Part shown: positions 1-64,000 of the stretch, piece after piece | Numbering within the stretch: position 1 is the first letter of the stretch | How the letters are laid out: each line of letters begins with the position of its first letter | From: Candidatus Desulfofervidus auxilii | Lineage (GTDB): Bacteria > Desulfobacterota > Desulfofervidia > Desulfofervidales > Desulfofervidaceae | Length of the DNA: 64,000 nt | Assembly (NCBI GenBank): GCA_030262725.1 | Contig: JAJSZS010000002.1 | Coordinates: 124,001-188,000, forward strand | Direction: 5' to 3' | Notes under the pieces: generated by a model | Database searches by the model: none | What the model was told of the DNA's origin: nothing | What the model saw: only the letters and a program-made list of their open reading frames with translations | Program-made: the position numbers and the translations under genes

Positions 1-1280
1 AAAGTTTGCTTCAGTGGGCAAAACGCAGTGAGGATTCATTTATGAGTTTTTTTACTCCAGGTATGTTATTTCTTGCCTTTCATTTTGATTATCTTGGTCC
101 TATTGATGGCCATAATTTAGAAAAACTTATTAAGACATTTTTACATGTTAAAGAAAGAGAAGGGCCAATACTTGTACATGTCTTAACAGTAAAAGGAAAG
201 GGATATAAACCTGCAGAAAAAGACCCAACAGCATTTCATGGTATTGGGAAATTTAGTCTTGTTCCAGAAAAAACAAATAATTTAAAAGATACACGTACTT
301 ATACACAAGTTTTTGCTGAAACACTTTTAGAATTAGCTGCTAAAGATGAAAGAATTGTGGGTATTACAGCCGCCATGCCTGAAGGTACAGGTCTTTCTTT
401 ATTTAAAGAAAGATTTCCTGAAAGATTTTTAGATGTAGGTATTGCTGAGGAGCATGCTGTTATATTGGCAGCTGGTATGGCTGCTGCTGGTTTACGTCCA
501 GTAGTAGCTATTTATTCTACATTTTTGCAAAGAGCATTTGATCAAATCATTCATGATGTATGCTTACAGAAATTACCTGTAGTTTTTGCTATAGACAGAG
601 CTGGTATTGTTGGTGAAGATGGCCCTACCCATCATGGCACATTTGACCTTTCTTATCTACGCTTAATCCCAAATATGGTAGTAATGGCTCCAAAAGATGA
701 AAATGAACTTCGACATATGTTAAAGACAGCTTTAGAATATGAAGGCCCTATTGCTTTGCGTTATCCTAGAGGTAGAGTAGTTGGTGTATCATGTGATGAG
801 CCTTTAAAAACTTTATCTATTGGAGAAGCAGAGGTATTGGTAGAGGGAGAAGATATCCTTATTCTTGCTATTGGACAAGTAGTAATACCTGCTCTTGAGG
901 CTGTAAGTCGTTTACAATCTGAAGGTTTTTATCCTGCCCTTATTAATGCTCGTTTTGTTAAACCATTAGATGAGGATTTAATTAAAAGAATGGCACCAAA
1001 TTTTAAAGCTATTATTACAATAGAAGAAAATGTCCTTTTTGGTGGATTTGGAAGCGCTGTGCTTGAAATTCTTTCTGATTTAAAAATATTTACACCTGTC
1101 TTTAGAATAGGTTTGCCTGATGTCTTTATTGAACATGGCCCACAATCACTTTTGCGTAAAAAATATGGTCTTGATGTTGAAGGAGTTTATCAAATAGCAA
1201 AGAATTTATTTTTAAAATATGGGACAAAAAGTAAGATTAGACAAGTTGCTTTTGGAAAGAGGTTTAGCAAAGAGTCGTGA
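1..1280 (+). CDS. dxs: 1-deoxy-D-xylulose-5-phosphate synthase, 5' partial
   Basis: C-terminal two thirds of DXS, the thiamine-diphosphate enzyme that condenses pyruvate with glyceraldehyde 3-phosphate in the non-mevalonate isoprenoid pathway. The frame is open to the left edge, so the true start lies outside. Visible family marks are the linker motif YLGPIDGHN near residue 29 of the visible part, the transketolase-type catalytic segment GIAEEHAV near 144, and GEDGPTHHGTFD near 203. The C-terminal transketolase domain is complete. Its 3' end overlaps the next gene (tlyA) by 62 bases, a dxs-tlyA arrangement common in bacteria. Confidence 0.95.
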   Translation, partial: SLLQWAKRSEDSFMSFFTPGMLFLAFHFDYLGPIDGHNLEKLIKTFLHVKEREGPILVHVLTVKGKGYKPAEKDPTAFHGIGKFSLVPEKTNNLKDTRTYTQVFAETLLELAAKDERIVGITAAMPEGTGLSLFKERFPERFLDVGIAEEHAVILAAGMAAAGLRPVVAIYSTFLQRAFDQIIHDVCLQKLPVVFAIDRAGIVGEDGPTHHGTFDLSYLRLIPNMVVMAPKDENELRHMLKTALEYEGPIALRYPRGRVVGVSCDEPLKTLSIGEAEVLVEGEDILILAIGQVVIPALEAVSRLQSEGFYPALINARFVKPLDEDLIKRMAPNFKAIITIEENVLFGGFGSAVLEILSDLKIFTPVFRIGLPDVFIEHGPQSLLRKKYGLDVEGVYQIAKNLFLKYGTKSKIRQVAFGKRFSKES

Positions 1281-1968
1281 AAGGGCAAAGGCTTTAATCC
1301 TTTGCGGTCAAGTATTAGTAAATAAAAAAGTTATTGATAAAGCAGGTACTTTAGTAGATGTTACTTCTTTAATAGAACTTAAATCTCCTGATCATCCTTA
1401 TGTTAGCCGGGGAGGGATTAAGCTTGAGGCAGCAATTAAAAATTTTAATATAAATTTAAAAGATAAAATTGCTTTAGATGTTGGTGCTTCTACAGGTGGT
1501 TTTACTGATTGCCTTTTAAAACATGGGGCAAAAAAGGTCTATGCTGTAGATGTAGGTTATGGTCTTTTAGACTGGAGATTGCGTCAAGACAAAAGAGTTA
1601 TATTAATTGAACGTCAAAATATACGATATTTACCAAAGGAAAAAATTCCTGAACCAATAGATATTGCTACTGTTGATGTTTCCTTTATTTCAGTAAAAAA
1701 AGTTATACCAAAAGTGACAGAGTTTTTAAATCCTAAAGGAGAAATAATTATTTTGATAAAACCTCAATTTGAAGTAGGAAGAGAAAAAGTAGGAAAAGGG
1801 GGCATTGTGAGAGATGAAGCAATAAGACAGGAAGCAGTAAAAGAAATAGTCAATTTTTGTAAAAAACTTGGTTTTCATATAATAGGAGTAATACCATCAC
1901 CTATCTTAGGAGCAAAAGGTAATCAAGAATATCTTGCCTATGGCAAAAAAGGAGGAAATAATGCGTAA
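1219..1968 (+). CDS. tlyA: TlyA family RNA methyltransferase (hemolysin A-like)
   Basis: 249 residues. An N-terminal S4 RNA-binding domain (about 4-65, RLDKLLLERGLAKSRERAKA) is followed by an FtsJ-like Rossmann methyltransferase domain with the SAM motif LDVGASTGGFTDCLL near 85-99. In the family, TlyA makes 2'-O-methylcytidine in 16S and 23S rRNA; the hemolysin name is historical. The start ATG lies inside dxs (62-base overlap), and starting later would cut the S4 domain. It overlaps the next gene by 8 bases, so the three genes are probably co-transcribed. Confidence 0.92.
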   Translation: MGQKVRLDKLLLERGLAKSRERAKALILCGQVLVNKKVIDKAGTLVDVTSLIELKSPDHPYVSRGGIKLEAAIKNFNINLKDKIALDVGASTGGFTDCLLKHGAKKVYAVDVGYGLLDWRLRQDKRVILIERQNIRYLPKEKIPEPIDIATVDVSFISVKKVIPKVTEFLNPKGEIIILIKPQFEVGREKVGKGGIVRDEAIRQEAVKEIVNFCKKLGFHIIGVIPSPILGAKGNQEYLAYGKKGGNNA

Positions 1969-2443
1969 AGACCGATTGATTCAAGAAAAAATTCATGACC
2001 CTTATTATGAAGAAAAAAAATATCCAGATGGTGTTGTTTGTCCAAACTGTCAAGCCATATATAGAGATGGGCGTTGGGTCTGGCCTGAAAAAGGAGAAAA
2101 AATTCCTCCTAATAGTGATGAATATTTATGCCCTGCTTGTCGGCGGATTAGGGACAAATATCCTGCTGGAGTAGTTGTATTTTCAGGCAGTTATTTTGAA
2201 GAACATAGAGAAGAAATTTTAAACTTAGTAAATAATATTATTGAAGAAGAGATAGAACGTTCTCCAGTAAAAAAACTTATAAATACAGAAGAAACAGAAG
2301 AAGGTCTTGTTTTCAATTTTACTGATGATAGTTTGGCTCGCAGAGTAGGTGAAGCTGTTGCACGTGCGCATAAAGGAGAACTTGAGATGAAATATTTAGA
2401 GGGAGCAAAATTTATCTATGTAGCATGGCAAAGAGAGAAATGA
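1961..2443 (+). CDS. BCAM0308-like zinc-ribbon protein
   Basis: 160 residues when started at the ATG at 1961, which has GGAGG at 1951-1955; an upstream TTG at 1934 has no ribosome binding site. Two CxxC pairs (CPNC and CPAC, about residues 20-60) form a zinc ribbon. The rest is an alpha/beta region rich in Glu. It resembles a small conserved family with an NMD3-like ribbon. Function is unknown; position behind tlyA hints at RNA or ribosome work, which is inference. Its stop abuts the convergent HDOD gene with no gap. Confidence 0.75.
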   Translation: MRKDRLIQEKIHDPYYEEKKYPDGVVCPNCQAIYRDGRWVWPEKGEKIPPNSDEYLCPACRRIRDKYPAGVVVFSGSYFEEHREEILNLVNNIIEEEIERSPVKKLINTEETEEGLVFNFTDDSLARRVGEAVARAHKGELEMKYLEGAKFIYVAWQREK

Positions 2444-3283
2444 TTAGAAAATTGCTTTTAATGCATTAGATGACATTTTCTGTATAAGTTTGTTCTTTAG
2501 TTGATCAAAATCTATATTGCTCAATCCGACAATTTCAAGCGCTAATGAATTGGGTGTTCTGTTGTTTAAAATCATGTCAATAAGATGGATAATGGCGCAA
2601 GTTAGATGTTCAGAAGGAGCATCAGATAAATTATGATGGTATGAAAGAGGAATTGAGAGCACGTCTGGAAATGCCCAGCGTGTTGATAGAGCCAGATTGA
2701 CATCTTGATGATTAAAGCCCAGTTTTGCTTCTTCTCGTTCTATATGAGTGGCAGAATCAGATGTATAAATAGCAGCTACCAAGTGTGGAAAATTAAAGGC
2801 AATAATTGCTTTTCCAATATCATGGAGTAAGGCTGCTGTAGCTATCTCAGGGCCTTTTAGAATATTTTCACGTAAGGGTATAATAGCTATAAGCTCATGA
2901 GCTAACAATGCAGATTTTGTTAAATGTTTGTAGATAGTATTAAGAAATTTTCTAATAGATGGTGGATACTGTAATTCATAAAGGTGCATCATAACTAATA
3001 TTCCTTTAAGGGCAGTAAGACCTAGAACCATAACAGCATGGGAAAGTGATGAAACTCTAAATCTCATTCCATAAAATGGAGAATTTGCAATTCTAAGAAT
3101 ATGAGCGGAAAGTCCGGGATCACGAGAAATTTCAGCGGCTATTATACGGGCATTAGCGTGAGGATTATCAAGAAGGGTAAGTGTTTTTCGGATTGATTCT
3201 TTCATTGCTGGCACCCTCAAATTAAAGGTTAACTTATATCTCCAAGATTTTCTTGTTTCAACTTTGAGAAATACGGTGTTCAT
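2444..3283 (-). CDS. HDOD domain signalling protein
   Basis: 279 residues, essentially one HDOD domain. Seen: the opening VPAMKESIRKTL, the segment RDPGLSAHILRIANSPFYGM near 55-74 and LLHDIGKA near 153-160. HDOD proteins are HD-related helical domains, often without hydrolase activity, used in signalling, chemotaxis and stress control. No output domain is attached. A later in-frame Met (MKESI) has a GAGGG upstream but would cut the domain, so the longer start is kept. Function beyond the domain call is unknown. Confidence 0.85.
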   Translation of the reverse strand: MNTVFLKVETRKSWRYKLTFNLRVPAMKESIRKTLTLLDNPHANARIIAAEISRDPGLSAHILRIANSPFYGMRFRVSSLSHAVMVLGLTALKGILVMMHLYELQYPPSIRKFLNTIYKHLTKSALLAHELIAIIPLRENILKGPEIATAALLHDIGKAIIAFNFPHLVAAIYTSDSATHIEREEAKLGFNHQDVNLALSTRWAFPDVLSIPLSYHHNLSDAPSEHLTCAIIHLIDMILNNRTPNSLALEIVGLSNIDFDQLKNKLIQKMSSNALKAIF

Positions 3284-3386
3284 AGCAGTATTTTTTATAT
3301 CGGAAAAAGAACTGAAATTGTCAGGTAGGTTAGTAGGATGTTGGCTGGCTATTTAGTAAGGCGTCAATAAGTAGTATAGAAAAAAT

Positions 3387-3734
3387 GTGAAATATTACCT
3401 TACACAGGAATTAAGCACTCAATATCTAGGCGAATGGGCAGAGAGTAAAGTAAGTGCATTCTTATACTTATATAACAAGACCAAAAGAGATTGGGCTGAA
3501 GATAGAGGAGATCTTTACAATTCCGTTTATGATGGTGACAGTGGTTACTGGGAAGACAGTGGGACATTTATAGTTACGCTATGGTTTGATGAAGGGGACG
3601 AAGGAGAATTTGGTGCTAATGTATGGGACTATGCAAGAGTACATTCTGTTCATGTGCCTTGCACTATGTTGCTCCTTGGTTCTAGGTTAGCTGGCCTAGT
3701 GCTAATTGGAAGAAGGTTTAGATGTTTTTTCTAA
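3387..3734 (+). pseudogene. unidentified ORF fragment
   Basis: 115-codon ORF opening with GTG and without a ribosome binding site; just upstream the frame closes with TAG. The middle is rich in Trp, Tyr, Asp and Gly (for example GDSGYWEDSGTF), while the last 25 residues look like unrelated out-of-frame sequence (LLLGSRLAGLVLIG). This fits a decayed fragment of a larger gene. I recognise no family. It lies in a roughly 570-base gap between the HDOD gene and the tRNA, where nothing else could be called. Confidence 0.3.
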
Positions 3735-3857
3735 GTGGCTGTTAACTTTCAATCCTGAATCTGACATATGCAAAAACTCCTTAATCACTCACTATCAGCT
3801 GGTTGAAGATCTTAAAAGAAAAATATTAAACAAAATAAAAAAGATTAATAGTTTTTC

Positions 3858-3935
3858 TGGTCGGGGCGGGCGGATTTGAACCGCCGACCCCCTGCTCCCA
3901 AGGCAGGTGCGCTGACCAGTCTGCGCCACGCCCCG
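3858..3935 (-). tRNA. tRNA-Pro (UGG)
   Basis: Read on the minus strand: acceptor arm CGGGGCG pairs with CGCCCCG, anticodon stem CCTGC/GCAGG encloses loop CTTGGGA with anticodon TGG, and T arm GGCGG-TTCAAAT-CCGCC is complete. The 3' CCA is encoded (3858-3860 complement). The D arm is long, giving 78 nt. It is the only tRNA seen in the window. Confidence 0.95.
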
Positions 3936-3982
3936 TACAAATAATTTTTATCACATGCTTTTTATACTGGCAATATTTTAAT

Positions 3983-4696
3983 TTAAAAAATTCTTGGTAT
4001 TACCAAAGGTGGAAGAGAAGTAGGGTCAAAGGCTCGAATTTCTTTAAGTTGCTTTAAAATATTTGCTACTTCCTTCCGATGCTCAGGAGGATAAAGGAAG
4101 CCAGGTATAGGTCTATTTGGCAAAAGACCTTCTGTAAGAGAAAGTTTTTTTCCTTTTAAATATGTTTCTAAATTTGTTTTATCTTTTAAAAATGAGATTA
4201 CATCATTCATATTGCCATAACATCCAGAGTCATCTAAATGTTCAAGTATTTGCATTATGATTAAATTTACTGTCAATAATTCAGGGGGAACTACTGCTTC
4301 ACCAATTAAATCACATCTTTCTTGAGAGAAAAAACTACGGCAACTAAATGGTCTTAAAGAATAAATAAGACATTTTCCTTCAACTAAAAATGGACAAGGT
4401 AATTGAGGATATGTTTCCTCTTCTTCAGAAACATCTTTCTTTTTTAAACAATAATAGGCAAGTTCATTTGTAGTGTAATGAGGTCTTAGCCCTTTTTGAA
4501 TTGGTTTTATATTTTCTAAAATTTTTTGGTTTTCTAAATGCAAAATAATATAAAGAGCTTCTAAACTAGTAATAAGAACATTTTGAGTACAGCAAGCATG
4601 ACAACCTGGTTGACAGATAAAGACAAATTTTTTTACATAATCATCATAAAAATTATAAATTTTTTTTAAAATTTCAAGTTTAGATTCAGGTTTCAT
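3983..4696 (-). CDS. YkgJ family cysteine cluster protein
   Basis: 237 residues. The N-terminal motif FICQPGCHACC (about 27-37) and the later CPFLVEGKCLIYSLRPFSCR (about 100-120) are the Cys pattern of the YkgJ/UPF0153 family, thought to bind zinc or an Fe-S cluster. Biochemical role is unknown. It is divergent from the small gene at 4761. A second, distinct family member is encoded at 9238-9975. Confidence 0.85.
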   Translation of the reverse strand: MKPESKLEILKKIYNFYDDYVKKFVFICQPGCHACCTQNVLITSLEALYIILHLENQKILENIKPIQKGLRPHYTTNELAYYCLKKKDVSEEEETYPQLPCPFLVEGKCLIYSLRPFSCRSFFSQERCDLIGEAVVPPELLTVNLIIMQILEHLDDSGCYGNMNDVISFLKDKTNLETYLKGKKLSLTEGLLPNRPIPGFLYPPEHRKEVANILKQLKEIRAFDPTSLPPLVIPRIF

Positions 4697-4760
4697 TTAT
4701 ACTATAATAAACTAGATAAAAATTCTTGACAATAACTATTATTTTGATAATAAAATAAAC

Positions 4761-5090
4761 ATGATTGATTTTAATGATGCATATATTATTGTTGATAAAG
4801 AAAGAAATATTCTTGTTATGCGCAAGCTTGGCCCATTGCCAGAAGAATTTAAAAATGACAAATCACTTTCTTTTATTGAAAAACAAGAGTTAAGACCTGT
4901 AGAAATGGTTCTTTTAGAAGAGAAATTAAATTTGACAGAAGAAGGCAAAAAACGTTTGATTTTGCTTAAAAAGGCTGTAATTGAGGAAGATGCTGGTAGT
5001 AAAATTGATGAACCAGGTAGATATTATTTGAAACCAGAAAGGATAGAAGCCTTGAAGGCTATTATCAAAGAATTTTCTATAAAGAGTTAA
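4761..5090 (+). CDS. small conserved-looking hypothetical protein
   Basis: 109 residues, acidic and soluble, no signal peptide or membrane segment, no family recognised. The ATG has no clear Shine-Dalgarno sequence. Codon use matches the neighbours, and the convergent end sharing TTAA with tyrA supports a real gene. Nothing suggests a function. Confidence 0.6.
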   Translation: MIDFNDAYIIVDKERNILVMRKLGPLPEEFKNDKSLSFIEKQELRPVEMVLLEEKLNLTEEGKKRLILLKKAVIEEDAGSKIDEPGRYYLKPERIEALKAIIKEFSIKS

Positions 5091-5872
5091 TCATTTAATT
5101 TTTTTGTTAATTGAAAAATTTTTTCAAATATTTCGACAAAATTTTTTTTGTCTTGATTTTCTATAATATTTTTTAAGACATGTATAGATTGGCAGAGAAG
5201 AGGAAATACTTCTTTTTGATAAAAAGGGTTTTCAAACTGAATAGAGGCATAGATTTTGGGATTTTGTTTAGCAAGGTTTTTTATTCTTTCCCATATAGTT
5301 TGAAAAGTAGGTGTAGCATAATGATTTATGGCCTTATTAGCAAAAGGTAATTCAGCTAATGTAAGACCCATAGCGAGTAAAAGAAAATGAGGTAAGGCTT
5401 GTACTACAGCCATAATTGCATCATGTTCTTCTGGTGTTGTAATTTCAAGTTTTGCTTCAGAAAAAATTTTTTTTATCCAAGGTAGCCAGTTTTTTCCTCT
5501 AGCTGGACAAATTACGATAACTTGCTCATTTAAAGATTCTACACCTGGTCCAAATAAAGGATGGGTTCCTATCACTTCAGCTTTACTATATTTTAACATA
5601 GCTTCAACAGGTGCTTTTTTTAAAGAAGTGAGATCCATAAGTAAAGCATCTTTTCGTACAAATGGCCCTATTTTTTTTATAGTTTCAACAGTGACGTCTA
5701 TAGGAACAGAAATAATTACTACATCACATTTTTCTGCTAAAGTTTGAGGAGAAAGTGTAGTTTTTCGGCTTGCACTTAATACTTCATAGCCTTTTTTTTC
5801 AAAAAAATCTTTAAACCATTGTCCCATGCGACCAGTCCCACCAATAATACCGATAGTTTTAGGTGTTTTCAT
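5087..5872 (-). CDS. tyrA: prephenate dehydrogenase (TyrA type)
   Basis: 261 residues. NAD(P)-binding Rossmann start IGIIGGTGRMGQWF at about 7-20, then VIGTHPLFGPGVES near 100, the prephenate dehydrogenase signature with its His. The enzyme converts prephenate to 4-hydroxyphenylpyruvate for tyrosine (or arogenate to tyrosine). There is no ACT domain or fused chorismate mutase. It overlaps aroC upstream by 14 bases, so the pair forms an aromatic amino acid operon. Confidence 0.9.
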   Translation of the reverse strand: MKTPKTIGIIGGTGRMGQWFKDFFEKKGYEVLSASRKTTLSPQTLAEKCDVVIISVPIDVTVETIKKIGPFVRKDALLMDLTSLKKAPVEAMLKYSKAEVIGTHPLFGPGVESLNEQVIVICPARGKNWLPWIKKIFSEAKLEITTPEEHDAIMAVVQALPHFLLLAMGLTLAELPFANKAINHYATPTFQTIWERIKNLAKQNPKIYASIQFENPFYQKEVFPLLCQSIHVLKNIIENQDKKNFVEIFEKIFQLTKKLND

Positions 5873-6917
5873 CTATCATCCTCTGTCGTAAAAGATGATC
5901 AGCTAATACTAATCTCACCATAGCAGCACATACTGGCACAATCCTAGGAATAGCAGAAATATCATGCCTTCCAGTTATAGAAATGGTAGTTGGTTTACCT
6001 TTTGTAGTAATGGTACGTTGTGTTTTCTCAATAGAAGGAATAGGTTTAACAGCAGCCCTTACAATAATTTCGTCTCCATTAGAAATTCCAGCTAAAATAC
6101 CACCTGCATTATTGCTTAAAAAACCATCTGGAGTAATTTCATCATTACATTCAGAACCAAGCATTTCTGCTACTTTGAATCCTGCCCCAATCTCTACTCC
6201 TTTTACTGCTCCAATAGACATAAGTGCCTTAGCCAAATCTGCATCCAATTTATCAAATACAGGCTCTCCTAATCCAGCAGGACATCCAATTGCCCTTACT
6301 TCTACTATTCCGCCAATAGAATCTCCTATTTTTCTTACTTCAATAATGCGCTTTTCCATTTCTTCATATACTTCAGGATCACAACAAAAAAGCGAATTTT
6401 TTTCAATAAAATTTAAATCACAATTTTTTGCTTTTATACCACCTAAAGCTACAGTATAAGCAAATACCTTTATTCCAACTGTATCAAGTACTTTTTGAGC
6501 CACAGCCCCAGCTGCTACCCTTGCTACTGTTTCCCTACCCGATGCCCTACCTCCACCTCGCCAATCCCTAATCCCATACTTTTTTAAATAAGTAAAATCG
6601 CCATGACCAGGGCGAAAAATATCTTTTATTTTTTCATATTTACTGCTATCTACATCACGATTATAAATTATAAGTGCAATAGGAGTACCAGTTGTTTTTC
6701 CTTCAAACACACCAGAAAGGATTTCAACTTTGTCTGGTTCTCGTCTAGGCGTGGTTAAACGTTTTCCGGGTCTGCGTTTTTCAAGCTCTTTTTGAATATC
6801 TTCTGCTAAAAGGGGCAATTGTGGTGGACAACCATCAATAATAACGCCAAGGGCTACACCATGAGATTCTCCAAATGTAGTTACCTTAAATGCCTGACCA
6901 AAAGAATTACCGGGCAT
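5859..6917 (-). CDS. aroC: chorismate synthase
   Basis: 352 residues, the usual length. The opening GNSFGQAFKVTTFGESHG is the family signature, followed by RRPGKRLTTPRREPD near 48-62, DFTYLKKYGIRDWRGGGRAS near 107-126, and RHDISAIPRIVP near the end. It makes chorismate from 5-enolpyruvylshikimate 3-phosphate with reduced FMN. Co-transcribed with tyrA; divergent from the phosphatase gene at 6996. Confidence 0.97.
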   Translation of the reverse strand: MPGNSFGQAFKVTTFGESHGVALGVIIDGCPPQLPLLAEDIQKELEKRRPGKRLTTPRREPDKVEILSGVFEGKTTGTPIALIIYNRDVDSSKYEKIKDIFRPGHGDFTYLKKYGIRDWRGGGRASGRETVARVAAGAVAQKVLDTVGIKVFAYTVALGGIKAKNCDLNFIEKNSLFCCDPEVYEEMEKRIIEVRKIGDSIGGIVEVRAIGCPAGLGEPVFDKLDADLAKALMSIGAVKGVEIGAGFKVAEMLGSECNDEITPDGFLSNNAGGILAGISNGDEIIVRAAVKPIPSIEKTQRTITTKGKPTTISITGRHDISAIPRIVPVCAAMVRLVLADHLLRQRMIDENT

Positions 6918-6995
6918 ACTTAATGCTAAAAAGTTTATGTTTAACTGTCAACTTATTTATTGCCTCAAATAATTTTTTTGGCTAAAATACAAAAA

Positions 6996-7751
6996 ATGGA
7001 AAAAATAAAAGAGATTTTAAAACAACAATCACGTCTTATTCGACTTCCTGCAAAGGGAAAAGCTGTATTTGTGGGAGATACACATGGAGATTTAAACGCA
7101 ACAGAAACTGTTTTGCGCCTTTATTACAAATCTGATTATGTCTTAATTTTTCTTGGAGATTATGTAGATAGGGGTGAACATTCAAGAGAAAACATAGAGC
7201 TTTTATTAGAAAAAAAATTAGAATCACCAGAGCAAATTTTCCTTTTAATGGGAAATCATGAGGGTTATCCCATTTTACCATTTCAACCTGCAGACTTTTG
7301 GGAAAGTTTATCTTCTGAAGAAAGGAAAAAATTTGAAGAAATATTTCTTTTATTACCATTTGCTGCAGTGACAAAAAATGGTATCTTAGCAGTGCATGGT
7401 GTTCCCCCAAATCTTTCTTCTGTTGAAGATATACTTAAGGCTGAGATAGGTAGCGAGGCTTGGTATCAAATGGTTTGGGGTGATTTTGCTGATAGACCAG
7501 GTGATTTTTTTGGAAATCTTTGGGGAAGACCTGTTTATGGAAAAGATTATTTTGAAAAAGTTATGAAAAAATTTGGTTATAATGTTTTAATCAGGGCACA
7601 TCAACCACATATTCAACCAATTATTTTTGAAGGTCGTTGCTTAACACTTATTACCTCTCATGCTTATAAACCAATGCGAAACATTGCTATTGTAGATTTA
7701 GAAAAAGAATTAATTAAAAGCGTTGATGATTTAAAAATTTCTTCTATTTAG
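6996..7751 (+). CDS. PPP-type metallophosphoesterase
   Basis: 251 residues from the ATG at 6996; a TTG at 6960 would add 12 residues and has no better ribosome binding site. The metal-binding motifs GDTHGD, GDYVDRG and GNHEG stand in the order and spacing of the Ser/Thr protein phosphatase (PP1/PP2A) and diadenosine tetraphosphatase fold, with later His residues (AVHGVPP, RAHQPH). The substrate, phosphoprotein or nucleotide, cannot be told. Followed 9 bases later by a YjbQ gene. Confidence 0.85.
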   Translation: MEKIKEILKQQSRLIRLPAKGKAVFVGDTHGDLNATETVLRLYYKSDYVLIFLGDYVDRGEHSRENIELLLEKKLESPEQIFLLMGNHEGYPILPFQPADFWESLSSEERKKFEEIFLLLPFAAVTKNGILAVHGVPPNLSSVEDILKAEIGSEAWYQMVWGDFADRPGDFFGNLWGRPVYGKDYFEKVMKKFGYNVLIRAHQPHIQPIIFEGRCLTLITSHAYKPMRNIAIVDLEKELIKSVDDLKISSI

Positions 7752-7760
7752 GAGAAAATT

Positions 7761-8162
7761 ATGGTTTTTACAAAAACTCTTACCATTAGTACAAAGGAAC
7801 CAGGTGATATTGTAGATTTAACTCCATTAATAGTACAAGTAGTAAAAGAATCTGGAATCAAAAATGGCATTGTTCATGTTTTTGCACCACATGCAACTGG
7901 AGTATTTGCTTTAACAGAACTTGAGTCAAATCTTATTCATGATATAAAGCACCTTTTAGAAGAAATAACTCCTCAAGGTAAAGGTTGGCACCATCCTGCT
8001 AATGCTCATTCTCATTTACGTTCCATGCTTTTACCACCTGATCACACTTTGCCAGTAAGAGATGGAAAGCCTATTACAGGTACTTGGCAAAGTTTATTTT
8101 TTATTGAAGTTGGTTTGTCTGGAAGACATGTTAGAATTGAAATTACTGTAATAGGTGAATGA
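7761..8162 (+). CDS. YjbQ family protein (UPF0047)
   Basis: 133 residues with AGGAGA before the ATG. Family marks: HATGVFALTELESNL near 50, WHHPANAHSHLRSMLLPP near 79, and GTWQSLFFIEVGLSGRHVR near 108. Members have been described as a secondary thiamine-phosphate synthase activity, but the true role is not settled. Its stop overlaps the DUF763 start by 4 bases. Confidence 0.85.
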   Translation: MVFTKTLTISTKEPGDIVDLTPLIVQVVKESGIKNGIVHVFAPHATGVFALTELESNLIHDIKHLLEEITPQGKGWHHPANAHSHLRSMLLPPDHTLPVRDGKPITGTWQSLFFIEVGLSGRHVRIEITVIGE

Positions 8163-9241
8163 GAAAAACAGGTATTGCCTATTTACCTCTTCATAGTGGT
8201 AAGGCACCAGCTTGGCTTTTTGAAAGGATGGTCAAGTTGGCGAGAGAAATTTTATATCTTCTTTGTCTTGAATATGGTCAAAAGGAAATTTTACGCCGTC
8301 TTTCTGATCCATATTGGTTTCAGGCATTTGGTTGTGTCTTAGGTTTTGATTGGCATAGTAGTGGGGTTACTACTACTGTTTGTGGTGCGATCAAAGAGGC
8401 ATTAAAAGATATAGGTAAAGAAATTGGTTTATTTGTTGTTGGAGGTAAAGGGAAAACCGCTTTAAAAACACCAGAAGAATTATTTAACATAGGTAATAAA
8501 TTAGGAATAGAAGTAACTCCATTTATAAAGGCAAGTCGGTTAAGTGCTAAAGTAGATAATATTGCACTGCAAGATGGATATCAACTTTATCATCATTCTT
8601 TGTTTTTTACTATTTATGGTGACTGGTCAGTAATACAGCAAGGGATGAATATAAATACAGGTTATGCGAGACGTTATCATTGGTTAGGAGAAAAAGTAAA
8701 AAGCTTTGTTTGCGATCCTCATGCTGCTATATGTAGTATGAAAAAAGAAAATTTTGTTTTAAATCTAGTAGCAAAAGAAAGTGAGGGAACAAGAAAAGGT
8801 AGTGTTGAACTTCTTAAAGAAGATCCAGAAAAACTTGTTAAAGAATGGCAAAAAATTACTACTTTACATTTACCAGCTCATCATCAAATTTTAATTAGTG
8901 ATATAGATTTAAAAAAGCTAAAACAAAATTTAATAAAAGCAATAAATGCTTCACCTAAAGACTTTGAATCTTTATTGGGTATAAAAGGAATAGGAGCAAA
9001 AACTTTAAGGGCTTTATCCTTAATTGCTGAAGTTATTTATGGTGCTAAACCAAGTTTTAAAGATCCAGCTCGCTATGCCTTTGCTCATGGGGGTAAAGAT
9101 GGTCATCCTTATCCAGTTAATCGTCGTCTTTATGATCAAAGTATTGAGATCTTAAAAGAAGCAGTTAATTCGGCAAAAATAGGATATACAGAAAAAATAA
9201 AAGCATTAAAAAGATTAGCAAATTTTGAGGTCTATTTGTGA
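8159..9241 (+). CDS. DUF763 domain protein
   Basis: 360 residues, opening with RKTGIAYLPLHSGKAPAWLF, typical of DUF763, a family common in archaea and thermophilic bacteria. A helix-hairpin-helix-like patch (LLGIKGIGAKTLRALSLI, about 276-293) and conserved His-rich regions hint at nucleic-acid contact; this is inference. Overlaps both neighbours by 4 bases, so it is translationally coupled. Confidence 0.8.
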   Translation: MRKTGIAYLPLHSGKAPAWLFERMVKLAREILYLLCLEYGQKEILRRLSDPYWFQAFGCVLGFDWHSSGVTTTVCGAIKEALKDIGKEIGLFVVGGKGKTALKTPEELFNIGNKLGIEVTPFIKASRLSAKVDNIALQDGYQLYHHSLFFTIYGDWSVIQQGMNINTGYARRYHWLGEKVKSFVCDPHAAICSMKKENFVLNLVAKESEGTRKGSVELLKEDPEKLVKEWQKITTLHLPAHHQILISDIDLKKLKQNLIKAINASPKDFESLLGIKGIGAKTLRALSLIAEVIYGAKPSFKDPARYAFAHGGKDGHPYPVNRRLYDQSIEILKEAVNSAKIGYTEKIKALKRLANFEVYL

Positions 9242-9975
9242 TAAAATTAAGATGGCCTGTAGTTAACCTAAAAGATAAGTTTCAATTTGCCTGTCATCCA
9301 GGGCTTCCTTGTTTTACAGAATGTTGCAAAAGACTTGAAGTTATACTTACTCCTTATGATATTTTGCGTTTAAAAAAGGCTTTAAATATCTCTTCTGAAT
9401 CCTTTTTAGAAAGATATACTGAAGTTATTTTTCCTGAAAATATTGGTCTTCCAATGTTAAAATTAAAAAAACAAAAAAATTGTCCTTTTTTAGGTGAAAA
9501 GGGCTGTTTGATTTATTCTCATCGTCCTAGTGTATGTCGTCTTTATCCATTAGGAAGTGGTTTTTCATCTAAAAAACGTGTTTATTTTCTTATAAAAGAA
9601 CCTGAATGTTTAGGCTTCCAGACAAAAAAAACAATAACTGTGGGTGAATGGATTAATTCTCAAGGTCTTAAAGAATATGAAGAGATGAATGCACTTTTTG
9701 CTGAATTGATTTTTTTAAAAAACAAAATTCGTCCTGTTGGTCTTACTGTAAAAGAAACAAAAATGTTTTTTATGAGTTGTTATAATTTAGATAGTTTTAG
9801 AGAATTTGTGTTAAAAAGTAGTTTTTGCAATCGTTTTGATTTAACACCAAAACATTTAAGAAAAATTGAAAAAAATGATATTTTTCTTTTAAAATTAGCC
9901 TTTGATTGGCTAAAATTTGCCCTATTTGGTCAACCAACATTAAAGCTTAAAAATGAGAGAATCCCTTCCCACTAA
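9238..9975 (+). CDS. YkgJ family cysteine cluster protein, second copy
   Basis: 245 residues starting with GTG that overlaps the DUF763 stop. Cys motifs CHPGLPCFTECCKR near 19-32 and CPFLGEKGCLIYSHRPSVCR near 82-101 define the family. Closest in layout to the protein at 3983-4696 but distinct in sequence. Function unknown. The 3' end overlaps the convergent thiL gene by 29 bases. Confidence 0.85.
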   Translation: MIKLRWPVVNLKDKFQFACHPGLPCFTECCKRLEVILTPYDILRLKKALNISSESFLERYTEVIFPENIGLPMLKLKKQKNCPFLGEKGCLIYSHRPSVCRLYPLGSGFSSKKRVYFLIKEPECLGFQTKKTITVGEWINSQGLKEYEEMNALFAELIFLKNKIRPVGLTVKETKMFFMSCYNLDSFREFVLKSSFCNRFDLTPKHLRKIEKNDIFLLKLAFDWLKFALFGQPTLKLKNERIPSH

Positions 9976-10921
9976 TATCTATAATTTTTTTCTCTGAAAC
10001 TAATAAAACTTTATTTCCTTCAGTAATCTCTCCAATAACAAATACTTCTCTTTTAAATTTCTTCCATATGCCTTCTTTTATTTGTTTTAAAGCATTAGGT
10101 GGTATAGTAAATAAAAGGGCATAATCTTCACCACCACTCAATGCCCATTCTAATGGATTTTTATTTAATTTATGAGCTGCTTTTTTACAAATAGAAGAAA
10201 TAGGTATTTTTGTTTTATAAATTTTTGCCCCTACATTACTTTCTTCACAAATCCACATCAAATCAGAGGCAATACCATCAGAGATATCTATGGCAGCATG
10301 TACTAATTGTGTTTCGGCTAGATAAAGACCTAAATCAACTTCTGGTTCAGGGAAAAGATGTGCATTAATTAAAGATAAAAAATCTTTTTGATTTAAATTA
10401 TTTTCTAAAATAGCTAAACCAGCTGCTGCATCTCCTAAAAAACGACTTACTAAAATTATATCTCCAACTTTAGCCCCAGAACGGAAAAATGGCTTTTTTT
10501 CAGTTTTTCCTAAAACTGTAATATTTATTACTATTTTTTCTGCCCTTACTGTATCTCCTCCAATTAGAAAAACTTGATATTTTTGAGCAATTTTTTTAAG
10601 TCCTTTAATTAATTCATCTATGTCTTTAGAAGAAAAATCCTTTGGGATGCCAATAGAGATAAGGAAATATTCTGGTTTTCCTCCCATAGCAGCAATATCA
10701 CTTAAATTAACTGCAAGTGCTTTATAACCAAGAGCAAATGGAGATATCCATTTTTGTTTAAAATGAGTATCTTCTATTAATAAATCAGTAGTAATAAGAT
10801 AATAACTGCCTCCTATCTCTAAAACAGCAGCATCTTCTCCTATACCTTTTTTTACAAAAGAAGGGACAGTTAAATCTTTTGTTATTATTTTAAAAAGCTC
10901 AATAATGTTTTTTTCTTTCAT
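9947..10921 (-). CDS. thiL: thiamine-monophosphate kinase
   Basis: 324 residues. Motifs of ThiL: GIGEDAAV near 27, TTDLLIEDTHF near 44-54, LSDIAAMGGKP near 73-83 and GGDTVRA near 119. It phosphorylates thiamine monophosphate to the active diphosphate. The ATG has no Shine-Dalgarno and follows directly after the T tract of the terminator at 10926-10959, so either read-through or an unusual initiation is needed. Confidence 0.93.
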   Translation of the reverse strand: MKEKNIIELFKIITKDLTVPSFVKKGIGEDAAVLEIGGSYYLITTDLLIEDTHFKQKWISPFALGYKALAVNLSDIAAMGGKPEYFLISIGIPKDFSSKDIDELIKGLKKIAQKYQVFLIGGDTVRAEKIVINITVLGKTEKKPFFRSGAKVGDIILVSRFLGDAAAGLAILENNLNQKDFLSLINAHLFPEPEVDLGLYLAETQLVHAAIDISDGIASDLMWICEESNVGAKIYKTKIPISSICKKAAHKLNKNPLEWALSGGEDYALLFTIPPNALKQIKEGIWKKFKREVFVIGEITEGNKVLLVSEKKIIDISGKGFSHF

Positions 10922-10925
10922 TAAG

Positions 10926-10959
10926 AAAAAAAGCCGCCTGTTAAAACAGGCGGCTTTTT
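10926..10959 (-). terminator. rho-independent terminator of the sat operon
   Basis: Perfect 10-bp arms GCCGCCTGTT / AACAGGCGGC with a 2-base spacer, flanked by an A tract and a T tract so it can work in both directions. It sits after the 118-residue gene downstream of sat and only a few bases before the thiL start codon. Confidence 0.9.
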
Positions 10960-10975
10960 AAAATTTTATTTTTGA

Positions 10976-11332
10976 TTAAACTTCTATATCAGGGGGAGGA
11001 AGATATTCTGATTCCTTTGCTGCAGCTTCTTTAACTTCATTTATACGATTTAAAACTCCTTCTATCACTTCAGGCCCAACAGATTTTTGTTTAGCAACTT
11101 CTTCAAACAATGCTCTATTAAATGCTACAGGTACATCTGTAATTGCACCTCTAGAATCAATTCTAGCAGAAGCGAATTCTTCCATAATTCTTTTTTCAAG
11201 CTCTTCAGGTACCTCTATATTGAGACCTTTTAATGCCCCTCCAAATAAATCTATAATTTTATCTTCAACCCCACTACCTTTTAATGCATTCAATCTTTTT
11301 TCATCTAAAAGCAAAACCATGAAATGAGCCAT
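10976..11332 (-). CDS. small protein of unknown function paired with sat
   Basis: 118 residues, soluble, mostly helical, with no Cys. Good ribosome binding site (AGGAGG) and 17 bases behind sat. It opens MAHFMVLLLDEKRLNALKG and ends in a Pro-rich acidic tail (PPPDIEV). I do not recognise a firm family. Shared promoter and terminator with sat indicate a job tied to sulfate activation, perhaps as a partner or stability factor; that is inference. Confidence 0.75.
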   Translation of the reverse strand: MAHFMVLLLDEKRLNALKGSGVEDKIIDLFGGALKGLNIEVPEELEKRIMEEFASARIDSRGAITDVPVAFNRALFEEVAKQKSVGPEVIEGVLNRINEVKEAAAKESEYLPPPDIEV

Positions 11333-11349
11333 TTTTTACCTCCTTAATT

Positions 11350-12717
11350 TTAAATATCCATATCTGGTAAATCTACTTCTAAATTCTTTTCTTTTTCTTT
11401 TACATACTTTTCATTGCAGAAAGGATAACCAAAATGCTTCCACCACTTTACAACTACTTTATAAACTTCAGGTCTGAATATAACCCCAGGTGGAAAGATA
11501 CCTTCTGCTACCATACCTCTGATGAAACTTCCACTAAATTTTTGTTTTTCTTTAGTATGATTGCAGTTATCACTGTATGCAATCTCACCGCACTTGGGAC
11601 AATACCAAAATTCTTTCATATTTTGAGGTCTAATGTGTAATCCATAAGGTACTTCTGTAGGTGGCTTATCAAAACCAAAACTAGGAATACCTTTTGTCCA
11701 TAGGATCTGAGTAGCATACATATCATAATATTCACCTACTGCTGCATGGTCTCTTCCAAACATATGATGTGTGCAACCCATATTCTGTCTAATAATACCA
11801 TGAAGGAGAGACTCTAATGGATTGCCATATCTCATATCCCACAGGCATATACTTACTAAATGTCTTTCAGGTTTAATGTAACCTCCAGTATGTACTGCTT
11901 CATGCCCTTCAACAATGGCTTCATCTGGGTAATCGCCTCTTCTTTTCACACCAATAATAGCATTTACTAAGATACCATGGCAAGGTTCTACATCACCTGT
12001 ATAAGCAGCATTTTTCATTAAGAATTCATGACCCACATGAGGGACATTTCTAGTTTGATGAGCAATTGCTGTTCTCCAACCTAATTCATCAAATTTTTCC
12101 CTACATTTTCTCGGAGGTAACCAAAATCTGTCAAAAGGTGGTCTAAATTTTGGTTCATTAATAATAGTATATTTCCCAGCTAATACAATAGGATTTAAAC
12201 TCCGATAAATAACCCAACCTGGATGTTTCTTATCAAACCTTTCTCTTACTACTTCTGGATTATCCTCAGGTGTTCCAAAAGTTTTATCAGCTAATTCGGG
12301 AGGATCAATTTCATAAACTTCTTCTACATCTAATACAGCAAAAGGTTTTCCTTTAAGTCTTAAAAGCACTCTGTCGCCTACAGTAACACCTAATTTTTGA
12401 TAATCTTCTTTGCTAATGTCAAAAACCAAAGGATAAGGGAAAATCCATTCATTTAAAAGCCTTCTTTTTTTTAAAATTCTTTCTACCTCAGCTTGTGTCA
12501 TAGATCCTTCTACAGGACTGAAGAAGCCATAACAAATGGACATTATTTCCCTATACACATTCCTCACTGGTACACCAGTCTCAAAATGTAAAGTAGGCTT
12601 AATGTCATAAGCAGGACATCCTTTTGCCATTTTCTTTCCTATTTCAGGGTCCCTTACAACTCTTTCCACAAGTCTACCACCATGAGGTAAAGGCCTTTCA
12701 ATTATTAAATTTGACAT
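11350..12717 (-). CDS. sat: sulfate adenylyltransferase (ATP sulfurylase)
   Basis: 455 residues. Makes adenosine 5'-phosphosulfate from ATP and sulfate, the first step of dissimilatory sulfate reduction in the cytoplasm. Active-site motif QTRNVPHVGHE near 220 (usual form QTRNPMHRAHE), then GRDHAAVGEYYD near 320, and a zinc site CPKCGEIAYSDNC near 374 as in bacterial and archaeal homo-oligomeric enzymes. No kinase domain. Strong ribosome binding site (GGAGGAGG) and a sigma-70-like promoter upstream. Confidence 0.97.
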   Translation of the reverse strand: MSNLIIERPLPHGGRLVERVVRDPEIGKKMAKGCPAYDIKPTLHFETGVPVRNVYREIMSICYGFFSPVEGSMTQAEVERILKKRRLLNEWIFPYPLVFDISKEDYQKLGVTVGDRVLLRLKGKPFAVLDVEEVYEIDPPELADKTFGTPEDNPEVVRERFDKKHPGWVIYRSLNPIVLAGKYTIINEPKFRPPFDRFWLPPRKCREKFDELGWRTAIAHQTRNVPHVGHEFLMKNAAYTGDVEPCHGILVNAIIGVKRRGDYPDEAIVEGHEAVHTGGYIKPERHLVSICLWDMRYGNPLESLLHGIIRQNMGCTHHMFGRDHAAVGEYYDMYATQILWTKGIPSFGFDKPPTEVPYGLHIRPQNMKEFWYCPKCGEIAYSDNCNHTKEKQKFSGSFIRGMVAEGIFPPGVIFRPEVYKVVVKWWKHFGYPFCNEKYVKEKEKNLEVDLPDMDI

Positions 12718-12785
12718 TGCACACCTCCTCCTTTTTAATAAGAATCTTCAGTTCTACCAAATACACTTTATCATTTTAATTGTTT

Positions 12786-12814
12786 TTTAAAACATAAATT
12801 AAACAATTTGTCAA
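12786..12814 (-). promoter_or_regulatory. putative sat promoter
   Basis: On the minus strand TTGACA, a 17-base spacer and TTTAAA. It lies about 70 bases before the sat start codon in the 237-base gap between sat and fmt. No operator could be assigned. Confidence 0.6.
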
Positions 12815-12895
12815 GTATAATCTTTACCAAAATCCTTGTTTGCCATACAAGAAACCACGTAATGTGCTATAATAAAGTGATTTTGAAAAATTGCC

Positions 12896-12914
12896 TTTCA
12901 CCTAAAAGGTGAAA
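12896..12914 (-). other. inverted repeat after fmt
   Basis: TTTCACCT / AGGTGAAA, perfect 8-bp arms around AAA, 41 bases after the fmt stop. On the minus strand a short T run follows about 5 bases on. Could be a weak terminator of the def-fmt operon or a protein-binding palindrome upstream of sat; I cannot decide. Confidence 0.4.
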
Positions 12915-12954
12915 ACACACTCACAAGATATAAAGCAAGCTGTTTTGGAAGTTT

Positions 12955-13893
12955 TTAACTACCTAGTTTTTTTCCTACTAATTTAGGATAACCTTTTATA
13001 AACTCAGATACAGCTAGGCGTTTTCTTCCTTCTAATTGAATTTCTTTTACTAATAAAATACCTTCGCCAGTAACAATCTGAATACCTTCAGGTTTTGCTT
13101 CAATAATAGTACCAGGAGGAGTATCCTTTGGTGTAAATGGAATAACCTTTGGTCGAAAGAGCTTTAAAAGCTTACCATCAAGATAAGTGTAGGCACCAGG
13201 AACAGGATCAAGTCCACGTATAAGACAAGCAATTTTTTTAGCCGAAGCTGCCCAATCAATTAGCCCATCTTCTTTTTTCAATTTTGGAGCATAACTTGCT
13301 AATCTTTCATCTTGAGGTATAGAAGTTAATGTACTTTTTTTAAGACCACGAATAGCTTCTAAAAGTAATTCTGCTCCTAATTTTGCTAAAACATCATGTA
13401 ATTCTCCAGCAGTTTCCTCCGGTCCAATAGGTACCGCCTTTTGTAATAAAATGTCACCACTATCTAAACGTGGTGTAATCCGAACAATACTTACACCTGT
13501 TATTGTTTCTCCATTGATAATTGCCCATTGAATAGGGGCTGCTCCACGGTATTTAGGTAAAAGGGAGGGATGTACATTAATAGCACCATGTGGTGGGATA
13601 GAAAGAAGTGCTTTTGGTAAAATTTGACCAAAAGCGACCACTACCAGTAAATCAGGAGCAAGGGTTTTAACTAGATTGATGAAATTATCATCTTTCACAG
13701 TTTCTGGCTGATAAACTGGCAAATTATATTGTTGAGCTATAATTTTTATTGGTGGTGGTGTTAATTTTCTTCCCCTTCCTTTAGGTCTATCAGGTTGAGT
13801 AACAACACCGATAACTTCATCTTCCTTTGTTTCTATTAAAGCTTTAAAAGAAGGGATAGCAAACTCAGGACTACCAAAAAAGATAATCTTCAT
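12955..13893 (-). CDS. fmt: methionyl-tRNA formyltransferase
   Basis: 312 residues, standard length. The opening KIIFFGSPEFAIPSFKAL, the folate-binding PSLLPKYRGAAPIQWAI segment near 108-124 and TGVSIVRITPRLDSGDIL near 132-149 are diagnostic, followed by the C-terminal OB-like tRNA-binding domain. It formylates initiator Met-tRNA. Overlaps def by 4 bases, the common def-fmt pair. Confidence 0.96.
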   Translation of the reverse strand: MKIIFFGSPEFAIPSFKALIETKEDEVIGVVTQPDRPKGRGRKLTPPPIKIIAQQYNLPVYQPETVKDDNFINLVKTLAPDLLVVVAFGQILPKALLSIPPHGAINVHPSLLPKYRGAAPIQWAIINGETITGVSIVRITPRLDSGDILLQKAVPIGPEETAGELHDVLAKLGAELLLEAIRGLKKSTLTSIPQDERLASYAPKLKKEDGLIDWAASAKKIACLIRGLDPVPGAYTYLDGKLLKLFRPKVIPFTPKDTPPGTIIEAKPEGIQIVTGEGILLVKEIQLEGRKRLAVSEFIKGYPKLVGKKLGS

Positions 13894-14393
13894 TTTTTAA
13901 ATTGCTTTAAATATCTCCTTTTGTAAAACTCCCGTTTCAACATTCCTAACCTATCCCAGATTAATTTCCCTTCTAGATGATCAATTTCATGTTGAAATAT
14001 ACGTGCCAAAAAGCCTTCAGCTTCTATTTCTATTGTTTTTCCTTTTACAGGGTCAATTCCCCTTACTCTTACCTTAGCAAAGCGTTTAACATTACATATT
14101 ACACCTGGCAAGCTCAAGCAGCCTTCATCTCCTTCAATCTCTCCTTCACCTGCAACAATTATAGGATTTACCAAGGTAATAAGCTGTTTACCTTCATTTC
14201 CTGTTGGATCAAGCACAATTAAACGCAAAGACTTACCAATCTGAGGAGCAGCCAGCCCTACACCACAAGCACTGTACATAGTTTCAGCCATATCATCTAG
14301 AAGGTGACGAATTTCCTTTGTAACCTTTTCTATTTGTGCAGCTGGCTTTTTTAAAATAGGTTCAGGATATTTCACAATAGGTAATATTGCCAT
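13890..14393 (-). CDS. def: peptide deformylase
   Basis: 167 residues. The three deformylase motifs are intact: GVGLAAPQIG near 44, EGCLSLPG near 91 with the metal-binding Cys, and QHEIDHLEGKL near 134 with HExxH. It removes the formyl group from nascent proteins. Preceded by a MIP18-like gene 15 bases upstream, so it belongs to a four-gene minus-strand operon. Confidence 0.96.
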   Translation of the reverse strand: MAILPIVKYPEPILKKPAAQIEKVTKEIRHLLDDMAETMYSACGVGLAAPQIGKSLRLIVLDPTGNEGKQLITLVNPIIVAGEGEIEGDEGCLSLPGVICNVKRFAKVRVRGIDPVKGKTIEIEAEGFLARIFQHEIDHLEGKLIWDRLGMLKREFYKRRYLKQFKK

Positions 14394-14408
14394 TATTGTC
14401 TCCTGAAT

Positions 14409-14699
14409 CTAAATTTCTTTAAGCATAGCCTCAAGCCTTTCTGCATCTTGAAAATCTATTACCTTTATATTTACATCTTTTACACCATCAACTTTTTTAA
14501 TAGCTAGTTTAATATCAGCCGCTACCTTATATGCCAAAGGACATACAGGGGAAGTGGGATGTAAAATTAAACTTACATTACCTTCGTTATCTACACGCAA
14601 ATCTTCTATTATGCGCATGCGTATAACATCTAGACCTGTAGCTGGATCTATTACTTGAGTTAAAGCAGAAAAAATACGCTGCATTAACTCTTGATTCAT
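14409..14699 (-). CDS. MIP18/DUF59 family iron-sulfur assembly protein
   Basis: 96 residues, a single DUF59 domain: VIDPATGLDVIRMRII near 17-32 and HPTSPVCPLAYKVAADI near 47-63 with the conserved Cys, ending in the beta-strand pair GVKDVNIKVI. Family members (SufT, MIP18, PaaD) help Fe-S cluster assembly or delivery. Overlaps the NifX-like gene by 4 bases, which supports a metal-cofactor role. Confidence 0.85.
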   Translation of the reverse strand: MNQELMQRIFSALTQVIDPATGLDVIRMRIIEDLRVDNEGNVSLILHPTSPVCPLAYKVAADIKLAIKKVDGVKDVNIKVIDFQDAERLEAMLKEI

Positions 14700-15241
14700 T
14701 TACCTTTCTTTTCTAAGTTTTCCAATTTTTTAACAATTTGTTCTAGTTGTTTTTGCATCTGTGCCATTTGTTCTTTGAGTAACCTAAGCTCATCTGGATT
14801 TGTTTGTGAAGGTAATGAACTCCAGCGACAGCCTTTTCCCATTCCCATACCTATACCCATGCCCATTCCACGTCCCCAGCCACCACCACTATGAGCAGGT
14901 GCTGTTGCTGCACTAACGCTACTTAATTTGCCCTCTTTAAATGCATCAATAGCTTCCTTCACTGAACCACCATTTACACTCACTATTTGGATGCCTGCTT
15001 GCCGTAATGCTTCAAATGCTTTTGGCCCTACATGACCCGTTATTATAACCTCTACCCCCTTTTCTGCTACTAATTGTGCTACTTGAATACCTACACCGCT
15101 CATTTGGTTGACAAAAGGATTTTCAAGTATTTCGACATTCATTGTTTCTGTATCTACAAAAATAAAATAAGGGGCTCGCCCAAATCTTAACGATACTTGC
15201 GCATCAATTGACGGTCCTTCAGCACTTACTATTATTTTCAT
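14696..15241 (-). CDS. NifX/NifB-C family protein with Gly/Met linker and coiled coil
   Basis: 181 residues. Residues 1-105 form the dinitrogenase iron-molybdenum cofactor (NifX/NafY) domain, beginning MKIIVSAEGPSIDAQVSLRFGRAPYF. A linker of repeated Gly-Met (near 118-136, including a Cys) precedes a coiled coil of Glu/Leu/Lys heptads (about 148-180). In nitrogenase systems the domain carries Fe-S-Mo intermediates; no nif structural gene is visible, so it may be one of the many orphan family members in anaerobes. Confidence 0.85.
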   Translation of the reverse strand: MKIIVSAEGPSIDAQVSLRFGRAPYFIFVDTETMNVEILENPFVNQMSGVGIQVAQLVAEKGVEVIITGHVGPKAFEALRQAGIQIVSVNGGSVKEAIDAFKEGKLSSVSAATAPAHSGGGWGRGMGMGIGMGMGKGCRWSSLPSQTNPDELRLLKEQMAQMQKQLEQIVKKLENLEKKGK

Positions 15242-15300
15242 ATTATCCTCCTTAAGTTCATGTGGTTAGTTTATAATATCTTCTTTTTTTAGACAATAAA

Positions 15301-15332
15301 AAAAATGGGGCAGCTTTAACTGCCCCATTTTT
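15301..15332 (-). terminator. rho-independent terminator after DUF5320 gene
   Basis: Arms AAAAATGGGGCAG / CTGCCCCATTTTT, 13 bp perfect, 6-base loop, symmetric A and T tracts. It separates the DUF5320-like genes from the NifX-like gene, leaving 59 bases for a separate start of transcription. Confidence 0.9.
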
Positions 15333-15337
15333 ACAAC

Positions 15338-15652
15338 TTATTGTTGTGACGCTTTTTCTAATTCTTCTATGCGCTGGCTAATGTTTTTTAATTGTTTTTC
15401 AAAAAATTTTGCTTGATTCCTCAAAAAGGTCAATTCATCCTCTGCACTACCCCAAGGATAGTAAAACCAAGCCCAACCAGGTATACCTGTAGCCCAGAAA
15501 CGCCAGCGCCATCCTCTACCCCAGCCTCTTCCCCAGCCCCATCTTGGCCAGGGATTCATAAATCCAGGCACACCAAAACCTGCACAAAAACCCATTCCTC
15601 TGCCAGTCATAGGGCCTAAACCTAATGGACCAGTGCGATCACCAGCTGGCAT
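15338..15652 (-). CDS. DUF5320 family Gly/Trp/Arg-rich protein
   Basis: 104 residues. It opens MPAGDRTGPLGLGPMTGRGMG, the hallmark of the DUF5320 family, has a run of Gly-Trp-Arg repeats (about 37-65), and ends in a coiled coil like that of the NifX-like neighbour. These small proteins recur beside NifX-type genes in anaerobic bacteria and archaea. Function unknown; possibly a metal-cofactor-related scaffold (inference). Confidence 0.85.
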   Translation of the reverse strand: MPAGDRTGPLGLGPMTGRGMGFCAGFGVPGFMNPWPRWGWGRGWGRGWRWRFWATGIPGWAWFYYPWGSAEDELTFLRNQAKFFEKQLKNISQRIEELEKASQQ

Positions 15653-15697
15653 AATTTCTCACCTCCTTTCTAAATAAATTTATTTTTTTAATTTTAT

Positions 15698-15916
15698 TTA
15701 CCAAAATCTCCTACCAAATCCTCTACCTCTTCGACGTCCAAAACCTCTACCAAAGCCGCGTCCACAACCAAAACGACCAAATCCTCTTCTTCTACCCCAA
15801 CCATATAGTGCTAAAGGATAATCAATGGGGCTTCCTATTCTGTTAATACCTGTGTAACCCAAACCTCTTCCTACCATTGGCCCCATACCAAAGGGACCTA
15901 CATTAAATCTTAGCAT
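15698..15916 (-). CDS. small Gly/Arg-rich DUF5320-like protein
   Basis: 72 residues. The first 20 residues (MLRFNVGPFGMGPMVGRGLG) match the DUF5320 N-terminus, and the remainder is GRGFGR-type repeat with no coiled coil. Good ribosome binding site (AGGAGG). A shortened, highly basic paralogue of the next gene. It might bind nucleic acid or acidic partners, but nothing proves this. Confidence 0.7.
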   Translation of the reverse strand: MLRFNVGPFGMGPMVGRGLGYTGINRIGSPIDYPLALYGWGRRRGFGRFGCGRGFGRGFGRRRGRGFGRRFW

Positions 15917-15944
15917 TTTTTCCTCCTTAACATTGTTTTCTTAT

Positions 15945-16805
15945 TTAACAATAAACATTTTGTAAGTGGATAGCAAGTTCTCCTTCTTTTCTTCCCATAT
16001 TTTTGGCAACTACCCGACATTTTACTTTTAACAGGAAAGCAATAGGTTTATCTACATCATTTAATGTTTCATAATTTCCTTGTCCTTTTGCTATAACTAA
16101 ATCGGCTTTTTTATAAGCATCAATGAAATTTTCACTACATTTTTCTAAAATAGTTCCAGGAATATCACTTCCATTGTCTATAACCTCCACTATTCCATTT
16201 AATCCTGCTATTTTTGCATCTTCTAAAGTTGCATCATTGATAATAGGCTTTGCCTTTACTGCATAAGTAATTTTTTCTGTACCTATTTGTTTAATTAGAA
16301 ATTTATCAAACACTACCTCCCCTGCATTATCACCTAAGAAAAGGATATTTTTCGCTTTTTCAACTGCTTTTTTAAATTTTTCCAATGTTTTTTTATCTAG
16401 GGGTTCTTGAAGTGTTTTTTCAATTTCTTCTTCAACATTAATCGTTTCACCAGGTCGAGCACCAAAATCAATCATGTTACCAGCCAAGGACAACCTAACT
16501 GCTATTTCAAAAGGATTTGAAGCATGAAGTAATTTTTCTTCCAATGTAGGATAAAGTGCTAAAGCTAATTCATTAAATCGTCTCTTTAAATCAGCATATG
16601 GATCATCATTATTTGTCATTTCTTTTACCATGTGGTGCACTCGCCATCCAATCTCTGGTGGTGATGTATTCCATGAAATTCCATGCAGCATCTGCAAAAT
16701 CTCTCGCATTATTTTTTCCTGCATTGCTTTATCCTTTGTAGCCAAACATACTGCCTGTAACGCCTGACGTAAGAAACAAGGTATACATTCCAAATAAACA
16801 CGCAT
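15945..16805 (-). CDS. DUF89 (ARMT1-like) damage-control phosphatase family protein
   Basis: 286 residues when begun at the ATG at 16803-16805, which has AAGGAGG upstream; an upstream TTG frame of 36 residues is hydrophobic and lacks a ribosome binding site. The start MRVYLECIPCFLRQAL with CxxC, the segment LAGNMIDFGARPG near 127, FLGDNAGEVVFDKFLI near 157 and AKGQGNYETLND near 239 are DUF89 motifs. Family members are metal-dependent phosphatases acting on damaged sugar phosphates. The CxxC-bearing subtype is typical of prokaryotes. Confidence 0.88.
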   Translation of the reverse strand: MRVYLECIPCFLRQALQAVCLATKDKAMQEKIMREILQMLHGISWNTSPPEIGWRVHHMVKEMTNNDDPYADLKRRFNELALALYPTLEEKLLHASNPFEIAVRLSLAGNMIDFGARPGETINVEEEIEKTLQEPLDKKTLEKFKKAVEKAKNILFLGDNAGEVVFDKFLIKQIGTEKITYAVKAKPIINDATLEDAKIAGLNGIVEVIDNGSDIPGTILEKCSENFIDAYKKADLVIAKGQGNYETLNDVDKPIAFLLKVKCRVVAKNMGRKEGELAIHLQNVYC

Positions 16806-16910
16806 CCTTATCCTCCTTGCAGCAAAAATTATGCCATTTTTTATTTTGAATATAAAGAGGAAATTAATGCTAGAAAGAAAAAGATTGCAATTTGCAATTG
16901 CAAAATACAC

Positions 16911-16940
16911 CAAGGAGGCAGTTACTTGACTGCCTCCTTG
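16911..16940 (-). terminator. perfect 12-bp hairpin, probable terminator
   Basis: CAAGGAGGCAGT / ACTGCCTCCTTG around a 6-base loop, 12 bases after the stop of the CGGC gene. The following T run is short and interrupted (GTGTATTTTGC). The stem holds a GGAGG and its complement, so it could also mask or imitate a ribosome binding site. Confidence 0.6.
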
Positions 16941-16952
16941 CAGGAAAATTGA

Positions 16953-17312
16953 TTAATAAGTATGAGTGCCAATTACGACTTCTTTACCAAAAATAGTTTC
17001 AAGTTTATTCTTTATCTCTTCAAGATTCAAAGGACACTTAGCTACGGTAGTGGCTTTAACCATACATGTACCAAGATGAATTATATCAAAATCATTTTCA
17101 TACAATTTTGCTAATTCTTGCACTAATGTAACTTTTGGCAAAACTAAACCTGGACAGCCACCACAAGTGCACATTCCCACAATCTGTATCTCTTCATCTT
17201 TATAACGGGCAAATTCACCTTCACGTTTAGCAGATGCTTTAAAACATTTTAAACAGGCAATACAGTGTCTATCTCTGATGTTGTCACAAGAAATAATTAA
17301 AATCTTTTTCAT
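16953..17312 (-). CDS. CGGC domain protein
   Basis: 119 residues. Contains MCTCGGCPGLVLPK near 47-60, the CGGC motif that names the family, plus Cys pairs CIACLKC near 17-23 and further Cys at 82 and 93. Probably binds metal or an Fe-S cluster. Ribosome binding site AGGAGG. Its place beside DUF89, DUF5320 and NifX-like genes suggests a metal-cofactor neighbourhood; role unknown. Confidence 0.85.
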   Translation of the reverse strand: MKKILIISCDNIRDRHCIACLKCFKASAKREGEFARYKDEEIQIVGMCTCGGCPGLVLPKVTLVQELAKLYENDFDIIHLGTCMVKATTVAKCPLNLEEIKNKLETIFGKEVVIGTHTY

Positions 17313-17423
17313 AACTAACCTCCTTTTAATTTTTTGTTTATTTTAAGCAAAAAGTAGACCAAAAGGCAAGAAAAAAATTAAAAAGCTAATAACTAGCACC
17401 TCCTGAGCAATTCTATTTATTCA

Positions 17424-18053
17424 TTACTTTATCTCCGCAAAATAGTTATTGAGACCAACTAAAGGGTTTTTGTTTTGTAAAATATTACTAAACATTTTGC
17501 CTGTTAGAATGTAATAATCCCTGCCATAAGGACCAATGATTTCATTACCTGAGTTATCATAGAGATGGAGCCTTTTAGCAAAATTTTCTTTTTTGAAAGG
17601 CAAAAAGTAATTGGATGAAGTCAAAAATATAGCCTCTTTAAATTGATATTCATCCATGTATCTCTTTAACAATGCTGGTAAATGCTTTTTACAACTTGTC
17701 TTTACTTGAGAAATTTTTAGATTATAGTTTGAAATACCATCAGTAGGTCTCAAAAATCCATAATATGCAGAAAGAATAAGCGTAGGTAATTTATCTATTC
17801 GTTCCCATAGCTTAATGGGAATCTGCTTATAAAAAATTCCATTATATCGCAGACATGCAGGATAGTGTTTTGATTTATAAACGCAGTGTTTGTAGGCTTT
17901 TTCAATACATTGTCTATAGGAGGAGAATACCTCAAGAGGCGTAGTTGTATTTAAAGAAATATCACTTTGTATCATACGCTCAATTTCTGCATCTGCTCTT
18001 TTTGCGGCTGAGCAAGCTAGAATAAAAAGCCGTTTTTCTTTTAAAAGTTCCAT
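17424..18053 (-). CDS. YaaA/DUF6884-like protein
   Basis: 209 residues with a good ribosome binding site (GGAGGAG). The N-terminal FILACSAAKRA and the central LSAYYGFLRPTDGISNYNL (about 92-110) resemble the start and core of YaaA-type proteins, which in E. coli limit damage from peroxide and bind DNA. Here a small Cys group (CIEKAYKHCVYKSKHYPAC, about 48-66) is extra. Assignment rests on these two motifs, so it is moderate. Confidence 0.6.
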   Translation of the reverse strand: MELLKEKRLFILACSAAKRADAEIERMIQSDISLNTTTPLEVFSSYRQCIEKAYKHCVYKSKHYPACLRYNGIFYKQIPIKLWERIDKLPTLILSAYYGFLRPTDGISNYNLKISQVKTSCKKHLPALLKRYMDEYQFKEAIFLTSSNYFLPFKKENFAKRLHLYDNSGNEIIGPYGRDYYILTGKMFSNILQNKNPLVGLNNYFAEIK

Positions 18054-18163
18054 CTCTCCTCCTTTTAAATTTATAACTTATTAAGCTCCTATTGTCAAGG
18101 TTAAATTTCTTATCTTGAAATAAAAAGCTTGATTTTTCATTAGAAATGTTTATGATATAAGCC

Positions 18164-18844
18164 ATGAAAATTACAGAAGCATTAACTGAAATTGCTAAAG
18201 AATTTAAAATGCTTGGTGAAAGACAAAGGGATTGGGAAAGAAAACAGATTAACTGGCAAAAGGGGCAAGTTCCATTTAATGATTTTTGTTATTATGTAGC
18301 ATTAAGTGCTGTATGGCAAACTTTTAGTAAACAGATAGAAGGAGAACAAAGGAGGAAGTTTGTATTTGATCTATATAAGGTATTTAAGCAGGTTATTGAA
18401 GGAGGGGATTTTGATTTAATAACCACAATGCTTAAAGAATATAAAGCCTCTCGTTTCATGGCAGGAGTAAATTTATTTTCTCTTTGGGTAAGAGTAATTA
18501 GGGAATTAAAAAGTGTAAATGCAAACTTGTCAAACCCCATTTTAATTCAAAAAACTGCTGAAATATTTTCTTCTCGCACGCAACATTGGCTTATTTATGC
18601 ACCATTAGAAGCTGCAATTGTAGTGGGGGAACTTTTTCCTGCATTGCCCCAAATTGTTCCAGCACTTGGTAAAAGGGTGATGGAAGGTCTTGCAATACTT
18701 GGGCTTTATTTTGGCTATCCGCCAATAAAGAGAGAGCTTGAAGTCATTCACCATTTTTTACTCCATTTAGCAACACTGGCTGGCACAAATCATCTTATTA
18801 TTGAAATGGGTATTTGGGCAATGGCTAAAAAACAAGTTTCTTAA
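18164..18844 (+). CDS. uncharacterised helical protein paired with helicase
   Basis: 226 residues, predicted mostly helical, no signal peptide and no family recognised. It is rich in Trp and ends with hydrophobic helices (LLHLATLAGTNHLIIEMG) that could be buried or membrane-associated. No ribosome binding site; a TTGATT and TATGAT pair places a possible transcript start almost on the ATG, so leaderless translation is conceivable. Six bases separate it from the helicase, so the two may work together. Confidence 0.65.
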   Translation: MKITEALTEIAKEFKMLGERQRDWERKQINWQKGQVPFNDFCYYVALSAVWQTFSKQIEGEQRRKFVFDLYKVFKQVIEGGDFDLITTMLKEYKASRFMAGVNLFSLWVRVIRELKSVNANLSNPILIQKTAEIFSSRTQHWLIYAPLEAAIVVGELFPALPQIVPALGKRVMEGLAILGLYFGYPPIKRELEVIHHFLLHLATLAGTNHLIIEMGIWAMAKKQVS

Positions 18845-18850
18845 ATTTTT

Positions 18851-20413
18851 ATGTCAGATATAAAAAATTTTTTAAAATATACTTGGTCACCATTTTTTGC
18901 CAGATTTGGTACTTTGACTCCAGTACAAACTGCCGTTATTCCAGTATTGCTTTCTGGAGAAAATGTGATTGTATGTTCACCTACTGCTACAGGTAAAACT
19001 GAGGCAGTTGTGGCACCTCTTATAGAAAGATTAATACCAGAAATAAATAAAAATCTAATATTGCTTTATATTGCTCCTACTAAAGCTTTGCTCAATAACC
19101 TTTTAGAAAGATTAAAACTTCCTTTAGAAAAATGTGGTTTTAAGGCTATTGTGCGTACAGGGGATAAGCCATATTTGCCTAAAGGCACTTTTCATTTGCT
19201 TTTTATTACTCCAGAATCATTTGATTCTTTGCTCTGTCGTCAAAAGGATATTTGGCAATCTATAAAGGCTATTGTCATAGATGAAATCCATTTTTTAGAT
19301 AATACTTACCGTGGTGACCAACTCCGTGTTTTATTAAAAAGACTTTTAGAGAAATTAAAAGAAATACCTCAATTTGCTGCCCTTTCAGCTACCCTTTTTG
19401 ATCCAAAAGCTGTGGCTACTAGATATTTTTATCCAGTTAAAGTAATTGAAGTAGGTCAACCTCGTTCACTTAAATTTTTTCTTTCAAATAACTGGGCTCA
19501 AATAATAAATTTTTTAAAAGAAAATAAATGGCTTAAAGTCATTATTTTTTGTAATAGGCGAAAAGATGTTGAAAGCCTTTATTTAGAACTTTCTCGTTAT
19601 TGGCCAAAGGATCGTATTCTTACTCATCATGCTAGTTTGTCGTATCGAATCCGTAAGGAAACAGAACAACTTTTACGTCAATGGCGTTGGGGGCTTTGTA
19701 TTTGTACATCTACTTTAGAAATAGGGATTGATATAGGTGATTTTGATGTAGCTATTTGTTATCATCCACCTCCAACACCATCTGCTTTTCAGCAAAGAAT
19801 TGGTAGAGCTTCAAGACAAAAAGATTTTATAGCTGCTATTGGTTTTTATGAAAATGAGGCAGAGGCAGAATGTTTTAATATCTATGCTGGATTGGCTGTA
19901 CAAGGAATGGTAGAACCCATAGAATACATACCTGATCTTTCAGTCATAGTACAACAGACATTTTCTATGCTTTTTGCCCAACCATCTGGAATAATGAAGG
20001 AAAATTTATTTTCATTATTGTCTCCTTTAGCATCCTTTGAAATTATAGAAAAAATTCTTATCCATCTTTTAGATACAGCATGGATTGAAGAAAGAAGAGG
20101 GAAATTTTTTGCTTCAGAAAAATTAATGAATTTAGGAGAGAGGGGTGTTATTCATTCAAATATTCCTCAAAGTCGAGAATTTAGAGTAATTGAGATGTCT
20201 ACACAAAAATATATAGGGGAAATAAATTTAGAAGCTAGTGAAGGAAATCGATTTATACTTGGAGGGAAACTTTGGGAAATACAAAAAATAAAAGGAAAAA
20301 ATTTATTTGTGCAATTAGTGACAGGTACGCCTACACTTAGTGCCTTTCGTAAGAGATTTTCTCATGGAGCTTTTACACGTTTTTTACCAAAAGAATTGCA
20401 GATGGCTCATTGA
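18851..20413 (+). CDS. DEAD/DEAH-box helicase, Lhr-like, short form
   Basis: 520 residues. Helicase motifs in order: Q-like TPVQTAVIPVLL near 22, Walker A SPTATGKTEA near 40, DEIH near 143, LSATL near 176, then in the second RecA domain IIFCNRRKDVESL near 230, STLEIGIDIGDFDVAI near 286 and QQRIGRASRQ near 314. A C-terminal region (about 370-520) matches the Lhr-type winged helix/beta region but is far shorter than full Lhr (about 1400). Presumably an ATP-driven DNA or RNA helicase in repair or RNA turnover. Confidence 0.85.
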   Translation: MSDIKNFLKYTWSPFFARFGTLTPVQTAVIPVLLSGENVIVCSPTATGKTEAVVAPLIERLIPEINKNLILLYIAPTKALLNNLLERLKLPLEKCGFKAIVRTGDKPYLPKGTFHLLFITPESFDSLLCRQKDIWQSIKAIVIDEIHFLDNTYRGDQLRVLLKRLLEKLKEIPQFAALSATLFDPKAVATRYFYPVKVIEVGQPRSLKFFLSNNWAQIINFLKENKWLKVIIFCNRRKDVESLYLELSRYWPKDRILTHHASLSYRIRKETEQLLRQWRWGLCICTSTLEIGIDIGDFDVAICYHPPPTPSAFQQRIGRASRQKDFIAAIGFYENEAEAECFNIYAGLAVQGMVEPIEYIPDLSVIVQQTFSMLFAQPSGIMKENLFSLLSPLASFEIIEKILIHLLDTAWIEERRGKFFASEKLMNLGERGVIHSNIPQSREFRVIEMSTQKYIGEINLEASEGNRFILGGKLWEIQKIKGKNLFVQLVTGTPTLSAFRKRFSHGAFTRFLPKELQMAH

Positions 20414-20463
20414 CCTTATAATTAAATTTTGTTACAGTTGCTTTAAATGTTTGAGGAGGTGGA

Positions 20464-20871
20464 ATGATGTTGCGTAAAAAATTTTTGTTTTTATTAATTT
20501 TACTTTTATGTGGTTGTGCTGCTATATTAGTTGGCACAGGAGCTGGTGTAGGTATTGCTGGCTATAAATACATTGAGGGTGCTCTTGAGATAGAGTATAT
20601 AGCTCCATATGAAAAGGTTTGGAAGGCTACCAATCTAGCATTAAAAGATGCAAACATTCGTATAGAAAAAATACAAAAGGACGCTATAAATGCCAAAATT
20701 GTAGCAAGAAAGGCAGATAACACTAAGGTAATAATTAAATTGAAAAACAAACCCTCTGGTATTGTTAAAATGAGCATTAGAGTGGGGCTTTTTGGCAATG
20801 AAGAAGCTTCTTTAATTATTAAAAAGGCAATTGATAAAAGGTTAGGTATTAAGGAAAAGGGGAAAGTTTAA
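20464..20871 (+). CDS. small lipoprotein, DUF3568-like
   Basis: 135 residues. Lipoprotein signal with lipobox LLLCGC at about 13-18 followed by AAILVGTGAGVGIAGY. The mature domain contains PYEKVWKATNLALKD and IRVGLFGNEEAS, as in DUF3568 envelope lipoproteins. Good ribosome binding site (GAGGTGG). Probably anchored in the outer or inner membrane facing the periplasm. The end overlaps the convergent pilD by 23 bases. Confidence 0.75.
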   Translation: MMLRKKFLFLLILLLCGCAAILVGTGAGVGIAGYKYIEGALEIEYIAPYEKVWKATNLALKDANIRIEKIQKDAINAKIVARKADNTKVIIKLKNKPSGIVKMSIRVGLFGNEEASLIIKKAIDKRLGIKEKGKV

Positions 20872-21598
20872 AGTTTGGGAAAAAGATTGAATAAATTGCA
20901 CCTAAGGAGAGAAATGGCCCAAAAGGAATAGGAAAGTAACGGTCTTTTTTAAAAAAAATTATCCATATTATTCCTACAAAACTACCTATTAAAGAAGAGA
21001 TAAAAATCACTAAAGGGATGGCTTTCCATCCCAAAAACGCCCCAATCATAGCAAGAAGTTTGATATCTCCTCCCCCCATTCCTTCTCTTTTTGTGAAAAG
21101 ATAATAGCTATAAGCAATGAGAAATAAACTTCCACCCCCTAATAAAGTACCTAAAAGGGCATCCTTAAAAGAAATATGTGGTAAAAAGATACTGCTTAAA
21201 AGACCAATGGCGATACCTGGCAAAGAGATTTCGTCAGGAATAATTTGCTGCTTTAAATCAATAAAACTAATAACAATCAGAGCGTAAATAAACAGAAGAT
21301 AAATAACTGTTATGAAAGAAAGTCCATAACGATGGTAAACGATTAAAGTAAAAAGACCAGTCATAAATTCCACTAAAGGATACTGCCAAGAAATAGGTTT
21401 CTTGCAATAACGACACCTTCCTTTAAGAAAAATAAAACTCAAAATAGGAATATTTTCATACCAACGAATTGGAGTATTACAATGAGGACAATGAGAACCA
21501 GGAGAAATAATAGATTTTCTTTGAGGTAAGCGATAGATACAAACATTCAAAAAACTGCCTATAATAGTACCTAAAGAAAAAAGAAAAAAACTTATCAC
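20849..21598 (-). CDS. pilD: prepilin peptidase / N-methyltransferase
   Basis: 249 residues, integral membrane protein. The zinc-binding cytoplasmic loop with two Cys pairs (CPHCNTPI and CRYCKKPI), the aspartate-protease motif FIDLKQQIIPDEI near 120 and GGGDIKLLAMIGAFLGW near 180 are present. It cleaves and methylates type IV prepilins and pseudopilins, matching the pilT-type ATPases further along. Divergent from the 11-gene operon. Confidence 0.95.
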   Translation of the reverse strand: MISFFLFSLGTIIGSFLNVCIYRLPQRKSIISPGSHCPHCNTPIRWYENIPILSFIFLKGRCRYCKKPISWQYPLVEFMTGLFTLIVYHRYGLSFITVIYLLFIYALIVISFIDLKQQIIPDEISLPGIAIGLLSSIFLPHISFKDALLGTLLGGGSLFLIAYSYYLFTKREGMGGGDIKLLAMIGAFLGWKAIPLVIFISSLIGSFVGIIWIIFFKKDRYFPIPFGPFLSLGAIYSIFFPNFKLSPFP

Positions 21599-21638
21599 AT
21601 CCGTATATTTAAACTTTTTGATTAAAGAGTCAACAGAC

Positions 21639-21667
21639 TTGACTTTTTAGTAAAAATTTTTTATTTA
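21639..21667 (+). promoter_or_regulatory. possible promoter of the 11-gene operon
   Basis: TTGACT, 17-base spacer, TATTTA, ending about 45 bases before the RND start codon. The only candidate in the divergent gap; the -10 match is weak. Confidence 0.35.
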
Positions 21668-21711
21668 GCAATGTTAAAATTTAACTATTTGAATTTTAAT
21701 GAAAAGATTTT

Positions 21712-24015
21712 ATGAAAACGTGTCTTCTTGCTAGATATATTTTAAAATTTCGTTTTATAGGTGTATTTTTTCCACTATTACTTTGTATATTTTCTCTTTT
21801 TATAATTAGGGATTTAAAAATCGAAACTCATCAATATGACTTTATTCCTACAAATCATTCCTTCATTTCTGTTCAAAAGATACTTACTGATATCTTTGGT
21901 GGGCTAAATCGAGTAAATATTGCTATTGAAGCAAAAAATGGTAATATACTGAAACCTTCTATTTTAGAAAAAGTAAAAAATCTAGCAGAGGAAATTCAAC
22001 TTCTTGATGAAGTTGATCCAAGACGGGTACGTTCTATTTTCTCCCATAATATTAAACATATTGAAGTACATCCTGATGGTTTTTATGTACAGAGGCTTTT
22101 AAGAAATGTTCCCTCTTCTCCTGAAGAAATAGCTGTTTTAAAAAAGAAAATTTTAAAAAATCCTTTAGTTTATGGCCCTCTTATTTCTAAGGACTTTAAA
22201 GCCACACTTATTCAGGCAGAGTTTCGTGAGGATGTGTCTTCAAAAAAGATATATTCCAAAATTAATGAGATTATCAATCGTTATCATGGAGATGATGTAA
22301 ATATTTATATTAGTGGTCGTCCAATCTTAGAAGGCTATATTGATGCCCATTTGACCTCTATTATTCATGTTTTTTTAGTTACTTTAGTTATTATCCTGTT
22401 TCTACTATTTTTAGCCTTTCAGAAAAAACGCGGTTTTTTGTTGCCCCTTTTAGCTGCTAGTATGTCAGTAGTTTTCAGTATGGCAACTTTAAACTTGCTT
22501 CATCTTCGCTTAAATCCTTTTACCATCCTGCTTCCTTTCCTTATCTTTGTTTTAACTATTGCTCATAGTATCCAATTCATGGAGCGATATTTTGAAGAAA
22601 GTTCTGTCAACAGAGATAAAACTCAAGTAGGTTATGCTGTTTTAAGCTCTTTATTAAATCCCATTCGCGCTTCACTTTTTACAGATTTTCTAGGTTTTGC
22701 CTCCCTTATTCTTATCCCTATCCCTGCCATGCGAACAATAGCTATTTTGGGTAGTTTTGGTGTATTGAGTATTTTTATTACTGTAGTTTTATTCTTGCCT
22801 GCTTGTTTTGCAGTTTTTTCTTTACCTGATGTCAAAAAAAATAATCCAAATTTAGGGCTAGTTGAGGCTATTTTAAAAAAGTTCATTAGTTTTTGGCAGA
22901 AAAAGTGGCAGAGATTTTTAATCCTTTTACTTTTTGTCTTTTTCTTTATTTTAGCTATTTACGGGTTAAGGCATATAGAAGTAGGAGAAAATGAACCAGG
23001 TACTTCTATCCTTTATCGTGATGCCCCATACAATGTAGCAGAAAGAAAAATCAATGATTATTTTTCTGGCTCAAATCCATACTATATCTTAGTTGAAGGG
23101 AAGGAGCCAGAAGCATTGCTTAAAGCAGAAGTAATTAAGGAAATGGATAATTTAGAAACTTTTTTAAGAAAAAATTTAAAAGAAGCTGGTTATAGCCTTT
23201 CTATAGCTGATTATATGAAGCTCATGAATCTGGCTATTCAACATCGCTTTGAGGTGCCAAAAAAGGATAAAACTATAGGAGAGTATATTTTTCTTTATGA
23301 AAGTAATGCCTTTCCTGGAGAGTTTGATGTTTTTATTACACCAGACCACCGTTTTGCCAATATTCGGTTAGATTTGAAGGACTGCCGAGGTAAGACAATA
23401 GAGAAGGCTATCACTTTAACAGAAAAATGGGTCAAAGAAAATCATAACAGTCCTTGGGTAAAATTTAAATATGCTGGTGGCTTAATTGGTATTTTAGGGG
23501 CAACAAATGAAGTGATTAAAGATGGATTATTTATAAGTATGGCAGTCTTAAGTGTTCTCATTTTTATTCGCGTAGCTTTAGCACTTCGTTCTTTTACTGG
23601 TGGTCTTATCCTTTTTATTCCATTGATTTTCAGTATGGCTGTTACATTTGGTAGTTTTGGTCTTTTTCATATTCCTTTTACTGTAGCTACTTTGCCAGTA
23701 GCTGCTATGGGGACAGGTCTTGGCATTGACTTTAGCATCTATTTAGCTTCTAGGATTAAGGAAGAAAGAGAAAAAAATAAAGATTTAATTACTGCTATAA
23801 ATCAAGGTGTTCTTACTTGCGGTAAGGCTGTATTTTTTACAGGTACAATTCTTACAATTGGCGTCATATCTTGGTTATTTTCTTCTTTAAAACTTCAGGC
23901 TAAATTAGGTGGCACTTTAGGATTCCTTTTATTTTTAAATATGCTATCTGCTCTGATAATTTTACCTATATTTCTGTTAATATTCAAACCAAAATTTTTA
24001 GGAGGAAAACAATGA
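21712..24015 (+). CDS. MMPL-type RND exporter
   Basis: 767 residues, about 12 membrane helices in two repeats of one plus five, each with a periplasmic domain (about 35-215 and 425-610). This is the predicted RND/MMPL exporter type (COG1033-like), the class that includes the hopanoid transporter HpnN and mycobacterial lipid exporters. The second-half motif GTGLGIDFSIYLASRIKEE near 665 is typical; in the first half the equivalent Asp site is replaced (FVLTIAHSIQFMER). First gene of a tight operon; overlaps the next by 4 bases. Cargo probably lipid or hydrophobic, by family and context. Confidence 0.88.
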   Translation: MKTCLLARYILKFRFIGVFFPLLLCIFSLFIIRDLKIETHQYDFIPTNHSFISVQKILTDIFGGLNRVNIAIEAKNGNILKPSILEKVKNLAEEIQLLDEVDPRRVRSIFSHNIKHIEVHPDGFYVQRLLRNVPSSPEEIAVLKKKILKNPLVYGPLISKDFKATLIQAEFREDVSSKKIYSKINEIINRYHGDDVNIYISGRPILEGYIDAHLTSIIHVFLVTLVIILFLLFLAFQKKRGFLLPLLAASMSVVFSMATLNLLHLRLNPFTILLPFLIFVLTIAHSIQFMERYFEESSVNRDKTQVGYAVLSSLLNPIRASLFTDFLGFASLILIPIPAMRTIAILGSFGVLSIFITVVLFLPACFAVFSLPDVKKNNPNLGLVEAILKKFISFWQKKWQRFLILLLFVFFFILAIYGLRHIEVGENEPGTSILYRDAPYNVAERKINDYFSGSNPYYILVEGKEPEALLKAEVIKEMDNLETFLRKNLKEAGYSLSIADYMKLMNLAIQHRFEVPKKDKTIGEYIFLYESNAFPGEFDVFITPDHRFANIRLDLKDCRGKTIEKAITLTEKWVKENHNSPWVKFKYAGGLIGILGATNEVIKDGLFISMAVLSVLIFIRVALALRSFTGGLILFIPLIFSMAVTFGSFGLFHIPFTVATLPVAAMGTGLGIDFSIYLASRIKEEREKNKDLITAINQGVLTCGKAVFFTGTILTIGVISWLFSSLKLQAKLGGTLGFLLFLNMLSALIILPIFLLIFKPKFLGGKQ

Positions 24016-25472
24016 AAGTATTATTTTTACAACCACCTATGGGAGGCTGGGTTACTTGGGGAAGGCATATTGCTATAAATGTCAACCATGCTCAATTAGC
24101 CGCTAATTTAAGAGAATGGTATCCAGAGATTGAAATTAAAGTTTTGGATTGTCGTGCTTTAAGGATGGATGAAAAACAGATGATTGATGCCATAAAAGAA
24201 ATAGAGCCTGATTTGGTTTATATGGGAGATGCCTTACAAACAACAGGTGTAGCTGCCATTCATCCAAGGTATAAAAATGCAGCTAATCTTATTAAAAAAG
24301 TCCTGCCAGAGACGTTGGTCTGTGTAGGTGGATTTTTTTATGGAGCAAATGCAGAAAAGATGCTTGAAGAAACACCTGAATTTGATTTTGTCATTTCTGG
24401 TGAAACAGAAGTTACTATGCCAGAACTGGCGAAGGAATTAAGCAAAAAAGACCCCAATATCCCTTCAATTAAAGGTTTAGCTTATCGTGAAAATGGGATT
24501 GTAAAACTTACAGAATATCGCCCTTTAATAAAGAATTTAGATGATTTACCTCTGCCAGCTTATGATTTATTCCCCATGGATAAATATATCGGTTTTAATT
24601 ATGTGAGGCATTATGTTGAAACATATCATTCTAGGGGTTGCCCAAATGGATGTCGTTTTTGTGTAGGTTGGACAAATTATGACCCAAGGGGAAATAGGGA
24701 TTGGACTTGTTATCGCTTTCGTTCAGGCAAAAGAGTAGTAGATGAGTTGGAATTATTGGAAAAAAGATTTGGAGCAAAATGGGTAGTAATGATGGATGAG
24801 GATTTTAATGTAAATCGAAAAAGGATAGAGGAGCTTATTGAAGAAATGAAAAGAAGAAAACTTAAGATTAAATTCTTCTTTATGGGTCGTGCTCCTTATT
24901 TTTTAAGGGATAAAGATTTGCTTAAAGAATTAAGGGAAGTTGGTTTTATCTGTGGATTATTTGGTATGGAGGCAGTAGATGAAGAAACTTTAGAGAAGAT
25001 AAATAAAGGGATTAGGATAGATGAGGTAGAGGAGGCAATAAAAGTATTTCGGGAAAATAATATTATGTCTGTTGTTACTTGGATGGTAGGTTTCCCTGAT
25101 GATGATGAATGGAGGATTAAATATCGCTTTGAAAGGTTAGATAAGATTGATCCAGATATGGCTGCCTTACAAATTATGACACCTTTGCCAGGTATCCCTA
25201 TGTATGAGGAATTAAAACCTTATATTGTAGATAATGATTTAAGAAAATGGGATTTTCAACATGCAGTAGTAAGGACAAAATATTTAAGCAAAGAGGACTT
25301 AGGAAGATTAGCTGCTTGGTCAAATAGGGAATTTTATTCCAAACCAGGTCGCTTTCAAAGGATCTTATATTATAAAGGTTTTCATCCATTCTGCCGTCTT
25401 GTTGCTAGGTCTTATATAGAAACAGCAGAAGCCCATACAAGGGCAGCTGTTTATGATGAAATATTTGTTTAG
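24012..25472 (+). CDS. B12-binding-domain radical SAM enzyme
   Basis: 486 residues. Residues 1-145 form a cobalamin-binding-like Rossmann domain, though the classical DxHxxG loop is not evident (PRYKNAANLI occupies the region). The radical SAM cluster motif is SRGCPNGCRFC with Cys 210, 214 and 217. Overall architecture is that of BchE-like and methylating or adenosylating radical SAM enzymes. It makes a 5'-deoxyadenosyl radical; substrate unknown. The following phosphorylase, isomerase and aldolase genes suit a 5'-deoxyadenosyl product or by-product. Confidence 0.88.
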   Translation: MKVLFLQPPMGGWVTWGRHIAINVNHAQLAANLREWYPEIEIKVLDCRALRMDEKQMIDAIKEIEPDLVYMGDALQTTGVAAIHPRYKNAANLIKKVLPETLVCVGGFFYGANAEKMLEETPEFDFVISGETEVTMPELAKELSKKDPNIPSIKGLAYRENGIVKLTEYRPLIKNLDDLPLPAYDLFPMDKYIGFNYVRHYVETYHSRGCPNGCRFCVGWTNYDPRGNRDWTCYRFRSGKRVVDELELLEKRFGAKWVVMMDEDFNVNRKRIEELIEEMKRRKLKIKFFFMGRAPYFLRDKDLLKELREVGFICGLFGMEAVDEETLEKINKGIRIDEVEEAIKVFRENNIMSVVTWMVGFPDDDEWRIKYRFERLDKIDPDMAALQIMTPLPGIPMYEELKPYIVDNDLRKWDFQHAVVRTKYLSKEDLGRLAAWSNREFYSKPGRFQRILYYKGFHPFCRLVARSYIETAEAHTRAAVYDEIFV

Positions 25473-25482
25473 AGGATAAAAA

Positions 25483-26217
25483 ATGATGAAAAGGGATGTT
25501 CATATTACACCAATGGATTTATTAAAATCAGTTCAATTTAAAGAAGGGGATTTGGCAAAGATTGCTATTATCAGTGGACAACCTCAAAGGGTATCCATGG
25601 CTCTTGAAAAATTAAAAAATCCTATAAGAAATTTTAGTGCCTTTGGTTATACATTTTGGACGGGTAAATATAAAGATAAGCGGGTAACAGTAGGAAATGG
25701 TGGTCTTTATGCACCAGATTCAGCTTTAATTACTGAATTACTTTGTGTTGCTGGAGTAGATTATCTTATTAGGCTTGGTTCATGTGGAGGAATGCGAGAA
25801 GACATAAAGATTGGTGATTATGTATTGGCTGAGAGTGCTTTAAGAGGAGATGGGGTAACAAAATATTACGTAAGTGATGGTTTTATTCCTTATGCAGATA
25901 AGGAATTAAGCAATAAACTTGAAGAAGTTTTTAAAAAACGGGTGCATAGAGGCATAGTTTGGACAACTGATGCATTGCTTAGAGAGACAAAGGAATTAGT
26001 TAATAATGCTATTAGTAAAGGGGCAATTGCTGTAGATATGGTGACAAGTCCTTTTTTAACCATTGCTCAAATATATAAGAAGAAGGCAACAGCTATATTG
26101 GTTGTAAGTGACAATTTGATTACTGGTGAGATAGGTTTTTCAAGTATTAGATTCTTTGATGCAGAAAAAAGGATGATTGACCGTGCTTTTGATTTAATTG
26201 GAGTGATTGATGAATAG
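25483..26217 (+). CDS. nucleoside phosphorylase family protein (PNP/UDP type)
   Basis: 244 residues, PNP_UDP_1 fold. Phosphate-loop equivalent GQPQR at 32-36 (usual GDPxR), then GGLYAPDSALITELL near 73-87 and RLGSCGGM near 97. The usual ribose-contacting Met-Glu pair is replaced: VDMVTS at 184-189 instead of VDMES. The base-site SD at 209-210 is kept. In the operon it would release a base from a nucleoside by phosphorolysis; the changed pocket suggests a modified ribose. HpnG of hopanoid synthesis belongs to the same superfamily. Confidence 0.85.
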   Translation: MMKRDVHITPMDLLKSVQFKEGDLAKIAIISGQPQRVSMALEKLKNPIRNFSAFGYTFWTGKYKDKRVTVGNGGLYAPDSALITELLCVAGVDYLIRLGSCGGMREDIKIGDYVLAESALRGDGVTKYYVSDGFIPYADKELSNKLEEVFKKRVHRGIVWTTDALLRETKELVNNAISKGAIAVDMVTSPFLTIAQIYKKKATAILVVSDNLITGEIGFSSIRFFDAEKRMIDRAFDLIGVIDE

Positions 26218-27112
26218 TCCATTGGCGTTTCCGGTAAGATTTAAAAATAATACTATCTATGTCCTTGATGAGACAAGATTGCCATTTGAAGAAATTTATA
26301 TTGAAGTAAAAGATTTAAATGATGCTTTAAAAGTACTTGGTGAAATGAAGACAAGAGCCTTTGGGCAAGTATTATTATTTTTTTATACCTGTGTCCTCTT
26401 AGGGAAGGTTGATGAAGTCGCTTTAGCATTTAAAAAGAAGCGACCTACTTTTGACTTTTTTCATTTAGCAGAGATGGTAAAAGGAGTTTTTCAAAAAATG
26501 CCTGATATAAAAGAAGCAATAAATATCATTGTAAATGGATTTGAAAAGAAGAGAAAAGAGCGTGCAAAAAAACTGGCTCATTTATTGCCTAAATCTTCTC
26601 AGATTCTAACTATATGTAATCTAAATGGTGAGCTTGTTTATTTATATGAAGCTTTAAAAGAAATAAAAAAAGAAGCAATGTTTTTTGTTTCTGAGACAAG
26701 ACCATATTTACAGGGTACAAGACTTACTTTTTGGGAATTAAGTAAGGCTAATATTCCAGCAAAATTAATATGCGACAATCAAGCAGCTATTTTAATGAAA
26801 GAAAAAAAGATAAATTGTGTAATTGTTGGTTCAGATAGGTCTAATAAAAAGGGAGATATTATAAATAAGATAGGTACTTACCCCCTAGCTAGATTAGCTT
26901 ACCATTTTCATATTCCTTTTTATGTCCTTACCCAATATCCAAAAGAAATAGATATAGAAAAGATTGAAATAGAGGAACGTCCTGAAAGAGAAGTGTTTAT
27001 GTGGCTTAAGGAAAGAGATTTTCCAAAAGCAGTTTATCCAGCCTTTGATATTACTCCAAATAAATATATTTCTGGCTGGATAAATATTTCAGGTGAAATA
27101 AGATGCGTTTAA
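26207..27112 (+). CDS. MtnA-like sugar-1-phosphate isomerase (eIF-2B family)
   Basis: 301 residues. The C-terminal half is clearly of the methylthioribose-1-phosphate isomerase type: Cys137 in the ICNLNG segment, ETRPYLQGTRLT at 163-174, CDNQAAILM at 189-197, catalytic GSDR with Asp210 and KIGTYPLARLA at 221-231. Both residues needed for MtnA chemistry (Cys, Asp) are present. The N-terminal region is shorter and diverged. Such enzymes turn 5-substituted ribose 1-phosphate into the ribulose 1-phosphate. Overlaps both neighbours by about 10 bases. Confidence 0.85.
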   Translation: MMNSPLAFPVRFKNNTIYVLDETRLPFEEIYIEVKDLNDALKVLGEMKTRAFGQVLLFFYTCVLLGKVDEVALAFKKKRPTFDFFHLAEMVKGVFQKMPDIKEAINIIVNGFEKKRKERAKKLAHLLPKSSQILTICNLNGELVYLYEALKEIKKEAMFFVSETRPYLQGTRLTFWELSKANIPAKLICDNQAAILMKEKKINCVIVGSDRSNKKGDIINKIGTYPLARLAYHFHIPFYVLTQYPKEIDIEKIEIEERPEREVFMWLKERDFPKAVYPAFDITPNKYISGWINISGEIRCV

Positions 27113-27561
27113 AAGAGATAAATTTTACTTTGCTCATTTGGGGTATGCCCTCAAAAGAGGGAATAGAGAAAATTAAGAAAAATAATTTGCTTATTCTTGT
27201 TCCTGAAATGAGGCCTTATCTTTTAGGCTTAAAAGTAGCAGAAATACTGAAAGAAGAAGGAATAGAATCTATTTATGCCACTGATAATATGTTAGGTTTG
27301 CTTTTTTATAAAAATAAAATAAAAGAAGTTCTGTTTTTTTATAAGGACAAAAATAATAATCATTTTTTAGGTATTTGTGGAAGTCTTTATGTCTGCCTTT
27401 TAGCCAAATTGCATCAGGTGCCTATTAAGGCATTAAAAGGAGAAAAAATAAATTTTAAAAATCTTGATCAGGACGCATCAACTATTGATGGATATTTGTT
27501 TTTAAAAAATTCAGCTATAGAAGCAAGAGATGAATTTGTGCCTATGGAGATCATAAAATGA
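27103..27561 (+). CDS. truncated MtnA-like paralogue lacking catalytic residues
   Basis: 152 residues. Matches the C-terminal Rossmann half of the preceding isomerase: PEMRPYLLGLK at 34-44 corresponds to SETRPYLQGTR, DNMLGLLFY at 61-69 to DNQAAILM, and ICGSLYVCLLAKLHQVPI at 91-108 to KIGTYPLARLAYHFHIPF. The N-terminal helical domain is missing, and the Asp of GSDR is absent. It is intact, with coupled start and stop, so not obviously a pseudogene. A non-catalytic partner subunit is a reasonable guess, as eIF-2B family proteins dimerise. Confidence 0.75.
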   Translation: MRLKEINFTLLIWGMPSKEGIEKIKKNNLLILVPEMRPYLLGLKVAEILKEEGIESIYATDNMLGLLFYKNKIKEVLFFYKDKNNNHFLGICGSLYVCLLAKLHQVPIKALKGEKINFKNLDQDASTIDGYLFLKNSAIEARDEFVPMEIIK

Positions 27562-28526
27562 ACTATGAAAAAGAAAAAGAGGAAATCATATTTTGGGGGA
27601 GAAAACTATATGAAAGGGGTTTAGTTTGTGGTAGTTCTGGAAATATATCCAAAAAAGTTAATGATAAAATCCTCATTACTGCTCACAACAGCTATTTAGG
27701 CTTTTTAGAAAAAGAAGATATCTTAATTTTAGATAGAGATGGAAAAATTTTAGAAGGTGATAAAAAGCCTACTTCGGAAATAGCATTACATTTAGCTATT
27801 CATAAAAATTTTTCTGAAAAGATAGTTATTCATGCCCATTCACCCTATACAGTTTATTACTTTCAATATTTTAAAATATTAAAACCTCTCACTTTTGAAG
27901 AAAAATTTTATTTAGGAAAAATCCCAGTTATTCCTCAAAATACACCTACAGTTACAGATATTTTACCAGTTATTGATGCATTAAAGAAAAACAATATTGT
28001 TGTTTTAAAAAATCATGGCATTGTAGCCATTGGGAATGATTTTAAATCCACATTTTCATTAATTGAGCTTTTAGAAATAAATGCAAAATTAAGTCTAATT
28101 ACTCAAGCTATATCACAAGTAAAAGAAGAAATTAAGGAAGAAAGACATTTAGAAAAGTGTAAGTTATTTTCCAAAGAGCATATTTCTTCTTTAGTAGACA
28201 TTATAAACAATGATGAAACTGTTCAGTCTTTGGGAAAGACATATAACCTTACAACAATTTTATGTGTAAGGGACGAGAAAGAAGCAATTTCTTTTTATTA
28301 TGAAAAAGGAAAAATTATAAAGGTTAAAAATGATGAAGAAAATGCAGAGTTTATATTTTCAACAAAAAGGGAGATTTGGAAACAAGTATTTAATGGTGAG
28401 ATTGATCCATTTGTTGCTTTTAATCAAGGGAAAATAAAGTTAAAAGGTGATTTTAATAAGCTTTCCAAATGGTTTCCTGTTTTTGAAAGGACATTTGAAC
28501 TTTGGAAAAAAGTAGCAGTGGATTAA
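27558..28526 (+). CDS. class II aldolase fused to SCP2 sterol-carrier domain
   Basis: 322 residues. Residues 1-195 are a class II aldolase/adducin domain: GSSGNIS at 25-31, TSEIALH with Glu74, metal ligands His92 and His94 in HAHSPY and His153 in KNHGIV. Residues about 208-322 read as an SCP2-type lipid-binding domain, with IFSTKREIWKQVFNGEIDPF and GKIKLKGD (291-298). Such aldolases split ketose 1-phosphates into dihydroxyacetone phosphate and an aldehyde. The lipid-binding tail implies a hydrophobic aldehyde; this is inference. Coupled to both neighbours. Confidence 0.82.
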   Translation: MNYEKEKEEIIFWGRKLYERGLVCGSSGNISKKVNDKILITAHNSYLGFLEKEDILILDRDGKILEGDKKPTSEIALHLAIHKNFSEKIVIHAHSPYTVYYFQYFKILKPLTFEEKFYLGKIPVIPQNTPTVTDILPVIDALKKNNIVVLKNHGIVAIGNDFKSTFSLIELLEINAKLSLITQAISQVKEEIKEERHLEKCKLFSKEHISSLVDIINNDETVQSLGKTYNLTTILCVRDEKEAISFYYEKGKIIKVKNDEENAEFIFSTKREIWKQVFNGEIDPFVAFNQGKIKLKGDFNKLSKWFPVFERTFELWKKVAVD

Positions 28527-28529
28527 GGA

Positions 28530-29954
28530 ATGGAAAGTTATAGTATGTATATAGGTGGAGAATTTAGGGATAAAAAGGAAAAAGTCTTAATAGAAAATCC
28601 AGCTACAGAGGAAATTATTGCTCAGATGCCTCAAGCTGATGAAAATGATTTAGCATTCTGTATAGAAAAAGCAAAATCAGCACAAAAAATTTGGCAAAAT
28701 ACATCTTTTAAAGAAAGAAAAGCGCTATTATTGGAAATTTCTCAAACTATTCTTAAAAATTTAAAAAGATTAGCAGAATTAGAAACAATTGAAATAGGAA
28801 AACCTATAAAAGAAACACTTTTTGTTGATATTCCTTTAGCAGCTAAATGTTTTGAATATTATGCCTCTTTGATAGAAAATATTTCTTTTCCCTCCTTTTC
28901 TACTGAAGATACTATAGACATCATTCAATATCAGCCATTTGGCATTGCTGCAATATTTTTGCCATATAATGTTCCATTAATGATATTTGGTTTTAATGCC
29001 GCTTCTGCCTTAGCAGCCGGAAATGCCATTATTGTTAAACCATCTGAATTTGGCAGTTTATCTTTGTTAGAATTGGCAAAATATATTGATGAATTAGATT
29101 TTCCAAAAGGACTGATAAATATCATCACAGGAGAAGGGTCTATTATTGGAAAGGCATTAGCCTCATCTGATGTAGATATTATCTCTTTTACAGGCTCAAG
29201 CGAAAGTTTTAAGAAAATGTTTGAAAATATGAAAAATCCAAAAAAGATTATATGTGAATTAAGTGGTGTGAATTTAGCTATTGTCTTTTATGATGCTTTG
29301 TTGGAAGAGGCAGCCGAAAATATTGTTGCTTCAGCTTTTATGAAACAGGGACAAATGTGCATTAATACAAGTGTTTGTTTAGTTGAAGAAAGTATTTATG
29401 AAACATTTTTAAGAAAACTCATTGAAAAAACAGAAAAAATAAAAGTAGGAGACCCTACTTCTCCTTTAACAGGCATGGGGCCATTAAGGTCAAAAGAACA
29501 TTTAGAGGAAGTGATTAAAAAAGTAGAAAAATTTAAAGAAAAAGGAAAGATTACTAAAGGTGGAAATAGATTAGGGACAAAAGGCTATTTTTATGAGCCT
29601 ACTATTATAGAGATTGAGGAAATGATTTATGAGGAATGTTTTAATCCTATTTTGTTGATAAAGAAGTTTAAGGAAGCAGAAATAAAAGAGTTAATAGAAA
29701 ATAATCCTACCGGCTTAGTGCTTCAAATCTGGTCAAAAAATTTAAAAAAGGCAAAAGATTTAGCAATGAATGCTAAGTATGGGACTGTTTGGATAAATAC
29801 ATTTGCTCAGATGGATGCCTTTACCCCATTTGGTGGGTTTAAACAGAGTGGATGGGGAAGGGTATTAGGAAAATGGGGTTTATTTGAATATCTTCAACCA
29901 AAACATATTGGGATTTCTTTTAACAAAAGTCAGGTGTCAGGTTGGTTTGGATAA
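28530..29954 (+). CDS. NAD(P)-dependent aldehyde dehydrogenase
   Basis: 474 residues, full ALDH superfamily length. Catalytic Cys277 in GQMCINT, general base Glu243 in CELSG, cofactor region FTGSSES near 220 and NPTGLVLQIWS near 390. Oxidises an aldehyde to the acid. It follows the aldolase by 3 bases, so its substrate is probably the aldolase product. No acylating-dehydrogenase features are obvious, and an acid product would fit the downstream acyl-AMP ligase. Confidence 0.92.
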   Translation: MESYSMYIGGEFRDKKEKVLIENPATEEIIAQMPQADENDLAFCIEKAKSAQKIWQNTSFKERKALLLEISQTILKNLKRLAELETIEIGKPIKETLFVDIPLAAKCFEYYASLIENISFPSFSTEDTIDIIQYQPFGIAAIFLPYNVPLMIFGFNAASALAAGNAIIVKPSEFGSLSLLELAKYIDELDFPKGLINIITGEGSIIGKALASSDVDIISFTGSSESFKKMFENMKNPKKIICELSGVNLAIVFYDALLEEAAENIVASAFMKQGQMCINTSVCLVEESIYETFLRKLIEKTEKIKVGDPTSPLTGMGPLRSKEHLEEVIKKVEKFKEKGKITKGGNRLGTKGYFYEPTIIEIEEMIYEECFNPILLIKKFKEAEIKELIENNPTGLVLQIWSKNLKKAKDLAMNAKYGTVWINTFAQMDAFTPFGGFKQSGWGRVLGKWGLFEYLQPKHIGISFNKSQVSGWFG

Positions 29955-29974
29955 ACCTTAAAAGGAGGTAAAAA

Positions 29975-30838
29975 ATGAAGAAGTTTTTGTTATGGGTTTG
30001 TTTTTTAATCTTTTGGTCAAGTCTTGCCTTTTCTGCTACTTGCCGTCCGCCTGATTTACCAGAAAGTCCAACAGTAGAGCAGATTATGAAAAGGTGGTTT
30101 GATATTAAATTCACACGTTATGCAGATGATGTCTATTACACAGGACAAGTAGTTATGATTGATAAAACAGGATTTAAAAGGACAAAAAAATGGATTAGGC
30201 GCCGTTTAATTATGCATGGGAAAAAGGGAGTAGATTATAAAGATTTAGTTGTTATGACATATCCTGAATATACAAAGGGTTTGGCAGTTTTAACTTGGGC
30301 ATATTTAGATGTAAGAAAACAAAATGACCTTTGGCTTTGGTTGCCTTCTTTGAAGAAGATAAGGAAAATATCTCAAGCAGAAGAAGATGATGCATTTTTG
30401 GGTAGTGAATTTACAGTAGAAGATATCACTACAAGACGTTATGGTTATGAAAGTTATGAACTTTTAGGAGAAGAAAATTTCCCAGGCTATACAAGTCGTT
30501 ATGATGGAAAGACATATTTTAAAAATACACCATGTTATAAAATAAAAGGTATTCCAAATAAAAAGGATTGGTATTATAGCTATCGTATTATTTGGGTAGA
30601 TAAAAAGACAGGTATTTGTATTTTTGATGAATTTTACGATAAAGCAGGCAGAAAATTTAAGATTGTCTTTCGCTACTATATTACTCCAGAAAAAGATTGT
30701 TGGGTTTCAAAGATATGGGAAGTCTATAATTTCCGCACAGGTCACACTGATTGTATAGACATTCAAACTTATAAATTCAACATTGGTTTAAAAGAACGCC
30801 ATTTTAGTCCAAGAATTCTTGAAAGAATGGAATGGTAA
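29975..30838 (+). CDS. outer-membrane lipoprotein-sorting (LolA-like) periplasmic protein
   Basis: 287 residues, signal peptide about 1-21 (hydrophobic core LLWVCFLIFW, cleavage near AFSA). The mature part has the LolA-like family traits: RGYDK-like start, DYKDLVVMTYPEYTKGLAVLTW, NDLWLWLPSLKKIRKI near 110 and LGSEFTVEDI near 133. This family is often encoded beside MMPL/RND exporters and is thought to carry hydrophobic cargo across the periplasm. Ribosome binding site AGGAGG. Confidence 0.85.
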   Translation: MKKFLLWVCFLIFWSSLAFSATCRPPDLPESPTVEQIMKRWFDIKFTRYADDVYYTGQVVMIDKTGFKRTKKWIRRRLIMHGKKGVDYKDLVVMTYPEYTKGLAVLTWAYLDVRKQNDLWLWLPSLKKIRKISQAEEDDAFLGSEFTVEDITTRRYGYESYELLGEENFPGYTSRYDGKTYFKNTPCYKIKGIPNKKDWYYSYRIIWVDKKTGICIFDEFYDKAGRKFKIVFRYYITPEKDCWVSKIWEVYNFRTGHTDCIDIQTYKFNIGLKERHFSPRILERMEW

Positions 30839-30849
30839 GGAGGTACAAG

Positions 30850-32250
30850 ATGAAGAGATTAATAATCTTTCTATTAGTATTATGGCCTATTATTAGCTAT
30901 GGGACTATTTTGGAAAAAGGCCCAATTACAATAGAGGGTTATATAAAGAATGAAACTGGATGGAATATGAATGAAAATAAATTTATGAAGATTTTGAATG
31001 TAATTGATCTAAGAGGACAATTTAGACCAAATGATTACCTTTCTTTTTATGCACATATCAATAAATTTTGGGATAGTGCTTATGGACGTGTAGGTGAATA
31101 TAGGGCAGCTAAAGATGATATGTACACAAATAAGGCTTGGCATGGTTTGAGTTGGGTAAGGGAAATGTATGTAGACTTTTTTTCAGACTATGTGGATATA
31201 AGGGCAGGAAAACAGATTGTGACTTGGGGAGCAGCAGATGGTATCAGGATTCTGGATCAAGTTAATCCTTTAGATTATAGAGAATTTACTTTAAAAGATT
31301 GGAATGAAATAAAGATTCCACTTTGGATGTTAAAAGTTGAGATTGCTCCTACAGTAAATGGCAGTCTTCAATTTTTATTTATACCGGATTTTGAACCAAA
31401 TTATTTAGCTACAGATAACGCACCTTTTGCATATACACTAACAAGAGATGCATATAATGCATATAAAATATTAAGAAATTTTGGTTATCATGTTGTAATA
31501 AAAAAAGAAATGCCAGCTGAAACATTTGAAAATGCAAAATTTGGTATCAGATGGCGGGATGTAATAAATAGTTTTGAATACACATTGAATTACCTTTATG
31601 GCTGGAATATGAATGCAGAAACTTATTCTTCAATAGATATGACTACAGCTACAGGCCCTTCTCCTCTTCCTGGTTATCCTCCTATTGGTTCTACATATTA
31701 TTTTGTTAAAAAATATAGTCGTATTCATCTTTGGGGTTTTTCTTTTTCAAAAACTTTAGTGAGCGGACTATTACAAGGTCTTACTATTAGAGGTGAATTT
31801 GCTTATTTTAAAGATGTTCCTATGGCATATAGATTACAGTCAAAAACCTATTATCATAAAGTTGACCAATATAAATATGTTATTGGATTAGACAAATATA
31901 TTGTTACAAATTGGCTTTTTAGTTTTCAATTTATACAATTAATAAATAGTAAAGGGAGCTGCCAAGGGCAAAAATTCATATTACCTTCAGGTGGTACGAT
32001 GGATAAAGTTTCAACTTATTTAACCTTAAAAATTGCTACTGATTTCTTTCATGAAAGAGTAAAGCCTGATATTCTTATTCTTTATGGTGATGACAATGAA
32101 TGGCGTATTAGTCCAAAGGTTTATATTGAAATCGGTGATCATGTTACTACAACAATTGGTATGCATATATTTGAGGGTGATGCTGAGGAATTATATGGAG
32201 AATTTGATGACAAAGACGAAATCTATTTCCAATTAAAGTACAGCTTTTAG
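30850..32250 (+). CDS. outer-membrane beta-barrel protein, DUF1302-like
   Basis: 466 residues from the ATG at 30850, which has GGAGG; a Met 18 bases upstream lacks one. Signal peptide (RLIIFLLVLWPIISYG), then many alternating aromatic strands and a C-terminal Phe (YFQLKYSF), the outer-membrane sorting signature. The part VDFFSDYVDIRAGKQIVTWG near 115 is like DUF1302-family porins that accompany RND and LolA-like genes. Probably the outer-membrane partner of the exporter. Confidence 0.82.
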   Translation: MKRLIIFLLVLWPIISYGTILEKGPITIEGYIKNETGWNMNENKFMKILNVIDLRGQFRPNDYLSFYAHINKFWDSAYGRVGEYRAAKDDMYTNKAWHGLSWVREMYVDFFSDYVDIRAGKQIVTWGAADGIRILDQVNPLDYREFTLKDWNEIKIPLWMLKVEIAPTVNGSLQFLFIPDFEPNYLATDNAPFAYTLTRDAYNAYKILRNFGYHVVIKKEMPAETFENAKFGIRWRDVINSFEYTLNYLYGWNMNAETYSSIDMTTATGPSPLPGYPPIGSTYYFVKKYSRIHLWGFSFSKTLVSGLLQGLTIRGEFAYFKDVPMAYRLQSKTYYHKVDQYKYVIGLDKYIVTNWLFSFQFIQLINSKGSCQGQKFILPSGGTMDKVSTYLTLKIATDFFHERVKPDILILYGDDNEWRISPKVYIEIGDHVTTTIGMHIFEGDAEELYGEFDDKDEIYFQLKYSF

Positions 32251-32259
32251 GAGGAAACA

Positions 32260-33711
32260 ATGGATGTTTATAAAGCTTTAGAAAAATTAGCTCAAAAATA
32301 TCCTCAAAAAGAGGCATTAATCTTTGGTGAAAGAAAAGATACATTTGAAGAGTTATTTATAAAAGTAAGACGCTTAATGGGCTCATTTAAAGCATTAGGT
32401 ATGGAAAAAGGGCAAAAAATTGCTATTTATTTACAAAACTGTCCAGAATATGTGTATGCTTATCTAGCAGGATTAAGTTTAGGAATAACAATTGTGCCTT
32501 TAGATATGTCTTTAAAAACAGAAGAATTAAAAAATATTTTGTCCCATTCTGAAGCAGAATATTTAATTGCCCAAAAAAATATAAGATTGGAATTGCCTAA
32601 TTTAAAAAAATTAGATATAAATACTTTAATTTCTCAAGGAGAAAAAATAGATGGAGAAACAGTTAAAGAGACAGATTTAGCTATTATTATTTATACTTCT
32701 GGCACAACAGGTATACCAAAAGCAGTCCCTTTGACTTATAGACATCTTGATTCCCCTGTCGCTACTTTAGGCTATTTTGGTTATGATGAATGGCTTGAAA
32801 GAAATATTTGCTATATACCTCTTTCTCATATGGGAGGTCTTGTTTATCTTCTAATGACCCTTGGCTTTGGCAGCACTTTGGTATTAGGGAAAAAGTTTAT
32901 TCCTGGTGTTTTTTTAAGAGAACTTGATAAATATAAAATTACAGCCACTTGGCTTCCTCCTTCTATCTTAGAAATGCTTTTAATGACAAAGGAAATAAAT
33001 GAAGTTTCATTAAAATCTTTAAAAGCTATTGTCTATTTTGGTGCTCCTAGCCATCCAAGATTATTTATGGAATTTGAAAAAAGATTTCCTCATATAAAAG
33101 GTGTTACAGGTTGGGGATTAACAGAATCTGCAGCACCAAATGTACTTTTGCCAAGAGACATGCCTAAAGAAAAGAGATATAAAAAGGGGATTGTTGGAAA
33201 ACCTGCTCCTTGGGTAGAAATAAAGATTGTTGATGAAGAAGGGAATATGCTTCTACCTGGACAAATAGGAGAAATATTGTTAAAAGGTTGGTTTGTTATG
33301 CCTGGATATTATAAAGCACCACAATTGACAAAAGAAGTAATAAAAGATGGTTGGCTCTATACAGGAGATTTGGGATATTTAGATGAAGAAGGATATCTTT
33401 ATATTACAGGGAGAAAAAAAGAAGTAATAATTGTAGGAGGTCTTAATGTCTATGCAAGTGAGGTGGAATTTGTTATCTCTGAGCATCCAAATGTGAAGGA
33501 AGTGGCAGTGGTGGGTGTGCCAGATGAGTTAAGAGGGGAGACAGTTAAGGCTGTAATTGTTACTAATGATGGCACACAAATAAGCCCTCAAGAAATTATA
33601 AATTTTTGTCGTAAAAGATTACCAAGTTATAAAATGCCCCGAATTATTGAATTTAGAAGTAGTTTACCTAAAACACCATTAGGAAAAATCAAGAAGGCAG
33701 AATTAAAGTGA
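32260..33711 (+). CDS. acyl-AMP ligase / acyl-CoA synthetase (ANL family)
   Basis: 483 residues. ANL motifs: IIYTSGTTGIPKAVPLTY near 145-162, GWGLTES near 287, LYTGDLGYLDEEGYLYITGR near 366-385 and the catalytic C-terminal Lys in PLGKIKK. It activates a carboxylic acid as adenylate and normally passes it to CoA. Located after the aldehyde dehydrogenase and export genes, it might activate the acid made by this operon or a fatty acid for the next protein. Confidence 0.9.
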   Translation: MDVYKALEKLAQKYPQKEALIFGERKDTFEELFIKVRRLMGSFKALGMEKGQKIAIYLQNCPEYVYAYLAGLSLGITIVPLDMSLKTEELKNILSHSEAEYLIAQKNIRLELPNLKKLDINTLISQGEKIDGETVKETDLAIIIYTSGTTGIPKAVPLTYRHLDSPVATLGYFGYDEWLERNICYIPLSHMGGLVYLLMTLGFGSTLVLGKKFIPGVFLRELDKYKITATWLPPSILEMLLMTKEINEVSLKSLKAIVYFGAPSHPRLFMEFEKRFPHIKGVTGWGLTESAAPNVLLPRDMPKEKRYKKGIVGKPAPWVEIKIVDEEGNMLLPGQIGEILLKGWFVMPGYYKAPQLTKEVIKDGWLYTGDLGYLDEEGYLYITGRKKEVIIVGGLNVYASEVEFVISEHPNVKEVAVVGVPDELRGETVKAVIVTNDGTQISPQEIINFCRKRLPSYKMPRIIEFRSSLPKTPLGKIKKAELK

Positions 33712-34811
33712 TTCAGATAAAAGAGGTTAAAAGTAAATCAGAATTGAATAAATTTATTAAACTTCCATGGAAAATCTATAAGGATAATCCTTATTGGATT
33801 CCTCCTTTAATTTCAGAAAGAAAAAAATTTTTAGATCAAAAGAAAAATCCATTTTTTAAACATGCTAAGGTTAAGCTATTTTTGGCTTATAAAAATAGTG
33901 AAATTGTAGGGAGAATAGCAGGTGTAATAGATTATCAATACATTAAATATTATAAAAAAAATGCAGGTTATTTCGGCTTATTTGAATGTATCAATGATTA
34001 TGCTGTTGCCTCTGCTCTTTTTAAAAAAGTTGAAATTTTTTTAAAAGAAAATGGAATAGATTGCATCCTTGGCCCAATGAACCTTTCTACAAACCATGAA
34101 TGTGGTTTGCTAATAGAAGGTTTTAACCTTCCTCCTGTAGTTATGATGCCTTATAATCCTCCTTATTATCAAAAATTTATAGAAAAATATGGTTTTAAAA
34201 AGGCAAAGGATCTCATTGCCCATTTTGTTGATTTTAGTAAGGTAGATGAAAATGTATTTGAAAAAATTAAAGAAAAGGCAAATAAAAAGGATTTAAAAGT
34301 AAGGGAAATTAAAATAAATGATTCAGCAGAAATAAAGAGAATAAAAGAAGTTTATAATAATGCTTGGGGAAGAAACTGGGGATTTGTCCCTTTAACAGAT
34401 GAAGAATTTGATTATACAGCAAAGGAGTTAAAAAAAATTGTCATTCCTGACTTAGCTTTAGTAGCAGAAAAAGATGGAAAAATTGTTGGATTTAATATAG
34501 CTATTCCAGATATCAATCCAGTGTTAAAGAAATTAAATGGAAAACTTTTTCCTTTTGGTATATTTAAATGGCTTTATTATTCTAGAAAAATAAATCTTGT
34601 GCGTGGTTTAACATTAGGTATAAGTGAGAAATATAGATTTATTCTTGGCCCTTTGCTTTTTTTAAAAATTCTTGAAGTATCAAAAAAAAGAGGCTATTTA
34701 AAGTGGGAAATTGGTTGGGTATTAGAAGATAATGCTATTGTAAATAATGTTTTAAAAAAGATAGGTGCTAAGCCTTATAAAAGATATAGAATTTTTATCA
34801 AACAAATCTAA
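33708..34811 (+). CDS. GNAT-like acyltransferase
   Basis: 367 residues, GTG start overlapping the ligase stop by 4 bases. It opens with the pattern LPWKIYKDNPYWIPPLISER seen in a family of large GNAT-fold proteins of unknown substrate, with NHECGLLIEGF near 128 and LLFLKILEVSKKRGYLKWEIGWV near 310-335. Likely moves an acyl group; pairing with an acyl ligase suggests it uses the product of that enzyme. Last gene of the 11-gene operon. Confidence 0.72.
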   Translation: MIQIKEVKSKSELNKFIKLPWKIYKDNPYWIPPLISERKKFLDQKKNPFFKHAKVKLFLAYKNSEIVGRIAGVIDYQYIKYYKKNAGYFGLFECINDYAVASALFKKVEIFLKENGIDCILGPMNLSTNHECGLLIEGFNLPPVVMMPYNPPYYQKFIEKYGFKKAKDLIAHFVDFSKVDENVFEKIKEKANKKDLKVREIKINDSAEIKRIKEVYNNAWGRNWGFVPLTDEEFDYTAKELKKIVIPDLALVAEKDGKIVGFNIAIPDINPVLKKLNGKLFPFGIFKWLYYSRKINLVRGLTLGISEKYRFILGPLLFLKILEVSKKRGYLKWEIGWVLEDNAIVNNVLKKIGAKPYKRYRIFIKQI

Positions 34812-34820
34812 ATTTTTCTC

Positions 34821-34847
34821 TTGACAAAATGTGATAAAATGTATAAA
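34821..34847 (+). promoter_or_regulatory. possible upstream promoter of the dsr operon
   Basis: TTGACA, 15-base spacer, TATAAA. Spacing is short, so weaker than the one at 34908. Confidence 0.3.
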
Positions 34848-34907
34848 AAGGTAAAAGAATCTTTTTATCCAAAAATATTGAATAAAGTGTTTAACACGAA
34901 AAAATGC

Positions 34908-34936
34908 TTGACAAGGGAAAAACAATGTGTTATAGA
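34908..34936 (+). promoter_or_regulatory. dsr operon promoter
   Basis: TTGACA, 17-base spacer, TATAGA. The predicted transcript start near 34943 is about 40 bases before the GTG of the RsbRD-like gene. Confidence 0.65.
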
Positions 34937-34981
34937 CTTGCCCTAGATTATTTTTCATAAAGGTTTTTATTTGAGGTAAAA

Positions 34982-35521
34982 GTGGAACAAATTAGGAAAT
35001 TCTTATCTGAAAAAAAATCCAATATTTTAAATAAGTGGTTTGAAAGGATTGTAAGTACGTATCCACTTGAGACACAAAAATTCCTTCGTAGAGAGAAAGA
35101 TAGATTTGCTAATCCTGTAAGAAGCAGGGTTTGGGAAGGTATAGAAGGTGTAATTAATGCTCTTATTAAAGGGGATGAATCAAATATATCAACTTCTTTA
35201 GATAACATAATTAGAATAAGAGCAGTACAAGATTTTACTCCTGCACAAGCTTTAGCATTTATATTCTTCTTAAAAAAGGTAGTTCGTGAAGAATTAACTG
35301 AAGTAACAAAAAATAGCGAATTGTTAAATGAATTATTAGAATTTGAAAATAAAATAGATGAGTTGGCATTGCTTTGCTTTAATATTTATATGCAGTGTCG
35401 AGAAAAAATTTATGAAATAAGAGTAAATGAAATAAAGAGACTTACATATAGTTTGCTAAAACGAGCAAATTTAATATATGAGATTCCTGATTTTAAAGAC
35501 TACAAAAAGACTATAATTTAA
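34982..35521 (+). CDS. RsbRD N-terminal-domain protein
   Basis: 179 residues, GTG start with GAGGT 4-8 bases upstream. The sequence is the all-helical RsbRD N-terminal (RsbT co-antagonist) domain: KSNILNKWFERIVSTYP near 13 and FTPAQALAFIFFLKKVVREEL near 80-100. In several sulfate reducers such a gene precedes dsrMKJOP. Presumed sensor or regulator; there is no STAS output domain. Fifteen bases from dsrM. Confidence 0.83.
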   Translation: MEQIRKFLSEKKSNILNKWFERIVSTYPLETQKFLRREKDRFANPVRSRVWEGIEGVINALIKGDESNISTSLDNIIRIRAVQDFTPAQALAFIFFLKKVVREELTEVTKNSELLNELLEFENKIDELALLCFNIYMQCREKIYEIRVNEIKRLTYSLLKRANLIYEIPDFKDYKKTII

Positions 35522-35535
35522 AATGAGGTGAATAA

Positions 35536-36546
35536 ATGAGTTTTAATCTTGCTTTTTACTTTTCATTTTTTGTTGTTTTAGGTTTAATAGGAATAGCATT
35601 GCTTGGTGTAGCTGGAGCAAAGTTGTATGTGGTTTTTGGAGTGGTGATTCCTTATCTTTCTGTAGTGATATTCTTTGCAGGTATGATTTATCGGGTATTT
35701 AAATGGGCAAGTTCACCTGTACCTTTTAAGATTCCTACTACTTGTGGACAACAGAAAAGTCTTCCTTGGATAAAATATAGTCGTCTTGAAAGTCCTTTTA
35801 CCACTTTTGATGTAGTATTGAGAATGTTACTTGAGGTATTATTTTTTAGAAGCTTGTTTAGAAATGTGAGGGTAGAAATAAGGAAAGGAGGGCCGAAAGT
35901 TATTTATTGGTCAAATAAATGGCTCTGGTTAGGTGCCATTCTTTTCCATTATTCTTTTCTTATTGTTCTAATTAGACATTTAAGATTTTTTACCACGCCA
36001 GTTTGGTCTTTTGTGCGTTTGATTGAAAGTGTGGATGGTTTTTTACAGGTAACTTTACCAGGATTATATATAAGTGGTATAGTTCTTTTAGTAGCTACTG
36101 TTGCTTTACTTTTAAGAAGAGTATTTGTACCGACATTGAGATACATTTCTTTAACATCTGATTATTTTCCATTATTCCTTATTATAGGAATTGCCCTTAC
36201 AGGTATTATTATGCGTTATATTTATAAGGTAGATATTGTTTCTGTAAAAGAATTAACGATGGGGCTTGTTACCTTTCATCCTAAAATACCAGAAGGTATA
36301 GGTAGTATATTTTATGTTCATTTGTTTCTTGTAAGTGTTCTTTTTGCATATTTTCCATTTAGTAAATTAGTTCATATGGCAGGTGTATTTTTGAGTCCAA
36401 CTCGAAATATGCCAAATAATAATCGAGCAGTTAGACATATTAATCCTTGGAATCCGCCTGTAGAAGTACATACTTATGAAGAATGGGAAGAAGAATTTAA
36501 AGATAAAATTAAGGCTGTGGGATTACCATTAGAAAAGGAGGAATAG
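35536..36546 (+). CDS. dsrM: DsrM, membrane cytochrome b-type subunit
   Basis: 336 residues, about six membrane helices, NarI-like. Conserved His such as LGAILFHYSFLIVLIRHLRFF (two helices of paired His) and HLFLVSVLFAYFPFSKLVHMAG near 255 are heme b ligands. DsrM takes or gives menaquinol electrons for the DsrMKJOP complex, which reduces the DsrC trisulfide in sulfite reduction. Ribosome binding site GAGGTG. First of five contiguous subunit genes. Confidence 0.95.
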   Translation: MSFNLAFYFSFFVVLGLIGIALLGVAGAKLYVVFGVVIPYLSVVIFFAGMIYRVFKWASSPVPFKIPTTCGQQKSLPWIKYSRLESPFTTFDVVLRMLLEVLFFRSLFRNVRVEIRKGGPKVIYWSNKWLWLGAILFHYSFLIVLIRHLRFFTTPVWSFVRLIESVDGFLQVTLPGLYISGIVLLVATVALLLRRVFVPTLRYISLTSDYFPLFLIIGIALTGIIMRYIYKVDIVSVKELTMGLVTFHPKIPEGIGSIFYVHLFLVSVLFAYFPFSKLVHMAGVFLSPTRNMPNNNRAVRHINPWNPPVEVHTYEEWEEEFKDKIKAVGLPLEKEE

Positions 36547-36549
36547 AAA

Positions 36550-38205
36550 ATGGCTGAATCTGAATTTTGTCCAGAAAAGGACGAATTAATAAGGTCTATA
36601 GATTATAGACCACCTGATAAGCCTTGGATGGAGACAAAGCCTGTATTTAAAAAAGGAACTTATTGCTTTGCTGCTCGTGAAAAGCATTTAGCATATCTTG
36701 GTTTTCCTAATCCCAGAGAATGGGAAGTAGGAGCTGAAGATTGGCAGTTACCAGAGAATTGGAAAGAAATATTTATAGCAGGAATGGAAGATAGACTAAA
36801 GAGATTTCGTTCTTTTAGACTTTTTATGGATATCTGTGTAAGATGTGGTGCTTGTGCAGATAAGTGTCATTTCTTTATTGGTGGTGGTGACCCTAAAAAT
36901 ATGCCTGTACTTAGAGCAGAGCTTCTCAGGTCTATTTATAGAAGATATTTTACTTGGCCTGGAAAAATTTTAGGGAAGCTTGTTGGTGCTAGAGACCTTG
37001 ATTATGATGTGCTAAAAGAAATATTTTACTATGCCTTTCAATGTACAGAATGTCGTCGTTGTTCAGTATTTTGTCCTTATGGTATTGATACATGTGAAAT
37101 TACAATGATGGCTCGTGAATTGCTTGTCTCACTTGGTTGTCATGTTGCTTGGACTATAGAACCTGTAGCTAATTGTCAGCGCACAGGAAATCATCTTGGT
37201 ATTATGCCACATGCATTTAAAGAAACATTTGATTTTTTAACAGATGATATTTATGATGTAACAGGTATTAAGATAGAAACACCTATTAATCAAAAGGGTG
37301 CAGATATCCTCTTTGTTGCTCCTTCTGGTGATTACTTTGGTACAGAAGGTACTTATACTTGTGAGGGTTATTTAATTTTATTTGAATATCTCCGCCGTAA
37401 ATATGGACTTACTTATACTTGGAGCGCCTATGCTGGTGAAGGTGGAAATTTTGGTATGTTTACTTCTAATGAAGCACAAAAGAGACTTAGTGCAAAGATA
37501 TATGCTGAAGCCAAGAGATTAGGAGTTAAATGGATTATTGGTGGTGAATGTGGTCATATGTGGCGTGATAAGCATCAATATATGGATACGATGAATGGAC
37601 CTGCAGATTTTCTTGAAGAACCAGTTAATCCTATTACAGGTACAAAATTTGAAAATGCAAAATCAACAAAAATGATCCATATTTGCGAATTTACGGCAGA
37701 TCTTATTAGACATGGAAAATTAGATTTAGATCCCAGTAGAAATGACCATCTAATTGTTACTTTTCATGATTCATGTAATCCTGCTAGAGCAATGGGGCTT
37801 TTTGAAGAACCAAGATATATTATTAGGAATGTTTGTAATAACTTTTATGAAATGCCTGAAAATACAATTAGAGAAAAAACTTTCTGTTGTTCAGGTGGGG
37901 CAGGTGTAGGTTCAGATGAGTTCATGGAGATGAGAATGCGGGGAGGAATATGTAGAGCAAATGCAGTAAAATATGTACATGATAAATATGGTGTAAATCG
38001 CCTTTTATGTATCTGTGCAATTGATAGAGCAACTTTAGCTGCTATGATGGAATATTGGGTACCTGAAGTAGATGTTGGTGGCATTCATGAATTAGTAGCT
38101 AATGCATTAGTATTTCCAGGTGAAAAAAGCCGAGATACGGATTTACGTGGTTTACCACTTAAAAAACCTATCAAAGGAAGAGAAGAAGGAGAAATGGAGG
38201 AATAA
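36550..38205 (+). CDS. dsrK: DsrK, HdrD-like iron-sulfur catalytic subunit
   Basis: 551 residues. Two 4Fe-4S motifs: CVRCGACADKCHFF near 96-109 and CTECRRCSVFCPYG near 166-179. Two CCG-type regions including HDSCNPARAMG near 405 and TFCCSGGAGVG near 442, which in HdrB/HdrD proteins bind the special catalytic cluster. Cytoplasmic side of the complex, proposed to act on DsrC. Placed 3 bases behind dsrM. Confidence 0.96.
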   Translation: MAESEFCPEKDELIRSIDYRPPDKPWMETKPVFKKGTYCFAAREKHLAYLGFPNPREWEVGAEDWQLPENWKEIFIAGMEDRLKRFRSFRLFMDICVRCGACADKCHFFIGGGDPKNMPVLRAELLRSIYRRYFTWPGKILGKLVGARDLDYDVLKEIFYYAFQCTECRRCSVFCPYGIDTCEITMMARELLVSLGCHVAWTIEPVANCQRTGNHLGIMPHAFKETFDFLTDDIYDVTGIKIETPINQKGADILFVAPSGDYFGTEGTYTCEGYLILFEYLRRKYGLTYTWSAYAGEGGNFGMFTSNEAQKRLSAKIYAEAKRLGVKWIIGGECGHMWRDKHQYMDTMNGPADFLEEPVNPITGTKFENAKSTKMIHICEFTADLIRHGKLDLDPSRNDHLIVTFHDSCNPARAMGLFEEPRYIIRNVCNNFYEMPENTIREKTFCCSGGAGVGSDEFMEMRMRGGICRANAVKYVHDKYGVNRLLCICAIDRATLAAMMEYWVPEVDVGGIHELVANALVFPGEKSRDTDLRGLPLKKPIKGREEGEMEE

Positions 38206-38208
38206 ATA

Positions 38209-38595
38209 ATGTATGATGGAGGTAAAATTCTTACAGGTCTTGTTATTGGTATAGCCTTATTGACCTTTCCTCTTTGGTATAATTTAGGAAAAGCAGCAAA
38301 GGTGGCAGAGCCAAAACTTACTCCTAAAGCAGAACAAGCGAAGTATTGTGTAGAGCCTAAAGAATATATGGTAGCAGAACACATGGCTTTGTTAGATAAA
38401 TGGAGAAATTGGGTAGTGCGTGATGGTTATAGGGTTTATGTAGGATTTAATGGAAAAGAATATGATATGAGCCTCCAAAATACTTGTATGGATTGTCATT
38501 CAAATAAAAAGAAATTTTGCGATGAATGTCATAATTATGCTGGTGTAAAACCTTATTGTTGGACATGCCATCTTGAGCCGAAGGAGGAGGAATAA
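38209..38595 (+). CDS. dsrJ: DsrJ, triheme cytochrome c
   Basis: 128 residues. N-terminal uncleaved membrane anchor (TGLVIGIALLTFPLW). Three heme motifs in the last third, CMDCH, CDECH and CWTCH, and an upstream Cys in AKYCVEPKEYM that matches the unusual heme ligand of the family. Periplasmic electron carrier of DsrMKJOP. Stop overlaps the dsrO start by one base. Confidence 0.95.
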   Translation: MYDGGKILTGLVIGIALLTFPLWYNLGKAAKVAEPKLTPKAEQAKYCVEPKEYMVAEHMALLDKWRNWVVRDGYRVYVGFNGKEYDMSLQNTCMDCHSNKKKFCDECHNYAGVKPYCWTCHLEPKEEE

Positions 38596-39365
38596 TGCGT
38601 ATAAATAGAAGGAAATTTTTAAAAATAGCAAGTATTTCTGTATTAGGTTTTGGAGTCAAACCAACAATTGATTTATTTGCTGGTCATGAGGCTAAAGCAA
38701 AGATTAAGAAGAGTCCAAAGGCTTTGCGTGCAAAAAGATGGGCTATGGTAATAGATTTAAGAAAGATGAATGAGGAAATCGCTAAAAAATGTATAGAAGC
38801 ATGTCATCTTTTCCATAATGTGCCTCATATACCTGATAAAAAACGGGAAATTAAATGGATTTGGACTGAACCATTTGAACATGCTTTTCCAGGTCAAAGT
38901 CATGAGTTTTTAGGAACAGAATTGATAGAAAAACCTGTTTTAGTGCTTTGCAATAATTGTGATAATCCTCCTTGTGTGCAAGTTTGTCCAACTAAGGCAA
39001 CATTCAAAAGAGAAGATGGCATTGTTATGATGGATATGCATCGTTGTATTGGTTGTAGATTTTGTATGGCTGCCTGTCCTTATGGTTCAAGAAGTTTTAA
39101 TTGGATGGATCCTCGTCCTTATATTGAAAAAGAAAATCCAGAATATCCGACAAGAGAAAAAGGAGTAGTTGAAAAATGTGATTTTTGTGCAGAAAGATTA
39201 GATAAAGGGCTTATGCCTCTTTGTGTTGAGGCATCTGAGGGTGCAATAATTTTTGGTGATTTGGAAGATCCTGAATCAGAAGTAAGAAGGGTATTACGTG
39301 AACGTTATAGTATTCAGCGTAAGCCTGAATTAGGAACAGGGCCATCAATTTTTTATTTAATATAG
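38595..39365 (+). CDS. dsrO: DsrO, periplasmic ferredoxin-like subunit
   Basis: 256 residues. A twin-arginine-type signal (NRRKFLKIASISVLGFG) targets it to the periplasm. Sets of Cys for several 4Fe-4S clusters: CNNCDNPPCVQVCP near 116, CIGCRFCMAACPYG near 151 and CDFCAERLDKGLMPLC near 195. Relays electrons between DsrJ and DsrP. Twelve bases precede dsrP. Confidence 0.95.
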   Translation: MRINRRKFLKIASISVLGFGVKPTIDLFAGHEAKAKIKKSPKALRAKRWAMVIDLRKMNEEIAKKCIEACHLFHNVPHIPDKKREIKWIWTEPFEHAFPGQSHEFLGTELIEKPVLVLCNNCDNPPCVQVCPTKATFKREDGIVMMDMHRCIGCRFCMAACPYGSRSFNWMDPRPYIEKENPEYPTREKGVVEKCDFCAERLDKGLMPLCVEASEGAIIFGDLEDPESEVRRVLRERYSIQRKPELGTGPSIFYLI

Positions 39366-39377
39366 GAAGAGGGAGCT

Positions 39378-40535
39378 ATGTTTGAAAAAGCATTACAAGG
39401 AAGTCGTAAATATTGGGCATTGGTTTGTTTTTTAGCTGCTTTAGCTGGTTTGGGTTTTATTCTTTTACTTTGGCAGTTGAAGGTAGGGTTGAAAATAACT
39501 GGAATGAGTCGTGATGTCTCATGGGGTTTCTATATTGCTCAATTTACCTATCTTGTAGGAGTAGCAGCTGGTGGTGTAATGGTAGCTTTACCCTGTTATT
39601 TCCATAATTATAAAGTATTTGGAAGAATTACTGTTTTAGGAGAATTTCTTGCTGTAGCAGCTATTGTGATGTGTCTATTATTCATTATCATTGACCTTGG
39701 GAAACCAATGCGTTGTCTCAATGTATTGTTACATCCAACGCCAAATTCAATCTTATTTTGGGATATGGTTGTTTTGAATGTCTATCTTCTTCTAAATCTT
39801 ATTGTTGGTTGGATGGCTTTAGAATCAGAACGTTATGAGGTGCCACCACCAAAATGGGTAAAATTTTTAGCATATTTTTCTGTTGTTTGGGCACCTTGTA
39901 TTCATATAGTTACTGCATTTATTTACTCTGGGCTTCCTGGTAGGCACTTTTGGCTTACTGCTATTATGGCACCTCGTTTCCTTGCATCTGCATTTGCAGC
40001 TGGTCCTTCATTTATTGTGCTTTTCTGCTTAATTATAAGAAAATTTACAAAATTTGACCCAGGAAAACAGGCAATTCAAACATTAGGGAAAATTATAACA
40101 TATACTATTATTATCAACTTCTGTTTCTTCTTATTTGAAGTTTTTACTACCTTTTATAGCCAAATACCAGAACATATGAATCATTTTAAATATCTTTTTG
40201 TTGGTTTAAAAGGTCATGCGAAGCTTGTGCCTTGGATGTGGGTATCCCTTATAGGTATGTTTATTGTATGTATACTTTTAGCAATTCCTGCTATTCGTAG
40301 GAATGAAGGTTCATTAGCATTTTGTTGTGTATTAGTAATTATTACAACATGGATAGATAAAGGACTTGGTTTAGTTACAGGTGGTTTTGTTCCTAATCCT
40401 TTAGAAGAAATTACAGAATATTGGCCTACTGTACCTGAAGCATTGATTACTTTAGGTGTATGGGCAACTGGTTTTCTAGTTCTTACTATACTTTACAAAG
40501 TGGCTATTTCAATCAATGAAGAATTAGGAGAGTAA
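39378..40535 (+). CDS. dsrP: DsrP, NrfD-like membrane quinone subunit
   Basis: 385 residues, about ten membrane helices. NrfD family features such as SWGFYIAQFTYLVGVAAGGVM near 49-69 and DLGKPMRCLNVLLHPTPNS near 107. Exchanges electrons with menaquinone on the periplasmic side. Ends 13 bases before a small membrane protein gene. Confidence 0.95.
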   Translation: MFEKALQGSRKYWALVCFLAALAGLGFILLLWQLKVGLKITGMSRDVSWGFYIAQFTYLVGVAAGGVMVALPCYFHNYKVFGRITVLGEFLAVAAIVMCLLFIIIDLGKPMRCLNVLLHPTPNSILFWDMVVLNVYLLLNLIVGWMALESERYEVPPPKWVKFLAYFSVVWAPCIHIVTAFIYSGLPGRHFWLTAIMAPRFLASAFAAGPSFIVLFCLIIRKFTKFDPGKQAIQTLGKIITYTIIINFCFFLFEVFTTFYSQIPEHMNHFKYLFVGLKGHAKLVPWMWVSLIGMFIVCILLAIPAIRRNEGSLAFCCVLVIITTWIDKGLGLVTGGFVPNPLEEITEYWPTVPEALITLGVWATGFLVLTILYKVAISINEELGE

Positions 40536-40548
40536 TTTTGGAGGAGAT

Positions 40549-40728
40549 ATGCCTATAGCAAGGGTTTTAGGTATCCTTATTGTATTTGGGATTGTATTTA
40601 TGGTCTTTGGTGGTGCAGTATGGCATTTTACTGAATCTTGGAATGCTGTGATTCTTGGGGAAGCTGTTGTTGCACTTATTATTATTCCTCCTGTAATTAT
40701 TCAGGCAAGAAAAACCAGACATTCATAA
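40549..40728 (+). CDS. 59-residue two-helix membrane protein at the end of dsrMKJOP
   Basis: Too short for standard gene calling. Starts MPIARVLGILIVFGIVF at an ATG with GGAGGAG directly upstream, has two hydrophobic helices (about 6-24 and 33-52) joined by a short loop (WHFTESWN), and ends with a basic tail (QARKTRHS). Its position 13 bases behind dsrP with a strong ribosome binding site argues for co-expression. I recognise no family; it could be an accessory subunit or assembly aid of the Dsr complex. Confidence 0.75.
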   Translation: MPIARVLGILIVFGIVFMVFGGAVWHFTESWNAVILGEAVVALIIIPPVIIQARKTRHS

Positions 40729-40747
40729 AATTGAAAAAATTTTTTTA

Positions 40748-40776
40748 TTGACAAAATTCATTCTTTTATTTATAAG
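40748..40776 (+). promoter_or_regulatory. ferredoxin promoter
   Basis: TTGACA, 17-base spacer, TATAAG. Predicted start near 40783, giving a 45-base leader before the ferredoxin ATG. Confidence 0.65.
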
Positions 40777-40828
40777 CTTCTTTGAGTTGTAAAAAATGTT
40801 TATTAATTTTTATAAAAGGAGGTAAAAG

Positions 40829-41017
40829 ATGCCATTTAGACCAAGTAATGACAAGGATTGCTGTACGGGGTGTGGTGAATGCGTAGAGATTTGTCCAGTA
40901 AATGTGTGGGAATTGGTAGAAGGGAAATCGGATCCGGTAAATGCTGATGAATGTGTAGGTTGTATGAGTTGTGTTGAGGTTTGCCCAGATAATTGTATTA
41001 CTGTAGAAGAGATATAA
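40829..41017 (+). CDS. 2x[4Fe-4S] ferredoxin
   Basis: 62 residues. Two classical cluster motifs: CCTGCGECVEICP near 12-24 and CVGCMSCVEVCP near 42-53. Cytoplasmic low-potential electron carrier. Strong ribosome binding site (AGGAGGT), own promoter and own terminator, next to dsrMKJOP, so perhaps feeding the sulfate-reduction machinery. Confidence 0.95.
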   Translation: MPFRPSNDKDCCTGCGECVEICPVNVWELVEGKSDPVNADECVGCMSCVEVCPDNCITVEEI

Positions 41018-41045
41018 AAAATTCAGAAAAAAATTTATAAGAAGG

Positions 41046-41069
41046 GGGGAGGAAACTCCCCTTTTTTAT
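41046..41069 (+). terminator. rho-independent terminator after ferredoxin
   Basis: GGGGAG / CTCCCC with loop GAAA followed by TTTTTT. It ends 11 bases before the tldD start. Confidence 0.88.
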
Positions 41070-41079
41070 TTTAATAACA

Positions 41080-42447
41080 ATGGAAAAATTAGAAAAAATT
41101 TTGCTAATATTAAAGAAAAATGCTGATTTAGCAGATATTTTTTGGGAAGAAACAATTTCAACTTTTATACTTTGTGAAAATAAAAAGTTAGAGAAGGTAA
41201 GTATTGGTAAAGATGTTGGGATTGGAATGCGTATTTTAAAGAAAGGGAAGACAATTTATGGTTTTACTAATGATATGGAATTTCCAAATCTTAAAGAATT
41301 GGCTAGTTTTCTTTCTCAAGAAATAAAATATAAAGATGTTTCTCAAACTTATCCAATTGAAAAAAAACCATCAGTAGAAAGTTTAGTTAAAACACCTCCT
41401 TGGGAAACAGAGCTTATTGAAAAGGCAAAATTTGTTCAAAAAGCTGAAAAATTGGTATGGCAAAAGAGTTCTTTTGTTCGTCAAGTAAAAGTCTTATATA
41501 GAGAAAATATTAGAAACACTTTTCTTATTACTTCTCTTGGTCATGCAATAAGAGAAAGGCAGGTAAGGGTTCTATTTTATGTTTTAGTAGTAGTAGAAAA
41601 AGATGGTATTCTTCAAACTGGTTATGAGCCAATAGGTATTACTGGTGGATTAGAATTATTTGAGAATTTTCCTCCTGAGCATGTAGCTGAAATAGCAACT
41701 GAGCGTGCTTTAAAGATGCTTTTTGCTCGTCCTGCTCCAAGTGGTAGCATGCCTGTAGTTCTATCTGGTGAAGCAGGAGGTACTATGATTCATGAAGCTA
41801 TTGGTCATGGACTTGAGGCAGATTTAGCTTTAGAAGGACTTTCTGTTTATGCAAATAAATTAGGGGAACAAGTTGCTTCTCCTTTAATTACTGTTGTTGA
41901 TGATCCAACTATTCCTCAACAATTTGGTTCATATATTTATGATGATGAAGGGATTCCAGCACAAAGGACAATTTTGATTGAAAATGGTGTGTTAAAAAGT
42001 TATCTTTATAATTTAGAATACGCCTTAAAACAGGGTGTTGAAAGTAATGGTCATGGTCGCAGACAATCATATCGTTTTAAACCTATTCCTCGCATGACTA
42101 ATACATACATTGCACCAGGAAAAACCCCACCATCAGAAATTATTAAACAGGTAGAAAAAGGAATATTTGTGAAAAAGATGGGTGGTGGACAAGTAAATAC
42201 TATCAATGGTGACTTTGTATTTGAAGCAGAAGAAGCTTACCTCATTGAAAAAGGAAAAATTGGTGAGCCTGTAAGAGGTGCTACTTTAGTAGGGAATGGC
42301 CCAACAATATTAAAATCTATTACTATGATTGGGAATGACCTTTATTTTGGTATTGGTACTTGTGGGAAAGATGGACAGAATGTACCAGTAAGTGATGGTC
42401 AACCTACCCTCCTTATACCAGAAATGGTAGTGGGGGGTACTGCTTAA
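41080..42447 (+). CDS. tldD: TldD family metalloprotease
   Basis: 455 residues. The zinc motif HEAIGHGLEADL (near 236) is the TldD signature, and GTCGKDGQNVPVSDGQPTL near the C-terminus fits. TldD with TldE/PmbA degrades or matures small peptides. No TldE gene is present here. No ribosome binding site, and the ATG lies just after the ferredoxin terminator, so expression is probably by read-through or leaderless. Confidence 0.92.
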   Translation: MEKLEKILLILKKNADLADIFWEETISTFILCENKKLEKVSIGKDVGIGMRILKKGKTIYGFTNDMEFPNLKELASFLSQEIKYKDVSQTYPIEKKPSVESLVKTPPWETELIEKAKFVQKAEKLVWQKSSFVRQVKVLYRENIRNTFLITSLGHAIRERQVRVLFYVLVVVEKDGILQTGYEPIGITGGLELFENFPPEHVAEIATERALKMLFARPAPSGSMPVVLSGEAGGTMIHEAIGHGLEADLALEGLSVYANKLGEQVASPLITVVDDPTIPQQFGSYIYDDEGIPAQRTILIENGVLKSYLYNLEYALKQGVESNGHGRRQSYRFKPIPRMTNTYIAPGKTPPSEIIKQVEKGIFVKKMGGGQVNTINGDFVFEAEEAYLIEKGKIGEPVRGATLVGNGPTILKSITMIGNDLYFGIGTCGKDGQNVPVSDGQPTLLIPEMVVGGTA

Positions 42448-42451
42448 ATTC

Positions 42452-43408
42452 ATGCTTCTTAAAGTAATTGATCTTCATGTTTGGTTTCGTAAAAAAAGAG
42501 AAATTATAAGAGCAGTTAATGGTGTTTCTTTTTCTTTATCTTCAAATGAAAGCTTGGGTTTAGTAGGCGAATCGGGTTCTGGTAAAACAATTACTGCTTT
42601 AGCTATCATGCGATTAATTCCAGCACCAGGTGAGATAGTAAAAGGAGAAATATGGTTTGATAATCAAAATCTACTTACTCTTTCCTTAAACGAAATGCAA
42701 CATTTACGTGGCAAGAAAATAGGGATGATATTTCAAGATCCCATGACTGCTTTAAATCCTGTTTTTACTATTGGAGAACAGATTAGTGAAGTTTATCGCT
42801 ATCACTTTGGTTGTTCGGCTAAAGAAGCAAGAGAAAGAAGTATAGAAATGCTTAAAAAAGTAGGTATTCCTGATGCTGAAAGTAGATTTGATGTTTATCC
42901 TCATCAATTGAGTGGTGGAATGCGACAACGGGTAATGATTGCTATGGCTTTAGCTGCTCATCCCAAACTACTCATTGCTGATGAGCCTACAACAGCTTTA
43001 GATGTTACAATTCAAGCTCAAGTGCTTGAATTGATGTTAAATTTAAAAAAAGAGATGAATATGAGTATCCTTTTTATCTCTCATGATTTAGCGGTAGTTG
43101 CTCAGATAGCTCAAAAAATAGCTGTAATGTATGCAGGAAAGATTGTTGAAATGGCTATTGCTGAAGAAATTTTTAAAAATCCCATGCATCCTTATACTCA
43201 AGGATTATTAGAAGCTATTCCAAGGATTGAGAATATTTCTTTTAATAGACGACATTTAAAATCTATTGCTGGTGAAGGATGGGGATTAGTAACTGGTTGT
43301 GCATTTGCTCCAAGGTGTAATAAAAAATTATCAATTTGTCCAAGGCAATTCCCTCCATATAAAAATATTAGTCCTACCCATAAAGTTGCCTGTTGGCTTT
43401 ATGCATGA
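42452..43408 (+). CDS. oligopeptide-type ABC transporter ATPase (DppD/OppD-like)
   Basis: 318 residues. Walker A GESGSGKTITA near 38, LSGGMRQRVMIAMALA near 154 and Walker B LLIADEPTTALD near 175. The C-terminal oligopeptide extension contains the four-Cys segment typical of this family (CAFAPRCNKKLSICP and a later Cys). Energises peptide or nickel import. Four bases after tldD and overlapping the next ATPase by 8. Confidence 0.9.
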   Translation: MLLKVIDLHVWFRKKREIIRAVNGVSFSLSSNESLGLVGESGSGKTITALAIMRLIPAPGEIVKGEIWFDNQNLLTLSLNEMQHLRGKKIGMIFQDPMTALNPVFTIGEQISEVYRYHFGCSAKEARERSIEMLKKVGIPDAESRFDVYPHQLSGGMRQRVMIAMALAAHPKLLIADEPTTALDVTIQAQVLELMLNLKKEMNMSILFISHDLAVVAQIAQKIAVMYAGKIVEMAIAEEIFKNPMHPYTQGLLEAIPRIENISFNRRHLKSIAGEGWGLVTGCAFAPRCNKKLSICPRQFPPYKNISPTHKVACWLYA

Positions 43409-44354
43409 GGTGTTTTTAAATATTAAAAATCTAAATAAGACTTATAAAATAAAACCTCATCCATTTAGTCTTAAAACTTTGAAGTTAAAAGCAGTTGATA
43501 ATGTTTCATTTGAGATTAAAAAAGGAGAATTATTAGGACTTGTTGGAGAAAGTGGTTGTGGTAAAAGTACTTTAGGGCGATTGCTTTTGCTTTTAGAAAA
43601 ACCTGATAGTGGTGAAATTTGGTGGCAAGAGACTTGTTTGACAAAATTAAATTTAAAAAAATTAAAAAAATGGAGACGTTTATTTCAACCAATCTTTCAA
43701 GATCCCTTTGCTTCATTGAATCCAAAATTAAATATTTATCAGATTTTGCAAGAACCTTTAATTGTACATAATATAGGAAATAAGAGAGAAAGAGAAAAGT
43801 ATATAACTCAAATTTTATTTGAAGTTGGATTGTCACCAGAAGTTAAAAGAGCTTATCCACATGAACTTTCTGGTGGTCAGCGGCAAAGAATAGCTATTGC
43901 TCGTGCTTTGATTTTAAATCCTGAATTTATTGTAGCTGATGAACCTACTTCTGCCTTGGATGTATCTATTCAAGCACAAATAATTAATCTCTTGTTAGAT
44001 ATTCAAGAAAAAAAGAAAATTACTTATCTTTTTATTACACATGACTTAAGCCTTTTAGCTCAAATAGCTGATAGAATTGCTGTTATGTATCTTGGAAAAA
44101 TATTAGAGATTATGGAAAGAAGATATTTTTCTGAAGACCACCATCCTTATACAGAAATATTATGGAATTCTGTACCAACATTAGAAAAAAGAAAGAAAAA
44201 AATATTTATTGGTGAACCTCCACATCCTTTATCCTTACCTGAAGGATGCTTATTTTACCCTCGTTGCCCTCATTGTATAGAAAGATGTAAAAAAGAAACA
44301 CCTATTTTAAAAGAGATAAAACCAGGACATAAAATTGCCTGTCATTTATTTTAA
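43401..44354 (+). CDS. oligopeptide-type ABC transporter ATPase (DppF/OppF-like)
   Basis: 317 residues from the ATG at 43401, overlapping the previous stop; an upstream Met 102 bases earlier reads through the other gene in a false frame. Walker A GESGCGKSTLG near 53, LSGGQRQRIAIARAL near 155, Walker B FIVADEPTSALD, and the C-terminal Cys motif CLFYPRCPHCIERC near 291. Paired with the preceding ATPase; permeases and binding protein are not in the window. Confidence 0.92.
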   Translation: MHEVFLNIKNLNKTYKIKPHPFSLKTLKLKAVDNVSFEIKKGELLGLVGESGCGKSTLGRLLLLLEKPDSGEIWWQETCLTKLNLKKLKKWRRLFQPIFQDPFASLNPKLNIYQILQEPLIVHNIGNKREREKYITQILFEVGLSPEVKRAYPHELSGGQRQRIAIARALILNPEFIVADEPTSALDVSIQAQIINLLLDIQEKKKITYLFITHDLSLLAQIADRIAVMYLGKILEIMERRYFSEDHHPYTEILWNSVPTLEKRKKKIFIGEPPHPLSLPEGCLFYPRCPHCIERCKKETPILKEIKPGHKIACHLF

Positions 44355-44776
44355 AATACTTCTAATTCTTCCCTTGCTTTTTGAAAACCACGATAAAGAT
44401 TCTCATAAGCTTTTACAATATGAGGTAAAAATTCTGCTAAATTAGGTAAATCTTTTGGATTCACAATAGCATTAACATTTTTTGAAAAAGCAGAAAATGG
44501 ATTTAATGTTTCAAGCTCTGCATCAATAAGAACAAAAATCATTCTACGTCTTTTTTCTGGTGGGAACTGAGTAATAATTTGTTCTATATGTGGGTGAGTT
44601 TTAAGATAGTCTGAATTGACAAAAATTAACCTATATTCTCCTCCAAGAAGTTCTTGAACAACTCCTTCTTCATCTCTAGGAAGTACTAATTTAAATTTCC
44701 AATTAAGCTGCTCACAAGCACTTTGAATAATCTCTAAAGGTACACCAATAAGTAAGATATCATAAAATTCTGCCAT
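44351..44776 (-). CDS. receiver-like hypothetical protein linked to pilT genes
   Basis: 141 residues, alpha/beta pattern resembling a degenerate response-regulator receiver (YDILLIGVPLEIIQSACE, then EYRLIFVNSDYL and IVNPKDLPNLAEFLPHIVKAYENL). No clear phosphoacceptor Asp on the usual strand. Nine bases after the second pilT-like gene, so probably a regulator or partner of twitching motility. Converges with the ABC gene, sharing TTAA. Confidence 0.65.
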   Translation of the reverse strand: MAEFYDILLIGVPLEIIQSACEQLNWKFKLVLPRDEEGVVQELLGGEYRLIFVNSDYLKTHPHIEQIITQFPPEKRRRMIFVLIDAELETLNPFSAFSKNVNAIVNPKDLPNLAEFLPHIVKAYENLYRGFQKAREELEVF

Positions 44777-44785
44777 AATTTGCCT

Positions 44786-45952
44786 CTAAAGAAATTTAAA
44801 TTTTTCTCGGCTTATTCCCTCTATTTCTAATTTACCTAAATCAGAAGTTTTTTCTCCTCTTCTAGCTCTAATTTCATCAATACCCTTTCTTACAACCGAA
44901 CGAAACGTTGCATAAGCTAAAGCAGTTTCTTCATCTATCCACCCTTTTTCATAAGCACGAATAAGGTCTTGGTCAAATGTACGCATACCAAATGGTGCGC
45001 CTTTAATTATAATATCATAAAAATTTTCTATAGTAATTTGTCCCATAATAGCATCTTGAACCCTTAATGTGTTTTTTAAAATTTCAAAGATTGCAAATCT
45101 TCCACCATCTCGTTTAGCAAGTAATTTTTGACAAACAATCCAACGAAGTGCTCCAGCTAAACGAGTACGGATAAAGCGTTCTTCTTCTTTACTTACCATA
45201 TCTATAAGTCGATGAATTGCTTGACCAGTATAAGAGGCATGAACAGTGCTAAATACAAGATGACCTGTTTCAGCTGCATTTAAAGCTACTCTTACTGTTT
45301 CTGGATCACGTATTTCACCTACCATTACTACATGTGGTGCCTCTCTTAAAGCTGCTCTCAACGCTGTAGGAAAATCATTAAAATCTGTGCCTAATTCTCT
45401 CTGATTAAACGTTGCCTGATTTGGTGTAAAAGTAAATTCAATAGGGTCTTCAAGGGTAATAACATGAACAGGGCGGGTGCGATTGATTTCTTCTAAGATA
45501 GCTGCAATAGAAGTAGATTTACCACTACCTGTTGGTCCACAGAAGAGTACAATACCAGCATGTTCTTGAGCAATTTGTTTAAAAACAATTGGTAACTCCA
45601 TCTCTTCAATTGTAGGTACCTTTTCAGGTAATCTTCTCATTACCATAGCATAACCAGTACGTTGGGAATAAATATTGATACGTAAACGTGTATGTCCTAC
45701 TTGATAAGAAAGGTCACAAGAACCAGTTTTCACTAAATCGCGCAGCAAACGACGTCTATTTCCTATAAGAACAAGAGCAAGGGTTTCAATTTGGAAGGGA
45801 GTAAGTTTTTTAAAGCCTGCTATATTTAAACGATGAAGCTTACCATGAAGTAAAATTTCTATGGGATGATATGGTGTAAAAAGAATATCAGAAAGCTCAG
45901 GATGTGTCTCAATTGCTCGCTTAATAATATGATCTACAATTCTTTTATCCAT
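44786..45952 (-). CDS. PilT/PilU-like pilus retraction ATPase
   Basis: 388 residues. Walker A FCGPTGSGKSTSI, Asp box ITLEDPIEF, Walker B VVMVGEIRDPETV and the His box TGHLVFSTVHA. C-terminal tail beyond residue 355 is extended, as in PilU. Hexameric cytoplasmic motor that retracts type IV pili. Four bases after the other pilT. Confidence 0.9.
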   Translation of the reverse strand: MDKRIVDHIIKRAIETHPELSDILFTPYHPIEILLHGKLHRLNIAGFKKLTPFQIETLALVLIGNRRRLLRDLVKTGSCDLSYQVGHTRLRINIYSQRTGYAMVMRRLPEKVPTIEEMELPIVFKQIAQEHAGIVLFCGPTGSGKSTSIAAILEEINRTRPVHVITLEDPIEFTFTPNQATFNQRELGTDFNDFPTALRAALREAPHVVMVGEIRDPETVRVALNAAETGHLVFSTVHASYTGQAIHRLIDMVSKEEERFIRTRLAGALRWIVCQKLLAKRDGGRFAIFEILKNTLRVQDAIMGQITIENFYDIIIKGAPFGMRTFDQDLIRAYEKGWIDEETALAYATFRSVVRKGIDEIRARRGEKTSDLGKLEIEGISREKFKFL

Positions 45953-45955
45953 ATT

Positions 45956-47050
45956 TTAAACCTCAGTAAAATCTTTAGGCATACGTTTGAGAAATGGTCT
46001 AAATTTTGATTTGTCAATAGCATTTAAATAAGCATCTTCAGGGTCTATCCAACCCTTTGTTAAAAGTTCCATAATGGCATCATCTAAAGTTTGCATTCCA
46101 TATTTTTTACCTGTTTGAATAAGAGAAGGTAATTGATATGTTTTGTTTTCCCTAATAAGATTTCTTACCCCATAAGTAGCTACCATAATTTCTAAGGCTG
46201 CAACTCTACCAGGTTGGTCAATACGTTTAAATAGAGTTTGGGAAATAACACCACGGATAACATCAGCTAAAAGGGAACGAATAAAATTTTGTTCTTCAGG
46301 TGGAAACATTTCTACAAGACGGTCTATAGTTTTTGTTGCACCAACAGTATGTAAGGTGCTAAATACAAGATGACCTGTAGCAGCTGCCTCCATAGCCAAT
46401 CTAGCAGTTTCAAGGTCACGAATTTCTCCTACAAGAATAATATCTGGGTCTTCTCTTAAAGCACTTCTTAAAGCAGCTGCAAATGATTTTGTATGAGCAC
46501 CTACTTCACGATGAGTAATGACGCAATTTCTATTAGTATGAACAAATTCTATTGGATCCTCAATTGTAATAATACGGCTTTTTCTTTTTTCATTAGCATA
46601 ATCAATGATGGCAGCTAAAGTAGTTGATTTTCCACTTCCAGTAGGGCCAGTTACAAGGACAAACCCTTTAGGTAATAAAGCAAAACTTTTTAAAACTTGA
46701 GGTAATCCCAATTCATCAATAGTCATAATTTTATTAGGAATTTCTCTAAAAGCAGCTCCAATACCATCTTTATGCATGAAGTAATTTGCTCTATATCTAG
46801 CTAAACCTGCTACTTCATAAGCAAAATCTAAATCCCCAGTTTCTTCAAAAGTTCTTATTTGTTGTTCTGTGATAATTTCATAAAGCATTGTTCTTAATTC
46901 AGTTTCTTCCAAAACATGATACTTTACTTTCTGCAACTCACCGTGTATGCGCAGCATAGGTTGAGAGCCAGAAAGGAGATGAAGGTCAGATGCATTGTGT
47001 TCATGCATTAGTTTAAAAAAAGCATCTATTCTAGCCATAATCTCCCTCAC
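45956..47050 (-). CDS. pilT: type IV pilus twitching motility ATPase PilT
   Basis: 364 residues. Opening DAFFKLMHEHNASDLHLLSGS is the PilT N-terminal signature. Walker A VTGPTGSGKSTTL, IIVTIEDPIEFVH-like Asp box, ILVGEIRDLETARLAMEAAATGHLVFSTLHT near 200. Overlaps the biotin ligase gene by 4 bases, which is an unusual pairing. Confidence 0.95.
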   Translation of the reverse strand: MREIMARIDAFFKLMHEHNASDLHLLSGSQPMLRIHGELQKVKYHVLEETELRTMLYEIITEQQIRTFEETGDLDFAYEVAGLARYRANYFMHKDGIGAAFREIPNKIMTIDELGLPQVLKSFALLPKGFVLVTGPTGSGKSTTLAAIIDYANEKRKSRIITIEDPIEFVHTNRNCVITHREVGAHTKSFAAALRSALREDPDIILVGEIRDLETARLAMEAAATGHLVFSTLHTVGATKTIDRLVEMFPPEEQNFIRSLLADVIRGVISQTLFKRIDQPGRVAALEIMVATYGVRNLIRENKTYQLPSLIQTGKKYGMQTLDDAIMELLTKGWIDPEDAYLNAIDKSKFRPFLKRMPKDFTEV

Positions 47051-47949
47051 ACATATTTTAATTCACCTGTATAAACAGTAGCTATTTCTCCTTTTTGACA
47101 AAAACGAATATTTAATCCTCCATAAGAATCAATATCTAACACTTCTGCTAATTCTCCCCTATGCTTTTTAAGGTCTTCTCCATAATAAACTATTCGGCCA
47201 ACAGTATTTGAATATTCGGTAAACAATTTAATAATTTCTTTTGTATCTTTTTTAATTTCAGCATCATGTAATAATCCAATATACCAAATTAACTTTACAA
47301 CTATTAAGCAAAAAAAGAAATCAATATTATATGATCTGCCTATAACATTTTTCACTGAAATAGCAGGAATATCTAAATTAGGATGAATTTTATTATTAAC
47401 ATTGATTCCTATACCAAATAAAAGATAAGCCTCTTTATGAGAAGAAATATAAGTTTCTGTAAGAATTCCTCCTATTTTATAATTATCTACAATGAGATCA
47501 TTAACCCATTTAATGTATGCTTTAATTCCTATTTCTCTTAAAGCTTCACAACATGCAATACCAACTACTAAGGGATAAAGGTGAATATAAGGAGGATCTA
47601 TTTCTGGATAAAGAAGCAATGTAAACCAAAGCCCACCCAATGAAGCATACCAATCCCTTTGGTATCTTCCTTTTGCTTCAGTTAACATTTCAGCAATAAA
47701 AACAGTTCCAGAATAAGGAATCCTACCATTAAGATAACTTCTTTCAATGTATTCTTTAGCTAATGCCATTGTGCGATGAGCAAGAGAATAACAGTAAAGA
47801 TGACTTCCAATCATTTCTCCTCGCCGCCAGATAATTTCTGCCTCTTTCCTTCTTTTTTTTCTTTTTTCCAATTCTTTTATTTTTACCTCTTTCAGTATAT
47901 GTTTGAGAAGTTTTTCCCTATTTTTGTCTCTAATTATGTTTCTTCCCAT
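47047..47949 (-). CDS. birA: biotin-protein ligase-like, divergent
   Basis: 300 residues. A charged N-terminal helix (about 8-45) precedes the ligase core. The usual GRGRxGR adenylation loop is altered to EAKGRYQRDW at 91-100; KWVNDLIVDNYKIGGIL at 147-163 and GIGINVN keep the family pattern. No DNA-binding domain, so not a repressor. Last gene of the acetyl-CoA carboxylase set, overlapping the biotinyl-like gene by 16 bases. The loop change may affect release of biotinyl-AMP. Confidence 0.8.
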   Translation of the reverse strand: MGRNIIRDKNREKLLKHILKEVKIKELEKRKKRRKEAEIIWRRGEMIGSHLYCYSLAHRTMALAKEYIERSYLNGRIPYSGTVFIAEMLTEAKGRYQRDWYASLGGLWFTLLLYPEIDPPYIHLYPLVVGIACCEALREIGIKAYIKWVNDLIVDNYKIGGILTETYISSHKEAYLLFGIGINVNNKIHPNLDIPAISVKNVIGRSYNIDFFFCLIVVKLIWYIGLLHDAEIKKDTKEIIKLFTEYSNTVGRIVYYGEDLKKHRGELAEVLDIDSYGGLNIRFCQKGEIATVYTGELKYV

Positions 47950-48578
47950 TCTAACTGAATTTTGTTAACAAGACTTGAAATAAATTCAGTCTGCTCAGGT
48001 GGACAAATGCCTAATAAAGGTGCTCCTTGTTCAACAGTAACATTTGGTTTGAAATAAATAGCATAAATAACTCCTGGTTCCCCTTCATAGATAAGGGGGA
48101 TATCTCTTTTCATCCTAGACATAATTAAAAATTCCTCTCCTGGATGAATGATTACTGCACGATGTCCTTTTTGTTCTATTTTTTTATTTAATTCAGGAGT
48201 AAAATAATATCTAGCTGTTTCAGGAGCTCTAAAAATATATAAAAAACGCTCAATAATTTTATTGACAACTTCTTCTTTATTAAGGCGATGTTTAATAGAC
48301 ATAATAGGAGTTTTTGCCTCAACAAATTGACCATTTAATTCTTCTTTTATATCTACAATTTCTCCATCAATTGGTGCATGGATGGATTTTGGATTCCCCT
48401 GACGTAAGATTGTATAAAGAATAGTGCCTTTTTTTTCAAACCATTTACCAGTAGTGCCTTTTACTTTATCTCCTTTTTTTACTTTGAGAGATACAATACC
48501 AGTATGAGGAGTTGAAATAACATAGGTTTCAAATGGATTGGATTTATATTCAGCAATAATTTTTTCTATATCTTCCAT
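47934..48578 (-). CDS. biotinyl/lipoyl-like carboxylase subunit without the usual biotin lysine
   Basis: 214 residues. Residues 18-97 follow the biotinyl-domain beta pattern (TPHTGIVSLKVKKGDKVK, then IHAPIDGEIVDIKEELNGQFVEAKTPIM), but where the (A/V)MKM hairpin should be there is LRQGNPK; the nearest Lys is 64. Residues 100-214 form an additional domain of unknown fold. Two bases from the fused carboxyltransferase gene and overlapping the biotin ligase, so it should be the carrier of this acetyl-CoA carboxylase. Confidence 0.75.
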   Translation of the reverse strand: MEDIEKIIAEYKSNPFETYVISTPHTGIVSLKVKKGDKVKGTTGKWFEKKGTILYTILRQGNPKSIHAPIDGEIVDIKEELNGQFVEAKTPIMSIKHRLNKEEVVNKIIERFLYIFRAPETARYYFTPELNKKIEQKGHRAVIIHPGEEFLIMSRMKRDIPLIYEGEPGVIYAIYFKPNVTVEQGAPLLGICPPEQTEFISSLVNKIQLEWEET

Positions 48579-48580
48579 TT

Positions 48581-50812
48581 TTAACGATAATAAAGATTTT
48601 TCCCACCCATAGTAAGTAGAGCCATATATAATCTTTTTCTAAATTCTCTTCTATCCCAAATACCTTGAATATGTCCTCTTTTAAGTGCATTTTCAGCACT
48701 ATGATAATCAGGAGGTACTTCCTGATTAGTGGTTTCTCTTATTACCCTTGGCCCAGCAAAACCAATACGTGAAGATTTAATAGCAAATTGATATGGAGCA
48801 CAACCTAAAAAACTCGCTACCGGACCAGCATAAGAATTATTATCATAAACGACAATATAAAGACCTCCAGCTTCAATATATTCCCTTACAGCTACAGTAC
48901 ATTTAGGCATTTGCACAACACCAATAGTACCTTCATGGATCCTTATGCCAGCAGTACCATGTACATAAGCCAAAAATGGTTGACGTAATAATTTTGCTCT
49001 TTCACAGGCAAGGACAAACTTTTCTCCTTCAGCTGCTCCTACAGTGCCATTGCGAAAATCACTAAAAAGCATAGCTACTACAAGAGAAATACCCATAACT
49101 TTTGCATCAAAGGTAATAATAGCACTTAATCTTTTTGTTTTTTCCCTTGCTTTTTCCAACTTTTCATCAAAATTCTTATATCCCAATGGATTTGTAGAAG
49201 CAATTTCACTATTAAATTCTCTAACTGAATTTTTATCAAATAAATTATTCAAATACCATTGATATTCTAAGGGAAAGTGATGTCCACAATTTGGACACAC
49301 ACCACATAACTCTCCATACAAATCTGGTATCCAAATATCATAACATCCATATCTTTCACTATTAGGACAGCTAATTGTCTTATCTACATTGGCAAGTGGA
49401 CTAACATATGTTTCTCCAAGATAGGTATCTTCTTCTACTACCATTTCATAAACAGGTAAGGATGGCTTTTTGGATGGGAGAATTTTCTCTTTTAATTTAA
49501 CAAATGGACTAAATATATGGTCAGATATTATCTGGATTTCTGCTTGGACCTCTTTTAAAAAGTGTTGAATGCGTCTTAATGGTCTTTTCATAATATGAAA
49601 AGAAACAAAAGTTTTTACTCTAAGCCAATTTTTTTCTACCTGATCTATCTTTTTGCGCCAAAGGCTTCTTTTATCTAAAAAAAATCCTTTAGCCATATTT
49701 TTGTATTTTAATTTGCGTTTTTGTAGAAGTTTTTCAATTTCTTTATCATTTAATCTCCAATGTACATAAATTTTTGTAGTATCAGTTGGCCCATTCTTCT
49801 TTAAATGATAAGCTCTTAATGCCCCTAATGTTTTGACAGAAAGACATACCTCATCTGTTGCTCGAATAACTTCTTGTTTTAAAAACTTAAAAAATTCATA
49901 ATCATCACTCCTTGCTCCTAAAGGAGGTTCTTGAATAATGCGGTCAATAGTGCCTAGTTTTAAGTTGTCTTTAGCAGTAATTTTTAACTGCTCTGCACAA
50001 AAATGTACCAATTCAGGCGGTACTTTTTCTCCTTCTTTTACTCTCCCTTCAATAGCAGCAGCTCCTTCTGGTGAAATGACAGAATAATACCCATGCGAAA
50101 ACATAATACGTAAATCAGCTAATCCAATTGCTTCAGCACCTCCAGAGCCACCTTCAGAGATAAAAGCAATGATAGGTACTCTTAAACCTGCCATAGCATA
50201 GAGATTTCTAGCAATCTGTTGAGCTGCACCAGGATAATCTTCAATAGGATAGGCACCTGGTGTAAAAATATAAGAATGAATAGGTATACCTTCTGTTTCA
50301 GCTACTTGCATAAATCGCAAGGCTTTCTCATTACCCCAAGGTTTTGCACTACCGCCATTTCGGAATTCTTCTCCATGTCCTTTTTCATGACCAATAACCA
50401 TTACCTGGTGTGTATAAATTCGATTGCCTACTTGACGATTAATAGTTGCTCTTGCAACAATAACAGCAGGGTCAATATTATTTTCTTCTTCACCTCCTAA
50501 TTCTACATAATCATCATAGACATTTTCTAAAATATCCTTTAATGTCATCCGAAAGGGATGACGTACAATGTGAACATAATCTAGAGGAGTAAGTTTACTA
50601 TCAGCTTCTTTTTCATAAAAGGAAATCTGTGAAGCAATTTTATCCAAATCTTCATTTACTTCTTTTTCTGGAAGTTCATATATTTTTTCTACAATATCCT
50701 CAAGCCAATCTCTTAATGTAATAAGATTATCGCCAAAAATTTCTCCTTTAATATCTGAAAGATAAATTAAACGTCTTCTTAAATACTCTATTCTTTTTTC
50801 TACTTCTATCAT
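48581..50812 (-). CDS. fused acetyl-CoA carboxylase carboxyltransferase (alpha then beta)
   Basis: 743 residues. N-terminal half (about 60-340) is AccA-like: HIVRHPFRMTLKDILENVY, the oxyanion region ISEGGSGGAEAIGLAD near 214 and ISPEGAAAIE near 240. A linker of about 100 residues follows, then the AccD half with its zinc ribbon (Cys pairs at CPNSERYGC and CGVCPNC near 478-505) and FAGPRVIRETTNQEVP near 696. Forms malonyl-CoA from acetyl-CoA and carboxybiotin. Overlaps accC by 4 bases. Order alpha-beta in one chain is less common than separate subunits. Confidence 0.9.
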   Translation of the reverse strand: MIEVEKRIEYLRRRLIYLSDIKGEIFGDNLITLRDWLEDIVEKIYELPEKEVNEDLDKIASQISFYEKEADSKLTPLDYVHIVRHPFRMTLKDILENVYDDYVELGGEEENNIDPAVIVARATINRQVGNRIYTHQVMVIGHEKGHGEEFRNGGSAKPWGNEKALRFMQVAETEGIPIHSYIFTPGAYPIEDYPGAAQQIARNLYAMAGLRVPIIAFISEGGSGGAEAIGLADLRIMFSHGYYSVISPEGAAAIEGRVKEGEKVPPELVHFCAEQLKITAKDNLKLGTIDRIIQEPPLGARSDDYEFFKFLKQEVIRATDEVCLSVKTLGALRAYHLKKNGPTDTTKIYVHWRLNDKEIEKLLQKRKLKYKNMAKGFFLDKRSLWRKKIDQVEKNWLRVKTFVSFHIMKRPLRRIQHFLKEVQAEIQIISDHIFSPFVKLKEKILPSKKPSLPVYEMVVEEDTYLGETYVSPLANVDKTISCPNSERYGCYDIWIPDLYGELCGVCPNCGHHFPLEYQWYLNNLFDKNSVREFNSEIASTNPLGYKNFDEKLEKAREKTKRLSAIITFDAKVMGISLVVAMLFSDFRNGTVGAAEGEKFVLACERAKLLRQPFLAYVHGTAGIRIHEGTIGVVQMPKCTVAVREYIEAGGLYIVVYDNNSYAGPVASFLGCAPYQFAIKSSRIGFAGPRVIRETTNQEVPPDYHSAENALKRGHIQGIWDRREFRKRLYMALLTMGGKNLYYR

Positions 50813-52206
50813 AGATTGAATTTTTGAATTTCTTCTATTTTATCTTTTAAGAATCCAATATTTGTTATAATTTTTTCTCCATAATTATTTTTCCCATCAA
50901 TTTCTATTTCATTTAAAACTTGTTTTCCTCTTTCTTTAGCCTGTTCTATAGTTTCTCCCCAAACTAATACAAGAGCAAGATTTGGGTCATAATCAGTAGG
51001 AATAGTATATGGTTTATCTTGAGGTACATGGGTATAAACTGTTAGCCACTGATGTTCTGGTAACTTAAAACGAGTAACTGTTCCACCCCAAGGTTTAAAA
51101 CCATGTTTTGTATCTTCTGCAAGGATTCTAAATTCGATACTAGCACCATGAAAACTTATATGTTTTTGTTTATATTTTAATTTTTCTCCTAAGGCAGTTC
51201 TAATTTGTTCTTCTACTAAATTTACTCCTCTTGGTTGCTTTTTAATTTGAGAAATTAAACCAGAAACACCACTTTCAACCTGAATTCTAGGATTGACTTC
51301 TAATAAATAAACTTCTCCACTTGGTGTAACAATCCATTCCCATGTACCAACGCTATCATAATCTAAATAATTAGCCATTTTCAAAGAATAATTGATAATT
51401 TTTTCAACTACTTTTTCTGGATCAAATTCATAATGATAATTTGGATTAAAAGCTGGAGCGACTTCAATACGTTTTTGTCGGTTAATGCTTTGAATAGTAC
51501 AATTTCTTGTACCAAAATGCACTCTTTCTCCATGACGACTGCAAACAAGTTGTACTTCAATATGATTAAAAACAAAAAATCTCCTTTCTAACAACACTCC
51601 CTCATCCCCAAACTGACGTTTAGCATATCTTCTTATTCGCCGATATGCAGCTCTTAATTCTGCCAAATTTCTTACTTCTTCAATACCCATTCCACCACCA
51701 CCATAAGAGGCTTTAACAAGAATAGCAGGATGTTTTATGCCTTCTTCCCATTGTTGATGAAAAAGTTCTAAACCAATGTTTTCAGCTTCAATTTCATTAT
51801 ATATAGGCTTATCTGAACCAGGAATAACAGGGATTCCCAATTTTTTAGCCAAATTTTTTGTATTGATTTTACTTCCTAATTCTTTAAGGATTTCCCAATG
51901 AGGACCAATAAAGATTAAGGGACGTTTTCGCTGTGTAACACGACGAGCAAACCTATAATTTTCTGCCAAAAATCCATATCCAGGATGAATAGCATCACAT
52001 TTGCTATAATCGGCAATTTCTAAAAGCTCATTTGGGTCATTATAGCTAGCAATCCGATAGATTTGCCCTTTTTCTTTAGCTAATTTGACATGAAGAGAAT
52101 CTTTGTCTTCTTCAGTATAAACAGCAACAAACTCTAATCCCAATGCCTGACAGGCTTTCATAATGCGAATAGCAATTTCTCCTCTATTAGCAACTAATAC
52201 TCGCAT
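50809..52206 (-). CDS. accC: biotin carboxylase
   Basis: 465 residues. ATP-grasp enzyme: VLVANRGEIAIRIMKACQAL start, HPGYGFLAENYRFA near 74, the Gly-rich loop KASYGGGGMGIEEV near 163, and LLEVNPRIQVESGVSG near 285. It carboxylates the biotin carrier with bicarbonate and ATP. No ribosome binding site, and the predicted promoter puts the transcript start only about 8 bases before the ATG. Heads the four-gene carboxylase operon that continues into the pilT genes. Confidence 0.94.
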   Translation of the reverse strand: MRVLVANRGEIAIRIMKACQALGLEFVAVYTEEDKDSLHVKLAKEKGQIYRIASYNDPNELLEIADYSKCDAIHPGYGFLAENYRFARRVTQRKRPLIFIGPHWEILKELGSKINTKNLAKKLGIPVIPGSDKPIYNEIEAENIGLELFHQQWEEGIKHPAILVKASYGGGGMGIEEVRNLAELRAAYRRIRRYAKRQFGDEGVLLERRFFVFNHIEVQLVCSRHGERVHFGTRNCTIQSINRQKRIEVAPAFNPNYHYEFDPEKVVEKIINYSLKMANYLDYDSVGTWEWIVTPSGEVYLLEVNPRIQVESGVSGLISQIKKQPRGVNLVEEQIRTALGEKLKYKQKHISFHGASIEFRILAEDTKHGFKPWGGTVTRFKLPEHQWLTVYTHVPQDKPYTIPTDYDPNLALVLVWGETIEQAKERGKQVLNEIEIDGKNNYGEKIITNIGFLKDKIEEIQKFNL

Positions 52207-52220
52207 CTAAATTAAGCATA

Positions 52221-52249
52221 AACATAGCTTGAGTAAAGAAAGGCGTCAA
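52221..52249 (-). promoter_or_regulatory. accC operon promoter
   Basis: Minus strand TTGACG, 17-base spacer, TATGTT. Predicted start near 52214, implying a very short leader. Confidence 0.5.
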
Positions 52250-52279
52250 GATATTAAATTAAAGGAAAAAAATGACGAT

Positions 52280-53185
52280 TTATTTCTTTTTTAATTGATA
52301 ATTAACTGTTTCAATTTGAGGGGATAATGTTATAATTTCCCAAGCTTTTTTATTATTCCAAAGTTTTTGAGCCATTTTGTGATTTAAAGCGTGTCCTGTT
52401 TTATAGGCATCTATACGTGCAATAGGAAAATGTCCTAATAAAGCCAAATCACCTAATAAGTCAAGGATTTTGTGTCGGACAAATTCGTTTTTGTATCTCA
52501 CACCTTCTTTGTTTATTACTTGAAAATCATCAATTACTACAGCATTGTCTAAAGAGCCACCTTTTGCTAATCCTTCTGCTTTTAACTTTTCCACATCTTT
52601 TAAAAAACCAAAGGTCCTAGCTCGACAAACTTCTCTTTCAAATCTTTTAGCAGAAAAATAAAAAGTATAGCTTTGTTTTCTTAAAAGTGGATGGTCAAAA
52701 TCAATGGTAAAATGAATAATCAACCCACCTTCAGGTGAAGGCTTTAGTCTTATCCATTTTTCCCCTTCTTTTAGCCATATTGTTTTTTTCACCAATATTA
52801 CTTTTTTAGGCACAAGCTGATATTTAAAACCAACCATCTTTATAAGATAAACAAAAGGACCAGCACTTCCATCCATAATAGGTACTTCAGGGGCATCTAA
52901 TTCCACAATAGCATTGTCTATCCCCATGCCAAGAAAAGCTGCTAATAAATGCTCTACTGTACATACAGTAACATCATTCCCCCCAAGTGTGGTTGCTAAT
53001 CGATCATTTACTACATTTAATATATGTGCTTTGATTTCTGGCTTTCCAGGAAGATCTATGCGTCTAAATATAATGCCTGTATCTGGAGGGGCAGGACGAA
53101 TTTTTAAATTTACTCGTTGTCCTGTATGAAGACCTATTCCTGTACAACTAATTTCATCTTTAAGCGTTCTTTGAGCCCAAAACAT
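52280..53185 (-). CDS. lpxC: UDP-3-O-acyl-N-acetylglucosamine deacetylase
   Basis: 301 residues. QRTLKDEISCTGIGLHTGQ opening, zinc motif CTVEHLLAAFLGMGIDNA near 77-94, FGFLKDVEKLKAEGLAKGGSLDNAVV near 185 and HKILDLLGDLALLG near 233. First committed step of lipid A synthesis, so the cell has an LPS-bearing outer membrane. Confidence 0.96.
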   Translation of the reverse strand: MFWAQRTLKDEISCTGIGLHTGQRVNLKIRPAPPDTGIIFRRIDLPGKPEIKAHILNVVNDRLATTLGGNDVTVCTVEHLLAAFLGMGIDNAIVELDAPEVPIMDGSAGPFVYLIKMVGFKYQLVPKKVILVKKTIWLKEGEKWIRLKPSPEGGLIIHFTIDFDHPLLRKQSYTFYFSAKRFEREVCRARTFGFLKDVEKLKAEGLAKGGSLDNAVVIDDFQVINKEGVRYKNEFVRHKILDLLGDLALLGHFPIARIDAYKTGHALNHKMAQKLWNNKKAWEIITLSPQIETVNYQLKKK

Positions 53186-53255
53186 TTTTTATTTACAATG
53201 CAAAACCTATGCCTTTATTTTTTATTACTAATTTCTTGCATTTTTTCTTTTCCAG

Positions 53256-53273
53256 TGTGTAAAAAAATACACA
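53256..53273 (-). other. small hairpin between purB and lpxC
   Basis: TGTGTA / TACACA around six A (T on the minus strand). It lies in the 124-base gap after purB with a GTGT/ACAC pair nearby. Weak; may contribute to termination of purB transcripts. Confidence 0.25.
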
Positions 53274-53309
53274 AATTTTTGCTTATGTGTGTTTTTTAAG
53301 ACACAGTTA

Positions 53310-54605
53310 CTAATTTTGAAATACTCTAGCAAAAATATTATTAACATGACGTAAATGCCTGTTTAAATCAAAGATTTCTTCAATTTCCTCTTGTGTAAGA
53401 TAATTCATAATTTCTTTACTACTTAAAATGGCTTCTTTTAAATTTCCTTCTCCTCTCCATACCTGCATGGCACAATTTTGAACCATTTCATAAGCCTTTT
53501 GTCTTGATAGTCCTTTTTTTACCAAAGCAAGCAATATTCCTTGAGAAAATATGAGACCTCTAGTAATTTCAAGGTTTTGTTTCATTTTTTCAGGATATAC
53601 ATGCATATTAGCAATAATATTTTTTAGGCGATGAAGCATAAAATGGATTAATATTGTGCTATCTGGCATAATAATTCTTTCAACTGAAGAATGACTAATA
53701 TCTCGCTCATGCCAAAGAGCGATATTTTCAAGGGCAGCCATAGCATTAGTGCGCACAAGTCTTGCTAGTCCACAGAGATTTTCACATTGAATAGGATTTC
53801 TCTTATGAGGCATAGCTGAAGAGCCTTTTTGTCCTTTACCAAATGGTTCTTCTACTTCTAATACCTCTGTTCTTTGTAAATGTCTGATTTCTAGCGCTAT
53901 CTTTTCAATAGTACCAGCTAAAATAGCAAGAGTTGTAAAATAATGAGCATATCTATCTCTTTGAATAATTTGGTTAGAAATAGGAGCAGGTTTTAATCCT
54001 AATTTTTCACATACATATGCTTCTATTTCTGGTTCAAGATAGGCAAAAGTACCTACTGCACCAGAAATTTTTCCATAACTAATATCTTCAAGCGCTTCTT
54101 TAAGCCTTTTTTCATTCCGTCTCATTTCTGCATACCAGAGGGCAAGTTTTAATCCAAAGGTGATAGGTTCAGCATGCACTCCATGTGAACGACCAATCAT
54201 AACAGTATCTTTATAACGCCATGCCTGCTCTTTTAATACTAAAAGGATTTCTTTAATTTTTTCTAAAATAAGTTCTGTGGCTTCTTTTAAAAGAACAGCA
54301 TTGGTTGTATCTAAAATATCTGAAGAAGTTAAACCTAAATGCAGATAATGTCCTTCTTTCCCGATTTCTTCTTCTAAATTGGTAATAAAAGCAATAACAT
54401 CATGTTTTACTGTTTCTTCTATTTCAAGTATCCTTTTTACAGAAAATTTTGCTTTTTCTTTTATTTTTTTCAATGCTTCTTGTGGAATTACTCCCTTTTT
54501 TGCCCAGGCTTCACAGACAAGGATTTCTATTTCTAGCCATTTTTTAAACTTATTTTCTAATGTCCAAATTTTTCCCATTTCTGGAAGGGTATAACGGGGA
54601 ATCAT
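53310..54605 (-). CDS. purB: adenylosuccinate lyase
   Basis: 431 residues. Signature SSAMPHKRNPIQCENLCGLA near 262-281, GRSHGVHAEPITFGLKLA near 138 and HLGLTSSDILDTTNAV near 87. Acts twice in purine synthesis (SAICAR and adenylosuccinate cleavage). Twelve bases after the SAM-hydrolase family gene. Confidence 0.96.
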   Translation of the reverse strand: MIPRYTLPEMGKIWTLENKFKKWLEIEILVCEAWAKKGVIPQEALKKIKEKAKFSVKRILEIEETVKHDVIAFITNLEEEIGKEGHYLHLGLTSSDILDTTNAVLLKEATELILEKIKEILLVLKEQAWRYKDTVMIGRSHGVHAEPITFGLKLALWYAEMRRNEKRLKEALEDISYGKISGAVGTFAYLEPEIEAYVCEKLGLKPAPISNQIIQRDRYAHYFTTLAILAGTIEKIALEIRHLQRTEVLEVEEPFGKGQKGSSAMPHKRNPIQCENLCGLARLVRTNAMAALENIALWHERDISHSSVERIIMPDSTILIHFMLHRLKNIIANMHVYPEKMKQNLEITRGLIFSQGILLALVKKGLSRQKAYEMVQNCAMQVWRGEGNLKEAILSSKEIMNYLTQEEIEEIFDLNRHLRHVNNIFARVFQN

Positions 54606-54617
54606 GATTTTTCTCCT

Positions 54618-55397
54618 TTAAAAATAAATTTCAATTTTTTCTCCTATATTTGCCTTAAGGCTTTCTTTAGCATTTCCTAAAGATTGAGCAATTTCTAAAT
54701 AGTCACTGCTATCCCATAAAGCCAGGATTTCACCAGGTGAAACTGCTAAATAATGGGAGGCTATTTGTTTTAGGGTAATATTTTTAAAATGAATAGAAAA
54801 TGACTTATTACCAATATATTTATCAAAGATTTTTCTTGAAATATTAGAGATAAGATTTCCAAAGCGGTCAATATAAATAATTTCGCCCTTAAGACAATCA
54901 ACTTCTTTAATAGGTTTTGGCCAGTCAATACGTACATAATCATTAATTTCTTTACCTAATGTTTCTGGTTTTACACCTAAAGATAAATATGCAGCTATGG
55001 GAGCAAATATATCTCGCCCATGAAAAGTAGTGCTTATTTTAGGTAAAAAATAATGTGGATTATTTAAATGATAAACTTTTGTTTTTTCATTTTGATAAAC
55101 AAGTTCAAGGACTCCATTATCTGGAGCAACAAAGAGATAATCTTCTGTAACTGCTAAAATAGGTCGTCTAGCACTACCTACTCCTGGGTCTACAACTATC
55201 ACATGAATGGTACTTTTTGGGAAAAATTGATAGACAGTTTTTAACAGAAAAGCAGCTTCTTTAATATCTTGAGGTCTAACTTCATGGGTTATATCTACAA
55301 TTTTTGCTTCTGGATTAATGTTTAAAATCACACCTTTCATAACACCAATATAAACATCTTTTAAACCAAAGTCTGTTAAAAGTGTAATTACAGACAT
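54618..55397 (-). CDS. SAM hydroxide adenosyltransferase / SAM hydrolase family (DUF62)
   Basis: 259 residues. Motifs ITLLTDFGLKDVYIGVMKG near 4, VVDPGVGSARRPI near 68, FVAPDNGVLEL near 88 and FHGRDIFAPIAAYLSLG near 124. Enzymes of this family hydrolyse S-adenosylmethionine to adenosine and methionine; the distinct fluorinase and chlorinase are relatives. Cytoplasmic. Directly abuts the 60-residue membrane protein gene. Confidence 0.93.
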   Translation of the reverse strand: MSVITLLTDFGLKDVYIGVMKGVILNINPEAKIVDITHEVRPQDIKEAAFLLKTVYQFFPKSTIHVIVVDPGVGSARRPILAVTEDYLFVAPDNGVLELVYQNEKTKVYHLNNPHYFLPKISTTFHGRDIFAPIAAYLSLGVKPETLGKEINDYVRIDWPKPIKEVDCLKGEIIYIDRFGNLISNISRKIFDKYIGNKSFSIHFKNITLKQIASHYLAVSPGEILALWDSSDYLEIAQSLGNAKESLKANIGEKIEIYF

Positions 55398-55580
55398 CTA
55401 ATCAAAACGACCACTCCTAATAGCTTCAAGTCCATAGGCTGTGATTAATAAAAAGCCAGTAAGAATAAACCACATAACATTACTTTTTCCAAGAAATGGA
55501 AAAAAATGCATTAACAGCTTGGCACTAACTAAACTAGCACCAAGCCTGATTAAAAATTTTGTTGCTGGATGCATAATCAA
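55398..55580 (-). CDS. small two-helix membrane protein
   Basis: 60 residues. Two hydrophobic stretches (about 8-27 and 32-50) and a short charged end (EAIRSGRFD). No family recognised. Its ATG overlaps the mvhD stop as ATGA, a coupling that also confirms where the selenoprotein ends. It ends one base before the next gene. Confidence 0.7.
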   Translation of the reverse strand: MIMHPATKFLIRLGASLVSAKLLMHFFPFLGKSNVMWFILTGFLLITAYGLEAIRSGRFD

Positions 55581-55993
55581 AAGGTTCTATAAGGACTTGG
55601 CCCTAATGCTTTTAAGGTTTCAGTCATTTCTTTAACAACACGGGCAAACTTTTCTGCTTCAGAGGCAGAAATCCATTCAAGACGAAAACGCTCTTGTTCT
55701 AGGCCAAAGTCCTCAAGCATTACCTTAATAGCCTCTGCCCTATCCTGTGCTCTCTTATTACCTTCCAGGTAATGACACTCACCTAGGTGTCAGCCAGCAA
55801 TTAGAACACCATCTGCTCCTTTTGTAAGTGCTTCAATAACCAAATTTGGATGAACCATTCCAGAACACATTACACGAATGATACGAATGTTAGGTGGATA
55901 TTGAATTCTAGAGGTACCAGCAAGATCTGCTGCTGCATATGCACACCAGTTACAAAGAAATCCAATAATAATAGGTTCAAAATCTTCTGCCAT
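55577..55993 (-). CDS. mvhD: selenocysteine-containing MvhD/FlpD-type subunit
   Basis: 138 residues including one Sec. Begins [20 protein letters not shown] at an ATG with GGGAGG upstream. An in-frame TGA at 55790-55792 (Sec68) falls at [16 protein letters not shown], exactly where family members have Cys (AGCHPGDCHY), and the frame continues through the complete conserved C-terminus ([20 protein letters not shown]) to TGA at 55577-55579. A hairpin follows the UGA. MvhD passes electrons from hydrogenase or formate dehydrogenase to heterodisulfide reductase; here no hdr or hydrogenase genes are adjacent. Confidence 0.93.
55757..55792 (-). promoter_or_regulatory. bacterial SECIS-like element
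   Basis: Starting 16 bases after the UGA, the RNA folds as AUUACCU / AGGUAAU with apical GGA. Distance, small G-rich loop and location inside the reading frame fit the bacterial SelB-recognised element. Confidence 0.75.
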
Positions 55994-56031
55994 ATTAACA
56001 CCTCCCTTAAAAATCTTTTCTGAACTGTCCT

Positions 56032-56060
56032 TTATGACACAAAACATAACCTTTCGTCAA
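56032..56060 (-). promoter_or_regulatory. mvhD promoter
   Basis: Minus strand TTGACG, 17-base spacer, TCATAA. Predicted start about 32 bases before the mvhD ATG. Confidence 0.5.
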
Positions 56061-56076
56061 GAGTTTTCCTCTTGAC
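56056..56076. repeat. inverted repeat over both -35 boxes
   Basis: GTCAAGAG / CTCTTGAC, 8-bp perfect arms, 5-base spacer. The arms hold the -35 boxes of the two divergent promoters, so it may be an operator or simply back-to-back -35 elements. Confidence 0.5.
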
Positions 56077-56101
56077 AATTTATTTTAGTATGTTATATAA
56101 T
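56072..56101 (+). promoter_or_regulatory. consensus promoter of the HTH gene
   Basis: TTGACA, 18-base spacer, TATAAT; both boxes match consensus fully. Predicted start near 56108, about 23 bases before the ATG. Confidence 0.75.
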
Positions 56102-56130
56102 TTAACAAATTTAAATCATATAACTTAGTA

Positions 56131-56808
56131 ATGAGATTAGAAAAATTTGTTTATAGGCTTAAAAAAAGACATGGTCAGGAATTTTTAATGGCTATTAAAG
56201 ATTTAAAATATGATCCTTTTCTTTCAGGGAGCGCCATTGCGGAGAAATTCGGGCTCAGTAGAGAAAGGGTTAGGCAAATTTGTGACATAATATATGGTAA
56301 AGGTTTTTTGTCTTATAGGAAACAAGAATTATATTCTAAAAAACAACTTTTTTTGTTATGCCAAAAGTGGAAGGAAAGCAAAGATTTAAAAAAGCAAGTT
56401 TATGTTTTTGTTATTGAGAGACTTCAAAAAATGGGGTTAGAACCTGTATTATATGGTAAGGTAAGATTGCGTCTGCTGAAGATTAAAAATAATAAATTAA
56501 TAAAATTTAAAATTTTAACAAAAGTAACTAGATTAAATGGACATGCTTATTATGTAGTGCATGTAAATGCGCCAAGTGTTAAAAAAGCAGACATATTAAT
56601 AGTGGCTTTATGTATTCAAGAAAAATTTCATTTTTTTATTTTTCCCAGAAAAATATTTGCAGAAAAAAGCTATCTTTGTATTGATGCTAAGACTCCACAA
56701 AAAAGTATTTATAAAAAATATCTCAATAAATGGGATATTTTAGATTTAAAAATAATAAAAAGGGGGTTTAAAGATGGCAAAGGTAGGAAGACTGACAGAG
56801 TATATTAA
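56131..56808 (+). CDS. sigma-70-region-4-like HTH protein with unknown C-terminal domain
   Basis: 225 residues. An HTH at about 33-55 (SGSAIAEKFGLSRERVRQI) looks like the DNA-binding part of sigma region 4. The C-terminal 120 residues are basic, with VNAPSVKKADILIVALCIQEKFHFFIFPRK near 148-177; the strand pattern and position could be a nuclease-like fold, but I see no complete catalytic set. Overlaps the FeoA-like gene by 35 bases. Probably a local regulator. Confidence 0.65.
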   Translation: MRLEKFVYRLKKRHGQEFLMAIKDLKYDPFLSGSAIAEKFGLSRERVRQICDIIYGKGFLSYRKQELYSKKQLFLLCQKWKESKDLKKQVYVFVIERLQKMGLEPVLYGKVRLRLLKIKNNKLIKFKILTKVTRLNGHAYYVVHVNAPSVKKADILIVALCIQEKFHFFIFPRKIFAEKSYLCIDAKTPQKSIYKKYLNKWDILDLKIIKRGFKDGKGRKTDRVY

Positions 56809-57508
56809 AGGAGAAGTGAAAGATTTTGAGGTAATAAGTATTGAAGGAGGAAAGGAATTAAAGGAATACCTTGAGGAATTAGGTATAAGAGAAGGTGTAA
56901 AGATTAGTTTTCAAGGTAGCCTTACTCATGAACACAAGGGGCCATTGGGTCTTGAGATAGAAGGGAAAAAGCTTGTTCTGGCGCAGGGTATAGCGGACAA
57001 AGTGATTATGGATGTAAATGGAGTAGAAAAACACCTTTTAGAAATGGAGGCAGGAGAAAGTGGAATACTCAAGAGGATAGCAGCTGGTAAAGAAGCAAGT
57101 GACATTTTAAAAAAATTGGGACTTAAAGAAAACACAAAAATAAAAGTTACCGGACATGTAGCAGAAGAGAGTTTTCATATTAAAGTGGATGACAAAGAAC
57201 TTGAGCTTTGCACTGGAGAGGCTTCAAAAATTTTGGTGGAAAAGGAAGGGCAGAACTTACAGCTTAATTATCTTGCACCAGGAGATAGTGGTAAGATTGC
57301 TGGCATCATAAGTGGTGTCCATTTGAAGGAGCGTTTAAAAGAGGAGGAAATAGGCATTGGTAAGAATATTAAATTGATTTCTCGCAAAGCTACAGCTGGC
57401 TTGGGAAAACATGCAGGATGTATTTTTTATCTCACTGTAAATAATCAGCTTTCTGTTTCAATTGGTCGTGGAATGGCAGAAAAGATTATGGTTAGCCCAA
57501 TTGAATAA
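56774..57508 (+). CDS. triple FeoA-like domain protein
   Basis: 244 residues made of three successive units of about 80 residues, each with the SH3-like FeoA pattern (LGIREGVKISFQG, LGLKENTKIKVTG, IGIGKNIKLIS) and an ending like GIADKVIMD, GEASKILVE and GMAEKIMVS. Normal FeoA is about 75 residues and single. FeoA assists the FeoB iron transporter; no feoB is nearby. GGGGG upstream of the ATG may serve as the ribosome binding site. Linked with the DUF2325 gene 14 bases downstream. Confidence 0.8.
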   Translation: MAKVGRLTEYIKGEVKDFEVISIEGGKELKEYLEELGIREGVKISFQGSLTHEHKGPLGLEIEGKKLVLAQGIADKVIMDVNGVEKHLLEMEAGESGILKRIAAGKEASDILKKLGLKENTKIKVTGHVAEESFHIKVDDKELELCTGEASKILVEKEGQNLQLNYLAPGDSGKIAGIISGVHLKERLKEEEIGIGKNIKLISRKATAGLGKHAGCIFYLTVNNQLSVSIGRGMAEKIMVSPIE

Positions 57509-57522
57509 TAAAGGAGGGTTTT

Positions 57523-57834
57523 ATGGGCAGATCGGTTTTAGTTGTAGGAGGTTTGGATCGATTAGTCAATCGTTATAAGGAAACGGTTCGTGCTTTTAAG
57601 TGTAGGTTTTATTATCATTGTGGTGACTGTAATGGGGGGAAGAGAAAATTGTATAGATTAGTAGATCAGGCTGATGTTGTTTTTTGTCCAATTGATATTA
57701 CCTCTCATACAGCCTGTGCCCTGATTAAAAGGAGGTGCAAAAAACAGGGAAAGCCCTTTTTCTTTTTGAGAAGTTCCAGTCTTTCTTTTTTTAAAAAGGC
57801 TTTAAGTGAATGGTTAGAAAAACAAGGAAGGTAA
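57523..57834 (+). CDS. DUF2325 protein
   Basis: 103 residues. SVLVVGGLDRLVNRYKETV start, conserved Cys/His segment YYHCGDCNGGKRKLYRLVDQ near 30-49, then VVFCPIDITSHTACALIKRRCK near 53-74. DUF2325 proteins are small Rossmann-like, Cys-containing proteins of unknown function. Ribosome binding site AGGAGG. Position beside FeoA-like repeats suggests metal or redox handling. Confidence 0.85.
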   Translation: MGRSVLVVGGLDRLVNRYKETVRAFKCRFYYHCGDCNGGKRKLYRLVDQADVVFCPIDITSHTACALIKRRCKKQGKPFFFLRSSSLSFFKKALSEWLEKQGR

Positions 57835-57836
57835 TT

Positions 57837-58022
57837 ATGAAGCTTTTATACTCAAGGCATAAATGTATTGAGGCAATCCAGATTCAGCGTATGGAAGCCA
57901 TAAGTTTTTTGGCAGCAGGGCTTTCACATGATATTAACAATTTGCTGATGGGTGTCTTACATTATACCTATGCCATCAAAAGAATGAATCCAAATATAAT
58001 TTACCTTCCTCTGAAAACATGA
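57837..58022 (+). pseudogene. histidine kinase fragment (HisKA part)
   Basis: 61 residues from an ATG. The segment QRMEAISFLAAGLSHDINNLLMG is the phosphoacceptor His box of PAS-type sensor kinases. No ATPase domain follows; the frame stops at TGA and the next 100 bases hold only a short tail-like reading (MTEIKTTPREGE) in another frame. Best read as a remnant left by deletion. The rest of the gap to 58140 holds only the promoter listed. Confidence 0.65.
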
Positions 58023-58077
58023 CAGAAATTAAAACAACACCAAGAGAAGGTGAATAGTTAACGATTTTGTTAAACTC

Positions 58078-58106
58078 TTGACAAAGAAAAAAACTTGTAA
58101 TAAAAA
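58078..58106 (+). promoter_or_regulatory. putative promoter of the repeat-protein/TonB operon
   Basis: TTGACA, 17-base spacer, TAAAAA. Predicted start near 58113, about 28 bases before the ATG. Confidence 0.45.
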
Positions 58107-58140
58107 TTAATTAAATTATTTAACTTAGTTAATTCAATTT

Positions 58141-59472
58141 ATGAAGATAAATAAGATGACATTATTAAATAAAATAAAGCTCAAGAATGCTACAGGGCAC
58201 TTTGCGCATATTATATGTATTGTATTTTTATGTATTGTATTAGGATTTTCAAATGGTTTTTCAAAAATGCTTAAAAAAGATAGCAATAATGATGGGGATA
58301 TAGATATGTGGGCATATTATGATGAAGATGGAAATTTAATAAAGATAGAGATTGATTCAAATTTTGATGGAAAGTTAGATGAATGGAGATATTTTGAAAA
58401 AGGAGATTTGGTAAGAATAGAAAGTGATACAAATCATAATGGAAAAATTGATACCTGGAGTTTCTTTGAAGATGGAAAATTAAAAAGACAAGAGCAGGAT
58501 AAAAATGAAGATGGTCTAAAGGAGATAATCATCTTTTTAGACAAAGAGGGGGAAAAAGAAAGGGTAGTAATAGATAGCAATTCTAATGGAAAGTTCGATA
58601 CCTTTAGTTTTTATAAAAAAGGGGAGCTTATAAAACAAGAACAAGATAAAAATGAGGATGGAAAGATGGATACATGGTTTTATTTTGAAAAAGAAGGACT
58701 GAAAGAGGCCCGATTTGATACAAATTTTGATGGAAATGTAGATGCCATAAAATTTTATGAAAAAGGAGAAATTATAAAGGCACAGTGGGATAGCGATTTT
58801 GATGGAAAGATAGATACCTGGGATTATATCAAGGAGGCAAGGCAAGAACAGGATAGAAACAAGGACGGAAAAGTAGATACTTGGCTTTATTTAAATAGTT
58901 TGGGAAAGATAATTAAAATAGATACAAATTTTGATGGAAAGGTAGATTTGATAAAACACTATCAAAAGGAGATTTTGACTTTAGAAGAAATAGACTCAAA
59001 TCACGATGGTCAATTTAATGTAAGAAATGAATATAAAAAAGGAAGCCTATATAGACAGCTTCAGGATAGAAATAAGGATGGTAAATGGGATTTATGGATA
59101 TATTTTTCTAAAAATGGGGAAATGAAAGAATTACAAATTGATAAGGATTATGATGGTAAGGTTGATAACTGGTATTTTTATAAAAATGGAAAACTAATAA
59201 GGCATGAACAAGACACAAATAAAGATAGAAAGATTGACCTTTGCTGGCATTATGGAAAAGATGGGAATCCCATTAAGGCTTATAAAGATAAGGATGGGGA
59301 TGGAAAATGGGATATTTTCTTTTTTTATGAAGATGGGAAGATTACAAGGGTAGAGGAGGACAGAAATAGAGACGGAAAAATAGATATTTGGAAATACTGT
59401 GACAAAGAAGGGAAATTAATTAAGACAGAAAAAGACTTAGATTATGATGGAAGGCCAGATATTTCATTTTAA
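58141..59472 (+). CDS. exported protein with 17 acidic Asp-rich repeats
   Basis: 443 residues. A membrane or signal segment (about 22-41, HIICIVFLCIVLGFSNGFS) is followed by 17 repeats of about 23 residues, pattern D-x-[ND]-x-[DN]-G-K-x-D-x-W/x-x-[YF] and then a short basic or acidic strand. The loop resembles calcium-binding EF-hand/thrombospondin type 3 loops; the repeats together resemble MORN-like or toxin-wall repeats. Presumably periplasmic or surface-exposed. Overlaps exbB by 29 bases, so it is part of the TonB operon. Binding of Ca or another metal is inferred. Confidence 0.8.
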   Translation: MKINKMTLLNKIKLKNATGHFAHIICIVFLCIVLGFSNGFSKMLKKDSNNDGDIDMWAYYDEDGNLIKIEIDSNFDGKLDEWRYFEKGDLVRIESDTNHNGKIDTWSFFEDGKLKRQEQDKNEDGLKEIIIFLDKEGEKERVVIDSNSNGKFDTFSFYKKGELIKQEQDKNEDGKMDTWFYFEKEGLKEARFDTNFDGNVDAIKFYEKGEIIKAQWDSDFDGKIDTWDYIKEARQEQDRNKDGKVDTWLYLNSLGKIIKIDTNFDGKVDLIKHYQKEILTLEEIDSNHDGQFNVRNEYKKGSLYRQLQDRNKDGKWDLWIYFSKNGEMKELQIDKDYDGKVDNWYFYKNGKLIRHEQDTNKDRKIDLCWHYGKDGNPIKAYKDKDGDGKWDIFFFYEDGKITRVEEDRNRDGKIDIWKYCDKEGKLIKTEKDLDYDGRPDISF

Positions 59473-60088
59473 TTTACCTATAATATCGTTTTTAGCAAAA
59501 GGCGGGATTTTAGTAATTCCTATCCTTTTTTGCTCTATAGTTGCCCTTACTATAGTGCTTGAAAGGCTTTATAGATTCAGAAAGCTAAGGATTAAAAATC
59601 CAGACCTAATAGCTAGGGTTAAGAAGGCATTAAATGAAAAAGGAATAGATGAGGCATTATTCATAGCAGAAAATAGCAAAAATCCTTTAGGCAGGGTGCT
59701 GAAAGAAGGTATTAAAAGATACCGTGCTGGTAAAGAATCCATGGAAAGGGCTATGGCTTTTGCAGCAGAAAAAGAAATAAGGGAGTTAGAAAGGTATTTG
59801 CCTGCCTTATCTACTGTAGGAAACATTGCCCCGCTTTTAGGTCTCTTAGGTACAGTAACAGGGATGATAAAGGCATTTATGGTAATTGAGAGATTAGGAG
59901 GAAGAGTAAATGCCAGTGTGCTTGCAGGTGGCATATGGGAAGCCATGCTTACTACTGCCTTAGGGCTTTCTGTAGCTATTCCTACCATAGTAGCCCACAA
60001 TTATCTAATAAGTAAGTTGAGAAACTTTACGGCAGTCTTACAAGAAAGACTTAATGAATTTTTGGAAACATTAGATGATAAGGCTTAA
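59444..60088 (+). CDS. exbB: ExbB/MotA/TolQ family proton channel
   Basis: 214 residues. Three membrane helices; GGILVIPILFCSIVALTIVLER near 20-41, then LPALSTVGNIAPLLGLLGTVTGMIKAF near 120-145 and IWEAMLTTALGLSVAIP near 165-181, as in ExbB/TolQ. Start uncertain because it overlaps the repeat gene; two adjacent ATGs are possible. With ExbD it powers TonB from the proton gradient. Confidence 0.93.
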   Translation: MMEGQIFHFNLPIISFLAKGGILVIPILFCSIVALTIVLERLYRFRKLRIKNPDLIARVKKALNEKGIDEALFIAENSKNPLGRVLKEGIKRYRAGKESMERAMAFAAEKEIRELERYLPALSTVGNIAPLLGLLGTVTGMIKAFMVIERLGGRVNASVLAGGIWEAMLTTALGLSVAIPTIVAHNYLISKLRNFTAVLQERLNEFLETLDDKA

Positions 60089-60488
60089 AAATAGTGTAAA
60101 TGATATTGCAGAAATGTCTCTTACACCTTTGATAGACATGGTATTTTTGCTAATTATATTCTTTCTTTTAACTACAAGGTTTATCACTGAAGAAGGTATT
60201 TCAGTAAAGCTTCCTCAGGCAGATTCCACAACACCACAGACCCAAAGAGAAATTACAGTCTATGTAACTAAGGAAGGTAGGGTATTTATTGGGAATAGGG
60301 CACTTACCTTACATCAACTCTATTATGAATTGAGGTCCCTTATAGGCTCTAATAGAAATAAATTGGTAGTAATAAAGGCAGATAGAGAAGCAATTTTAAA
60401 TAAAGTGGTAAAGGTAATGGATGTTGCAAAGACTGCTGGTGCAGCAAGGCTTTGTATTGCAACAAGAAAAGAGGGATATGGTGAATAA
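60075..60488 (+). CDS. exbD: ExbD/TolR family protein
   Basis: 137 residues. Single membrane helix with the essential Asp: EMSLTPLIDMVFLLIIFFLLT near 14-34, followed by a periplasmic domain. Works with ExbB. Overlaps exbB and tonB, so expression is coupled. Confidence 0.94.
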   Translation: MIRLKNSVNDIAEMSLTPLIDMVFLLIIFFLLTTRFITEEGISVKLPQADSTTPQTQREITVYVTKEGRVFIGNRALTLHQLYYELRSLIGSNRNKLVVIKADREAILNKVVKVMDVAKTAGAARLCIATRKEGYGE

Positions 60489-61155
60489 AAACAAAAATAA
60501 GGCTATAAGGATATTTTTTATTATCTCCATAGCACTTCATACCTCTATATTACTTTGCTTTACTGACATATTCTCTGCAAAAACACCTGAGCGAAGGATA
60601 GAGGTAGATTTAATAGAAATGGCAGAGGAAGATATTAGGTCTTCTGAATTTCCTATGCCAAAGAAGGTTGATGTAAATTATGATCCTATAAAAAATATTT
60701 TGCATCAGCAGGTAAAATATAGGCAATATCCAAAGACAATTGTAGAATCTATTAAAGAAACAAAATATAAACCTATTTCAGTAGCAAGCATATCTAATTT
60801 CTTTCCAAAACATTATGATTTTAATAATACCAATAAAAATAAAGGAAAAGTTTCTCCACTCTTTTATTATCAACAACTTATTAAACAAAAGATTGAAGAG
60901 AACAAAAGATACCCGTTACTTGCTAGAAATAAAGGGATTGAAGGTAAAGTATGGGTAAAATTTGAGATTTTAAAAGATGGAAAGGTAAAAGATATAAAGG
61001 TAGTTAAATCTAGTCATCATCAAATCTTAGATAAGGCTGCTATAGAAAGTATTAAAAAAGCCAATCCATTTCCTCCTTTTCCAGAAGAATTAAAAGAAAG
61101 TTCATTGATTATAAATATATGCCTACGTTTTGAATTGAAAAATTATGCAAGATAA
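60478..61155 (+). CDS. tonB: TonB energy-transducing protein
   Basis: 225 residues from the ATG at 60478 (GAGGGA upstream); an earlier Met is in the exbD overlap and lacks a ribosome binding site. One N-terminal membrane helix (AIRIFFIISIALHTSILLCF), a linker, and a C-terminal TonB domain with YPLLARNKGIEGKVWVKFEI near 149-168 and LDKAAIESIKKANPFPPFP near 191-209. Drives import through the receptors downstream. Confidence 0.9.
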   Translation: MVNKNKNKAIRIFFIISIALHTSILLCFTDIFSAKTPERRIEVDLIEMAEEDIRSSEFPMPKKVDVNYDPIKNILHQQVKYRQYPKTIVESIKETKYKPISVASISNFFPKHYDFNNTNKNKGKVSPLFYYQQLIKQKIEENKRYPLLARNKGIEGKVWVKFEILKDGKVKDIKVVKSSHHQILDKAAIESIKKANPFPPFPEELKESSLIINICLRFELKNYAR

Positions 61156-61156
61156 A

Positions 61157-61176
61157 AAGGAGGTAAAATGAAATAA
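61157..61176 (+). other. minimal ORF ATG-AAA-TAA behind a perfect ribosome binding site
   Basis: AAGGAGGT, four bases, then ATG-AAA-TAA. Two codons only. It lies between tonB and the structured leader and may be a leader ORF or the relic of a lost start. Confidence 0.35.
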
Positions 61177-61200
61177 AATAAAAGATTAACAAATCAAAAT

Positions 61201-61276
61201 GCGGAAAGCAGCCCCGGCCAAAGAAACCTGCTTTCCGCTGTGGTACCTGGTAATTTTTAACCAGGCCCATTTTTTT
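61201..61276 (+). promoter_or_regulatory. structured leader with terminator before the TonB-dependent receptor
   Basis: First hairpin: perfect 11-bp stem GCGGAAAGCAG / CTGCTTTCCGC with a 16-base loop (CCCCGGCCAAAGAAAC). Second hairpin: CCTGGT / ACCAGG with outer TGG/CCA, followed by seven T, a typical terminator. The receptor starts only 47 bases later, with no room for a full promoter, so read-through control (attenuator or riboswitch-like) is likely. No known class recognised. Confidence 0.6.
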
Positions 61277-61323
61277 ATAGCAACAAAAGCATTATTTGTC
61301 AATTAATTTAAAAGGAGGAGGCT

Positions 61324-63390
61324 ATGAAAGATTTAATTTGCTTTCTATTGGTCTTTCTCATTGTTACTATGGCTTCAGCACAAGAAAAGCCAAAGGAAAT
61401 AGAAATAGGAGAAGTGGTAGTAACTGCTACAAGGACAGAAAGACCAGTAAAAGATGTGCCTAACAGCGTAACCATTATAACCAAGGAAGAGATGGATAAG
61501 ATGCATGTAAAGACAGTAGATGATGTATTGAACAAGGTGGCTGGTATTAGGATAAAGCGCTCTTTATGGCTTTCAACCACAAGCAGTCACACTGTGCTTA
61601 TGATGAGAGGTACAGGCTCTTCAAAGCGGGTATTGGTGCTAAAAGATGGCATTCCCTTAAATGATATGTATGGAGGTGCAGTTCAAGAGTTTAGCACACT
61701 TTCCACTGAGGATATAGAGAGGATTGAGATAGTAAGAGGGGCAGGTTCTGCTCTTTATGGCTCTAATGCCATGGGTGGTGTGATAAATATTATTACTAGA
61801 CCACCTAAGGAAAAGTTTGAAGGTGGCTTAAGCTATGAAGGTGGTGAGATGAATACCCATATATATAACTTTAATATAAGCCGAGCATATGATTGGATTG
61901 GATTTCGCCTCTCAGCAGGTGGCAGAAATACAGATGGTTATGAATATAAAAAGAAATGGAAGGATTATTACAAAAAACCAGAGACAGATAGGTATTATGT
62001 ATCACCAGAGGTTGATTTTAAATTAGGTAGATCAAAGCTTAAATTTGGGTTTGAATATTTTAGTGAAGATGATATTCATGCTGCCCCAACTTTATATGAC
62101 TTAGATAGAGATACATATAAATATCACGTTGATTACAGTATCCCTATCTCAGATATAGATTTTAATGCCAAATTTTACTACTTTGACTATGATTGGGATA
62201 CAGAGGCATACAAATATAATAAAACTACAAAACAATATGATAAATTCTACTATAAAGCCAACGTTCCTAAAGATAATTGGGGACTTATGCTCCAAGCAAG
62301 CAAGGAAATAAAAGGGCTTCTTTTTACCATAGGCTCTGATTTAAGATGGGGGAAGTGTGAATCTCATTATCTATATAAAAAAGGGCCAAGGGATTTTGAA
62401 GGGAAGCAAAAGCAATATTCTTGGTTCTTACATGCAGAATTGCCCCTATTAAAAGAAAAGTTAATTCTTAGTGCAGGTATCCGCTATGACTGGTGGAAAA
62501 ATTATGATGGCAGGTTTTATGACAATACCACTGGAAAGGAGATAGCTTTTAACTATCCAGAAAGCACTGAAGACCGCTGGTCTCCCAAGGCAGGATTGGT
62601 CTATCATTTAACAAAAGACACAAGGTTTAGAACATCCTTTGGAACGGGATTTAGAGCTCCAGACCTTTATAGTCTTTATAGGTCAGGTCCTCATGGGGCA
62701 GCGCTCTTTGAGATAGGAAACCCAGAACTTGAGCCTGAAAAGATGACCTATTCTATAGACTTTGGGTTTGATACAAAGCCTTTTTATGAATTATTTAAGA
62801 TAGCTAGAGATTTCAATCTATCTTTTACTGCCTATTGGAGTGGTTTTAAGGACTTTATTACCAAGAAGGTTTTAGAACCAGATGAAATTCCTTCTTATTT
62901 TACACCTGAAGAAGGACAGGAAGTAAAACAAAAGGTAAATGTAGGGAAAGTGCATATTTATGGCATTGAAACTGAAATAGATTATACATTTTTAAAATAT
63001 TTTAAAGTCAATGTTAATTATACATATAATGTTTCAAAAGTTGTAGAACATCCCTTAGCTCCTGAAATAGAAGGAAAATTACTTACTTATACGCCCAAGC
63101 ACATAGTAAACTGGAGCATAATTTATGATAACCCCAAGTTATTTACTATAAGTCTATATTGCACCTATATGGGAAAGGTCTTTTATGATGAAGAGAATAA
63201 AAAGCCCATTGATGATTATGTAGTGGGTGATTTAAGAGTTTCCCGTATTATACCACTTCCAAAATATATGAGGGGTAAAATGGAAGCCTTTTTAAATGTG
63301 GATAATATCTGGGATGAAGAATATAGGCACTATTACTATTATTATCTTCCAGGCACCACTGTAATAGGCGGATTAAAATACACTTTTTAG
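61324..63390 (+). CDS. TonB-dependent outer-membrane receptor
   Basis: 688 residues. Signal peptide (about 1-19, ending MASA), TonB-box-like EVVVTATRTERP near 30, plug domain with VLVLKDGIPLNDMYGG and IEIVRGAGSALYGSNAMGGVINIIT near 143-167, then a 22-strand-type barrel ending GGLKYTF. Imports a metal chelate, cobalamin or similar, specificity not readable. Ribosome binding site AGGAGG. Next to exbB-exbD-tonB. Confidence 0.94.
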   Translation: MKDLICFLLVFLIVTMASAQEKPKEIEIGEVVVTATRTERPVKDVPNSVTIITKEEMDKMHVKTVDDVLNKVAGIRIKRSLWLSTTSSHTVLMMRGTGSSKRVLVLKDGIPLNDMYGGAVQEFSTLSTEDIERIEIVRGAGSALYGSNAMGGVINIITRPPKEKFEGGLSYEGGEMNTHIYNFNISRAYDWIGFRLSAGGRNTDGYEYKKKWKDYYKKPETDRYYVSPEVDFKLGRSKLKFGFEYFSEDDIHAAPTLYDLDRDTYKYHVDYSIPISDIDFNAKFYYFDYDWDTEAYKYNKTTKQYDKFYYKANVPKDNWGLMLQASKEIKGLLFTIGSDLRWGKCESHYLYKKGPRDFEGKQKQYSWFLHAELPLLKEKLILSAGIRYDWWKNYDGRFYDNTTGKEIAFNYPESTEDRWSPKAGLVYHLTKDTRFRTSFGTGFRAPDLYSLYRSGPHGAALFEIGNPELEPEKMTYSIDFGFDTKPFYELFKIARDFNLSFTAYWSGFKDFITKKVLEPDEIPSYFTPEEGQEVKQKVNVGKVHIYGIETEIDYTFLKYFKVNVNYTYNVSKVVEHPLAPEIEGKLLTYTPKHIVNWSIIYDNPKLFTISLYCTYMGKVFYDEENKKPIDDYVVGDLRVSRIIPLPKYMRGKMEAFLNVDNIWDEEYRHYYYYYLPGTTVIGGLKYTF

Positions 63391-63446
63391 GAATATGGGA
63401 GAGAACATAACTGAGAGGAGGATTTATCTATTTACTAACATTATTT

Positions 63447-64000
63447 ATGCTTTTAAAGCCAATTTTACTATATAGCCAAACAAAAGAAAAGATTGTTATC
63501 ACTGAAAAGGATATAAAAGAGATGAAGGTGCATAGTGTTGTAGATTTATTAAATCAGATTCCAGGGGTAAGGGCTACGAAGAACTCTGTTAATATAAGGG
63601 GTTTTGGTAGCAAAGAGGTTTTAGTACTCCTTGATGGAAGGCCTTTAAATGACCCCTATTCAAGAAGTGTTAATCTAGAAGGCATATCTATAAATGACAT
63701 AGAAAAGATTGTCATTGAAAAGGGAAGTGGTGCATTAAAGTATGGAGCAAATGTCACAGGTGGTGTGATACTGATATTTACCAAAGAGGTAAAAAAGAAG
63801 ACCACAGCCCATATGGATGTCTCTTATGGGAGATTTAACACATTAAGAGGTGAATTCAATCTTAGGTGCCCTTTAAAAATAATAGATGTTTTATTTTCTT
63901 TAAATGGCACTAGAACAGATGGGTTTCGTAAAAATGGATGGGGAAGGAATTTTGGGACAGCCATTAAATTAAAAAGAAATAAATTTACCCTTTCTACTCA
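63447..64000 (+). CDS. second TonB-dependent receptor, 3' partial
   Basis: Runs off the right edge; about 184 codons seen. Plug domain: VVDLLNQIPGVRA, LVLLDGRPLNDPYSRSV and EKIVIEKGSGALKYGANVTGGVILIFT. The nearest ATG (63447) has no ribosome binding site; the frame is open 36 bases further upstream where AGGAGG at 63416-63421 is followed by no usual start codon. The N-terminus from there (FIYLLTLFMLLKPILLYSQ) would be a good signal peptide. Companion to the receptor before it. Confidence 0.85.
   Translation, partial: MLLKPILLYSQTKEKIVITEKDIKEMKVHSVVDLLNQIPGVRATKNSVNIRGFGSKEVLVLLDGRPLNDPYSRSVNLEGISINDIEKIVIEKGSGALKYGANVTGGVILIFTKEVKKKTTAHMDVSYGRFNTLRGEFNLRCPLKIIDVLFSLNGTRTDGFRKNGWGRNFGTAIKLKRNKFTLST

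Follow-up and report, generated by a model that had tools for sequence, protein, structure and literature searches.

Several described systems share part of their gene content or plan with the locus analysed here, an operon of Candidatus Desulfofervidus auxilii at positions 21712–34811 of the window, that is, the whole 64,000-nucleotide stretch under analysis. In the dihydroxyacetone phosphate (DHAP) shunt for 5-deoxyribose disposal (drdK or a phosphorylase gene, drdI, drdA), a phosphorylase or kinase, an MtnA-like isomerase and a class II aldolase are encoded in a cluster, as in the operon. The latter adds an SCP2 fusion, a dead isomerase half, an altered phosphorylase site, and an aldehyde dehydrogenase (ALDH) and a ligase. 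It also differs in that this operon type is tied to a cobalamin radical SAM enzyme and a type II polyketide synthase, and coexists with canonical MtnA. The fluoroacetate pathway of Streptomyces cattleya and Nocardia (fl and nob genes) has the phosphorylase, isomerase, aldolase and ALDH in common with the operon and converts a 5′-substituted adenosine into a substituted acetate, which is a biosynthetic use of the shunt. There, fluorinase acts first, SCP2, ligase and polyketide synthase are lacking and the aldolase is encoded outside the cluster, whereas the families of the eleven genes include no SAM halogenase.

Hopanoid side-chain assembly (HpnH, HpnG, HpnN) follows the same plan of lipid adenosylation and then phosphorylase action, with an HAE3-family RND protein. 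All five sugar carbons are kept in that system, while the prediction for the operon is that just two of them remain, and HpnH and hopene cyclase are absent. For export, the AmeABCD system of Castellaniella defragrans brings together DUF1302, DUF1329/LolA-like and HAE3 RND proteins in one operon, as observed here, and AmeABCD and HpnN are exporter precedents for hydrophobic compounds (PMC6394551). AmeABCD is tied to monoterpene degradation, whereas the present exporter accompanies biosynthesis-type genes, and no AmeC-like COG4447 gene was found among the eleven. Finally, type II aromatic polyketide synthases share with the partner clusters described below a KSα with Cys-His-His, a Cys-less KSβ, an ACP, an SRPBCC aromatase, a PF04199 cyclase and a ketoreductase. 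The partner clusters differ in having an anaerobic set, with a cobalamin radical SAM enzyme and an aldehyde:ferredoxin oxidoreductase, and in being accompanied by the adenosine-trimming module; that of the window genome also has a glycyl radical enzyme, unlike usual type II systems. Taken with the results below, which place this gene set beside aromatic polyketide genes in many uncultured anaerobic bacteria, the gene content suggests that two carbons of SAM are built into a greasy natural product, and not that waste recycling alone takes place.

Operon Organization

Re-measurement of the reading frames, coordinates and junctions confirmed the preliminary description of this Ca. Desulfofervidaceae locus as an operon of eleven genes, all on the plus strand. 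That description made no mention of the cobalamin binding of the radical SAM enzyme, the dead isomerase half or the polyketide genes on a different contig. From the start and stop positions, the ten junctions in 5′ to 3′ order are −4, +10, −11, −10, −4, +3, +20, −7, +9 and −4, with overlaps of at most 11 bases and gaps of at most 20, while 170 bases separate the eleventh gene from the next one downstream. Promoter and terminator scans gave site numbers not above those of shuffled sequence. Gene families were assigned by Pfam and NCBIfam profile matches.

The last gene (33708..34811) shares 4 bases with the ligase gene and encodes a 367-aa protein of no family, with no match in Pfam, NCBIfam or PDB. 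This gene was not seen in other clusters of the module type.

Enzymes of the Module

The PNP-type nucleoside phosphorylase (25483..26217; PF01048, PNP_UDP_1, 2.5e-36) has the Sulfolobus MTA phosphorylase 1jds as its nearest solved relative. Its ribose site is altered: the ribose-binding Glu is gone in all 23 members checked, where DMV replaces EME (D185-M186-V187 in 23/23, one with a V-to-I change). The phosphate-binding R36 and R97 are retained.

The next gene (26207..27112; PF01008) encodes a trimmed MtnA-like (IF-2B) sugar-1-phosphate isomerase, in which the MtnA catalytic Cys and Asp (C137, D210) are conserved together with R50 and R79, and the loops are shorter than in canonical MtnA. It is followed by mtnA2 (27103..27561), an IF-2B piece of 152 aa that was recognised by Pfam, AF2, Foldseek and alignment as a lone C-terminal Rossmann half of MtnA. 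Its AF2 model has a pLDDT of 90.7 and retrieved MtnA/R15P isomerases in Foldseek with E about 1e-7, while the alignment shows that the catalytic Cys and Asp are absent. Judged from its sequence, mtnA2 is a putative catalytically dead, half-size partner of the isomerase.

A separate canonical MtnA was found in 23/23 genomes tested, and a 100/100 branch of 1.9 changes per site divides it from the module isomerase in the tree. Since all genomes tested thus have a canonical MtnA of their own, apart from the module, methionine salvage was rejected as the function of the module. The window genome has further separate genes for a PNP-superfamily protein and a plain class II aldolase.

The class II aldolase of DrdA/FucA type and its SCP2 domain are encoded in one reading frame (27558..28526; PF00596 1.4e-35, PF02036 4.7e-8), and the SCP2 domain is present in 35 of 38 orthologues. 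E74, H92, H94 and H153, which correspond to the catalytic Glu and the metal-binding His triad, are invariant. In Foldseek, the best structural match of the aldolase domain was DrdA, a 5-deoxyribulose-1-phosphate aldolase (6btg, E 4.8e-16). No SCP2-domain structure appeared among the best 50 Foldseek matches, the domain assignment resting on Pfam, and a search of the literature for class II aldolases with a fused SCP2 domain gave nothing relevant. An SCP2 domain binds hydrophobic compounds in general and is no proof of a lipid substrate.

The ALDH (28530..29954; PF00171 2e-125) is of the hydrolytic type, with the catalytic C277 and the general base E243 kept in at least 90% of 37 sequences. The acyl-CoA/acyl-AMP ligase is encoded at 32260..33711 (PF00501 2.5e-75; PF13193).

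Radical SAM Enzyme

The second gene (24012..25472; PF04055, PF02310) encodes a B12-binding radical SAM enzyme that resembles BchE, HpnJ and HpnR and not HpnH. BchE was the best NCBIfam model, at 220 bits against a cut-off of 481. C210, C214 and C217 show a conservation of at least 90%. In the tree, the enzymes of the window and of exporter-type clusters (group A) stand apart from those of polyketide clusters (group B). The adenosylating step first proposed for this gene found no support, the enzyme being of the cobalamin/BchE type, most characterised relatives of which methylate or form rings. No BchE-family enzyme is known to transfer an adenosyl group to a substrate.

Conservation of the Module

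The gene set recurs in four further genomes of Desulfofervidales, two of which have it in a different arrangement, and the core was found outside Desulfofervidales in other Desulfobacterota, in one MAG filed under Deferribacterota and in Omnitrophota. Chance gene order was ruled out by this synteny. Phosphorylase, isomerase, aldolase-SCP2 and ALDH genes make up a conserved module, most instances of which come from Ca. Omnitrophota. Of the 27 larger loci that have the isomerase, 25 carry a cobalamin radical SAM gene.

Association with a Type II Polyketide Synthase

Among 117 Omnitrophota genomes, 22 carry a type II polyketide chain-length factor of the family associated with the module. The full aldolase-SCP2 is present in all 22; three further genomes have the aldolase alone and 92 have neither (Fisher p about 7e-21, with shared ancestry uncorrected). 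In 19 of the 22 pairs, both genes lie within about 13 kb on the same contig. In this sample, every genome with the polyketide synthase also has the module, while the module is also present in genomes that lack the synthase. About a dozen linked clusters have no phosphorylase gene.

According to the active-site columns, the linked clusters encode a KSα with Cys-His-His and a KSβ without the active Cys. In the window genome, KSα, KSβ, ACP, aromatase, cyclase, ketoreductase and amidohydrolase genes lie outside the window on contig C13, on which the ACP frame was read. The KS pair of this genome matches those of the linked clusters at 64–69% and scores as the same chain-length factor family. The solubility of the KS/CLF pair of Ca. 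Desulfofervidus auxilii in E. coli was tested earlier (PMC6638757). No account of so strict a link between nucleoside-dismantling genes and a single polyketide family turned up in the literature searched.

Proposed Route and Alternatives

The preferred reading, with a probability of about 0.5, is a dedicated anaerobic biosynthetic route in which a 5′-substituted adenosine is converted to R-CH2-COOH and then activated, R being bulky or hydrophobic. The analysis establishes the gene content, its conservation, the separation of the paralogues and the co-occurrence; R and the product are predictions. The cobalamin radical SAM enzyme would make R-CH2-adenosine, joined via the 5′ carbon of the adenosine. 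The phosphorylase, judging by its family and the retained phosphate-binding Arg, would exchange adenine for phosphate, and the isomerase, with its family and retained Cys/Asp as grounds, would turn the resulting ribose 1-phosphate into the corresponding ribulose 1-phosphate, probably in complex with mtnA2. The DrdA-like aldolase would then release dihydroxyacetone phosphate and R-CH2-CHO, with the SCP2 domain gripping the hydrophobic R. Oxidation by the ALDH would give R-CH2-COOH and the AMP ligase would form its CoA ester, so that R would be lengthened by two carbons, 4′ and 5′ of the SAM ribose. In most genomes, a type II aromatic polyketide may use the acyl unit, or the acyl unit may be made on the polyketide; in the window genome, the polyketide cluster for it would be the one on the other contig. 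The product may be exported by the AmeABD-like RND/DUF1329/DUF1302 system, a role that an MFS protein may take in other lineages.

This chain largely follows that of the preliminary description, which is chemically sound and is backed by the retained catalytic residues and by DrdA as closest structure, except for the adenosylating step. A biosynthetic DHAP shunt for a hydrophobic substrate gained support from the canonical MtnA paralogues, the SCP2 domain in 35/38 orthologues, the altered phosphorylase site and the polyketide co-occurrence. Against the preferred reading count the lack of a known adenosyl-transferring enzyme in the BchE family, the clusters without a phosphorylase gene, and the genomes G003 and G004, in which the ALDH orthologue and the polyketide synthase are missing. 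The more specific proposal that the cobalamin enzyme links the 5′-deoxyadenosyl group from SAM to a carbon atom of a polyketide or lipid, with the module trimming the adduct (R-H to R-CH2-COOH to R-CH2-CO-CoA), is tentative. The reverse direction, nucleoside formation from DHAP and an aldehyde, is less likely because the hydrolytic ALDH (E243, C277) and the ligase draw the aldehyde onward.

It is also possible, though not probable, that the module is a cluster-dedicated salvage system with R = H. The radical SAM enzyme would methylate, cyclise or oxidise a lipid or polyketide and free the inhibitor 5′-deoxyadenosine, which the phosphorylase, isomerase and aldolase would convert to DHAP and acetaldehyde, and the ALDH and ligase to acetyl-CoA. 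DrdA, to which the aldolase domain is structurally closest, prefers acetaldehyde, the same enzyme trio constitutes the known 5-deoxyribose disposal pathway (PMC6079011), and a cobalamin radical SAM gene accompanies most clusters (25/27, as above). Methylating cobalamin radical SAM enzymes, moreover, release 5′-deoxyadenosine, which the module could recycle, and most characterised enzymes of this kind do methylate (PMC13142503). However, 5′-deoxyadenosine needs no SCP2 fusion, loss of the ribose-binding Glu, loop trimming or dead isomerase half, and canonical MtnA is separate in every genome tested, besides the PNP-superfamily and plain aldolase genes of the window genome.

Supply of a starter unit is unlikely, although the fluoroacetate pathway has the same phosphorylase-isomerase-aldolase-ALDH order (PMC3999930, PMC6079011) and the route ends in an acyl thioester via the ligase. 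Here, a small acyl-CoA from 5′-deoxyadenosine, methylthioadenosine or another small 5′-substituted adenosine would prime the polyketide synthase or, in its absence, fatty acid synthesis, which agrees with the one-sided occurrence of synthase and module in Omnitrophota. An ordinary acetyl starter, however, needs no special route, and the SCP2 fusion and the hydrophobic-type exporter indicate a larger substrate. The hopanoid parallel of the preliminary description, in which an adenosylated triterpenoid is trimmed and then exported, fails if taken literally and is very improbable. The RND protein, radical SAM enzyme and phosphorylase do give weak matches, below cut-off, to HpnN, HpnJ/HpnR and HpnG, respectively, but squalene-hopene cyclase (PF13243) gave no match in the 99.99% complete genome, HpnH was above cut-off in 0 of 12 module genomes and no terpene cyclase gene was noted in the clusters.

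If the preferred biosynthetic route is correct, SAM would be a source of two-carbon building blocks in these anaerobes, by radical adenosylation followed by DHAP-shunt chemistry. This would be a new C–C homologation sequence and an oxygen-free way of extending carbon skeletons. An aromatic polyketide or lipid of Omnitrophota and Desulfofervidus would then be built with a SAM-derived carboxymethyl unit, which would bear on the orphan type II polyketide cluster of Ca. Desulfofervidus auxilii and offer a way into the chemistry of Omnitrophota and this methane-oxidation partner bacterium. Even under salvage, the strict tie of a nucleoside-dismantling set to one polyketide family would be one without a description in the literature searched.

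Export Genes

Three genes of the operon encode the putative export system: an HAE3/MMPL-type, AmeD/HpnN-like RND exporter (21712..24015; PF03176 1.9e-36, TIGR00921 HAE3 5.8e-57, HpnN 8.3e-22 and below cut-off), an AmeB-like LolA-like/DUF1329 periplasmic protein (29975..30838; PF17131 2.2e-37, PF07044 2.2e-10) and a DUF1302 outer-membrane protein (30832..32250; PF06980 2.5e-19), with AmeA as precedent. Export and ligase genes had been proposed to act together with the nucleoside chemistry. The part from the phosphorylase to the ligase holds as a core, with the ligase linked in 20 of 38 loci carrying the isomerase, but the export part does not: since exporter genes are linked in only 8/49 loci, export is an optional partner. 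The RND exporter gene is syntenic in the genomes G001, G003, G004 and G005, two of which (G003 and G004) are without an ALDH orthologue and a polyketide synthase.

Organization of the Operon and Its Relatives

Eleven open reading frames lie on the plus strand at 21712-34811, where neighbours either overlap by 4-11 bases or are 3-20 bases apart and 170 bases separate the last from the next gene, which confirms the eleven-gene operon of the preliminary description. Pfam and NCBIfam searches identified an RND protein (MMPL/HAE3), a B12-binding radical SAM enzyme, a phosphorylase (PNP_UDP_1), an MtnA-like isomerase (IF-2B), a second IF-2B piece of 152 aa (mtnA2, 27103..27561, plus strand), a class II aldolase with an SCP2 domain (Aldolase_II+SCP2), an ALDH, LolA_like/DUF1329 and DUF1302 proteins and an AMP-binding ligase. 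A 367-aa protein had no match in the family searches. Directly downstream, at 34982-38205, a gene for an RsbRD_N-domain protein precedes genes for nitrate-reductase-gamma-like (DsrM-like) and Fe-S (DsrK-like) proteins, which look like a separate DsrMK-type unit.

The organism belongs to the Thermodesulfobacteriota, and its genome (G000) was assigned to the family that also includes G003 and G004, in both of which the operon genes are reordered and ALDH is missing. G001 and G005 carry near-identical gene sets. A pattern scan covering bacterial as well as archaeal genomes gave 48 loci encoding relatives, mostly from Ca. Omnitrophota. The loci are MAG contigs, often short. Neighbourhood clustering of 49 aldolase loci, many ending at contig edges, showed linkage to MtnA (38), ALDH (37), cobalamin radical SAM (33), mtnA2 (26), PNP (24) and ligase (21). 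The exporter RND gene was linked in 8 of the 49. In L036, L037, L038, L040, L041, L043, L047, L050 and L051, the part of the contig that was viewed holds isomerase and aldolase-SCP2 but lacks a phosphorylase gene.

In Omnitrophota the more frequent neighbours are two ketosynthases, an ACP, an aromatase, a PF04199 cyclase, an SDR, an Amidohydro_2 protein, a PanE-like reductase and an MFS protein. L036, with an SDR and an amidohydrolase alongside the exporter trio, bridges the exporter-type and polyketide-type clusters. Eleven loci have an RlmN-like gene downstream of their cluster (L034, L036, L039, L040, L047, L054, L055, L058, L060, L071, L075). Two Elusimicrobia loci, L045 and L072, hold aldolase relatives in a different neighbourhood, the L072 match spanning the aldolase part only. 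Aldolase or SCP2 fragments, partial or with in-frame stops (G005:C74:7552-7910, G169:C3:60090, G159:C2:482325), are possibly decayed copies.

Active-Site Features

The phosphorylase keeps arginines equivalent to the phosphate ligands R24 and R87 of E. coli DeoD, and the ribose-binding Glu, E181 in DeoD, is replaced by Val or Ile in 23/23 module phosphorylases. This Glu is retained (DMET) in a paralogue that G000 encodes at another place.

The isomerase retains Cys137 and Asp210, the catalytic residues of MtnA, and Arg50/Arg79, and has lost loops relative to canonical MtnA, including the segment past the catalytic Cys. Canonical MtnA (about 285-325 bits) was present besides the module type in all 8 Desulfobacterota genomes and all 15 others tested; in G009 and G083, where the module loci lie at contig edges, it was the only copy detected. 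In a tree of 49 sequences, the 11 canonical MtnA fall on one side of a branch of length 1.9 (support 100/100). The mtnA2 product, restricted to one part of the tree, has a predicted fold corresponding to MtnA's C-terminal Rossmann half and contains neither catalytic residue.

The aldolase retains Glu and three His, and SCP2 is present in 35 of 38 orthologues. The predicted structure has a pLDDT of 94, with low confidence in a linker around 183-200, and best matches DrdA. A plain class II aldolase without SCP2 (G000:C12:13387-13908) adjoins UbiD/UbiX/UbiA-like and nucleosidase-like genes in locus L083 (5164-11002), a cluster that is perhaps quinone-related.

Association with Type II Polyketide Synthases

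Among 117 Omnitrophota genomes, drawn evenly, 22 encode the chain-length factor of the linked clusters and all 22 a full-length aldolase-SCP2; 3 have the full-length aldolase without the factor, and 92 neither full gene, five of these holding fragments or plain aldolases (Fisher p about 7e-21, uncorrected for shared ancestry). In 19 of the 22, the two genes share a contig and are no more than about 13 kb apart. KSalpha of the linked clusters retains Cys-His-His, where KSbeta has Arg or Lys, Asp and Asn instead; these residues are the signature of a ketosynthase/chain-length-factor pair.

In G000 itself, the polyketide cluster L080 (G000:C13, about 40900-56150) encodes a cobalamin radical SAM enzyme, aldehyde:ferredoxin oxidoreductase, PanE-like and TIGR04076 proteins, KSalpha, KSbeta, ACP, cyclase, aromatase, SDR, Amidohydro_2, a PFL2-3 family glycyl radical enzyme together with the activase, and another cobalamin radical SAM enzyme, this one close to that of the window. 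In G001 the first part of such a cluster is present, without the glycyl radical part; G003, G004 and G005 carry the operon with no chain-length factor of this family. Since the module also occurs without the synthase, the polyketide cannot be the sole acceptor. The KS/CLF pair of Ca. D. auxilii had been noted before (PMC6638757), and Omnitrophica is listed among phyla having KS-CLF (PMC10132072). Our literature search found no paper linking these polyketide genes with the adenosine-trimming genes.

Proposed Function

From family knowledge and PMC6079011, the reaction order would be phosphorolysis, isomerisation, aldol cleavage to DHAP and an aldehyde, oxidation and activation. A dedicated biosynthetic use of the module is given a probability of about 0.5. 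A bulky 5' substituent (R) on adenosine is favoured by the SCP2 fusion, the altered sites, the redundancy with canonical genes, the polyketide synthase tie and the hydrophobe-type exporter. Dedicated salvage of 5'-deoxyadenosine (R = H) is less probable; the aldolase's likeness to DrdA speaks for it, as does the cobalamin radical SAM enzyme, which should release 5'-deoxyadenosine. Supply of a small starter is considerably less probable still. Cobalamin radical SAM enzymes are known to carry out methylation or ring formation (PMC13142503), so the direct adenosylation that biosynthetic use might involve would be new.

Methionine salvage was rejected, and the operon was judged not to serve hopanoid assembly, the parallel drawn in the preliminary description. 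The exporter resembles AmeABCD (PMC6394551), but without AmeC. By its gene families, the operon would work like the DHAP shunt, whose defining gene content it has, and like the fluoroacetate route (PMC3999930).
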